Shown here: piece after piece, positions 1-40,365 of the stretch
Layout of the letters: each line of letters opens with the position of its first letter
Position numbering within the stretch: position 1 is the stretch's first letter
Program-made: the position numbers and the translations under genes
The notes under the pieces: generated by a model
Databases searched by the model: none
Told to the model about the DNA's origin: nothing
What the model saw: only the letters and a program-made list of their open reading frames with translations
Assembly: GCA_902524845.1 (NCBI GenBank)
Contig: CABZEW010000017.1
Location: 1-40,365 of the forward strand
Origin: an uncultured Alphaproteobacteria bacterium
GTDB taxonomy: Bacteria > Pseudomonadota > Alphaproteobacteria > Rhodobacterales > Rhodobacteraceae
Reading direction: 5' to 3'
DNA: 40,365 bases

Positions 1-452
1 TGAGATCCCTGTTACACACAAACTTAAAAGAAGCAATGAAATCGCAAGAAAAACCTCGTTTGGCTACGTTAAGGTTGATAAATGCAGCGATTAAAGACCG
101 AGATATAGCTGTAAGATCGGAAGAGAATACCGAAGGAGTAAGTGATAATGAGATCATCTTAATACTGTCAAATATGGTTAAACAAAGAAAACAAAGCATC
201 ATCCAGTATGAAGAGGGTGGTAGAATTGAGCTTGCCGAACGAGAAAGGGAAGAGATAAAGATTATCGAGGAATTTTTACCTAATCAGCTTAGTGAACAAG
301 AAATAAGAGAGGAAATAACAAAAATTATTGAATCTAAAGAGAACCCTAGTATTAAAGACATGGGTAAAATAATGAGTGAACTAAAAACAAGTTTTAGCGG
401 TAGGATGGATTTTGGTATGGCATCAGAAATAGTTAAGGCTTTACTAAAGTAG
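1..452 (+). CDS. GatB/YqeY domain protein (5' end cut by one base)
   Basis: YqeY-family protein related to the tail domain of GatB, usually about 150 residues; its role is unclear (tRNA or amidotransferase associated). An internal ATG lies at 36, but the frame stays open to base 1 and reads RSLLHTNLKEAM upstream, which matches the family N-terminus. The window begins with TG, so the start codon is probably an ATG whose A lies one base outside. The family core LATLRLINAAIKDRD, the EEGGR-ELAEREREE helix and the terminal MG-IM-EL segment are all visible. It converges on the pyrophosphatase gene and a hairpin overlaps its stop codon. Confidence 0.85.
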   Translation, partial: RSLLHTNLKEAMKSQEKPRLATLRLINAAIKDRDIAVRSEENTEGVSDNEIILILSNMVKQRKQSIIQYEEGGRIELAEREREEIKIIEEFLPNQLSEQEIREEITKIIESKENPSIKDMGKIMSELKTSFSGRMDFGMASEIVKALLK

Positions 453-461
453 TAAAGCCTT
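435..461. terminator. Hairpin between convergent genes
   Basis: Perfect 11-bp inverted repeat AAGGCTTTACT / AGTAAAGCCTT with a 5-base loop, overlapping the YqeY stop codon and lying 18 bases before the 3' end of the convergent pyrophosphatase gene. There is no clear T-tract on either side. It may act as a bidirectional terminator or an mRNA 3'-end stabiliser. Confidence 0.6.
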
Positions 462-478
462 ATCCTAAAATAGCTTCT

Positions 479-2488
479 CTAAACTAACAGAGGTGCGATA
501 ACAAGGCTTACTATGGCCATCACGTTTATCAAAATATTCATAGAAGGACCAGAAGTATCTTTCAAAGGATCTCCAACGGTATCACCAACCACAGCTGCTT
601 TATGAACCTCAGAACCTTTCCCTCCTAAGTTACCTTTCTCAACATACTTTTTGGCATTATCCCACGCTCCTCCTGCGTTTGCCATCATCAAAGCCATCAT
701 AACGCAACAGATCAGTGCTCCTCCGAGCATTCCCCCGAGAGCCTTTGGGCCTAAAATTGTTCCGACCACCACCGGAGCTAAGACTGCAAGCGCTCCAGGA
801 GCTATCATTTTTCTGAGAGCTGCTTTGGTTGCAATATCAACGCATTTAGCGGTATCCGGTTTTGCCTTTCCATCAAGAAGGCCAGGTATTTCTTTAAATT
901 GACGTCTAATCTCTTTGATCATATCAAAAGCGGCGTCGCCGACAGCGGTCATTGTCATTGAACTTACCAGAAACGGGAAAATCCCTCCAAGAAACATACC
1001 TCCCAAAACTAAAGGATCATTGATTGCAAGTACAAAGCTACTATCACTCCCACTAATTTTTTCTATATATGCGCTTATAAGTGCTAATGCAGCCAATGCG
1101 GCGGCACTAATGGCGAAACCTTTTCCTATCGCTGCAGTAGTATTCCCAACTTCATCTAAGGAATCCGTTATTTCTCTTGTTTCTTTACCCATCTCTGCCA
1201 TTTCTGCAATTCCACCAGCGTTATCCGCCACAGGACCATACGCGTCTATTGCCATAGTAATACCGACAGTGCTCAGCATCCCTACTGCTGCCATTCCTAC
1301 ACCATAGAGACCTGCAAAGGAATTAGCCGTGAAAATAATGACGACTATTGCCAAAACGGGGATGGCTACAGACTGCATGCCAACAGCGAGCCCAGTAATC
1401 ATTATTGTAGCAGCACCAGTGTCGCCTCCTTCAGCAATCTTTCTGACGGGTTTTCCACCTGTGTAATATTCCGTTGTCAAACCTACCACAATTCCACCGA
1501 TTGCACCTACTAAAACTGCTATCCATACATTAGAAGAAACCCCTAATGACGTTATGGTGAAATAAGCAACTATTATGAATAAAACAGCAGAGCCTATGGT
1601 ACCATACCTTAGCGCCATTTCAGGGCTGCTGTTAGAAAATACTCTTACTGTAAGAATACCAAGGATAGAACATATCAAGCCAACCGAGGCAAGAACCAGG
1701 GGCATACCAATCAATGCATCTACATCTCCTCCTAATAAAGAAACTGAGGATGCCGACATAGTTGTTGCTAGAATTATGGATGCTATAATGGACCCACAAT
1801 AAGATTCGAAAATGTCAGATCCCATACCTGCTACATCTCCAACGTTGTCTCCCACATTATCGGCTATCACTCCAGGGTTTCTTGGGTCATCTTCTGGTAT
1901 CCCTGCCTCTACTTTTCCGACTAAATCTGCGCCCACGTCAGCACTCTTGGTGAATATGCCACCACCAACTCGAGAAAATAGAGCAACAGACGAAGCTCCC
2001 ATGGCAAATCCTTCGATAGCATGTATCTGCTTCAAATCACCACCGAAATTGTAGAAAAGAATTCCTATCCCAACCAAACCCATGGCGGCTACAGTTAAGC
2101 CCATGATTGAACCACCAAAGAATGCTATGTTTAACGCTGAAGCTGCTCCGCCCTCGCTTGCTGCAACTGCAGTTCTGACATTAGCTTTTGTAGCGGTATA
2201 CATCCCAATATACCCTGCTGATCCAGAGCACAACGCTCCAAGAAAGAAAGCAAGAGAGGTTTCCCAGCCTAAAAAATAATATAGTGCCGCTATACATATG
2301 ATGCAAAATATGCTTAGAATTCTATATTCCGCAGCCATGAAAACCATTGCCCCTAGATGGATTTCGTCGCCGATTTCTTTGACTCTACCTGTACCTTCGT
2401 TAGCGCTCCTGACTTGTAGGTAAACTATAAGCGCACACAAAAGTCCAAAAAGACCGAAAGATATTGGTATTAATGGATTGAGTAACAT
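479..2488 (-). CDS. hppA: Membrane-bound ion-translocating pyrophosphatase, K+-dependent type
   Basis: Integral membrane enzyme that couples PPi hydrolysis to H+ or Na+ export. About 670 residues, full length, with many membrane segments. The substrate loop DDPRNPG and the following DNVGDNVGD acidic motif are intact (about residues 200-220 when counted from the ATG at 2494). [10 protein letters not shown] near 450 has Ala where K+-independent enzymes have Lys (GNTTKA), so this is the K+-dependent class. A Glu in DIFESY (about 230) occupies the position seen in Na+-pumping and K+-dependent enzymes. Two ATGs exist: the one at 2488 has AAGGA seven bases upstream and is preferred over 2494. Pumped ion (Na+ or H+) cannot be decided here. 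Confidence 0.95.
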
Positions 2489-2548
2489 GGACATTTCCTT
2501 TTTTTGTACAAATTCAATTTTCGGAGATATCTAAAATTTTTATGTTTG

Positions 2549-2568
2549 TAAAGCAAAGATGTGCTTTA
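2549..2568 (-). terminator. Hairpin between the secreted-protein gene and hppA
   Basis: Perfect 7-bp inverted repeat TAAAGCA / TGCTTTA with a 6-base loop, 12 bases past the stop of the upstream minus-strand gene and about 60 bases before hppA. The run after it is A/T rich but not a clean T-tract. It may separate the two transcription units. Confidence 0.35.
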
Positions 2569-2579
2569 TAGAGGGATTA

Positions 2580-3659
2580 TTATCCGTCAACGCTGTCCTT
2601 CAACACATGTTTTCGAATAATCTTATCTAGTCTGGTGAAGTTGGTATTTTGTTCTACGAAGTCAACGGTCTCTAGATAACTTCGGTTTTGTAACATCTTC
2701 CTAGCCATACTAAAGAAAGGGCAGTTTCTAATCTTTCGCCCTCCAATTAGCTGATACCAACGGCCTGCAGGATCTAAGCTGCAGCTACCGGTATCGTCCG
2801 TAAATACTTCTTTCAGTGAAATTGTTTCTGTCTTTATTCCGTATCTATTGAATAATTGGACAACTAGATCGGTATTCAATGCAGAAAATGTTTCTAAATT
2901 TCCATTATCATCTAGCATAAGTGCAGAAAAATTTTCTGATACGCCCGAGAAGCTTTTGGGTTTAATAAAAAAAACCTCTTTAGGGGAGTTCTCTATTTTC
3001 CCGTTTCTGGAAATGAACGTAAGTAAAGCAGCTTCCGACAAATTTGCTATTGGTATTATTTTTCCTGGAAAATATCTATCTACCATTTTTTTTGGCATTA
3101 GATCGGTTAGTACCTCTGGGTCAAACGAGTAGTCATTTTTAAGCATATGACGTACGTCGCTGAAATCTAATGATGTTAATCTTATTTTATTTGCAGCAAA
3201 AAAGCCAAATGAGTTTAGGTTTGCATCGATTGCTGTTTTTGAGATTCGCTGTACAGTCTCGAAATCAGTTGTTATTTTCTCAATTGGAGCACCTCTGTAA
3301 AGAGATATAATTTGGCAGTCGGGCAAAATTATTTTAATCCGTGTCTCAAAATTACTCAAGGCCTTAGGTACTTCTTTCGAAAGCGAGGCATAAGTAGCCA
3401 AAGAAATTTTAACCGGTTCAACCTTCTTGATTTGGTTAAAAAAATGCTTTGATTCCATCACAAAAATTTCCTCCGGTGATAAAGAAATGTTGCCTTCTTC
3501 ATCAAGTGGAGGTTCAAATGGTAAATAGTTCCCGTAGATCAGATCAAAAAGTACGGATATATTATCTTCTTTGCAGTTATTTTTATGGGAATCCGCAAAA
3601 GGGGTTAAAGGTAATAGGAATATTACTAGTATAGCGAAGAGTTTTTTTAATATATCCAT
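2580..3659 (-). CDS. Unknown secreted protein
   Basis: I do not recognise the family. The frame opens at 3716, but the ATG at 3659 is preferred because it starts directly with a signal peptide (MDILKKLFAILVIFLLP, then a TPFADS cleavage-like region), giving about 359 residues. The mature part looks globular, has few Cys residues and no membrane segments. It mixes motifs such as YRGAPIEKITTDFETV and a C-terminal DTGSCSLDPAGRWYQLIGG region. It shares its direction with the MFS gene upstream and hppA downstream, with a hairpin before hppA. Probably periplasmic; function unknown. Confidence 0.75.
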   Translation of the reverse strand: MDILKKLFAILVIFLLPLTPFADSHKNNCKEDNISVLFDLIYGNYLPFEPPLDEEGNISLSPEEIFVMESKHFFNQIKKVEPVKISLATYASLSKEVPKALSNFETRIKIILPDCQIISLYRGAPIEKITTDFETVQRISKTAIDANLNSFGFFAANKIRLTSLDFSDVRHMLKNDYSFDPEVLTDLMPKKMVDRYFPGKIIPIANLSEAALLTFISRNGKIENSPKEVFFIKPKSFSGVSENFSALMLDDNGNLETFSALNTDLVVQLFNRYGIKTETISLKEVFTDDTGSCSLDPAGRWYQLIGGRKIRNCPFFSMARKMLQNRSYLETVDFVEQNTNFTRLDKIIRKHVLKDSVDG

Positions 3660-3720
3660 TGTCAAAATTTCCGTTAGAGGACTTGTTGGGCATTTATGAT
3701 GCAAAATTTGAGCCATTAAT

Positions 3721-4965
3721 TTAGCTTTTTATAAATTTACTATTATCAAACAAGTGTAAAAGAGTTATGGATATCAAGGCAAAAATTATCAGAGGTGTAG
3801 CAGTTAAATTAATTATGTTCCACCCTAGTTGTGAGGAATTGGAACTGCAATTCATTAACCAGCCTGAGGTTATCGACGAGACAGCAACAAAACCAAAAAC
3901 GAAAAAATCATTTATTCCTTGAACCCTTCCTCTTTCAGACGGCAAGTGACTTTTTGTTAATAGACTAGTTGACCCAACGAAACCAAAATTCCATCCAATT
4001 CCAATTAATATTAATGACATATAGAAGTTCCAAATATTTAGACCCTGGTAAGCGAAAAAGACTGCCAGCAAGAATAAAGTCATGCCACTGGATATAATTG
4101 ACTTTTCACCATATTTTTCAATTAATTTTCCGGTAATAAACGAAGGGGCAAACATAGCCAGTGCATGAGCTGAAACAACACTCGCCGCTTGCTTGGCTCC
4201 AAATCCACATCCAACGATTGCGATTGGTGAAGAAGTCATTATGAGGTTCATGACACCATATGCAATCATGGAACAGCTTATTGAGACTAATATTGCAGGG
4301 CTTTTAAAAATATTTGCAGGAGATCGATTAGACTTATCCCTTTCAGAGATAAGATTTTTATTTCTAATACTAATATCTTCGACTTCCTTTGAAGAGTCGT
4401 GTTGTTTAACATAACACAATATGAAAGGGCCGAGGCAATTCAGTATTACTATTGCTGAGTAAGAATATAGGAATGGCTCAGGGTTACTTATACTGAGAGA
4501 TAATTTTATCAATGATGGGCCTAAAATAGCAGCAATTAGGCCACCTGAAAGAACAATTGAGATAGCTCTTGCCTTGAACTGATCTTCACAAACGTCTGTC
4601 GCTGAAAATCTATAAAATGCTTGAGAAGCCATATAAGCACCTGAAATAAAAGAGCCAAATAAAAAGACTTCAAATGAGACAATAAATATCCCCAAGAGTG
4701 AAGTTAGAGAGCCGATTAATCCAGCTAGATTGCCCAATAGTAATCCAAATCTTCTGGTTGTTGATTGCATCACGTTTGAAAGTATTGGAGAACTTATCAT
4801 TGAACCGATGATTATTAAAGAGATAGGTATGGTGGCATAGCAAGCACTACTAGCAAGCGACTGGCCTACAAGACCACCCAAAATAATATACATTGGCATT
4901 TGGGAACCCAAAACCGCTTGGGCTAGAGCCAATGCAAAAATGGTTCTGCGACTCTCTTTGTTCAA
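3721..4965 (-). CDS. Major facilitator superfamily transporter
   Basis: About 414 residues with roughly 12 hydrophobic segments, consistent with an inner-membrane secondary transporter of the MFS_1 type; substrate unknown. The frame runs up to 5040 but there overlaps conserved ogt codons. The most sensible start is TTG at 4963-4965, immediately after the ogt stop (4967-4969), giving MNKESRRTIFALALAQ, with the first membrane helix following at once. No strong ribosome site is visible, so translation is probably coupled to ogt. Runs in series with the MORN protein and ogt genes. Confidence 0.8.
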   Translation of the reverse strand: MNKESRRTIFALALAQAVLGSQMPMYIILGGLVGQSLASSACYATIPISLIIIGSMISSPILSNVMQSTTRRFGLLLGNLAGLIGSLTSLLGIFIVSFEVFLFGSFISGAYMASQAFYRFSATDVCEDQFKARAISIVLSGGLIAAILGPSLIKLSLSISNPEPFLYSYSAIVILNCLGPFILCYVKQHDSSKEVEDISIRNKNLISERDKSNRSPANIFKSPAILVSISCSMIAYGVMNLIMTSSPIAIVGCGFGAKQAASVVSAHALAMFAPSFITGKLIEKYGEKSIISSGMTLFLLAVFFAYQGLNIWNFYMSLILIGIGWNFGFVGSTSLLTKSHLPSERGRVQGINDFFVFGFVAVSSITSGWLMNCSSNSSQLGWNIINLTATPLIIFALISITLLHLFDNSKFIKS

Positions 4966-4966
4966 T

Positions 4967-5281
4967 CTATTTAAAATTACTAATTTCTTTTTTAAGTAGT
5001 TTTCGTTTTGTTTTAATTCCCCCCAAGCCACTGTAACCACCTAAAGATCCATCTGATCTAATCACTCTATGGCAAGGTATTGGTCCAGGATAAGGGTTTT
5101 TACCACAAGCATTCGCAATAGCTCTGGCCGATTTAGGTTTTCCAAGAATATGTGCTAGTTCTGAGTAAGTTTTGGTAGTCCCTGGTGTTATCTTTGCGAT
5201 TTCAGTCCAGACTGCCAGTTGGAATTTTGTTCCATAGCAAATTCTTTTATTTATGATTTTTGTGAATTTTGCTTCTTTCAT
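4967..5281 (-). CDS. ogt: Short methylated-DNA--protein-cysteine methyltransferase
   Basis: Repairs O6-alkylguanine by irreversible transfer of the alkyl group to its own Cys. The 104 residues cover only the C-terminal DNA-binding and active-site domain (GTKFQLAVW, TKTYSELA, SARAIANACGKNP, then the active site IPCHRVI and GGYSGLGGIKTK). The N-terminal ribonuclease-H-like domain of ordinary Ogt/Ada (about 160-170 residues) is absent. The catalytic Cys is present, so this is not an alkyltransferase-like (ATL) protein, which has Trp there. Its ATG abuts the stop of the MORN-repeat gene with no spacer, so translation is coupled. Confidence 0.9.
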   Translation of the reverse strand: MKEAKFTKIINKRICYGTKFQLAVWTEIAKITPGTTKTYSELAHILGKPKSARAIANACGKNPYPGPIPCHRVIRSDGSLGGYSGLGGIKTKRKLLKKEISNFK

Positions 5282-5881
5282 TCAGAATAACTCTACCTCT
5301 GTAAGAACACCCATCGACCACGTTTCCTTTTTTATAAGGTCGCCTGATTTATCAAATATTTCCAAAAAACCATTTCTCAGGCCATTTTTTTGGAAACCAC
5401 TTTCAATCAACTCACCTGTCTCAAGGTAGAATTTCCATATACCTTCCAATTTGTCATCTTTGTATTCTTCTTCAGTCCGAATATTTCCGTTTTGATAATA
5501 AAACGTCCAAACACCGGACCTCATTCCACCACTGTAGGCTTCTTCAGACCTCATGTTGCCATTACTGAAAAAAGTCAGCCAAATACCATCCTTATTACCT
5601 TCAATGTAGGTCCCTTTTGCTCTTATTTTACCGTTGTCATGAAAATACTCCCAGCTGTCTTCTTTTATTCCGTTCAGGAGAGTCCCAGTATTCTCTACAT
5701 AACCATTATTCCAAAAAGATTTTACTGGGCCACTTACTGGCTTGCTCTTTCCTTTGAAGTAATAAACACGATTTTCTCGTAAAAGATCGTTTAAAGATAT
5801 GAAGTTTTCCAAGAGGCCTAAGTTCAATGCCAATAAAAAAGTTGTGGATGCTAGAACAATACGAAAATATTTTATGATCAT
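5282..5881 (-). CDS. MORN-repeat (MORN_2/YwqK-like) protein
   Basis: 199 residues. An N-terminal hydrophobic stretch (about residues 5-25, FRIVLASTTFLLALNLGLL) looks like a signal peptide or anchor. The rest is at least five tandem units of about 23 residues of the form G-W-x-Y/F-Y/F-x-N-G-x-I/M-R-x-E-x-x-Y-x-x-G (for example WEYFHDNGKIRAKGTYIEG), typical of MORN_2 repeats also found in YwqK-like proteins. These repeats usually mediate binding or surface display. There is no sign of a toxin partner next to it. The stop codon abuts the ogt start. Confidence 0.8.
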   Translation of the reverse strand: MIIKYFRIVLASTTFLLALNLGLLENFISLNDLLRENRVYYFKGKSKPVSGPVKSFWNNGYVENTGTLLNGIKEDSWEYFHDNGKIRAKGTYIEGNKDGIWLTFFSNGNMRSEEAYSGGMRSGVWTFYYQNGNIRTEEEYKDDKLEGIWKFYLETGELIESGFQKNGLRNGFLEIFDKSGDLIKKETWSMGVLTEVELF

Positions 5882-5944
5882 AATTTAATTAACATTTTTA
5901 ATTGCACAGAAATCGGTTCGAAATGCGTCAAGTTTAGAGATCAT

Positions 5945-7129
5945 TTAACTCATTTCAACATTTAATGACTTTAGACCATGAAAGTGATAAATATTTGCAT
6001 ATTCGGGTTTTTGAAGGATCTCGATTCGTCTTTTTCTACCAAAAAGATTTTTTAAAGCCAAATTTATTTCTAACCGAGCTAATGGAGCTCCAAGGCAAAA
6101 ATGTATTCCTGCACCAAAAGAATTGTTAGTTAGAGTGCGCCTATTGGGAATGAAGGCTAAAGGATTATCCCATCGGCGCGTATCTTGGCCAGATGCACCT
6201 ATCACCAAACTTATTTTTTCTCCGTGCGAAATGTCGATGTTATCGATAGTTAAGTTTTCGTAGGCAAATCTTGAGAAAATATGGAGTGGTGGGTCATATC
6301 TCAATATCTCCTCTACAGTGTTATGCCAGTGTTTTCCCTCAAAAAAATGACAATTAATTTTGTTCGAAAGCAATGCATAAATTCCATTACCTATAGTATG
6401 AACAGTCGCCTCATGACCTGCATTCAATAAAAGAATACAAGTTGAGACTAACTCATCAAAATTGAGTTTTTCATTTTCTTGTTCTGCATTAATAAGATGA
6501 GTAATTAAATCATCTGCTGGCTTGTCACGACGCTCGGCTACGTAATTTTCGATATATTCAAAGAATTCTCTAGAGGACTGATTTGCTGTTCTTTTTGTTT
6601 TTTCAGAAATATCTGCTTGGTATACAGCGACCATCGAATTTGACCATTTTAATAATTGGTCTGACATATCTTCAGGTATTCCCAATAGACGAGCGATAGT
6701 TATTACTGGGATTTGTTTTGCGTAGCTCTCAATTAAATCAGTTTCATTATCGTTCATCTGATCTAATAGATCTGCACAAAGAGTGTCGATATCTTTTGAT
6801 ATTTTTTTTATATTTTTAGTGGTAAATGCGCGCAATACTAATCCTCTTAATCGAGAGTGCTTTTTCCCTTCCAAATCAAGCATAGAGTTTCTTTCGATTC
6901 TATAAAAATCACTTAGATTTTTTTCATTAGGATTGTTAAGACCTGCTGGTAATTCTCTACCAAACCTTTTGTCTTTAAAAATTTTGTTTATGGTAGAGAA
7001 TTCAAAAAAGGCCTTTTGATTATAATTTTTCCAGAAGCAAACACCGCCACTTTTTAAAATTTGACGATAGAAGAGATAAGGGTTTTGAACAAAATTTTCT
7101 TCAACAGGTGATTGATCAACTACTATCAT
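5945..7129 (-). CDS. Cytochrome P450
   Basis: 394-residue soluble bacterial class I P450 monooxygenase. Visible motifs: C-helix HSRLRGLV (about 91-98), I-helix oxygen-activation motif AGHEAT (237-242), ExxR in EEILR (273-277), and the heme-thiolate loop FGAGIHFCLG with the ligand Cys at 345. It needs a ferredoxin and reductase encoded elsewhere; none is adjacent. The acid-alcohol pair of the I-helix (E-T) is present, so it should be catalytically competent. Substrate unknown. It is divergent from the amidohydrolase gene; the intervening 97 bases must carry both promoters. Confidence 0.93.
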   Translation of the reverse strand: MIVVDQSPVEENFVQNPYLFYRQILKSGGVCFWKNYNQKAFFEFSTINKIFKDKRFGRELPAGLNNPNEKNLSDFYRIERNSMLDLEGKKHSRLRGLVLRAFTTKNIKKISKDIDTLCADLLDQMNDNETDLIESYAKQIPVITIARLLGIPEDMSDQLLKWSNSMVAVYQADISEKTKRTANQSSREFFEYIENYVAERRDKPADDLITHLINAEQENEKLNFDELVSTCILLLNAGHEATVHTIGNGIYALLSNKINCHFFEGKHWHNTVEEILRYDPPLHIFSRFAYENLTIDNIDISHGEKISLVIGASGQDTRRWDNPLAFIPNRRTLTNNSFGAGIHFCLGAPLARLEINLALKNLFGRKRRIEILQKPEYANIYHFHGLKSLNVEMS

Positions 7130-7226
7130 TATTATCTCGAGTTATAAAAGTCCTTTTAAAATGTAGCAAGCCTGATATCCTAATCACCTATTTGTGAACG
7201 CTTACAAACATAAAATTGAGGTAAGT

Positions 7227-8390
7227 ATGCCAACAATAAATAGGATAGCAGATTACTTTGATGAGATGCAAGGATGGAGACATCATTTGCACGCTAATCC
7301 GGAATTAGGATTTGATTGTTTTGAGACTGCAAAATTTGTTAAATCCAAATTAGAAGAGTTTGGTGTAGATGAAATCTATACTGAAATTGCAAAGACAGGA
7401 ATTGTTGCGATAGTTAGTGGTAAATCAACCGGCAAAACGATTGGACTAAGAGCTGACATGGACGCGTTGCCTCTAGAAGAAACGACGAGTAAAGAGTATA
7501 TTTCAAAAAAAAAAGGTGTTATGCACGCTTGTGGACATGATGGCCACATCACTATGCTTTTAGGAACCGCAAAATACTTAAGTGAAACCAGAAATTTCTC
7601 TGGCAATGTAGCCTTGATTTTCCAGCCTGCAGAAGAGGGTGAGGGAGGAGCAGAAGTAATGTGCAAAGAAGGTATAATGGATAGGTTTAGCATCGATGAA
7701 GTTTATGGGATTCACAATGACCCAGGATGTCCTTTGGGTTACTTTCAAACGTGTATCGGTCCTAACATGGCTGCCGCAGACGATTTTACAATTAAAATAT
7801 TTGGTAAAGGTGGTCATGCTGCGGAACCGGAAAAAACAATAGACCCTCTCGTTATAGGAGTTCAGCTTGTCCAAGCCATCCAAACTATCTCATCCAGAAA
7901 TTTGTCAGCATCAGAAAAAGTAGTTATATCTATCACCCAGTTTCATGCTGGGACCACCCACAATATTATCCCTAACGACGCATATATCAATGGCACCGTC
8001 CGAACGTTATCTAAAGAAGCGCAAAGCCTTGTTGTAGAAAGGCTGCAAGAATTGTGCAAAGGTCACGGCCGTGGATATGGAGGAAAAATAAAACTAGATT
8101 ATAACTATGGTTATCCTGCTACTCTAAACCATCAAAGGGAAACTAAGTTTGCGGCAGAGGCTGCAAAAGAAATTGTAGGCGCGCAAAACGTAGACATTAA
8201 CGCAAAACCAATAATGGCATCAGAGGATTTTTCTTATATGTTAGAGGAGCGTCCAGGCTGTTATTTCCATGTAGGGCAAGGTGTTGGAACGCCTGTCCAC
8301 AACCCGGAATATGATTTTAATGATGATTTATCACCAATAGGAGCGAGCTTTTTTGCTAGATTGATAGAAAAGTCATCTTTAATTAAATAG
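7227..8390 (+). CDS. M20D-family amidohydrolase (hippurate hydrolase-like)
   Basis: Metal-dependent peptidase/amidohydrolase that cleaves N-acyl amino acids (family M20D, with hippuricase and IAA-amino acid hydrolases). Motifs: GLRADMDALPL, MHACGHDGH, the acidic PAEEGEGGAEVM, HNDPG, and a C-terminal ASEDFSYML, which together supply the di-metal site. The dimerisation domain lies in the middle. The start is taken at ATG 7227, which has GAGG eight bases upstream, rather than GTG 7194 in the same frame; this gives 387 residues. Substrate cannot be read from the sequence. Confidence 0.93.
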   Translation: MPTINRIADYFDEMQGWRHHLHANPELGFDCFETAKFVKSKLEEFGVDEIYTEIAKTGIVAIVSGKSTGKTIGLRADMDALPLEETTSKEYISKKKGVMHACGHDGHITMLLGTAKYLSETRNFSGNVALIFQPAEEGEGGAEVMCKEGIMDRFSIDEVYGIHNDPGCPLGYFQTCIGPNMAAADDFTIKIFGKGGHAAEPEKTIDPLVIGVQLVQAIQTISSRNLSASEKVVISITQFHAGTTHNIIPNDAYINGTVRTLSKEAQSLVVERLQELCKGHGRGYGGKIKLDYNYGYPATLNHQRETKFAAEAAKEIVGAQNVDINAKPIMASEDFSYMLEERPGCYFHVGQGVGTPVHNPEYDFNDDLSPIGASFFARLIEKSSLIK

Positions 8391-8439
8391 TATAAATTGA
8401 ATCATTAGGCCCTTAAAGTGAACAACGAGGGGGTTCTAA

Positions 8440-8930
8440 TCATTGCCTGTATGATTTTTTCGATGTTATTACTAAGATAGGATTTTTATATGGGAACCTT
8501 CCAAATCCTGCAATGATTTTTTTGTGTTGCAACGCATACTGGTAGCATTATTCAGCTATACAATTTTTGAATAATGGCAAAGATCTTTTTTGAATTATCA
8601 AATTCTCACTATGGGTTAACGGGAGTAAAATAAAGTGTGACCCTGCTCCAGCTTGTTGGTTGATGCAAAGTAGTCAAACAAATGTAAACAGGTGTCTAAA
8701 GCATAATTATCTCCTGAGAAAGCTCTGGGAGTTTTTCTTAAGATATTGCAAGTAATTTGGTCAGTTAGGATGATAAACGCCCAACAGCCATTTAAGGTTT
8801 TGCGCCAGTTATTAAGATATCCAAATGCTGCATCTCCTGCTAGGTCACCAAAAACATTCTTCACCTTGTTGTCATAATACTTATCTTTTTAGCACCAATC
8901 TTATGGCTCAAAGGTCGCGAGCTAAAAATT
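8440..8930 (-). pseudogene. Decayed DUF924 gene
   Basis: Remains of a DUF924 protein (normally about 180-200 residues). On the minus strand, 8930-8616 reads KDKYYDNKVKNVFGDLAGDA, then LNNWRKTLNGCWAF, ILTDQITCNI and KTPRAFSGDNYAL, matching the family order W..tl.G..A.iiL.DQ..rNi.R.tprAFs.D. At about 8620 the frame breaks, and the family motif LPLTHSEN...Q continues in another frame, followed by YALQHKKII and FGRFPYKNPIL. An in-frame TAA lies at 8548-8550 and two more stops occur in the 5' part. At least three disabling changes make it a clear relic. An ATG-less 82-codon frame (8616-8864) is only its middle piece. Confidence 0.75.
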
Positions 8931-9023
8931 AACATACTTGCAGTCTGCTTTTCTATTTTTTGTAATAAAAGAAATTAAATCTTTGTATTTTAACGTTTCA
9001 GTTAATGATATCGGAGAGTGTTC

Positions 9024-9368
9024 CTACTGATAAAAGGCCTGTTCAGGAACGATATGATTTCCTTGAGTATCCAAAAAAATTTTATAAACCTTTGCCACCG
9101 CACTTAAAGGTAAAGGCGCATATAAATGTGGAAATAGCTGTTTGTCTCTACTAACCTCCCAAACAAGGTCTAATTTATCAGTATTTACTTCTAACAAATA
9201 CAACGGGCTTTTTGACTTGAAATATTTTTCAAGGGTCCCTTCTAATTGTTCTGAAGTGGAAAAGTGAATAAAACCATCATTTTTATCGATTTTTGATCCT
9301 TCGAAAAAGTCATTTTGTTTTACGTTTTCCCATTCATCTTCCTGGCAAACCTTAAATACTTTACTCAT
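9024..9368 (-). CDS. DUF952 family protein
   Basis: About 114 residues from ATG 9368, which has AGAAAGAAG just upstream; a longer frame to 9422 lacks a better site. Family signatures: VFKVCQEDEWENVKQNDFF at the N-terminus, GFIHFSTSEQLEGTLEKYF (the DGFIHcS motif), LYLLEVNTDKL, and FPHLYAPLPLSAV near the end. DUF952 is widespread in Alphaproteobacteria and has no firm assigned function. It sits alone between the DUF924 relic and the accessory region. Confidence 0.88.
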   Translation of the reverse strand: MSKVFKVCQEDEWENVKQNDFFEGSKIDKNDGFIHFSTSEQLEGTLEKYFKSKSPLYLLEVNTDKLDLVWEVSRDKQLFPHLYAPLPLSAVAKVYKIFLDTQGNHIVPEQAFYQ

Positions 9369-9630
9369 CAACTTCTTTCTGGCTCTACTCCTTTGATAAG
9401 GGGACCATTGGGCTCCAAACAAAATCGTGTCGAACTCGAGGATAAATTGTCGCTGATATATGCAAAAAAAACAAATAAATTACAGTAAAAAATAATATTT
9501 CATGACAGCATATTGTTAGTTCAATTAAAAAGTTATTTTGATAACCCATCCAGAGAAAAACCCTTTCCGAAACCCGATATTGTAACTCCAGACAGAGTAA
9601 CGTCCATCGATATATGGTTAATTTTTGCGG

Positions 9631-9888
9631 CTAGACGAAGTAAGGTGGGTGTCTCTGAAGGAAGTGAAGGTTTATATTTTTTTTTAAGTAAATTAACATG
9701 AACGATATGAATGCCAAACAAATTATGGCAAATAAAATCTCTAATTTAAGGAGCGCTAAGTCATTCAATTGCTGGTTACTTTCAATTTGGTTAAACACGC
9801 CATACCCAAAAATAACAACAAAAACACAATATATAAACTGGCTAATAAAATGTGTTCCGCCTTTTTTTTGTTTTAGATTGTTTATCAT
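9631..9888 (-). CDS. Possible small membrane protein
   Basis: 85-codon frame with two hydrophobic segments (about residues 15-34 and 46-66), a basic N-terminus and a KKN after the second segment, as in small two-helix inner-membrane proteins. No strong ribosome site is visible; AAAGA just before the ATG is the only candidate. I see no family match. Two overlapping frames on either strand in 9513-9721 have even less support. It lies in an otherwise gene-poor stretch. Confidence 0.35.
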   Translation of the reverse strand: MINNLKQKKGGTHFISQFIYCVFVVIFGYGVFNQIESNQQLNDLALLKLEILFAIICLAFISFMLIYLKKNINLHFLQRHPPYFV

Positions 9889-10236
9889 TCTTTGTTAGGA
9901 GCTTTTAGTTATTATTTGTTCAAATATTTAGTCATACATGACCATATCAAGTTTGTAGTACTTCCACAAATAAAATGGACTTATATTACTTACTAAAAGT
10001 TTGTCACATTAAAGCCTTAAAAAAAGCGCAGTAAATTCTTCCCTTGCGGCATTCTTATGCCTTGTCAAACCGCCTCTTTCTAAGTTTAGCAGTAATACTT
10101 CAAAAAAATTGTTCATATAAACGACTTATTTTGTCATGCCACTTTCTATAATAATCGATAAACATAATCTCAATAAATTTTGAGATTCTTAGCTACCTTA
10201 AGAGCAGATTTGTCTTCAAAGTTAAGTTTGTCTAGG
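9889..10236. other. Non-coding stretch with TTGTCA motifs
   Basis: About 350 bases with no supported gene. It holds several TTGTCA/TTGTCAC motifs (near 10000, 10057 and 10134), resembling the intergenic modules downstream of the second sulfotransferase gene and upstream of the TPR-methyltransferase gene, but without a recognisable guaA-end copy. A hairpin at 10166-10187 lies downstream of the first sulfotransferase gene. Confidence 0.4.
10166..10187 (-). terminator. Hairpin downstream of TPR-sulfotransferase gene 1
   Basis: Perfect 8-bp inverted repeat AATCTCAA / TTGAGATT with a 6-base loop, about 50 bases past the stop codon. There is no T-tract. The sequence AATCTCAATA also occurs about 50 bases past the end of the second sulfotransferase gene (near 15045), where a weaker hairpin can form. 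A terminator or mRNA-end role is possible. Confidence 0.35.
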
Positions 10237-12498
10237 TTATGTGCAAATATTTTTTCTTGGAGGTTGGCTTCCCCCTTTTGGTGATAGCAAAACATCGAAT
10301 GCTCCATTCAAGAATGGTTGATACTTTTTCCATTGTTGAGAGCTGCCCTGGTATAGTTTTTCTCTAACTTGAAGGTTAGATGCTGTTGCTACGCTTCTTG
10401 TATTGTTTTGAGGCGATAGGCAGTTTTCATCCCAATCTAAGTCAAGATGATCAATAAGCTGCCGAGTTTCCTCCTCCTGATTGATAGTTAAAGCTTCATA
10501 ATCAAGATCGTAAATTCTTTTATTTAGTGTGTTTGTCCAAAACGCCATAAGATTTACATAGAGGTTATGATACCTGACGATGTCATCGAGAGCGTAACAG
10601 TAGCCCAGGTTTTTTGAAGCAAAATTCTGCTTATAATTTCCCCAACACACCGCTGCAGGGTTTCGTTTAACATGTATAATTTTAGCTTCAGGAAAAGCTG
10701 CGGCTAGCAGTCCTATTAAACGGAAGTTTTGAGGCATTTTGTCTGTAACAAGCAATTTTCCATGAGAATGACTCTTAAGTTTTGTCAGATATTTATGCCG
10801 AAAATTAAGCAAGGCTTCACGATCTACTTTTGTCAAGCCCTTTGTAATAGCTGATCCGAACTGAGCTGCATAAGGTAATTCTCCTGCACCTGTAACTAGT
10901 GAATGAGACGAAATTATTTGTTCAACTAAAGTTGTGCCAGAACGCGGCATGCCAACGATAAAAATTGGTGCCACATCCTTTGGGAATTTTTCAGATGCTA
11001 GTGAATTCTGTTCTATCTGCGGATAGTTAAATTTAATTTGTCTGAAAAGTTCTGTATCTTGTCTTATATTATAGTTTAATAGCTTTTTGCGTAGCGCATT
11101 ACCCTCTTTATAGTGAGCAAAAGCTTGTTTAAAATCACCTAGATCATCACATGCCTTGGCTAAGCCAAAGTTAACATGGCAACGTTGTTCATCAGAAATA
11201 TTGTTATTAAGATATAGCTCAAGCATTTTTAAATAATGTTCATCTTGTGCATCAAATTTTTTTATCAATGCCAGCATCCTGTGGGCTTCAGCATAGTCAG
11301 GCTTCAACGCTATTACTTTTTTAAAGTTTGCTTCAGCCTCATTTAATCTTCCTAGTTCTTGTAGTGTGACACCCAAGTTATAGTGGGCTTCAGTATAGTC
11401 AGGCTTTAACGCTATTGCTCGGTTATAGCTTACTTCAGCTTCGTCTATTCTTCCCAGTCTTCTGAGAGTAGCGCCCAAGTTGCTGTGGGCTTCAATAAAT
11501 TCAGGCTTCAAGTCGATTGCTATGTTACAGCTTACTTCAGCTTCGTCAAATCTTCTCAGTTCTTTGAGTGTAGCACCCAAGTTACTGTGTGCTTCAGCAT
11601 AGTCAGGCTTCAGCGCTATCGCTCGGTTATAGCTTAGTTCAGCTTCGTCTATTCTTCCCAGTTCTTGAAGCATGTTGCCTAGATTATAGTTGGCTTCGGC
11701 AAAATCAGGCTTCAACGTTATTGCTTGGTTATAGCTTACTTCAGCTTCGTCTAATCTCCCCAGATCTCGTAGAATGTTGCCCAAGTTGCTATGAGCCTCA
11801 GCATAGTCAGGCTTCAACACTATTGCTTGCCTACAGTTCGCCTCAGCTTCTTCTAATCTTGCCAGTTCTTGTAGCGTGACACCCAAGTTACTGTAGGTTT
11901 CGGCATCTTGAGGAGCTAATGCAATTGCTGTCTGATTAGCATCTACGGCTTCAGATTTTCGACCCATCGCCTTAAATATTACCCCTAGTGCTTTCCAGCC
12001 AAAAGGATTCTTAGGAAACTCTTTTGTAAGGGATACAGCCAGCTTTTCAGCGTCATCTAACTGTTCGCTTTGATAGAGCTCTAGCAGACTACTGATTTGT
12101 TGCTGAGTTGGACTTACACTCTTGGCACTTTCTATTTGAATTTCAGGAGCTATTTGTGCCTCGAGATTATCCAATTTATCTCTCGCCACGCCCCGCGTTT
12201 TTGCCTGTTCAATTACTTGCTTAGCATTATAAAATTGCTTCTCTTTTATGTGGGCATAAATGTAACTCAGCCAAAACTGGTCTATATTTGGGTTACTTTC
12301 AAGAGCGGTTTTAAACAACGGCAATGCCTCATTGGCTTTATTAAGAGAAACTACTAATATGCCGAGGTTGTGGTTAGCGTCCGGATGTTTAGGCTGAGAT
12401 TTTAATACAGTGCGATATAAACGCTCGGCATCTTGCAGTTTACCTTCTTTATGTGCAGCAACACCTTGCTGCAGTACTTTCTCAACAGTTAGTTCCAT
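10237..12498 (-). CDS. TPR-sulfotransferase 1
   Basis: About 753 residues. Layout: an extra N-terminal TPR-like module (about 1-125), a linker, a second module starting SSLLELYQSEQLDDAEKLA (137-200), six near-perfect 34-residue TPRs (200-403), then a Sulfotransfer_3-type domain (about 505-745). The PAPS-binding 5'-phosphosulfate loop is FIVGMPRSGTTLVE (514-527); a 3'-phosphate region follows around VKRNPAAVCWGNYKQNF. TPRs in such proteins usually bind a protein partner, so protein sulfation is an inference. ATG 12498 (GAG six bases upstream) is preferred to the TTG before it. Codons from about 413 to near the end are identical in DNA to TPR-sulfotransferase 2. Confidence 0.9.
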   Translation of the reverse strand: MELTVEKVLQQGVAAHKEGKLQDAERLYRTVLKSQPKHPDANHNLGILVVSLNKANEALPLFKTALESNPNIDQFWLSYIYAHIKEKQFYNAKQVIEQAKTRGVARDKLDNLEAQIAPEIQIESAKSVSPTQQQISSLLELYQSEQLDDAEKLAVSLTKEFPKNPFGWKALGVIFKAMGRKSEAVDANQTAIALAPQDAETYSNLGVTLQELARLEEAEANCRQAIVLKPDYAEAHSNLGNILRDLGRLDEAEVSYNQAITLKPDFAEANYNLGNMLQELGRIDEAELSYNRAIALKPDYAEAHSNLGATLKELRRFDEAEVSCNIAIDLKPEFIEAHSNLGATLRRLGRIDEAEVSYNRAIALKPDYTEAHYNLGVTLQELGRLNEAEANFKKVIALKPDYAEAHRMLALIKKFDAQDEHYLKMLELYLNNNISDEQRCHVNFGLAKACDDLGDFKQAFAHYKEGNALRKKLLNYNIRQDTELFRQIKFNYPQIEQNSLASEKFPKDVAPIFIVGMPRSGTTLVEQIISSHSLVTGAGELPYAAQFGSAITKGLTKVDREALLNFRHKYLTKLKSHSHGKLLVTDKMPQNFRLIGLLAAAFPEAKIIHVKRNPAAVCWGNYKQNFASKNLGYCYALDDIVRYHNLYVNLMAFWTNTLNKRIYDLDYEALTINQEEETRQLIDHLDLDWDENCLSPQNNTRSVATASNLQVREKLYQGSSQQWKKYQPFLNGAFDVLLSPKGGSQPPRKNICT
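10260..11264. repeat. 1005-bp exact direct repeat, copy 1
   Basis: Line-by-line comparison shows no difference from 15115-16119 (offset 4855). It covers the whole sulfotransferase domain and the start of the linker after the TPRs. Identity stops sharply at both ends: at 10259 within the last codons and at 11265 at the end of the TPR array. Confidence 0.95.
11293..11904 (-). repeat. Tandem 102-bp TPR-coding repeats (6 units)
   Basis: Six consecutive 34-codon units of the form AEAHSNLG--L-ELGR-DEAE-SYN-AIALKPDY. The units are similar at DNA level (the strings agcttc(a)gct and cttcaacgctat(t/c) recur each 102 bp), so copy number could change by slippage or recombination. The second sulfotransferase gene has five such units. 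Confidence 0.85.
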
Positions 12499-13169
12499 CA
12501 AATACTCATATTCCCTATCTCCCGCATGCTTTGAGCATCATTTTAATTCGCAACTACCTGCTTTTTGTAATGCCCTTTCATTACAAGCACTGTATTGACT
12601 TTCATAGGATTCGGATAGAAGGTTTTTTTATCTCTAAATCCAAGGAGTAGCAAGATTTCAACCTTATATTATAGTACAGCGTCTAGACACAGCCTCAATA
12701 TTACTAGTATCTAACGACGTTAAGCAGAGTTATTAGACAGCAGAAAACAGTACATTTATTATTAATCTTCATATGCTATAATTTTTTGTGTTTAAGAAAC
12801 GGCTTTTTTAGGGGTCTAGAGTTCGATCACAGTTCCAGCTTTGTTATTTTCAGTGGGTTTGCAAAGTTTCAGAGTAGGTTGTTTGATAACTTCGGTTAAG
12901 GAAATAAAGATTACGCGAGTGACTTTTTCACGCCGCCTTACCCATTTCCTTTGGCAATGCCACAACGCTGGTGCTAAACGTAAGCATCAACTCAAGTTCA
13001 ATTTAAAGAATCCTTCTCAAGCCTTTTAAAAAGAAATATTACGAACGAGCAATTTAGGTTCTTATTCTCAGGAGTATTTGCTTTATATTTTTACTTTTTG
13101 TTAGCATAAAATAAGAAACTTATATGGCAGAGAGAAATTTTTTTTATTTTCTATGGTTCAAGGATTATA
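12499..13169. other. Gene-poor stretch, possible relic
   Basis: About 670 bases with no convincing gene. The part near 12816-12990 is richer in G+C than its surroundings. It holds an open minus-strand frame of about 57 codons without a start and a 62-codon plus-strand frame (12841-13029), neither with a family signature. It may be a relic of a transferred gene. The string GTGACTTTTTCAC near 12918 resembles the GTCAC motifs of the island repeats. Confidence 0.3.
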
Positions 13170-13268
13170 ATGATCAAACTAATACAGAGACTTGAAGATT
13201 TTGATTTGGATAATGTAAAAATATTCCCCGTTTCAAAAAATATATTATTAACGGTCAAAAAAATATAA
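13170..13268 (+). CDS. Possible small ORF upstream of the APS-kinase-like gene
   Basis: 32 codons starting MIKLIQRLEDFDLDNV, with AAGGA six bases before the ATG, ending 10 bases before the next gene. It could be a small cotranslated protein or a leader. No family recognised. Confidence 0.3.
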   Translation: MIKLIQRLEDFDLDNVKIFPVSKNILLTVKKI

Positions 13269-13278
13269 ATTTAATATT

Positions 13279-13692
13279 ATGAAAATTTTAGTAATGGGCC
13301 TTCCAGGCAGTGGTAAGACATATTTAGCAGAACGTTTGGTTCCGCTAATAAAAGCAGCGTGGTATAACGCAGATAAAGTCCGTCATATGGCAAATGATTG
13401 GGATTTTTCAGATGAAGGCAGACATAGACAATCAAACAGGATGAGAACTTTTGCAGATTTTGAAAAATCTCATGGCAGGTTAGTAGTCTGCGATTTCGTC
13501 TGTCCTACTGAAGCAACAAGAGAGAATTTTGATGCAGATATCGTTGTTTGGATGGATACCATTGAAGAAGGAAGATACGAAGACACTAATAAACTTTTTC
13601 AAAGTCCTAAAAAGGTAGACTTTTATATTACAGAATGGAACGAGCATAATCATGACGATGTTGCAAAAATGATTCTGCAATGGGAAAAATAA
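13279..13692 (+). CDS. APS-kinase-like (CysC-like) P-loop protein
   Basis: 137 residues with Walker A GLPGSGKT at 7-14. The following layout matches adenylylsulfate kinase: a NADKVRHMANDWDFS segment in place of LDGDnvR..l..dLgFs, then GRHRQSNRMRTFADF in place of the DR.eNirR block, then a G-RLVVCDFVCPTEATRENF strand like G-ivi.a.iSP...R. It is shorter than CysC (about 200) and lacks the usual C-terminal part. Phosphorylation of APS to PAPS is therefore plausible but unproven; another small-molecule kinase is possible. It lies between two sulfotransferase genes that need PAPS and is followed by a nucleotidyltransferase. Confidence 0.7.
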   Translation: MKILVMGLPGSGKTYLAERLVPLIKAAWYNADKVRHMANDWDFSDEGRHRQSNRMRTFADFEKSHGRLVVCDFVCPTEATRENFDADIVVWMDTIEEGRYEDTNKLFQSPKKVDFYITEWNEHNHDDVAKMILQWEK

Positions 13693-13786
13693 TTAAAAAA
13701 AAGACATCTCACAAAAACCTTAATTGGAGAGTGCTAACAAAAAAAGATACATTTCACGTTTTATGGATTATCACAGGAGAAATTTA

Positions 13787-13894
13787 TTGAGCAGCAGGAA
13801 TGATGAGGATAGAGTTTTAACAAAAATGATTTCATGTTATTGGCACAAACTTCGTTGGCATAAAAATTTTAATTTTGGAGTAAAAAATGTTTGA
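13787..13894 (+). CDS. Possible small ORF coupled to the nucleotidyltransferase
   Basis: 35 codons from TTG 13787 with AGGAG seven to eight bases upstream. The C-terminal part reads CYWHKLRWHKNFNFG, rich in aromatic and basic residues. Its stop codon overlaps the first codons of the nucleotidyltransferase (ATG at 13887), typical of translational coupling. No family recognised with certainty. Confidence 0.4.
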   Translation: MSSRNDEDRVLTKMISCYWHKLRWHKNFNFGVKNV

Positions 13895-14276
13895 TTGGAA
13901 AAAACCCACAGTCCAAATGTTGGGTAGATGGCAACCATGGCACGACGGACATAAAGCACTTTTTAAAAGATGTATGGTAAAAACAGGTCAAGTCATCATT
14001 CAAGTTAGAGACGTCCAAGGTGCATCGGGTGGTGATGGTCAAGATGATAATCCCTTTGACTGGAATACTGTCTGTTCAAATATTGAAGAGGGTCTATTAA
14101 AAGAGGGTTTCATAAGAGGTGCTGAATATGAAATAATGTTGGTTCCTAATATAGTCAACATTACTTATGGAAGAGGTGTTGGTTATGTCTTTGAAGAAGA
14201 GGTTTTTGATAAGTCGGTAACTGAAATTAGTGCAACTAATATAAGACAAAAATTAAGAGAAGAAGGTAAGTTATAA
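13887..14276 (+). CDS. HxGH-motif nucleotidyltransferase (cytidylyl/adenylyltransferase-like)
   Basis: 129 residues, a compact nucleotidylyl-transferase Rossmann domain. The N-terminal GRWQPWHDGHKALF contains the HxGH signature in the GRFQPfHxGH form seen in NMN adenylyltransferases; NPFDWNTV matches the NPF-x-x-x-R area, and ISATNIRQKLREEGKL is the C-terminal ISxTxIR signature. It is expected to transfer AMP or CMP from an NTP to a phosphate or similar acceptor. Substrate unknown. It is not canonical ATP sulfurylase (much larger, with GRDH), though both belong to the same superfamily. GGAG six to seven bases upstream supports the ATG. It follows the APS-kinase-like gene. Confidence 0.8.
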   Translation: MFDWKKPTVQMLGRWQPWHDGHKALFKRCMVKTGQVIIQVRDVQGASGGDGQDDNPFDWNTVCSNIEEGLLKEGFIRGAEYEIMLVPNIVNITYGRGVGYVFEEEVFDKSVTEISATNIRQKLREEGKL

Positions 14277-14397
14277 CTCTTCCCAAATATAAAGATTTTC
14301 ATTATATTCCTATCGGTTAACTCACCTTTTGCGTTCGTCCTACGGTTGTTTAATTTTAATTTGCAGTTGCGTGGATAGATCTGCCTTTGGTCCTTAA

Positions 14398-14505
14398 TTA
14401 CCAAATCTGATATTCCTCATTTTCATCAACAACATCTTTACGACCAAACTTAATACCGTCCTTGACCGCTGTTTTGATTGCTACTATGTGCATGTCCCCT
14501 CTCAT
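14398..14505 (-). CDS. Possible small ORF or gene remnant
   Basis: 35 codons from ATG 14505 with AGAGGA just upstream. It begins MRGDMHIVAIKTAVKDGIKF and ends DENEEYQIW, which has the composition of real protein. The same frame is open for about 26 more codons upstream without an ATG, so this could instead be the 3' end of a lost longer gene. No family recognised. Confidence 0.35.
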   Translation of the reverse strand: MRGDMHIVAIKTAVKDGIKFGRKDVVDENEEYQIW

Positions 14506-14745
14506 GTTGTCCTCTGAATCTGCAAAAAACCAACTATATAAAAAAGAGAACCCATAGTAGATTAAGTATCTATTCCTTGTTTATGAGAATAGATATTAAT
14601 GTATAAATATTTTAATGGATATAACCTCACAACAAAGTACTTCATTGAACAACTAATTGCTACTGAGTAACATTTCATAATTTCAAATTTATCTTATTTA
14701 CAATAATTTATATAAAAAAATTATCTAAATTACTCACGCTCAATT

Positions 14746-14935
14746 GTTCTGTCCCTGCAATTCCTTGGCTATATATTTTTTAAAAAAATTTGTTATTGCT
14801 TGGTGACTTTTTACACTTTCAGACTAACGAAGAGCTATTACTTTTAGCCTTTGTCAAATCGTTATTCAGCTTCACCATATTTGCACATTCAGTCATTGTC
14901 ACTTAACCAAAGTCTATTATAGAAAGTGACAGACA
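14746..14935. repeat. Island repeat module A (degenerate att copy plus arm)
   Basis: It begins with CGCTCAATTGTTCTGTC, a degenerate copy of the guaA 3' end. It then shares the order TATTTTTTAAAA, GTGACTTTTTACACTTTCAG, ACT-ACGAAGA-C-ATTACTT with modules B and C. It ends in an inverted pair GTCACTT ... AAGTGAC (about 14898-14929) also seen in module C. Confidence 0.6.
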
Positions 14936-15103
14936 TTTACACAAAATTAAGCTAAACAAATGCTATCGTCCAGAGCATCAAAACTTTATTCAAGAAGACG
15001 ATTTCGAAAATAAATTAGTAGACGTAAGACTTTGTAAATATTAAATCTCAATATTTCATAGAGTTCAAATGACATACTGTTAGATTTTTTAATTTATACA
15101 CTC

Positions 15104-16882
15104 TTATTTTCTTAGAGGTTGGCTTCCCCCTTTTGGTGATAGCAAAACATCGAATGCTCCATTCAAGAATGGTTGATACTTTTTCCATTGTTGAGAGCTG
15201 CCCTGGTATAGTTTTTCTCTAACTTGAAGGTTAGATGCTGTTGCTACGCTTCTTGTATTGTTTTGAGGCGATAGGCAGTTTTCATCCCAATCTAAGTCAA
15301 GATGATCAATAAGCTGCCGAGTTTCCTCCTCCTGATTGATAGTTAAAGCTTCATAATCAAGATCGTAAATTCTTTTATTTAGTGTGTTTGTCCAAAACGC
15401 CATAAGATTTACATAGAGGTTATGATACCTGACGATGTCATCGAGAGCGTAACAGTAGCCCAGGTTTTTTGAAGCAAAATTCTGCTTATAATTTCCCCAA
15501 CACACCGCTGCAGGGTTTCGTTTAACATGTATAATTTTAGCTTCAGGAAAAGCTGCGGCTAGCAGTCCTATTAAACGGAAGTTTTGAGGCATTTTGTCTG
15601 TAACAAGCAATTTTCCATGAGAATGACTCTTAAGTTTTGTCAGATATTTATGCCGAAAATTAAGCAAGGCTTCACGATCTACTTTTGTCAAGCCCTTTGT
15701 AATAGCTGATCCGAACTGAGCTGCATAAGGTAATTCTCCTGCACCTGTAACTAGTGAATGAGACGAAATTATTTGTTCAACTAAAGTTGTGCCAGAACGC
15801 GGCATGCCAACGATAAAAATTGGTGCCACATCCTTTGGGAATTTTTCAGATGCTAGTGAATTCTGTTCTATCTGCGGATAGTTAAATTTAATTTGTCTGA
15901 AAAGTTCTGTATCTTGTCTTATATTATAGTTTAATAGCTTTTTGCGTAGCGCATTACCCTCTTTATAGTGAGCAAAAGCTTGTTTAAAATCACCTAGATC
16001 ATCACATGCCTTGGCTAAGCCAAAGTTAACATGGCAACGTTGTTCATCAGAAATATTGTTATTAAGATATAGCTCAAGCATTTTTAAATAATGTTCATCT
16101 TGTGCATCAAATTTTTTTACTGATGCAAGCTTACTATAGGCTTCAGCATAGTCAGGCTTCAACGCTATTACTTTTTTATAGCTTGCTTCAGCCTCATTTA
16201 ATCTTCCTAGTTCTTGTAGTGTAACACTCAAGCTGTAGTATGCTTTGGCAAAGTTAGGCTTCAACGCTATCGCTTGATTAAAGGTTTCTTCAGCCTTATC
16301 TAATTTCCCTAGTTCTCGTAGCATGATACCTAAGTTATAGAAAGCTTCAACATAGTTAGGCTTTAACGCTATGGCTTGCCTACAGCTTGCTTCAGCTTCG
16401 TCTAATCTTCTCAGTCCTTTAAGTGTAACGCCCAAGTTGGTATGGGCTTCAGCAAAGTCTGGCTTCAACGCTATCGCTCGGTTATAGCTTGCTTCAGCTT
16501 CGTCTAATCTTCGCAGTCCTTTAAGTGTAGCGCCCAAGTTGCTATGGGCTTCAGCAAAGTCGGGCTTCAACGCTATCGCTCGGTTATAGCTTGCTTCAGC
16601 TTCGTCTAATTTTCCCAGTTCTTTGTGTATGTTGCCCAAGTTATAGTGGGCTTCGAAGTCTTGAGGTGATAATGCAATTGCTGTCTGATTAGCATCTACG
16701 GCTTCAGATCTTCTACCTTTTGCCTTAAATATTGCACCGAGTGCTTTCCAGCCAAAGGGATGCTGATGATACTCTTGAGTAAGGGATACAGCCAGCTTTT
16801 CAGCGTCATCTAACCGTCCACTTTGATAGAGCTCTGAAAGACTGATGATTTGTTGATGAGATGGGCGTTCACTATTGACCAT
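15104..16882 (-). CDS. TPR-sulfotransferase 2
   Basis: 592 residues. An N-terminal module (about 10-75, LSELYQSGRLDDAEKLAVSL and GWKALGAIFKAKGR) is followed by five 34-residue TPRs (76-245) and the same Sulfotransfer_3-type domain as TPR-sulfotransferase 1, with P-loop GMPRSGTTLVE. It lacks the extra 125-residue N-terminal module of copy 1. From just after the TPRs to near the stop the DNA is identical to copy 1. The two therefore probably perform the same chemistry with different TPR recognition surfaces. The start is ATG with GAGAAAC upstream. Confidence 0.9.
   Translation of the reverse strand: MVNSERPSHQQIISLSELYQSGRLDDAEKLAVSLTQEYHQHPFGWKALGAIFKAKGRRSEAVDANQTAIALSPQDFEAHYNLGNIHKELGKLDEAEASYNRAIALKPDFAEAHSNLGATLKGLRRLDEAEASYNRAIALKPDFAEAHTNLGVTLKGLRRLDEAEASCRQAIALKPNYVEAFYNLGIMLRELGKLDKAEETFNQAIALKPNFAKAYYSLSVTLQELGRLNEAEASYKKVIALKPDYAEAYSKLASVKKFDAQDEHYLKMLELYLNNNISDEQRCHVNFGLAKACDDLGDFKQAFAHYKEGNALRKKLLNYNIRQDTELFRQIKFNYPQIEQNSLASEKFPKDVAPIFIVGMPRSGTTLVEQIISSHSLVTGAGELPYAAQFGSAITKGLTKVDREALLNFRHKYLTKLKSHSHGKLLVTDKMPQNFRLIGLLAAAFPEAKIIHVKRNPAAVCWGNYKQNFASKNLGYCYALDDIVRYHNLYVNLMAFWTNTLNKRIYDLDYEALTINQEEETRQLIDHLDLDWDENCLSPQNNTRSVATASNLQVREKLYQGSSQQWKKYQPFLNGAFDVLLSPKGGSQPLRK
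15115..16119. repeat. 1005-bp exact direct repeat, copy 2
   Basis: Identical to 10260-11264 at every base compared, in the same orientation. The flanks differ on both sides, so the identity is confined to the sulfotransferase-coding part. Recombination between the copies would excise 4855 bp carrying the kinase and nucleotidyltransferase genes. Confidence 0.95.
16148..16657 (-). repeat. Tandem 102-bp TPR-coding repeats (5 units)
   Basis: Five consecutive 34-codon units (residues 76-245). Units 1-3 are very similar in DNA (gcttcagcttcgtctaat and ggcttcaacgctatcgctcg recur), suggesting recent internal duplication. Confidence 0.85.
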
Positions 16883-17386
16883 AAGTTTCTCATTTTTTTG
16901 GAGTATAAACTTAAAAATGTAGATGAATCAATAGTCTTTGATTAGGTTCATCACTGCTTTGCCACTTATAAAATCACGTAAGTCATTGATTTTATGAACT
17001 TCTATTAGGCACAGTTTATTCCTGCTCAATTCTTTTACATTTGCAAGTAATTGATTTTATTATATTTTTTAAAAGTTTGTCGCTACTTTTTCACGTTTTA
17101 CACTTTCAGACTTTTGAAGAACTATTACCTCCTATCCATTCATGAGTACTTTTTAACGCCAATAATACTTAGAAATTAAGTATATGTTTAGAAAGAAAAG
17201 TTTGTTACAAAAATTTAAGCTGACTTTTTAAGATTCCAATATACTTTACTTCGCAAACAAGAAGAGTTTCTCGGATTAAAAGTAGTAAATAACAAGATAA
17301 CCCTCAGTCATTGAACAAAACTCTTTTTTTATTTGAAGTGTTCCAATCACGCCTTTTGGTTATTTAAGGTTCGTTAGATTGTTTTT
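16883..17386. other. Intergenic stretch upstream of TPR-sulfotransferase 2
   Basis: About 500 A/T-rich bases without a supported gene. It contains repeat module B (17022-17135) and presumably the promoter of TPR-sulfotransferase 2 near 16890-17000. It also holds the 3' flank of the TPR-methyltransferase gene. Confidence 0.5.
17022..17135. repeat. Island repeat module B (degenerate att copy plus arm)
   Basis: Begins CTGCTCAATTCTTTTAC (degenerate guaA-end copy) and continues AAGTAATTGATTTTATTATA, TTTTTTAAAAGTTTGTCGCT, ACTTTTTCAC, TTTACACTTTCAGACTTTTG and AAGAACTATTACCTCCTAT. This matches modules A and C closely. Confidence 0.65.
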
Positions 17387-19678
17387 CTACAGCTTTTGAC
17401 ACCAAAATTGGTACATTCCCCCAAAAGTTTTTGGACTATTTTCTTCATATTTGTGCCACAATTCTAGATCATATATGTCTGAGTCTTTCCTATGAAAAAC
17501 TCCAAAATCTGAAATTATATCTTTATCTTCAAATCCGCAGAATTTAAGTCCCAAACTTTTGAGACATTTCGCAATCTGTGGAAGTGTAAATCGATGCTCT
17601 TGTACATGAAATATCAAGTCTCGTATGGTACTAAGACTAAAAAAATCAGGTGACTTAGCCAATCGTTGATGGCTTACTTTTGAAGATTCAATCATCGATT
17701 GCCTAAATTGACGCATGTCAGTCTCTGAAGTGCCAACCTCGAGTAATTTGATTTCGTTTCTAATGCTTACAATATCTTGTCGCGCTAACTCACTATACAA
17801 ACCTATGTTCATCAAACCACCGGGCTTTAAAAGATTAGTGAGAACCCGCCATCCAAGCATAGGATCGGACATGTGATGAAGAACACCCACGCTTTCAATT
17901 ATATCAAATTTTTTCCCTAGGTGATTTAGGTTAATGATGTCAGCTTGTAAGTAATCTATGTTTGTAAATTTATTCTCGACGGTTTTTCTCTTTGCATAAG
18001 CGAGGCTAGCAAGACTCAGATCTACAGCGGTGACATGGCAACTAGTAAAGCGAGAGGCTGTTTGTAAAGAATGTTGTCCTGTACCACAGCCAGCTACCAA
18101 TATTTTAGGATAAGTTACTTCTTTAATATTTTCGGAATACAGCTTTAGGCTCTTTGTCTCAAAAATTTCAGCGATAGACTTTGCATTTTTGTGGAGTCCT
18201 GTTTTCACCCATCTTGGAAAGGGGTTCTCTTCATACTGCTCTCTTACTTTATTCGAAACATTGTCTGATATCTCTCCCAAAATAGCTATGTCTTTTGTAA
18301 TTGCTTTCTCTGCAAGTGGTTCTTCTAACAATATTTTTTTTATGTCGTCCAAGTGATTGAGTACTTCTAAATCTTTACACCATTTGTATTTATGTAGTTG
18401 ACGATAAGAGGCAAGGCACAATATGTTTTTCAGCTCAGGTTGCTTTGATTGTTTGATAGATTCAGTGATCATTGCCTCAAGTTCACTAACCAATTTCGTT
18501 TCCTCTTTACTTTCAAAATAAATATACTCATTGATAAAACATTGAAGGGAAAGGGTTGATAAAAAATAATTGAGTGCAGGAGAGGCTGCTAATTTATCGA
18601 GGTTAATTAATATAAAAAACCGCATCTTTACAAAAAATTGCTCCAACTCGAGATCAGGAAGTGGGCAAATACGCATCAAATGGTGAAGAAGCGAGAGTTT
18701 ATTAAGAGCCTCTATTGTGCAGGATGTCTTTTTTAGATTCTTAAAAATATTTTTCTCAGCAAGCAAATCTTTAATCAATGGATCATGCTTCAAGAGACTT
18801 AATATAGAAAATGCAACGTCTTCCGGACGAATTTGATTTTCGAATTTCAGTAAATTTAGCAATACAGGATATAAACTGCGATTGGATGACTCAAAGTTTA
18901 TATTTTTAAGAATGAAACTTAAGTTCCCATATGCTTCAGTAAAATTTTCTTTTAAACTAATAGCCTTAAGGTGGAGGGATAACGCTTCTTCCCATCTCCC
19001 CAATTTTCGCACAACAATACCCAAGTCAGTGTAAGCTGCAGCAATTCCAGCGTCTAAAGCTATTACATGCCTGTAACTAGATTCTGCTTCCTTTAATTTT
19101 CCTTGTTTATAAAGTATTCCAGCTAAGTTAAGGTGAGCTATATATGAATGAGGATTAGTCTCTGTTGCTTGTTTGAAACTTTTTTCTGCCTTTTTGAATT
19201 TGCCTAACTTTGTAAAAGTTATGCCCAAATTAAGGTACGCTTTGAAATATTTAGGTCTCGAAGCTATTGCTTTTAAGTAGTTTGCTTTTGCTTCCTCAAA
19301 CCTTTTTAGCTTTTGCATCGTGACTCCCATGTAGTGGTGGGCTTCAGCATAGTCAGGTTTTAAGGTAATTGCTTTTCTGAGTGCTTTTTCAGCTTCGCCT
19401 AATCTAGCATTTTTTAATAGCGTCCAACCTAAGGAATAGTGAACTTTGGCATCCGAAGGAGATATTTGTGCAACTTTTTGAATTGCAGTTAAAGACTCCT
19501 TAGTTTTGCCAGTTTTTTGGAGAATTCCCCAAAGGGCTTTCCATGCAACCTCACTTGTAGGAACTTCTTGTGTGATAGATATTGCAAGCTTTTCAGCATC
19601 ATCAAGCCTTCCATTACGATAGTATTCAAAAACGCTGTTAAGTTGTTCCTGAGTTCGACTTGTTGGTTTGCTGTCCAT
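17387..19678 (-). CDS. TPR-methyltransferase (class I SAM)
   Basis: 763 residues. TPR array at about 75-255, a helical middle region (260-470), then a class I SAM-dependent methyltransferase domain from about 520. Motif I is ILVAGCGTG (525-533), an acidic strand AVDLS follows (551-555), and FDIIESVGVLHHM (591-603) is motif IV-like. A QYEENPFPRW motif (481-490), typical of TPR-methyltransferases, precedes the domain. The N-terminus (YYRNGRLDDAEKLAISITQE, AWKALWGIL) is homologous to the start of both sulfotransferases. Substrate unknown; a protein or glycan bound through the TPRs is inferred. Its ribosome site GGTGGGAG is part of a degenerate guaA-end repeat. Confidence 0.9.
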   Translation of the reverse strand: MDSKPTSRTQEQLNSVFEYYRNGRLDDAEKLAISITQEVPTSEVAWKALWGILQKTGKTKESLTAIQKVAQISPSDAKVHYSLGWTLLKNARLGEAEKALRKAITLKPDYAEAHHYMGVTMQKLKRFEEAKANYLKAIASRPKYFKAYLNLGITFTKLGKFKKAEKSFKQATETNPHSYIAHLNLAGILYKQGKLKEAESSYRHVIALDAGIAAAYTDLGIVVRKLGRWEEALSLHLKAISLKENFTEAYGNLSFILKNINFESSNRSLYPVLLNLLKFENQIRPEDVAFSILSLLKHDPLIKDLLAEKNIFKNLKKTSCTIEALNKLSLLHHLMRICPLPDLELEQFFVKMRFFILINLDKLAASPALNYFLSTLSLQCFINEYIYFESKEETKLVSELEAMITESIKQSKQPELKNILCLASYRQLHKYKWCKDLEVLNHLDDIKKILLEEPLAEKAITKDIAILGEISDNVSNKVREQYEENPFPRWVKTGLHKNAKSIAEIFETKSLKLYSENIKEVTYPKILVAGCGTGQHSLQTASRFTSCHVTAVDLSLASLAYAKRKTVENKFTNIDYLQADIINLNHLGKKFDIIESVGVLHHMSDPMLGWRVLTNLLKPGGLMNIGLYSELARQDIVSIRNEIKLLEVGTSETDMRQFRQSMIESSKVSHQRLAKSPDFFSLSTIRDLIFHVQEHRFTLPQIAKCLKSLGLKFCGFEDKDIISDFGVFHRKDSDIYDLELWHKYEENSPKTFGGMYQFWCQKL

Positions 19679-19681
19679 TTT

Positions 19682-19742
19682 CTCCCACCCAATTGTTCTA
19701 CGTCTTTAAGTAATTGAATTTATTGACTTTTTAAAAATCAAG
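19682..19742. repeat. Island repeat module D (att copy plus truncated arm)
   Basis: TCTCCCACCCAATTGTTCTA is a guaA-end copy with about three differences from the core. It is followed by CGTCTTTAAGTAATTGAATT and ACTTTTTAAAA, the same arm as module B, which is cut off by module C. Confidence 0.65.
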
Positions 19743-19764
19743 TCACTCCCACTCAATAGTTCCA
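19743..19764. repeat. Near-perfect copy of the guaA 3' end (att-like direct repeat)
   Basis: Matches 21559-21580 at 21 of 22 bases in the same orientation. Read on the minus strand its core is GGAACTATTGAGTGGGA, then GTGA, so it still encodes GTIEWE and a stop, like guaA. This is what integration at the guaA 3' end leaves behind. Confidence 0.85.
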
Positions 19765-19955
19765 CGTCTGTAGTCTTTGATTTTGATACCTTTTTTAAAA
19801 TTTTGTCACTACTTTGTCACTTTTTACACTTTCAGACTTTCGAAGAACAATTGCTTCTATGCTTTGCTTATTCCTCATCATGCTCAATTATAGTTGAACA
19901 TTAAGTGCTTGTCACATAACAAGAGTTTGTCATGAAAAGTGACAGACTTTGTCAG
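19765..19955. repeat. Island repeat module C (arm)
   Basis: Arm following the att copy: TTTTTTAAAATTTTGTCACT, ACTTTGTCACTTTTTACAC, TTTCAGACTTTCGAAGAAC, then CTTGTCACATAAC and an AAAAGTGACAGAC that pairs with it. On the minus strand, AGTGACAAAGTAGTGACAAA looks like paired arm-type recombinase sites. Shared with modules A and B. Confidence 0.65.
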
Positions 19956-19960
19956 ATATC

Positions 19961-20370
19961 TTAGAATTTCTTTTTTGCTTCTTTGCATTTATACAAGTCT
20001 GCAGTTTCTACTTTTCCCTTGCCTTTAAATTTGACACTTGAAACGAGTTTTGCTTGTCCTGAATATCTATCTATCCTCAATCTTGTATTAAAGTTTGTGT
20101 TATCTCTGTCATCCTCTGAGATGCATTCATATGAAGAAGGTGTTTAAAAAAGTAATTGAGGCAGATAGTTTTGAATACATTTATCATCTGGTATTTCAAT
20201 AGATATCGGCTCTCCCGAATTATTATTGCTCTTTCGTTGTTTTATTATTTCGCCTTTAGCATCGGTTTCAATAACGTATGAATTCTCAACATAATTGCAA
20301 GACAAAGTTATGGAAAAACTTAATGATGGAACGTCGCACAGTAATTGATAATAAAATAAATTGTTTTCAT
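19961..20370 (-). pseudogene. Broken small secreted-protein gene
   Basis: The minus-strand frame reads SLSFSITLSCNYVENSYVIE, GEPISIEIPDDKCIQNYLP, then an in-frame TAA (20144-20146), and continues SSYECISEDDRDN, RLRIDRYSGQAKLVSS and ADLYKCKEAKKKF to TAA at 19961. A plausible start (ATG 20370, MKTIYFII, signal-like) is in another frame. One nonsense and one frameshift change therefore disable it. The two Cys-containing halves resemble each other. Family unknown. Confidence 0.55.
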
Positions 20371-20455
20371 ATTTTCTTTGAAAGATTGATTACAAATGCT
20401 TCAAGTCATCTTTAAAATTATAATGCTGAAAAACTCATCTAATTTATCAATATGT

Positions 20456-20785
20456 TTAATCTGGGAGAGGTGTAGAGCCAGTTTCAGAACGATAAATCTT
20501 ACCGTCCCTTTTTAGTCCAACATACATCACGGCATCTCTACCATTCGGAAATGTTGTAATGCTATGGATGACTATTATATCCTCATTCTCATAAATGCAT
20601 CTAACATTATCACGTTTTACATCAGGATTTTCTAATATTTTTCCAAAGAACTCTTTCCATTCCTCAAGTTTTATGACTTTACCTGTTGAGTGAAATTGAA
20701 ACTCCCAATCTGGATGGAAGAATTCAGTTAATTTATCTATATTTCTACTTTCCCAAGCTTCATTAAATTTCTCAAAGATAGCCAT
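20456..20785 (-). CDS. NTF2-like (SnoaL-fold) protein, paralogue 3
   Basis: 109 residues starting MAIFEKFNEAWESRNIDKL, then FFHPDWEFQFHSTGKVI, CIYENEDIIVIH and GLKRDGKIYRSETG. This is the helix-helix-sheet pattern of SnoaL/DUF4440-type NTF2-like domains, usually small-ligand binding or isomerase scaffolds. It shares the YENED and DGKI-R signatures with the two genes upstream. Function unknown. No catalytic residues can be assigned by eye. Confidence 0.75.
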   Translation of the reverse strand: MAIFEKFNEAWESRNIDKLTEFFHPDWEFQFHSTGKVIKLEEWKEFFGKILENPDVKRDNVRCIYENEDIIVIHSITTFPNGRDAVMYVGLKRDGKIYRSETGSTPLPD

Positions 20786-20901
20786 TTCACTCCTACCGCT
20801 ACATTACTTAATATATTATACTGTATGGATTTTTATAGTTTTGAAAAGATAATAAATTGACTATTACTTGAAAAAAAAACGTTCTTAAAATCAAGGTTGT
20901 T

Positions 20902-21234
20902 TTACCGTGCTTCAAACACACTTTTACCATGGTTAGCTTCCCTGTCAGATTCAAATTTCTTTGTTAAACAGCCATCATGACATGAGCCATCTTCTTGCCT
21001 TTCAAGTCTTGTGTAATTCATGCAGTCTTCATTCTCATACAAACATTTTTCTTCAAACATAAAATCGGAAGCCTTTTCACTTCTTGAAAAAAAATCTTTT
21101 ATTCTTTCTAAGAATTCATCTCGCATCCTCATCTGGCTCTCGAAAACAAAAAAATAATCATCAGCAACCCAATCTTCTAAGAGTGCATAATCTTTATTGT
21201 GCAGTATGTGGATCATCTTTTCGTAAGAAGTCAT
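20902..21234 (-). CDS. NTF2-like (SnoaL-fold) protein, paralogue 2
   Basis: About 110 residues from ATG 21234, one base after the stop of the preceding paralogue, so translation is coupled. MTSYEKMIHILHNKDYALLE, DWVADDYFFVFES and CLYENEDCMNYTRLE follow the family pattern. The C-terminal part (DGSCHDGCLTKKFESDREAN) departs from the DGKIWR pattern of the others and has two extra Cys, so this copy is drifting or specialised. A longer frame to 21255 overlaps the upstream gene and is not needed. Confidence 0.7.
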   Translation of the reverse strand: MTSYEKMIHILHNKDYALLEDWVADDYFFVFESQMRMRDEFLERIKDFFSRSEKASDFMFEEKCLYENEDCMNYTRLERQEDGSCHDGCLTKKFESDREANHGKSVFEAR

Positions 21235-21235
21235 C

Positions 21236-21556
21236 TCAACTACTTTCAACTGCATTGCTCATTTCTCTCCAAATTTTTCCGTCTTTCCACATCTGTACTT
21301 GTACAACTCTATAGTTTTTTCCACGTACATTGATATTGTAACTATATGCCATCATATCCTTATCCTCATACAAAAACTCAGGGTTGATGACACTTATCTT
21401 CTTTCCAAATTGTGTTTTCATGAACTCTACATGTTCTTCTCTGTTTACCAGTGTATTATCTTTCAAATATAGATAATCTTGATGAAAAGTATCCTCAATG
21501 CCAGACGCATCTTTTGTTTCTAAATCAGATTTTAATTTCTCAAATTTTTCACCCAT
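21236..21556 (-). CDS. NTF2-like (SnoaL-fold) protein, paralogue 1
   Basis: 106 residues from ATG 21556, two bases past the guaA stop. The sequence is MGEKFEKLKSDLETKDASGI, TFHQDYLYLKDNTLVNREEH, LYEDKDMMAYSYN and MWKDGKIWREMSNAVESS. NTF2-like fold, function unknown. The ribosome site is the GTGGGA of the guaA stop region, that is the att core, so expression probably depends on guaA transcription. First gene of the island side. Confidence 0.78.
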   Translation of the reverse strand: MGEKFEKLKSDLETKDASGIEDTFHQDYLYLKDNTLVNREEHVEFMKTQFGKKISVINPEFLYEDKDMMAYSYNINVRGKNYRVVQVQMWKDGKIWREMSNAVESS

Positions 21557-21558
21557 AA

Positions 21559-21580
21559 TCATTCCCACTCAATAGTTCCA
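21559..21580. repeat. guaA 3' end, att-like site
   Basis: Last 22 bases of guaA including its stop (core GGAACTATTGAGTGGGA on the minus strand). The 3' end of guaA is an established integration hotspot for tyrosine-recombinase islands, with GAGTGGGA as the common direct repeat. Partner copy at 19743-19764. Confidence 0.8.
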
Positions 21581-23100
21581 GGAGGTTTAGAGGTTATATC
21601 AAATAAGATTCTGTTTATCCCTTTGACTTCATTAATTATTTTATTACTCGTTTCTGCTAAAAATTCTCTATTGAAGTAAGAGAAATCAGCGGTCATTCCG
21701 TCAGTACTACTTACAGCTCTTAAGACACAGCTATATTCGTGGGTCCGCGCGTCACCCATTACACCCACGCTTTTTACAGGTAGTAAAATTGCTAGCGCTT
21801 GCCATACATTATTATACAAATTGTGCTTTTTTAATTGTTCTACAAAAATATAATCTGCTTCTCGCAACAGACTAAGCTTCTTGGCTGTTATTTCACCAGG
21901 ACACCTTATAGCTAATCCAGGTCCAGGAAAGGGATGTCTATTTAAAAAAGAATTATCAAGCTTTAACTCGGATCCAATTTTTCTAACCTCATCTTTAAAA
22001 AGTGTTTTTAATGGTTCTACCAAAGTTAGTTTCATTTTCTTTGGTAACCCACCAACGTTATGATGGCTTTTAATAGTAGCAGCTGCTTTTCCATGCACCG
22101 AGGTGGACTCGATAACATCTGGATAAAGAGTGCCTTGTGCCAGAAAGCTTACATTTCTCAGCTTTTTAGCTTCCTTTTCAAAGATCCTAATAAACAGTTT
22201 GCCTATAATTTTCCTCTTCTTCTCTGGATCACTTACACCCTTAAGATTTTTTAAAAATAGTTGTTTCCCTTTTACGGATATTAGGTTTATCTTGAAATTT
22301 TTCTTAAAAAGATACTCTATCTGAGCAGCTTCTTGTTTTCGAAGAAGGCCATTATCTACAAAAATACAGGTTAGATTTTTCTTTATCGCCTTATGCAACA
22401 GAAGAGCTGTGACTGTGCTATCCACTCCACCGGATAAAGCGCAAATTACTTTTCTATCTCCAATATAGGATTTTAATTCAGCGACCAAATCGTCTGTTAT
22501 CTTATTTGGTGTCCAGTTTCTTTTAATATTTGCAATATTTACAAAGTTTTCCAGAAATTTTTTTCCATTTATAGTGTGAAATACTTCGGGATGAAACTGG
22601 ACACCATAAATTTTTCTAACAGTATCTCCAATAACTGAGAACGGAGAAGTATCCGAGCTTGCAAGCTCTAAAAATCCCTTTGGTAATTCTGTTACTGCAT
22701 CTCCATGGCTCATCCAAACTTCTTCTATGTTTTTTTTAAATAAATTTTCTAGAATTGCTGAATGATTTTTAGTATTTCTACGAATTATTGTTTTTCCAAA
22801 TTCTCTCTTTTCTGTCTCTGATATTTTGCCTCCTAACAGTTTGCAGATAAGCTGGTGTCCATAGCAAATTCCTAAAAGAGGAATATTAAACTTAAATACT
22901 TTTTTTGAAATTGTCGGACTTTTCTTCATCCTTGTGGAGTCCGGGCCTCCCGACAGTACAATGGCTTTTGCTTTTTTCAGCGATATGGCACTTATAATAT
23001 CCTCGTCCCATGGAATGATTTCACAATAAACGTTGAGCTCTCTTATACGTCTTGCAATCAGCTGAGTTACTTGACTTCCAAAATCAACGATAAGGATCAT
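21559..23100 (-). CDS. guaA: GMP synthase (glutamine-hydrolysing)
   Basis: 513 residues, full length. Converts XMP to GMP with glutamine and ATP in purine synthesis. The N-terminal class I glutamine amidotransferase domain has GICYGHQL (nucleophile Cys79) and VQFHPEV. The ATP pyrophosphatase domain has the P-loop ALSGGVDSTV. The C-terminal dimerisation domain has HPFPGPGLAIR and ends KPPGTIEWE, the conserved terminus. The intact C-terminus means integration here restores the gene. Divergent from the MttB-family gene. Confidence 0.98.
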   Translation of the reverse strand: MILIVDFGSQVTQLIARRIRELNVYCEIIPWDEDIISAISLKKAKAIVLSGGPDSTRMKKSPTISKKVFKFNIPLLGICYGHQLICKLLGGKISETEKREFGKTIIRRNTKNHSAILENLFKKNIEEVWMSHGDAVTELPKGFLELASSDTSPFSVIGDTVRKIYGVQFHPEVFHTINGKKFLENFVNIANIKRNWTPNKITDDLVAELKSYIGDRKVICALSGGVDSTVTALLLHKAIKKNLTCIFVDNGLLRKQEAAQIEYLFKKNFKINLISVKGKQLFLKNLKGVSDPEKKRKIIGKLFIRIFEKEAKKLRNVSFLAQGTLYPDVIESTSVHGKAAATIKSHHNVGGLPKKMKLTLVEPLKTLFKDEVRKIGSELKLDNSFLNRHPFPGPGLAIRCPGEITAKKLSLLREADYIFVEQLKKHNLYNNVWQALAILLPVKSVGVMGDARTHEYSCVLRAVSSTDGMTADFSYFNREFLAETSNKIINEVKGINRILFDITSKPPGTIEWE

Positions 23101-23207
23101 GATGAATTACAGCCATATAAATGTATAAAAATTAGTGTTATTCCTTTCAACATTAGGTAACATAAGATACGGAGATTACAAACCTTATTTCTGATTGGTG
23201 ATGGAGA

Positions 23208-24740
23208 TTGAATAAAGGAAGAAGAAGTTTGGGTGGAAGAGCGGCTAGACGTGAAGCCAGGACCACTCAACAAATAGAGTTTTCAAAATATATTGAAAGG
23301 CAAATCCCAAATTTTGAAATACTTAATACTGAGGCATTAGAGGTCATTGAACATAGTGCAGAAGGCATTCTTGAAGAGATAGGGATTAAATTTCCTGATA
23401 ATGAATTCGCATTAACCTTATGGCGAGACGTGGGAGCTGATGTAAAAGAAGATATTGTGAAAATACCTAGAGGCCTTGCGCGCAAACTTTGTGCTACTGC
23501 GCCTGCGACTTTCACTCAGCATGCGAGATCGCAAACGAACAATGTTGTAATTGGGGGACGAAATTTGGTATGTGCTCCCGTGTATGGCCCTCCTTTTATA
23601 AGAGATTTAGAGAATGGTAGACGCTATGCTGAGATTGCTGATTTTGAAAAGCTTGTAAAATTAGCTTATATGTCTAAGTGGGTCCATCACTCAGGAGGAA
23701 CTCTTTGTGAGCCAACAGATATTCCAGTAAACAAAAGACATTTAGACATGCTTTTTGCGCATATGACACTCTCAGATAAGCCTTACATGGGATCAGTTAC
23801 CGCACCGGAAAGAGCAGAAGACTCCATTGAAATGAGTGAAATTCTTTTTGGCAAAAAATTTGTCAGTGAGCATACTGTTATGACATCTTTGATAAACATA
23901 AATTCGCCTCTTGTATTGGATGCAACGATGATGGGTGCGTTGGAAGTATATGCTAGGTCAAACCAAGCATGTATTGTTTCTCCCTTTATTGTCGGGGGGG
24001 CAATGGCGCCTGTTACCGTGGCAGGTACACTTTCACAAGTATTAGCAGAAGTTTTAGCAGGAGTGGGGTATAGTCAACTGGTCAGGCAGGGTGCTCCTGT
24101 AATATTTGGTACTTTTGTTACATCAATTGATATGAATTCTGGTGCGCCAACGTTTGGTACACCCGAGTCATCAAAAGTTTTGTACGGAGCAGGGCAGCTG
24201 GCAAGGCGGCTAGGAATTCCATTTAGATCAGGAGGGGGGCTATGTGGCTCAAAAGTAACTGATGCACAAGCAGCATACGAGACTTCTAATAGCCTTCATG
24301 CCGGATTAATGGGCGGAGTTAACTTTATGTTGCACTCGTGCGGTTGGTTAGAAGGTGGATTGGTTGCAAGCGTCGAAAAATTTATAATGGATGCTGACCA
24401 ACTAGGCGTACTAAACACTCTTTCGAAAGGTATTGAGGTTGACAAAGAAGGATTAGCTTTTGAGGCTATTAAAGACGTTGCCCCGGGCGGTCATTTTCTA
24501 GGATGCAATCATACTCAAAAAAATTTCAAATCAGCTTTTTGGCGTTCTGATATTCTGAATTACAAGCCATTTGAAACATGGCAAGAAGAAGGTGAAAAAG
24601 ATTTAACTTTTGAAGCAAATAAAAGAGCTAAGATGCTTTTAAAAAACTATGAACCTCCAGATCTTGATATATCAAAAAGAGAAGAGCTTTCAGAATTTGT
24701 TTTCAAAAAGAAAGACTCCATGCCAGATGCTTTTGTTTAA
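23208..24740 (+). CDS. Trimethylamine methyltransferase (MttB) family protein, non-pyrrolysine
   Basis: 510 residues, full-length TIM-barrel corrinoid methyltransferase homologue. It begins RRSLGGRAARREAR (typical N-terminus) and includes GGTLCEPTDIPVNKRHLDML, SPFIVGGAMAPVTVAGTLSQ, FRSGGGLCGSKVTDAQA and a C-terminal CNHTQKNF. There is no in-frame TAG, so no pyrrolysine. Non-Pyl members act on substrates such as glycine betaine or other quaternary amines, but the substrate here is unknown. No corrinoid protein gene is adjacent. The TTG start has GGTGATGGAGA upstream. Confidence 0.9.
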   Translation: MNKGRRSLGGRAARREARTTQQIEFSKYIERQIPNFEILNTEALEVIEHSAEGILEEIGIKFPDNEFALTLWRDVGADVKEDIVKIPRGLARKLCATAPATFTQHARSQTNNVVIGGRNLVCAPVYGPPFIRDLENGRRYAEIADFEKLVKLAYMSKWVHHSGGTLCEPTDIPVNKRHLDMLFAHMTLSDKPYMGSVTAPERAEDSIEMSEILFGKKFVSEHTVMTSLININSPLVLDATMMGALEVYARSNQACIVSPFIVGGAMAPVTVAGTLSQVLAEVLAGVGYSQLVRQGAPVIFGTFVTSIDMNSGAPTFGTPESSKVLYGAGQLARRLGIPFRSGGGLCGSKVTDAQAAYETSNSLHAGLMGGVNFMLHSCGWLEGGLVASVEKFIMDADQLGVLNTLSKGIEVDKEGLAFEAIKDVAPGGHFLGCNHTQKNFKSAFWRSDILNYKPFETWQEEGEKDLTFEANKRAKMLLKNYEPPDLDISKREELSEFVFKKKDSMPDAFV

Positions 24741-25484
24741 TTAACAATTACAAATCGCCAAAAAATCTTGCTTTTTTAGAGATGCTCCGCCTACAAGAAG
24801 GCCATCCACATTTTCAATGGACGTAATTTTACTACAATTTTCGGAATTAGCTGATCCACCATATAGAACAGGTATATAAGTAGTAAAAAATTGGCTGAGT
24901 TTTTCTTTAATATGTAGGTGGGTTTCTTTTATTTCATTATCACTTGGAACCAACCCACTTCCGATTGCCCATATAGGTTCGTATGCAACTATTAACCCTA
25001 TGTGAGAGCCTAAATTTTTTATAGAACCATCAATTTGCTTCTCAAGCACTTGAAATGTCTTATTGGCTTTCTTTTCTGAACGTGTTTCGCCAATACAAAC
25101 TATAGGCGTTAGTTCGTTTTTTAAAACCGTCTCGACTTTTTTTGAGATGATTGAGTTAGTTTCACTAAATAATTTGCGCCGTTCTGAATGCCCAATTATT
25201 ACATGCGTTACGCCTCTCTCGCGTAACATTGATGCCGATATCTCACCTGTAAAGGCTCCTTTATCTTCCTCACTACAGTTTTGTGCCCCTATCTTTATAA
25301 AATTAGGTAAAATTTCCTTCGCTGAATCTAAAAGGGTAAAGGGTACGCAAATAATCACATCATTCCCTTTTGATGGTGAGAATGTTGCGAAATCTTTAAG
25401 CAGTGTTTCAGACCCGTTCATCTTCCAATTTGCTACTATTATTTTACAATTGTCTCTGGCTGAAAGATTCAATTCATTTGACAT
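24741..25484 (-). CDS. tpiA: Triosephosphate isomerase
   Basis: About 247 residues, interconverting DHAP and glyceraldehyde-3-phosphate. Catalytic parts are visible: ANWKMN (Lys), IIGHSERR (His), AYEPIWAIGSG (Glu), and the phosphate loop LYGGSAN plus VDGLLVGGASL. The ATG at 25484 (after a TTG) overlaps the sufA stop by 11 bases, so it is co-transcribed with sufT-sufA. Confidence 0.97.
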   Translation of the reverse strand: MSNELNLSARDNCKIIVANWKMNGSETLLKDFATFSPSKGNDVIICVPFTLLDSAKEILPNFIKIGAQNCSEEDKGAFTGEISASMLRERGVTHVIIGHSERRKLFSETNSIISKKVETVLKNELTPIVCIGETRSEKKANKTFQVLEKQIDGSIKNLGSHIGLIVAYEPIWAIGSGLVPSDNEIKETHLHIKEKLSQFFTTYIPVLYGGSANSENCSKITSIENVDGLLVGGASLKKQDFLAICNC

Positions 25485-25809
25485 CAAATTTTATAGACTC
25501 TCCGCAGCCACATGTCTCTGAAACATTTGGGTTGATAAATTTGAAGCCAGACTCTAAAAGGCCACTCTCATAGTCTATTTCTGTTCCGAATAGAAACATT
25601 TGGGCAGTTGGGGCAATCACAACCTTTGCTCCATCAACTTCAATTACTTCATCAGTGTCTGAAATTTCATTCACGTATTCCATCGTATACTCCATCCCGG
25701 CACAGCCCCCTTTTTTAAGGCCTATTCTCAATGCTTTTCCTGCGCCACCTTCCATAATTGTTCTTATGTGACTAGCTGCAGCTTTACTTATGTTAAGAAA
25801 GTTACTCAC
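25474..25809 (-). CDS. sufA: Iron-sulfur cluster A-type carrier (HesB/IscA/SufA family)
   Basis: 111 residues. Cluster-binding Cys residues in GGCAGMEY and the C-terminal ETCGCGESI. A-type carriers pass clusters to target apoproteins. The gene sits seven bases downstream of sufT, as in alphaproteobacterial suf operons, but sufBCDS are not in this window. Confidence 0.93.
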   Translation of the reverse strand: MSNFLNISKAAASHIRTIMEGGAGKALRIGLKKGGCAGMEYTMEYVNEISDTDEVIEVDGAKVVIAPTAQMFLFGTEIDYESGLLESGFKFINPNVSETCGCGESIKFDVK

Positions 25810-25815
25810 TACAGA

Positions 25816-26193
25816 TCACATAAAACCTAATTCTAATCTGGCCTCGTCAGACATCATCTCCATTCCCCATTGAGGTTCCCAAACTATTTCAACATGCACA
25901 GAGTTAAGCCCTTCGATTGGTTTAACGGCATCAGATACCCACCCCGGCATTTCGCCGGCAACTGGACAACCTGGCGCCGTCAATGACATAAAAATTTTGG
26001 CATCATTTTTATCGCTTATTTCCACAGTATATATTAAACCCAAATCATATATATTTACCGCAATCTCTGGATCATAAACTGTTTTGCAGGCATCTACTAT
26101 CTTGCCATAAAGTGGATGATCTGTAGTTGAAGGTTTCATTATTTGCCCTTCTTCATCATATTCTGGTTCGACATCTTTGCTGTTCTGTGCCAT
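25816..26193 (-). CDS. sufT: SufT-like (DUF59/MIP18) Fe-S assembly protein
   Basis: About 125 residues from ATG 26193; a longer frame to 26244 has no good site. DUF59 core: CKTVYDPEIAVNIYDLGLIY (the DPEi.vniydLGLiY motif), SLTAPGCPVAGEMP, and VEIVWEPQWGMEMMSDEARL. It assists Fe-S maturation. Its start is divergent from tgt. Confidence 0.93.
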   Translation of the reverse strand: MAQNSKDVEPEYDEEGQIMKPSTTDHPLYGKIVDACKTVYDPEIAVNIYDLGLIYTVEISDKNDAKIFMSLTAPGCPVAGEMPGWVSDAVKPIEGLNSVHVEIVWEPQWGMEMMSDEARLELGFM

Positions 26194-26211
26194 TGTTCCG
26201 TAACCCTTCTG

Positions 26212-26228
26212 TTGTAATATATTTACAA
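26212..26228. promoter_or_regulatory. Palindrome in the sufT/tgt divergent region
   Basis: TTGTAATATATTTACAA, a 6-5-6 perfect inverted repeat 19 bases before the preferred sufT start and 30 before tgt. It may be an operator for either gene. No regulator is assigned. Confidence 0.3.
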
Positions 26229-26254
26229 GTGCTCGGAAATTCAAGAGGAATTAA

Positions 26255-27355
<1,101 letters not shown>

Positions 27356-27402
27356 TTTTTTTAAAAAAAGTAACGAGCGAGTTTGATTTCTAAAATACCG
27401 AG

Positions 27403-27430
27403 CTTGAATTTCTTGGTTTTACTATCATAT
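27403..27430 (+). promoter_or_regulatory. Candidate lon promoter
   Basis: CTTGAA at 27403 and an A/T -10 region (TATCATATAT at 27423 onward) about 15-17 bases later, 30 bases before lon. CTTGAA resembles the RpoH -35 element, which would fit heat-shock control of lon. Weak, by eye only. Confidence 0.3.
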
Positions 27431-27458
27431 ATATTAATGTACAAAGTTGGAGGAGTTC

Positions 27459-29858
27459 ATGAACGCACTAAAAGCACCAATCCCTGTTTTACCTCTCAGA
27501 GATATAGTAGTTTTTCCAAATATGATTGTTAGGCTTTTTGTAGGGAGAGAGAAATCAGTTCTAGCCCTCGAAGAGGTGATGAAAACAGAGCAGAAAATAC
27601 TTCTTGTAGCTCAAAAAGATGCTTCAGAGGATAACCCCGGTGAAGGTAACATTTTTAATGTCGGGGTAATAGCAAACGTTCTTCAGGTGCTTAAACTTCC
27701 CGATGGGGCCGTAAAAATTTTAATCGAGGGAAAGCATCGGGTAAAAATATCCGACTTCTCAGGCGAAAAGAAATTTCTTGAAGCGGTGTATGAAGAAATT
27801 GCAGATACCAATTTTGGAGGAGATGAGATCGAGGCTTTGAGACGAACTGTTTCAACAGAATTTGATAGGTACTCAAAGCTAAACAAAAATATAACCGAAG
27901 AATCACTAGAAGCAATAAAAAAGGCTTTAGATCCGATAATGTTGTCTGACTCAATCGCAGGACATCTCAACTTAACTGTTGAAAATAAGCAGGAACTTCT
28001 TGAGATACCAGACGTGAAGAAGCGGTTAGAGAAAATACTTGAGGTTATACAAAGTGAGTTAAGTGTTTTGCGCGTAGAAAAAAAGATAAAGACACGAGTG
28101 AAAAACCAGATGGAGAAAACTCAGCGTGAGTACTACCTTAACGAACAAATGAAAGCTATACAAAAGGAGCTTGGAGAAGGGCCCGAGGGTCAAGATGAAA
28201 TTTCTGAGATTCAAGAAAAAATCAATAAAACAAAGTTAAGTAAAGAGGCAAAAGAAAAGGCTGTTGCGGAGTTAAAGAAGTTAAAGTCTATGTCTCCGAT
28301 GTCAGCAGAATCTGCAGTCGTTAGGAACTATTTAGATTGGCTTTTGACGATTCCCTGGAGAAAAAAATCACGCATAAAATCAGACTTGAATAGTGCTCAG
28401 GATACGCTTGACAACGATCACTTTGGTCTTAAAAAAGTTAAAGAAAGAATAGTTGAATATTTGGCTGTTCAACATCGCAGTAAAAAACTTAAAGGACCAA
28501 TTTTATGTCTCGTTGGTCCTCCTGGCGTCGGTAAAACCTCATTGGGAAAATCGGTGGCAAAGGCAACCAACAGGGAGTTCATAAGAATTTCTCTTGGCGG
28601 TGTCAGGGATGAGAGTGAAATAAGAGGTCACAGAAGAACTTACATCGGGTCGATGCCAGGGAAAATTATACAGAGCATGAAAAAGGCGAAAACATCAAAC
28701 CCATTAATACTGTTGGATGAGATAGATAAAATGGGGCAAGATTTCAGAGGAGATCCTTCTAGTGCGATGCTCGAGGTCTTAGATCCAGAACAAAACTCCA
28801 CTTTCTCAGACCATTATTTGGAGGTAGAGTATGACCTATCAGATGTAATGTTTATTACAACAGCGAATACTTTTAATATGCCTAGGCCGTTGCTTGATAG
28901 GATGGAGGTTATTCAGTTGTCTGGATACACTGAGGACGAAAAAGCCGAAATTGCAAAAAGACATCTTATAAAAAAGCAAGTTGAGAACCATGGTCTTAGT
29001 GAACAAGAGTTTTCACTTAAGGATAAAGGTCTTTATGAAATAATAAGGCATTACACAAGGGAAGCGGGCGTAAGAAATCTCGAAAGAGAGATATCAAAAC
29101 TGTGTAGAAAAGTCCTAACGCACATCATCAAAGACAAAGTGAAGTCCGTGAATGTTGATGACAGTAATGTAAGTAATTTACTCGGAGTGAAGAAGTTTAA
29201 GTACGGCTTAGCCGAGAAGTCGAACCAAATAGGTGTTGCTACTGGTCTGGCATGGACTGAAGTGGGTGGCGATCTTTTATCAATTGAAGCTATAAAATTA
29301 CCTGGAAAAGGAAGGATGAAGTCTACTGGAAAGCTAGGCGAAGTTATGAAAGAAAGTATAGATGCAGCTTCTAGCTTTGTACGTGCTAGATCACCATCGT
29401 TTGGTATTATCCCTACTTTGTTTGATAAGTATGATATACACGTGCATGTTCCAGAAGGTGCGACACCTAAAGACGGTCCTTCGGCAGGTATAGCAATGGT
29501 TACCTCTATAGTAAGTATGCTAACAGAAACCCCGATAAGAAGAGACGTAGCGATGACAGGGGAGGTAACTCTTCGTGGAAACGTTTTGCCAATAGGTGGG
29601 TTAAAAGAAAAGCTCCTTGCCGCGTTGCGCGGTGGAATAAAGACGGTTATCATTCCAAATGAAAATGTAAAAGATTTGGTAGAAATTCCTGATAATGTAA
29701 AGAATGATTTAGACATCGTCCCTGTTACTTCAGTAGCGGAAGTTCTAAAAGTTGCACTTTCTGAAAAGTTACAAAGCATTGAGTGGGATTTTTCTGAATA
29801 CGAAAACAGTGACAACCTTAAAGGTAACCAGTCTGGTGAAGTCGAACTACCCAACTGA
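27459..29858 (+). CDS. lon: ATP-dependent Lon protease
   Basis: About 799 residues. Order: N-terminal LON domain (VLPLRDIVVFPNM), coiled coil, AAA+ module with Walker A GPPGVGKT and Walker B NPLILLDEIDK, then the protease domain with catalytic Ser675 (PKDGPSAGIAM) and Lys718 (GGLKEK). Degrades misfolded and regulatory proteins. ATG 27459 has GGAGGAG upstream; the TTG at 27447 in frame is not needed. Confidence 0.98.
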   Translation: MNALKAPIPVLPLRDIVVFPNMIVRLFVGREKSVLALEEVMKTEQKILLVAQKDASEDNPGEGNIFNVGVIANVLQVLKLPDGAVKILIEGKHRVKISDFSGEKKFLEAVYEEIADTNFGGDEIEALRRTVSTEFDRYSKLNKNITEESLEAIKKALDPIMLSDSIAGHLNLTVENKQELLEIPDVKKRLEKILEVIQSELSVLRVEKKIKTRVKNQMEKTQREYYLNEQMKAIQKELGEGPEGQDEISEIQEKINKTKLSKEAKEKAVAELKKLKSMSPMSAESAVVRNYLDWLLTIPWRKKSRIKSDLNSAQDTLDNDHFGLKKVKERIVEYLAVQHRSKKLKGPILCLVGPPGVGKTSLGKSVAKATNREFIRISLGGVRDESEIRGHRRTYIGSMPGKIIQSMKKAKTSNPLILLDEIDKMGQDFRGDPSSAMLEVLDPEQNSTFSDHYLEVEYDLSDVMFITTANTFNMPRPLLDRMEVIQLSGYTEDEKAEIAKRHLIKKQVENHGLSEQEFSLKDKGLYEIIRHYTREAGVRNLEREISKLCRKVLTHIIKDKVKSVNVDDSNVSNLLGVKKFKYGLAEKSNQIGVATGLAWTEVGGDLLSIEAIKLPGKGRMKSTGKLGEVMKESIDAASSFVRARSPSFGIIPTLFDKYDIHVHVPEGATPKDGPSAGIAMVTSIVSMLTETPIRRDVAMTGEVTLRGNVLPIGGLKEKLLAALRGGIKTVIIPNENVKDLVEIPDNVKNDLDIVPVTSVAEVLKVALSEKLQSIEWDFSEYENSDNLKGNQSGEVELPN

Positions 29859-29924
29859 TTTGTTTTCGTGTAGCATGAATTATTCCTTGAGTTTACTAAA
29901 GAAAGACGCTAATCAACTAACATT

Positions 29925-30000
<76 letters not shown>

Positions 30001-30023
30001 TTTATGAACAAGTGTTCATATGC

Positions 30024-30100
30024 GCGGTTGTAGCTCAGCTGGTTAGAGTGCCGGCCTGTCACGCCGGAGGTCGCGGGTTCGAGCCCCGTCAACCGCGCCA
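30024..30100 (+). tRNA. tRNA-Asp (anticodon GTC)
   Basis: 77 bases with a GCGGTTG / CAACCGC acceptor stem, anticodon stem CCGGC / GCCGG with loop CTGTCAC (anticodon GTC), T-arm GGGTTCGAGCCCC, and an encoded GCCA end. Follows tRNA-Val by 23 bases, probably one transcript. Confidence 0.97.
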
Positions 30101-30115
30101 TTTAAGGTTTTAAAA

Positions 30116-30982
30116 TTGAGTGTAAAAAAAGAAAAGCTAACCATTCTAGACTTAAAAAGAAAGAAGGCCAGCAAAAAACGTCTTGCTATGGTCGCCGTTG
30201 GAGAATTCTTATCTGCCCAGTGGGCTGAAGAGGCTGGAGTTGATATAATTGGTGTTGGTGACAGCCTGGGAATGACACTCTATGGTCATGAAAATACTCT
30301 TTCTGTAACTGTCGATCAGATGATACATCACTGTAAGGCTGTGAGAGAGGGCGCCCCAAATACATTTTGTATTCTGGCTATGCCATATGGCTCTTATTCG
30401 ACAAAAAATATGGCAGTAAAAAATGCATCGAAAATGATGAAAGAGAGTGGAGCCGATGCGATAAAATTACAGTGTGGGAAAAACAGAGTTGATATTATAC
30501 GTGCAGTATCTGCAGCAGGTGTTCCTGTTATGAGCCATGTTGGATTGTTACCTCACTTAGTTCACTTATATGGTGGTTTTAAGATGCAAGGTAAAAATGC
30601 AGAGGATGCGATTCAAATTATCGAAGATGCGATCGCTATAGAAAAAGCGGGTGCGATAGGTATAGAGATTGAAGCAGTCCCAGCTGAAGTAGCACGCGAA
30701 ATTGAAATGGCGGTGTCTATATTCACTTTTTCAATTGGTGGTGGTTCAGCAGGAAACTGTCAATTGCTAAATGGTTATGATTTGATAGGAGGCTTTAATA
30801 CATTTAAGCCAAAGTTTGCAAAGCGATTTGGGAATGTTGCTGATGTGGCAACAAATGCTTTTAAACAATTTGTGAGTGAAGTAAAGAATAGCTCTTTTCC
30901 TGATTTAGAACACAGCTATAGCATGTCTCCAAGTGAATTTAGCAAGCTTAAACAATATCTTCAGAACAAAAATAAGATCTAG
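30116..30982 (+). CDS. PanB-like protein with altered metal ligands
   Basis: 288 residues with clear homology to ketopantoate hydroxymethyltransferase over the full length: VGDSLGMTLYGHENTLSVTV, HHCKAVREGAP, GFKMQGK and PKFAKRF. By alignment with E. coli PanB from memory, Asp45 is kept (VGDSLG), Asp84 is Ala (ILAMPYGSY against LADLPFMAY), Glu114 is Gln (IKLQCG against VKIEGG), and Glu181 is kept (IEIEAVP). The normal TAYD is VAVGE. Two of the Mg2+ ligands are gone, so classic PanB activity is doubtful. It may be a diverged paralogue with another substrate. TTG start. Confidence 0.8.
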   Translation: MSVKKEKLTILDLKRKKASKKRLAMVAVGEFLSAQWAEEAGVDIIGVGDSLGMTLYGHENTLSVTVDQMIHHCKAVREGAPNTFCILAMPYGSYSTKNMAVKNASKMMKESGADAIKLQCGKNRVDIIRAVSAAGVPVMSHVGLLPHLVHLYGGFKMQGKNAEDAIQIIEDAIAIEKAGAIGIEIEAVPAEVAREIEMAVSIFTFSIGGGSAGNCQLLNGYDLIGGFNTFKPKFAKRFGNVADVATNAFKQFVSEVKNSSFPDLEHSYSMSPSEFSKLKQYLQNKNKI

Positions 30983-31503
30983 AAACTTAAATCTACCGAG
31001 TTGAAAGACAACTTCAGATAATCAAAATAATGTAAGAGGCTCTGATAGGTTAGCGAAATTGTTCTATCATTGACAAGTGGATGACAAAAAATAGTTTCTT
31101 TATCCCTCATTTCTGCGTCTAGATAAATGCTTACATTTTTTTTTTTATTATTTACAACGCTTAGCGGTGTGACTGCACCTGGAAACACGCCAAGTTCTCT
31201 AAAAAGCCTTTCTTTGCTCCCAAAAGAAAGCCTTGATGATTTTATTCTTTCAGGTAAAAGGTCAAGGTTAATTACGCGGTCTTCGTGAGCAACAACCAGA
31301 TAATTTTTTTTCTTTTTATCTCGAAGGAATAAATTTTTAGTATGAAACCCCTGCATACTCTTTCTGTGTTTCTTCGCTTCATCCACAGTAAAGAAAGGGG
31401 GGTGTTTGAAAATTCTAAACTCTATTTTCAAATCCTCCAACAGTCGATACAAAGATTCAGGTGATGTCGGCAGTGAGTGGGCGAAATTTGATGAAGCGTC
31501 CAT
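30979..31503 (-). CDS. Prolyl-tRNA editing protein (YbaK/PrdX-like)
   Basis: About 174 residues. LPTSPESLYRLLEDLKIEF, HPPFFTVDEAKKHRK, GFHTKNLFLRDKKKKNYLVV and GVFPGAVTPLSVVN match the PrdX/ProX type that deacylates mischarged tRNA-Pro. The conserved HTKNLFL segment with the active-site Lys is present. ATG 31503 is preferred to an earlier TTG in frame. It overlaps the end of the convergent PanB-like gene by four bases. Confidence 0.88.
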   Translation of the reverse strand: MDASSNFAHSLPTSPESLYRLLEDLKIEFRIFKHPPFFTVDEAKKHRKSMQGFHTKNLFLRDKKKKNYLVVAHEDRVINLDLLPERIKSSRLSFGSKERLFRELGVFPGAVTPLSVVNNKKKNVSIYLDAEMRDKETIFCHPLVNDRTISLTYQSLLHYFDYLKLSFNSVDLSF

Positions 31504-31572
31504 GTCTAATAAAAACAAATTGAAAACAAAAAATGATTTGTCTGATTTTTAGGAATAAAAATACTGTTAAGG

Positions 31573-31884
31573 CTAACTGTTTGACAACTTATCTTTAGCT
31601 GCTTGAAGATATTCTTTCATTTTTGATCTAATATCTTGATCGTCAACAATACCTTTAAGGTCAGCTTTTAGTTTCCTAAACACATCTTCGTCTCCGGCTT
31701 CTTGAAGATCCGATTTAACGACGTCCTTAATGTATTGCTCAGTTTTTTCTTGGTCTAAACCTTTCACCTCAGCCGCCCATGCGCCCAGCAACTTATTTCT
31801 TAATGCTTCGATTTTAAACGTCAGGTTTTGCTCATGAGCAAACTTATTCTCAAAAGCATCTTTTCTATCATCAAAGGTAGGCAC
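31573..31884 (-). CDS. DUF1476 protein (F1-ATPase inhibitor zeta subunit)
   Basis: 103 residues, starting MPTFDDRKDAFENKFAHEQN, the diagnostic N-terminus of the alphaproteobacterial zeta subunit that blocks ATP hydrolysis by F1. The helical body follows: ALRNKLLGAWAAEVKGL (the nkLlG-WAA-lG segment). This is a strong taxonomic marker for Alphaproteobacteria. Confidence 0.95.
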   Translation of the reverse strand: MPTFDDRKDAFENKFAHEQNLTFKIEALRNKLLGAWAAEVKGLDQEKTEQYIKDVVKSDLQEAGDEDVFRKLKADLKGIVDDQDIRSKMKEYLQAAKDKLSNS

Positions 31885-31956
31885 TGTGTACTCCGAATTA
31901 TCCTGTTTATAACTTAGTTAATTTAAAAAGGAATTTCAACCAAGTTTTAACAAATT

Positions 31957-32577
31957 TTACATGAAATTAAGTAACTTTATTCCTGCTTTGTGCATTTTTT
32001 TTTCTGCAATATTCTTGGAGTTTCCGAGATCAATAGATTTTGTTAAATCTTGAAATACAAACACATCAAAGCCTAAATTTTTTCCATCTAATGCAGAATA
32101 AAAAACACAATAGTCAAAAGCTAAGCCACACATGTAAAGTTGCGTTATTTCTTTCTTTATTAAATATCCTTCAAGTCCGGTGGTAGTATTTTTGTCGTTT
32201 TCAAAAAAAGCGGAGTAACTATCGATTTTCGGGTTGCATCCCTTTCTAATAATAAGGGCACATTTGTCAGTATTTAGATTTCTATGGAAGTTTGCGCCTA
32301 CAGATCCTTTAATGCAGTGATTAGGCCATAGAATCTGAGAGCCATATTCCATCTCCACATTTGAATAAACTTCCGCATTATGATTCGAAGCGAATGAACT
32401 ATGCTCTTTAGGATGCCAATCTTGAGTTAAGATTACGGTATCAAATTCTTCCTGGGCTGTGTTTATAGATTCTATAATGGTTTCACCATCTTTTACTGCC
32501 AAAGCACCACCGGTACAAAAGTCATTTTGCACATCAATAATTATTAAAGCAGAATTTATTTTTTTATTTCGTGTCAA
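31957..32577 (-). CDS. pncA: Nicotinamidase
   Basis: 206-residue isochorismatase-fold protein. ALIIIDVQNDFCTGGALAV (catalytic Asp), TQDWHPKEHSSF (metal ligands Asp, His, His), LWPNHCIKGSVGANF, IRKG (Lys) and CGLAFDYCV (nucleophile Cys) complete the PncA active site. Converts nicotinamide to nicotinic acid for NAD salvage. Four bases downstream of the IalB-family gene. Confidence 0.95.
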   Translation of the reverse strand: MTRNKKINSALIIIDVQNDFCTGGALAVKDGETIIESINTAQEEFDTVILTQDWHPKEHSSFASNHNAEVYSNVEMEYGSQILWPNHCIKGSVGANFHRNLNTDKCALIIRKGCNPKIDSYSAFFENDKNTTTGLEGYLIKKEITQLYMCGLAFDYCVFYSALDGKNLGFDVFVFQDLTKSIDLGNSKNIAEKKMHKAGIKLLNFM

Positions 32578-32580
32578 GGT

Positions 32581-33117
32581 TTAATCGCAAGCTGATAGGA
32601 GATAATTGATTGACTTTGTAAATCCCATTAAGCTGAATTGATCTACAAGTGTAGAGTTATCTATTCCCTTCAATTCTATTGTCAATCTACTGCCACTTAA
32701 GAGAAAGTTGATGTCTTCCTCTACAAGTCCATCTATTATCGCGTGCTTATTTCTAGATGCCTCAGTAGATTTTATAACCCTCAATGCTAGCATTTTTTTG
32801 TTATCTATATTCATAGAGCCAGCATTATTATTTTTCAATGGGAAGTCAGAAAAATAAGACATAGAGTAGCTATTTTTATTTTTGTTCACAGACAAATATA
32901 TAAAGGAATTTTCTCTGTTTTTGCCTAGAATCTCTCGAGAGTTAAGATATGAACTTGTTCTTTTTGCTCTTGAGGCTAGAAAACAATTATTGGAGCTAGA
33001 AGAGTAAATATTCCAGTCTCGATACTTTTTTTTGACATAGAAGTCTTCTCCTGTTGCATGCGGTGAGAAGAAATAGACAAATAGCCCTAAAACTATTGGA
33101 AAGAATTTAGGTTTCAT
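32581..33117 (-). CDS. IalB-family periplasmic protein
   Basis: 178 residues with a signal peptide (MKPKFFPIVLGLFVYFFSPH, cleaved near ATGED). RDWNIYSSSSNNCFLAS (the DW.vy...CfiaS start) and the end DQFSLMGFTKSINYLLSACD (fSL.Gf..al...C) match the invasion-associated locus B family, common in Alphaproteobacteria. The name reflects Bartonella; no virulence role is implied. Confidence 0.85.
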   Translation of the reverse strand: MKPKFFPIVLGLFVYFFSPHATGEDFYVKKKYRDWNIYSSSSNNCFLASRAKRTSSYLNSREILGKNRENSFIYLSVNKNKNSYSMSYFSDFPLKNNNAGSMNIDNKKMLALRVIKSTEASRNKHAIIDGLVEEDINFLLSGSRLTIELKGIDNSTLVDQFSLMGFTKSINYLLSACD

Positions 33118-33167
33118 AATATCCTTTCAAAATAAAAATTATTTATTTCTATATTATAATAAAAAAA

Positions 33168-33938
33168 ATGGGAACTCTATATATAACTGGCGCTGGTGTT
33201 AGCTCTGATAGTGGTATTCCTACCTTTCGTGGTGCTGACGGGTTTTGGACAATAGGCAGCGAAAACTATACACCGCAGGAAATGGCAACAAGGCAAATGT
33301 ATTTGAATAATCCTGCCCAATTCCTTTTATGGTATTTTAAACGGTTTGCTAAATACAGAAATGCAGAACCTAACGATGTTCATCGATGGCTGGCGAATAA
33401 AAATCTTATAACACAAAACATTGATGGGCTAGATGGTAAGGCTGGTAATAGAGGATATATTCCAATACACGGTCGCTTAGATAAAGTCACGGTTTTTGCA
33501 GAAGAAGGCAAAGAGACTCTGGTTGCAGATGCTCCTTGGGACAAAATATCTGATTTAGGGTTCACTTTCGAAAATGATAGAAAATCTGAAGATCAGTTGA
33601 TCAAAACGCTTTTAGAATGTTTTAAAATAAGAAAAAAATATCGACAAAAATATTTTCCTACTTTGGGGTATTCTTTAAAACCTTTTGTTCTTTTGTTTGA
33701 TGAAATTTACACGGATTTATATAAAATAAGTGAAGCTCAGCAAAGAATGGTAAACGCAAATAAAATGGTATTTATTGGAACTTCTTTCAGTGTAAACATT
33801 ACGGTTATGGCTCTTAGGGTAGCTGCTGCTAACTTAATAGATGTAGAAATAATAGATCCAGACCCAATAGATATTGGCTATAAAAATGCTACTTATTTCG
33901 AAATGTCTGCTTTGGAATATGTCGAAAGTTTTTTGTAG
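33168..33938 (+). CDS. Sir2-like NAD-dependent deacylase without zinc cysteines
   Basis: 256 residues. ITGAGVSSDSGIPTFRG at 6-22 binds NAD; ITQNIDGL and the catalytic His in IPIHGRL follow, then KPFVLLFDE and IGTSFSV. The CxxC...CxxC zinc module that normally follows the His is absent (the stretch reads DKVTVFAEEGKET, with no paired Cys). The Rossmann core and active-site His remain, so some NAD-dependent activity (deacylase or ADP-ribosyl transfer) is possible. No clear ribosome site. The 3' end overlaps msrQ by 46 bases. Confidence 0.85.
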   Translation: MGTLYITGAGVSSDSGIPTFRGADGFWTIGSENYTPQEMATRQMYLNNPAQFLLWYFKRFAKYRNAEPNDVHRWLANKNLITQNIDGLDGKAGNRGYIPIHGRLDKVTVFAEEGKETLVADAPWDKISDLGFTFENDRKSEDQLIKTLLECFKIRKKYRQKYFPTLGYSLKPFVLLFDEIYTDLYKISEAQQRMVNANKMVFIGTSFSVNITVMALRVAAANLIDVEIIDPDPIDIGYKNATYFEMSALEYVESFL

Positions 33939-34522
33939 ATGGTAGTTTCTCTTATTTTCAGAATAAGAATAATTACTGTCACTGCCATATAAAAATACAA
34001 CTCCCCGGTCCAAGTTTTGGACATCAAAATAAAATGAAAAATTGAAGATACTATCGCTATATATATTAAACTGTGGATTTTTTTCCATGTTTTAAAATTT
34101 AACTTACGCACAGCAAAATTATTTGACGTAATAGCCAATGGTATTAACGTTATGAAGGCGAAGAGGCCAGCAATAATGTAATATCTTTTCTTTAGGTCAG
34201 ATATCAAAATATCCATTGAAAGACCAATATCAAAAAACACATAAACACAAATATGGGAAATTATATAGTAGAAAGCAACTAATCCGATACAGCGTCTAAA
34301 TTTTACTAAATTGATCTTTGTGTATTTTAAAATTGGAGAAATGGAAAGCGTTACTAATAACAATATCAGGCCTAATTCTCCGTATTTGTGCTCTAGGTAT
34401 CTCAAAGGGTCAGGACCCAGTTGATTTACAGTACCTAAATAAAAATATAACGGTATTGGGATCGTTAAAACGCAATAAAGAAATGAAACAGGTAGCGACC
34501 TCAGTAAAGTGTTAAGCGTCAT
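33893..34522 (-). CDS. msrQ: Heme b membrane subunit of methionine sulfoxide reductase MsrPQ
   Basis: 209 residues with about six hydrophobic segments, matching the YedZ/MsrQ size and pattern (LEHKYGELGLILLLVTLSISP, CIGLVAFYYIISHICVYVFF with heme-ligand type His residues, KIHSLIYIAIVSSIFHFILM). Passes electrons from the respiratory chain to periplasmic MsrP. Starts four bases after msrP, forming an msrPQ operon. Confidence 0.93.
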   Translation of the reverse strand: MTLNTLLRSLPVSFLYCVLTIPIPLYFYLGTVNQLGPDPLRYLEHKYGELGLILLLVTLSISPILKYTKINLVKFRRCIGLVAFYYIISHICVYVFFDIGLSMDILISDLKKRYYIIAGLFAFITLIPLAITSNNFAVRKLNFKTWKKIHSLIYIAIVSSIFHFILMSKTWTGELYFYMAVTVIILILKIRETTIYKKLSTYSKADISK

Positions 34523-34526
34523 TATT

Positions 34527-35429
34527 TTAAAAGTATTTCTTTAGATCCAATCCTTTGTACAGGTCCCCGACCTCTGTTATATACCCATTAAACAATTCTG
34601 TTTTTCGTCTTTCACCAAAGAGGCCTTCTCCTATTACTCTTTCGGTAGCTTGTGACCAGCGAGGATGATCCACATTAGGGTTTACGTTAGAATAAAAGCC
34701 ATATTCTCTTGGGTTCTCAGCATTCCATGTGGTAAAGGGCTGTTTTTTCATAAATGAAATTTTCGTAATGGATTTTATAGACTTGAAGCCATACTTCCAT
34801 GGTACAACCAACCGTAACGGAGCCCCGTTTTGTTTGGGCAACTCTCTACCATATAATCCAGTAGCAATAAACGTGAGGGGGTGAATCGCTTCCTCAATGG
34901 TAAGGCCCTCTCGATAAGGCCAATCTAAAGTCGCTCGCCTTTGTCCTCGCATTTCCTCAGGTCTGAATATGGTATCAAAGGCAACGTATTTTGTATCATA
35001 ATCTAATTCCAATTGATTAATTAGCTCATGTAATGGAAACCCTATCCAGGGTATAACCATTGACCAACCCTCAACACAACGTAATCTGTATACTCTCTCT
35101 TGAATGGGTTTACCTTTGAGAATTTCAGAAATATCAAATTTCCTTTTATTTTGTGTAATACCATCAAATGTAATTTCCCAAGGATTAGTCGTTAAATTGT
35201 GCGCATATTCTGCAGGGTCAGTTTTTGATGTCCCAAATTCATAAAAATTATTGTAATTGGTTATCTCTTCAAAGGTATTTAATTTTCCCTTTTTAGAATA
35301 GTCTTGCTCTGCTGATACCGGATACGATACTAAACTTGCTGCTGATGCGATACCTAGTGCTTTTACGAATTCTCGCCGGCCCAGATAAATGTTCCGTGGC
35401 GTTACGTCGCTATGTTTCAATATTTTCAA
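34527..35429 (-). CDS. msrP: Periplasmic methionine sulfoxide reductase catalytic subunit (molybdoenzyme)
   Basis: About 301 residues. Tat signal GRREFVKALGIASAASLVS, then YNNFYEFGTSKTDPAEYA, the molybdenum-ligand Cys in RLRCVEGWSMVIPW, and NGAPLRLVVPWKYGFKSIKS. Repairs oxidised methionines of periplasmic proteins. TTG 35429 (MKILKHSDVTPRNI, AGGA nine bases upstream) aligns with the E. coli N-terminus and is preferred to ATG 35468, which would overlap the divergent gene's ATG. Confidence 0.95.
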   Translation of the reverse strand: MKILKHSDVTPRNIYLGRREFVKALGIASAASLVSYPVSAEQDYSKKGKLNTFEEITNYNNFYEFGTSKTDPAEYAHNLTTNPWEITFDGITQNKRKFDISEILKGKPIQERVYRLRCVEGWSMVIPWIGFPLHELINQLELDYDTKYVAFDTIFRPEEMRGQRRATLDWPYREGLTIEEAIHPLTFIATGLYGRELPKQNGAPLRLVVPWKYGFKSIKSITKISFMKKQPFTTWNAENPREYGFYSNVNPNVDHPRWSQATERVIGEGLFGERRKTELFNGYITEVGDLYKGLDLKKYF

Positions 35430-35466
35430 AATATATGTTCCTAAGATATTGACAACTGTATAGCTC

Positions 35467-36339
35467 ATGGTAGTTCTATTAGCTTATAAGGCAACTGTTA
35501 TTCAGATTTTAATGACCAGCTTTTATCACTTTCTCATTTGGTTTTTTACTATCGTTAGTTTAATTGCTTTAATGTACGGTGTTTTGAGTGCTGATATAAC
35601 GTTTATTGGGTTATTTATAAGCACACTTATTATCTCAGTAATTTTTTATCGGTTAAACGAAACCTCACCCTCACACTCAACGCAAGAGAAAGGAATAAAG
35701 GATTTCACTTTGGAGGGTATTGATAGGGATAACAATGAGGTATCTGAGGCTATTGAAACTTTAAAGCAAGAACAAACGAAAATATTGTCTGTTTTTAAAA
35801 GAGATATTTACTCAAGCGAAGAACTCTCAAGTGTTTCCGAAATAAAAAAGAAACTCGTTTCAGAATTTGTTTCATCTTTGTCTTTGGATTTTGAAATAAT
35901 TTCTAAGCAAGAGTTGAAAGATATTATCCTGAAATTGCTAAATAATTTGATTGAGAAAAATTCAAATTATTTGTTCGAACCCTCTTTGTTTCCTTCCGAT
36001 CAATCAACCTACGTTAATTGGGTAAGAAATTCGTTATTGCTTTTAGGCTGGAAAATAAGAAACGGAGGCGACAGCGAAAAAAAAATATTTTTTGAGCTCT
36101 TTGAAAAGAATGGAATGATTGCGGGAGTAGTGGTTTTTCCTGAATCAACAACAGCAAATATAGATCAGAAGCTGCATGATCACTTTATTCAGAAGGGTGT
36201 TATTGATTTTTCTGTGGTTATTACTCCGGATTTTAAGGAGATCGAAAACGAGCAAATATCAACAAGGATTATTACTTTAAACCACTATGATTTACCAAAA
36301 CTACATTTAAAGTTAAAAAAGTTGCTGACCTACAAATAA
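35467..36339 (+). CDS. Unknown membrane-anchored protein
   Basis: 290 residues, or 275 if ATG 35512 is used. Two hydrophobic segments near the N-terminus (about 16-36 and 41-61), then a hydrophilic coiled region (SEAIETLKQEQTKILSVF), and a C-terminal alpha/beta part (WVRNSLLLLGWKIRNGG, IFFELFEKNGMIAGVVVF, DFSVVITPDF) that vaguely recalls a restriction-endonuclease-like fold without a clear catalytic triad. No family recognised. Precedes a small gene and ccmF. Confidence 0.7.
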   Translation: MVVLLAYKATVIQILMTSFYHFLIWFFTIVSLIALMYGVLSADITFIGLFISTLIISVIFYRLNETSPSHSTQEKGIKDFTLEGIDRDNNEVSEAIETLKQEQTKILSVFKRDIYSSEELSSVSEIKKKLVSEFVSSLSLDFEIISKQELKDIILKLLNNLIEKNSNYLFEPSLFPSDQSTYVNWVRNSLLLLGWKIRNGGDSEKKIFFELFEKNGMIAGVVVFPESTTANIDQKLHDHFIQKGVIDFSVVITPDFKEIENEQISTRIITLNHYDLPKLHLKLKKLLTYK

Positions 36340-36385
36340 TTGGTCTGATCCTTGCAGTTCGTAAAATAGTAAGAAGGAAAATGAT

Positions 36386-36610
36386 ATGTTAGATGAAGAA
36401 TTAAATGAAACCGCAGTCAAGGCCAAAGCTGTTAGTGAAATTGTCGAAATAGCTCTGAATAACTTAGAAAAGGTGGACCTTTCTCGAGAAGAGGCTTTAG
36501 CTGGAATTTTAAGTCAGATAGCTATTCAGGTGGACAGAAAAGATTTAGAGTTTGCATTGGAGTTAAACAAAAAGTACCACAAATCTTTTTTAGAAAACGT
36601 TACCAAATAA
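36386..36610 (+). CDS. Small unknown protein
   Basis: 74 residues, mostly helical and acidic (MLDEELNETAVKAKAVSEIV, SREEALAGILSQIA, LEFALELNKKYHKSFLE). AGAAGGAAAATGAT before the ATG supports the start. Lies 52 bases upstream of ccmF and probably cotranscribed. Function unknown. Confidence 0.65.
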   Translation: MLDEELNETAVKAKAVSEIVEIALNNLEKVDLSREEALAGILSQIAIQVDRKDLEFALELNKKYHKSFLENVTK

Positions 36611-36662
36611 ATACAAAATTAGATTGCTTTTTTTTAAATAAGTCTTAATTGAAGACTCAGTC

Positions 36663-38600
36663 ATGGTCATTGAATTAGGGCATTTTTTTTTAATAGCAGC
36701 GTTTTGTCTCAACCTAGGGTTGATAGCAAATTGCGTTGTACACAGACCATCACTTGTAGGTTTTACAAACTTTTTCGATAGGCTTGAGTCATTACTGTTC
36801 ATTTTATTGGCGATATCTTTTTTGTTTTTGATTGTCAGCTTTATCACTTCCGATTTTTCTGTAAAGCTAATTGCAAATAACTCCCACTCGTTAAAACCAC
36901 TTTTATATAAGGTGGCAGGAGCCTGGGGTAACCATGAAGGTTCAATGTTATTATGGGTACTAATAATGTCCTTGTACTTATTTTTATTCCAGCTTAGCTC
37001 CAATAATTACTCCAAGAAGTTAGTTAATAACGTAGTTCTCGTTCAATTATCAATAATAGCACTTTTTTTATGCTACCTACTGGTACTATCAAATCCATTT
37101 GAGAGACTTGATTTTCCACCTCTTGATGGACAAGATCTTAACCCAATTTTGCAAGATGTGCTGCTCGTTGCGCATCCTCCAGTCTTATACCTGGGTTATT
37201 TGGGTCTTTCAATTCCCTTTTCTCTAGCGTTAGGATATCTGTTAACAAACGATGACAAAATAAACATCGTCAGACTTCTAAGGTTTTGGTCCTTGGTCCC
37301 ATTTGTTTTCTTGACACTTGGCATTCTTCTTGGAAGTATTTGGGCTTATTATGAGTTAGGTTGGGGAGGTTGGTGGTTTTGGGATCCGGTTGAAAATGTC
37401 TCTCTACTTCCGTGGCTGCTAAATTTATCTTTAATTCATAGTGTGTTGATACTCGAAAGAAGAAGTTCTTTATTAAATTGGTCAATTCTTTTGTCTATTA
37501 TGGGATTTTCTTTTTCAATGATAGGAACCTTTATAGTCCGTTCTGGATTAATCACGTCTGTACACGCTTTTGCAAATGATCCCTCGAGGGGACTATTTAT
37601 TCTGTTGATAATTTTTCTTGCGATTTCTTCAAGTTTGTTAATATTCGTAACAAAAAGATCCAATTCTAAAAATTTAATGAAGCTTAATATCGCTTCAAAA
37701 GAACTTTGGATTTTATTTCAAAATTTAACATTGCTAGTTATAGCTTCTATCGTCTTTCTAGGCACTATTTGGCCTTTTATAGTAGAAGTTGTATTCAGTG
37801 AACAAGTTTCAGTTGGCGAACCTTTTTATGAGGTTTCCCTTACACCCTTTATTATCATCTTCGCCTTTATGTTGCCAATTGCTAGCAAAGTTGGTTGGGG
37901 AGGTAAAAAATTTTCAGATAGTACGAAAATATTAAGCCTTTTTTTCATTTGTTTGGCTTTGTCTACAAGTGGATTCACATGGGGATTTCTTGGCCTTTTG
38001 ACGTTTATTGGACTTTTTCTATCTTTGTGGGTTTGCCTCGGTAGCACTATAGAACTTTATTCTTCTTTTCAACCTTACTCCTCAATATTTAAAAGAAACA
38101 GGGGATCACTTACAATAAATTTTAGGTTGATGGGGAGAACTTGTGCCCATTTTGGTTTCGGATTACTAATTTTTGGAGTCACTGCTGTTACAAGTTGGGA
38201 AACAGAGGATATACGACACGTGAAAGTTGGAGATAGTTTCTTTGTTAAATCTTATCAAATAGTATTTAAAGGTATAGATTATTCAGTGGAAAAAAACTTT
38301 AAGAGAGTTTCAGGTTCATTTGAGGTAATGCGTAACAACAAATCCATTGGAATACTGTTTCCTGAAAAAAGACTTTACCCCTCGCGCAACGAGGTCACAA
38401 CAGAAGCGTCCATAAAGCCAACAGTTTTTAATGATTTTTATATGGTTCTGGGCAATAAGTTAGATGAAAACGCTTGGGTGGTAAGAACGTACATTAAACC
38501 TTTTATCTCTTTTATTTGGTTGGGGGTAATAATGATATCATTAGGGGCGGGTCTTAGCCTGCTGTCTTTCACTACTAACAGAAATAGATCAAGGGCATAA
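36663..38600 (+). CDS. ccmF: Cytochrome c heme lyase subunit CcmF
   Basis: 645 residues, many membrane segments. Contains the heme-handling WWD signature WGGWWFWDPVENVSLLPW, the earlier AGAWGNHEGSMLLW and ERRSSLLNW, and periplasmic loops with His. System I cytochrome c maturation: transfers heme from CcmE to apocytochrome with CcmH. Eight bases separate it from the next gene. Confidence 0.97.
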   Translation: MVIELGHFFLIAAFCLNLGLIANCVVHRPSLVGFTNFFDRLESLLFILLAISFLFLIVSFITSDFSVKLIANNSHSLKPLLYKVAGAWGNHEGSMLLWVLIMSLYLFLFQLSSNNYSKKLVNNVVLVQLSIIALFLCYLLVLSNPFERLDFPPLDGQDLNPILQDVLLVAHPPVLYLGYLGLSIPFSLALGYLLTNDDKINIVRLLRFWSLVPFVFLTLGILLGSIWAYYELGWGGWWFWDPVENVSLLPWLLNLSLIHSVLILERRSSLLNWSILLSIMGFSFSMIGTFIVRSGLITSVHAFANDPSRGLFILLIIFLAISSSLLIFVTKRSNSKNLMKLNIASKELWILFQNLTLLVIASIVFLGTIWPFIVEVVFSEQVSVGEPFYEVSLTPFIIIFAFMLPIASKVGWGGKKFSDSTKILSLFFICLALSTSGFTWGFLGLLTFIGLFLSLWVCLGSTIELYSSFQPYSSIFKRNRGSLTINFRLMGRTCAHFGFGLLIFGVTAVTSWETEDIRHVKVGDSFFVKSYQIVFKGIDYSVEKNFKRVSGSFEVMRNNKSIGILFPEKRLYPSRNEVTTEASIKPTVFNDFYMVLGNKLDENAWVVRTYIKPFISFIWLGVIMISLGAGLSLLSFTTNRNRSRA

Positions 38601-38609
38601 AAATATAAA

Positions 38610-39005
38610 TTGAAATATCATTACTACCTTTTCTTTACTCTTTTTGTTGCGTCAAACGCTTTTGCAGTTGAGCCTTCTGAATTTTTAAATAATTCAACAT
38701 TAGAAAATAGAGCTAGAAACTTAAGTGCAAATATTCGCTGTCTAGTCTGTCAGAATGAAAACATAGATAGCTCTGACTCTGAGTTTGCTAAAGACATTCG
38801 CTTGTTTATACGGGATCAACTAGTCGGAGGCTTCTCAGACGAAGAAATAGAGGAATTTCTAGTTTCAAAATATGGAACTTACATTCTATTCAAACCGGAA
38901 TTTTCCCGATACAATATTTTTCTGTATCTCTTTGGACCATTTATTTTTATATTTGGTATTATTATGATTTCATTTCTTTTTTTAAAGTCAAAGAAAGGTA
39001 ATTAA
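38610..39005 (+). CDS. ccmH: Cytochrome c maturation thioredoxin-like protein CcmH
   Basis: 131 residues: signal peptide (MKYHYYLFFTLFVASNAFA), the RCLVCQNENIDSSDS active site (LRCxxCQ), a D-FAKDIRLFIRDQLVGG helix, a YGTYILFKPEF motif, and a C-terminal membrane anchor. TTG start. ccmG (the thioredoxin-like partner usually between ccmF and ccmH) is absent here. Confidence 0.94.
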   Translation: MKYHYYLFFTLFVASNAFAVEPSEFLNNSTLENRARNLSANIRCLVCQNENIDSSDSEFAKDIRLFIRDQLVGGFSDEEIEEFLVSKYGTYILFKPEFSRYNIFLYLFGPFIFIFGIIMISFLFLKSKKGN

Positions 39006-39009
39006 GTCG

Positions 39010-39297
39010 TTGATTAGCAAACAAAGCAAGATTTTTAAAGGTGATATCCATTGTGATAAAAAAGGTCTTATTTTTGAGGCTTATAACATTGAGAATATTG
39101 ATAAAAGTTCTTGTAGAACCATATTCTTCGATTGGATCATATCGCTTGACCCAAGTATTAATCAAAGTGAGGCAATTAATGAATTGTTAGAAGCGTATTC
39201 CCAAGAGTTTCCAAACCATCCCATGACAAGGCTATTAATTGAGGGTATAGATAAAGATAAGGGTAGGAAACAAAGAAGAAGGGCTAAAAGTTTTTGA
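39010..39297 (+). CDS. Conserved alphaproteobacterial hypothetical protein
   Basis: 95 residues starting at TTG 39010, four bases after ccmH. The last part, PNHPMTRLLIEGIDKDKGRK then RRAK, resembles a short hypothetical family of Alphaproteobacteria that ends PDHPM...L.EG..... RRRG. A FFDWIISLDPSINQSEA segment precedes it. Function unknown. Confidence 0.6.
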   Translation: MISKQSKIFKGDIHCDKKGLIFEAYNIENIDKSSCRTIFFDWIISLDPSINQSEAINELLEAYSQEFPNHPMTRLLIEGIDKDKGRKQRRRAKSF

Positions 39298-39301
39298 GGG
39301 G

Positions 39302-40063
39302 CTATTTTATAAAAACTGGGCTTGATGAATCACTGAATTTCTTGCTGTAAACATATCCATCTTCTGAGAACTCACAAACATTTTCATAGTCTTTGATTTT
39401 ATTCTTAATGACATAGTTTGCCATCATTCCTCTTGCCTTCTTCGATAATATGCCAATCGTTTTCAGCACCCCGTTTTTCTTTGTCTTAAATATTGGAGTG
39501 ATGAGGTTACTTCCTAATTTATTAAAATTAAGTACCTTTGAATATTCTTCAGACGCAAGGTTTAGCACTTGGTTTTTGTCTGATTGGACTCTATTTTTCA
39601 TGAATTCGAAAAGGGGGTCCATCCAAAATTCATACAGTGATTTATAACCGTTGAGATCAATTTTTGTTCCCATCTCAAATCTATAAGGTTGAATTCCATC
39701 AAGAGGTCTTAATATTCCATATAGCCCAGAAATAATTAACAAATTCTTTTGTGCAAAAAGTAAATCATCTTTTGTAAAGTTTTCAGCGTTTAAACCAACA
39801 TACGTATCACCCTTAAAGGTATAAATTGCTTGCGTGGTTGCATTTAAACTAGGTTTGTCCTGAAATTGTTGAAATCGATCAAAGTTAAGCTGTGCTAAAG
39901 AAGCACTAATTTTCATTTTATCAACTAAATCTTTTTCACTTAAAGATTTTGCATAATTAATTAGCTCAACCAGCTTATCAGGAAACTCGCTTTCTGTAGT
40001 TTCAAGACCAAGGCTGTTATTAGTCGGCGTAAGTTTCTTTGCAGGTGAGATAATTATTGTCAT
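39302..40063 (-). CDS. yaaA: Peroxide stress protein YaaA
   Basis: 253 residues. Starts MTIIISPAKKLTPTN. KMKISASLAQLNFDRFQQF, QAIYTFKGDTYVGLNA, ILSGLYGILRPLDGIQPYR-like (ISGLYGILRPLDGIQPYR), and a C-terminal KKARGMMANYVIKNKI are the family's conserved blocks. Limits peroxide damage, probably by lowering free iron. Convergent with the preceding hypothetical gene. Confidence 0.96.
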   Translation of the reverse strand: MTIIISPAKKLTPTNNSLGLETTESEFPDKLVELINYAKSLSEKDLVDKMKISASLAQLNFDRFQQFQDKPSLNATTQAIYTFKGDTYVGLNAENFTKDDLLFAQKNLLIISGLYGILRPLDGIQPYRFEMGTKIDLNGYKSLYEFWMDPLFEFMKNRVQSDKNQVLNLASEEYSKVLNFNKLGSNLITPIFKTKKNGVLKTIGILSKKARGMMANYVIKNKIKDYENVCEFSEDGYVYSKKFSDSSSPVFIK

Positions 40064-40076
40064 ATTAAAACCATAC

Positions 40077-40365
40077 TCATTTTGTTATCCATCCTCCTCC
40101 CAAAACTCGTTTTTTTTCTTCGCAATAAAAAACACAAGCTTGACCAGGTGATATACCCTCTTCTTCATTAAAAAGGGTTACCAATGCTTTTTTTGAAGGT
40201 AAGGGGCTGATTTCGGCCATGACTGGCGTTCTTTGGTATCGAGTCTTAATAAAAACATTTTTTGTTGAGCCAATAAGCTCTTCAAAAGTCATATCATCTA
40301 GCCAATTGACATCATTAATGTAAAATTTAGCTTGCCTAAGAGCCTCTCTTGGGCCAATCGTTATT
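40077..40365 (-). CDS. mnmA: tRNA 2-thiouridylase MnmA, C-terminal part (cut by the window edge)
   Basis: The frame is open to the window end. It reads TIGPREALRQAKFYINDVNW, then TRYQRTPVMAEISP, then EGISPGQACVFYCEEKKRVL and GGGWITK, the conserved C-terminal beta-barrel domain of MnmA (v-vGp.eaL...., dvNWl, spGQacVfY, vlGgGwI). The ATG at 40292 is internal and should not be taken as the start. Catalytic domain lies outside the window. Confidence 0.9.
   Translation of the reverse strand, partial: ITIGPREALRQAKFYINDVNWLDDMTFEELIGSTKNVFIKTRYQRTPVMAEISPLPSKKALVTLFNEEEGISPGQACVFYCEEKKRVLGGGWITK

Follow-up and report, generated by a model that had tools for sequence, protein, structure and literature searches.

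Putative scars of small elements serially inserted at the 3' end of guaA in an uncultured Rhodobacteraceae bacterium

Gene gain by streamlined plankton bacteria is an open question, and the window analysed here, a whole stretch of 40,365 nucleotides from an uncultured Rhodobacteraceae bacterium, poses it in a concrete form: how did degenerate copies of the end of a housekeeping gene come to lie scattered between cargo genes? We argue, with a probability of roughly 0.88, that the modules carrying these copies are attL-type scars of small elements which site-specific recombination inserted serially at the guaA 3' end. With every such event guaA would receive a fresh 3' end brought in by the element, and the old end would be shifted leftwards along with the element's arm; since the old end would be pushed leftwards each time, the newest insert should adjoin guaA and the oldest should lie furthest off. 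Comparison of genome sequences shows insertion at guaA, the order of insertion, a layout in common with an integrase-bearing element and two cargo segments which are more alike between lineages than the host genes are.

Insertion takes place at the 3' end of the host gene guaA (GMP synthase), which occupies 21559-23100 on the minus strand as a 513-aa ORF ending in GTIEWE; this 3' end constitutes the live attachment core TCATTCCCACTCAATAGTTCCA (21559-21580, plus strand). Downstream of guaA we found five scars, all given on the plus strand and starting at 19743 (C), 19679 (D), 17019 (B), 14731 (A) and about 9946 (E). The first-pass annotation had described four related modules, A to D, each with a degenerate guaA-end copy, a common block and a common arm; all four are present, and a fifth, E, was overlooked to the left of the interval it covered. 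Module C (19743-19957) consists of a displaced core differing from the guaA 3' end (21559-21580) at 1 of 22 positions, a T/A block, paired arm sites (TTTGTCA at 19802 and 19813, with more copies at 19926 and 19948) and an IHF-like site with 2 mismatches. Module D (19679-19742) is a displaced core, different from the guaA 3' end at 6 of 22 positions, followed by 42 nt, after which it is truncated by C; as C starts 64 bp after the start of D, D has no arm, and the earlier statement that the two are adjacent and that C removed the arm of D was borne out. We read D as what remained of an element after its interior was lost, probably through recombination between the element's two end repeats. Module B (17019-17180) has a decayed core, an IHF-like site of exact consensus and an arm, while module A (14731-14960) has a decayed core, a full-length arm and an IHF-like site with 2 mismatches. 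With module C as query, A matched at E 2.9e-21 with 73% identity and B at E 3.5e-20 with 87% over 76 nt, both far beyond chance. A, B and C have one arm type; among the window modules the block CGAAGAAC is exact in C only, with TTGAAGAAC in B and CGAAGAGC in A. Module E (9946-10240) carries a second arm type and its core is no longer recognisable; the same arm type was found in the relative G304, with whose modules at 6761 and 9190 E aligns, and window positions 10000-11762 match G304 9261-11020 at 78%. E forms the left end of the island, and the locus therefore spans about 9,946-21,580.

The comparison covered 22 genomes of the genus, all of them incomplete (58-91%), 13 of which gave an orthologous guaA hit; the contigs of two of these, G306 and G302, end at or inside guaA, which leaves 11 with readable DNA downstream. 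Identity of the guaA protein was 82-84% in 10 of the 12 other genomes with such a hit, 68% in G308 and 76% in G303, where the copy is partial. The arm together with the core occurred in 7 of the 22 genomes, the window's own included, and in just one of 292 genomes of the order, again the window's own, being absent from the 291 others. In five further genomes of the genus the arm of A, B and C sits downstream of guaA; the one match in a sixth, G302, is weak (E 0.0016) and was set aside as chance because it lies away from the guaA contig and overlaps an ORF. The arm pair TTTGTCANNNNTTTGTCA occurred three times in the 22 genomes, always inside modules, and its reversed control not once. One could take the arm for a generic dispersed repeat, or for a regulatory element lying near guaA by accident, as it is AT-rich, has no called gene and gave the weak G302 match away from guaA. 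But every other arm match in the 22 genomes, like all three exact arm pairs, sits downstream of guaA, and the distance from the core is fixed, also with the other arm motif of the integrase-bearing element in G526. We therefore rejected this reading, which we regard as barely credible.

Relatives supplied evidence for insertion. In G305 the insertion site at guaA is unoccupied, and its guaA-downstream sequence, used as query, aligned at positions 1-591 with G304 6185-6775 (90% over 591 nt, running into the leftmost displaced core) and at positions 579-609 with the guaA end of G304 at 11332-11362 (97% over 31 nt). In G304, 4.6 kb separate the two parts of what is one contiguous site in G305, and these parts overlap by 13 nt within the guaA end (ATTCCCACTCAAT in the letters of G305), where the crossover probably took place. 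The G305 junction is split at the same place in G309, the query parts 1-572 and 581-610 lying about 8.8 kb apart with no measured overlap. Furthermore, a cassette that adjoins guaA in G304 occurs in G308 as well, at a displaced position. The two copies agree at 73 of 79 nt to the left of the core and at 20 of 22 in the core, while to its right, where the arm replaces guaA, just 16 of 60 nt agree. Displaced cores were found in 6 of the 11 genus genomes with readable guaA-downstream DNA, and also in G526 and G464. Against serial insertion, G294, G300 and G307 hold cargo with no recognisable displaced core, G294 having an arm relic only; the contig of G298 ends 1.4 kb on. An internal repeat of G294 (5444-5591 and 7687-7833) was inspected and did not resemble a module. 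Another way to build such a locus would be tandem duplication of the guaA end and the TPR genes by homologous recombination, with no integrase involved, and 1005 identical nt common to the TPR-sulfotransferase genes at 10237 and 15104 speak for it. Yet the copies stop inside the core with non-guaA sequence to their right, the cargo is unlike between intervals, the empty site is split with a 13-nt overlap and integrases lie at the same guaA site, so that as a sole cause this route is improbable; homologous recombination probably acts on top of insertion.

It had also been proposed that the scars age with distance from guaA. Edits to a 43-nt att consensus rise roughly in this order in the window (C 5, D 5, B 10, A 14, E 20), as do those of the 17-nt core against its own guaA end (C 1, D 3, B 5, A 4, E 7). 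In relatives the trend is mixed: the 43-nt measure gave 2, 5, 16 in G308, 10, 18 in G309 and 14, 14 in G304, and the 17-nt core was flat (2, 2, 2; 3, 3; and 5, 5, respectively). Since the background of the 43-nt measure has a median of 20 and a 5% point of 17, the value of E and the 18 of G309 fall within it, and E is therefore recognised by its arm alone.

In the best-kept scars the core, that is, the guaA end, is followed by an IHF-consensus-like site about 28 nt past its start, then by a T/A block and by a pair of arm sites, spaced 11 bp apart, which starts about 60 nt past the core start. TTTGTCA pairs begin 59-60 and 70-71 nt past the core start in module C and in two modules of G308, and G526, which has a core and an IHF-like site, carries a TTGGAAA pair at 61 and 72 nt; G526 and G464 have a similar core-plus-arms far end with different arm motifs. 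To the right of the cores the IHF-like site was exact in 4 of 14 flanks and within one mismatch in 8 of 14, as against means of 0.03 and 1.0 and maxima of 2 and 5 in 400 first-order resamplings, the rows being related and not independent. To the left of the cores such sites (3 of 29 exact, 10 of 29 within one mismatch) showed no excess over resampling (maxima 3 and 10). In an ungapped test for an IHF-bearing end repeat left of the cores, 6 of 28 sites came out positive, at 0 or 1 of 500 shuffles; one more site gave 8 of 500 shuffles and the rest were undecided, in part because the 60-nt test stretch clips the motif. Binding of IHF at the conserved site is what these sequences would predict. 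Among 385 genomes of the class the core plus IHF-like pattern was found in G526 only, and as this strict pattern misses the window itself the count is no survey.

Which enzyme, then, would catalyse the insertions? A search of the window for PF00589 gave no match. In G309 a tyrosine integrase gene (PF00589, E 3.3e-10) lies directly downstream of guaA, and ten homologues were listed from genera other than this one, 5 among 385 class genomes at 1e-30 and 5 among 390 order genomes at 1e-25. The five strongest of them (G439, G526, G464, G622 and G063) likewise lie directly downstream of guaA. Against this, no guaA occurs within about 1.5 kb of the five weaker ones (G414, G082, G710, G775 and G122), and the genus itself has weaker integrase relatives away from guaA. 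The putative catalyst is a tyrosine integrase of the G309 family. The same arm at guaA island ends or beside integrase genes had been named beforehand as support; it was found at island ends, and none of the 22 incomplete genus genomes (58-91%) yielded an integrase accompanied by the TTTGTCAC arm. Searches with the G309 integrase found none in phages, no confirmed relative in viral contigs and one 25% relative in plasmids; as arm, core-plus-IHF and core-plus-arm patterns also gave 0 matches in viral contigs, a viral origin was rejected. Taken together, the empty site of G305, the displacement between G304 and G308, the positions of the arms and the guaA-adjacent integrases with a similar layout support serial insertion at guaA, as the first-pass annotation had suggested.

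Of the 14 scar-bounded intervals in the genus, one contained an integrase gene. Elements flanked by att sites and devoid of a recombinase are known as cis-mobilizable elements (CIMEs), and att sites at both ends with no integrase gene were found for the window intervals A-B, B-D and C-guaA and for seven further intervals in G296, G303, G304 and G308. Such integrase-less cassettes would be, or would have been, moved by an integrase supplied in trans. Alternatively, full integrase-bearing elements were inserted serially and then lost the integrase and right arm through deletions, so that arm and cargo stayed behind as CIME-like relics that are immobile now, a history compatible with serial insertion which we consider only slightly short of an even bet. 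Several cassettes indeed have no TTTGTCA sites at their right ends, including the window intervals ending at D and guaA; the guaA island of G307 contains an integrase relic, counted as 35 codons in one search and as 44 codons with one stop in another; the D-C arrangement resembles a deletion footprint; and integrase-bearing elements have int at the position where cassettes have a cargo gene. Two cargo segments argue in the other direction. DNA identity between G304 and G308 was 87% over 1848 nt for the TPR cassette common to both, as against 66-70% for host genes, and one segment common to G296 and G308 was 96% identical over 351 nt, as against 68-72%. As these segments are far more alike between distant lineages than the host genes, at least some cassettes moved recently, though homologous recombination could have carried them. 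Cargo of the window was no closer than host genes when compared with cargo of G304 (80%, host genes 69-81%) and of G300 (74%, host genes 73-80%).

TPR genes had been placed between the modules, and they are indeed present in three intervals: a TPR-sulfotransferase gene between E and A (10237-12501, minus strand; Sulfotransfer_3 E 9.4e-41 and TPR in Pfam), another between A and B (15104-16882, minus; Sulfotransfer_3 E 3.2e-41 and TPR) and a TPR-methyltransferase gene between B and D (17387-19678, minus; TPR and Methyltransf_11 E 3.2e-18), the ATG of which abuts the D core. The identical stretch in the two sulfotransferase genes indicates homologous exchange between cassettes, or else an assembly or amplification artefact. 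The oldest interval, E to A, also holds two genes opposite to the usual strand, a small P-loop kinase-like gene (13279-13692, plus; APS_kinase E 1.1e-6) and a gene with 0 Pfam families at E 0.01 (13887-14276, plus). The newest interval departs from the description, having three small genes on the minus strand: a SnoaL_2-like gene (20456-20785; E 1.7e-10, above the Pfam cut-off) and two with weak matches below the cut-off, to SnoaL_3 (20902-21255; E 0.0094) and SnoaL_2 (21236-21568; E 0.0045). The last overlaps the guaA end, and a likely ATG lies 2 nt past the guaA stop. In 10 genomes, 33 of 38 called island ORFs of at least 100 aa follow the reading direction of guaA. It is conceivable, if rather doubtful, that guaA serves as an integron-like entry point at which cassettes that lack an integrase, hold one gene or a few and have an arm of about 200 nt and the guaA end in common are inserted and swapped among related lineages by an integrase acting in trans; given their placement in the guaA direction and the start 2 nt past the guaA stop in the window, the newest cassette would then be expressed with guaA.

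In this bacterium and several relatives the guaA end appears to be a single address where one insertion after another has left a legible trace, with an empty relative and cassettes common to lineages. The inserts mostly come without their own insertion enzyme and otherwise resemble known mobile elements; as there is also a candidate integrase family whose arm motifs stand at predictable positions, gene capture by uncultured bacteria can be put directly to the test in a laboratory strain. The closest parallel is GIsul2/CR2-sul2 (PMC9376610), which, according to the passages on it, inserts at the guaA 3' end at GAGTGGGA, whose reverse complement, TCCCACTC, lies inside the core described here. 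Those passages report three att sites in a row and, in recA-deficient E. coli, excision and integration of an integrase-less unit between two att sites by the GIsul2 integrase. Unlike our cassettes, it is a larger resistance island in other Proteobacteria with its integrase in cis, and no small-cassette array is described in those passages. A streamlined aquatic host, Ca. Methylopumilus, offers another likeness in fGI-2 at tRNA-Lys, a variable island of 330 bp to 42 kb marked by recurring copies of the target gene end, the last 20 bp being repeated (PMC10872708); its target is a tRNA gene, and the passages on fGI-2 describe no integrase or arm sites. The ssrA islands of Dehalococcoides (PMC3146451) likewise form several islands in tandem with target 3'-end copies at their borders, and 16 of 31 carry the integration module; they differ in having a serine recombinase, a tmRNA target and, for the vcr group, islands of about 12 kb. 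Integron cassette arrays, as generally understood and in passages of PMC4119200, are similar in having small cassettes, mostly on one strand, with the newest at the entry point. In contrast to integrons, the entry site here is the end of a housekeeping gene, and the scars resemble phage-type att sites with arms. Neither serial insertion nor a guaA-specific integrase is new in itself; what is new here is the variant, an array poor in integrases.

We compared the window's genome, which has 1.95 Mb in 89 contigs and is 74% complete, with 21 others from the same genus; of these 22, 11 have readable DNA downstream of guaA, the contig of G298 stopping after 1.4 kb. All regions were oriented with guaA on the minus strand and at the right, and coordinates of relatives refer to the oriented regions. 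Among the 11 readable genomes, the relative G305 carries host genes immediately behind guaA. When it was aligned with another relative, G304, 591 nt ran into the displaced guaA-end core of G304 and the alignment picked up again at the live guaA end, with a 13-nt overlap, ATTCCCACTCAAT, which is the likely crossover region. G309 was split at the same place as G304, between positions 572 and 581 of the G305 query, here without a measured overlap. Six of the 11 genomes (the window's own, G296, G304, G309, G308 and G303) show displaced cores, and G294, G300 and G307 carry cargo with no recognisable displaced core, G294 keeping an arm relic only. A 601-codon TPR cassette adjoins guaA in G304 and has been shifted away by two later intervals in G308; left of the core 73/79 nt are common to both, while on the right stands guaA in G304 and an arm in G308. 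Likewise, G303 and G308 have an older cassette, scar and arm in common (85% over 3.6 kb) and diverge beyond that. Serial site-specific insertion at guaA is well supported, among other things by the G305/G304 split and the displaced TPR cassette; the first-pass annotation had suggested that the locus may have grown by serial insertion.

In the window all four of the att-plus-arm modules claimed earlier were present, namely A (14731), B (17019), D (19679) and C (19743), and C truncates D as described, interrupting it 64 bp past its start. The cores of C and D differ from the live guaA end (21559-21580) at 1/22 and 6/22 positions, respectively, and A and B have decayed cores with clear arms. A fifth module, E, was found at ~9946-10240, its arm type matching two G304 modules, and the island therefore extends over ~9,946-21,580. 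Next to its left end two host genes are shortened: the one at 8616-8864 has 82 aa (~181 aa in G305, G296, G300 and G308), and the one at 9631-9888 has 85 aa, where six relatives have 166-167 aa. A search with module C (E 0.01) gave matches in 7/22 genus genomes. In the wider order 1/292 genomes matched, namely the window's own. Five other genus genomes (G308, G296, G303, G304 and G294) carry the arm downstream of guaA, within ~5 kb, which bears out its suggested tie to guaA and island ends; in the sixth, G302, the match is weak and on a different contig from guaA. Across the 22 genomes the exact arm pair was found three times: module C has one copy, and the other two are in modules of G308.

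In the better-kept scars the core spans 0-21 from its start and is followed at +25 to +28 by an IHF-consensus-like site, YAANNNNTTGATW, and then by a T/A block. In module C, in two modules of G308 and in G526, a genome from another genus, the first arm site lies at +59 to +61 and the second 11 bp on, with the motif TTTGTCA or TTGGAAA; G309 has a single TTTGAAA at +60. The IHF-like site exceeded resampling in right flanks (4/14 exact, 8/14 with at most one mismatch) and did not in left flanks (3/29 and 10/29). A longer IHF-bearing stretch recurs left of 6/28 cores (window 17019 and 19743, G304 9190, G308 18425, G439 and G464). If the two stretches of this kind in a single element recombined, its interior would be lost and two cores ~60 bp apart would remain; D-C has this look and may be the footprint of such a loss. 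An additional leftmost arm in G309 (~9492-9560), whose two TTTGAAA sites are spaced by 11 bp, comes after a stretch also present in G304 and G305, and the unoccupied G305 site may itself hold an ancient footprint.

From the scar coordinates, 14 scar-to-scar or scar-to-guaA intervals were computed in six genomes, E included. Ten measure 1.2-2.7 kb, and the remainder are D-C (64 bp), E-A (4.8 kb) and a G309 pair (5.2 and 3.4 kb). The scars had also been proposed to age with distance from guaA. For C, D, B, A and E, edits to a 43-nt consensus (background median 20, 5% point 17) numbered 5, 5, 10, 14 and 20, and 17-nt core edits against the own guaA end 1, 3, 5, 4 and 7. In relatives the consensus edits were mixed (G308 2, 5, 16; G309 10, 18; G304 14, 14) and the 17-nt cores of all three were flat with distance; ageing therefore has fair support in the window but is unproven for its relatives.

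The cargo between the modules includes the expected TPR genes, three in number (two TPR-sulfotransferases and one TPR-methyltransferase), but also a P-loop kinase-like gene, one gene without assignment and three small genes (one with a SnoaL_2 match above cut-off, two with weak SnoaL-type matches). The two TPR-sulfotransferase genes share 1005 identical nt (10260-11264 and 15115-16119, 4855 nt apart), owing to recent gene conversion, or to an artefact of amplification or assembly. Among the cargo of relatives are type I restriction-modification genes, an EamA transporter, an FMN-binding protein and a resolvase; the restriction-modification genes of G309 (L050) lie at 5395-9307, oriented 10694-14606, its ResIII-type ORF being just 364 aa. 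The guaA strand holds 33/38 called island ORFs (at least 100 aa; 10 genomes). Two cargo segments are far more alike between distant lineages than are those lineages' host genes, and the window's cargo showed no such excess likeness to that of relatives. The gene of a 100-aa protein without Pfam match is 96% identical in DNA between G296 (L044, 7829-8128) and G308 (L051, 17523-17825), two genomes that agree at 68-72% in the host genes compared. Between G294 and G300 guaA DNA is 89% identical and five other host genes 74-82%, and on this likeness guaA itself has perhaps been exchanged between lineages.

A PF00589 match was found in 1/14 intervals, the guaA-adjoining one of G309, where a 434-aa tyrosine recombinase ORF starts 145 nt from the guaA end. 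Homologues were noticed in 5/385 genomes of the class (E 1e-30 or better) and 5/390 of the order (E 1e-25 or better), two sets that overlap in part. The five strongest, which reach at least E 5.5e-56 (G439, G526, G464, G622 and G063), all lie directly downstream of guaA, and guaA was not found within ~1.5 kb of the five weaker ones. The far ends of G526 and G464 show core, spacer and paired arm sites (G464 by eye, with different spacing), a 17-nt scan found none in G063, and the G439 and G622 contigs end too soon to read theirs. Within the genus 7/22 genomes matched at 0.001, G309 itself included; the matches also took in an integrase relic in the guaA island of G307 and weaker relatives elsewhere, and none of the six loci tested among the latter had guaA close by. 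An integrase paired with the TTTGTCAC arm, the key missing piece, was not found in the 22 genus genomes. The cassettes may still be moved in trans or may be relics, and we lean slightly towards relics.

Among the matches listed by our literature search, none dealt with guaA arrays of this kind in marine alphaproteobacteria, which is not proof of absence. The closest precedents among the papers listed are GIsul2, inserted at guaA, whose integrase is reported to move an integrase-less unit (PMC9376610), the Dehalococcoides islands at ssrA (PMC3146451) and the additive island at tRNA-Lys in Methylopumilus (PMC10872708). The principle is therefore already known, and what is new here is the variant, in which small cassettes with a common arm form an integrase-poor array at guaA.
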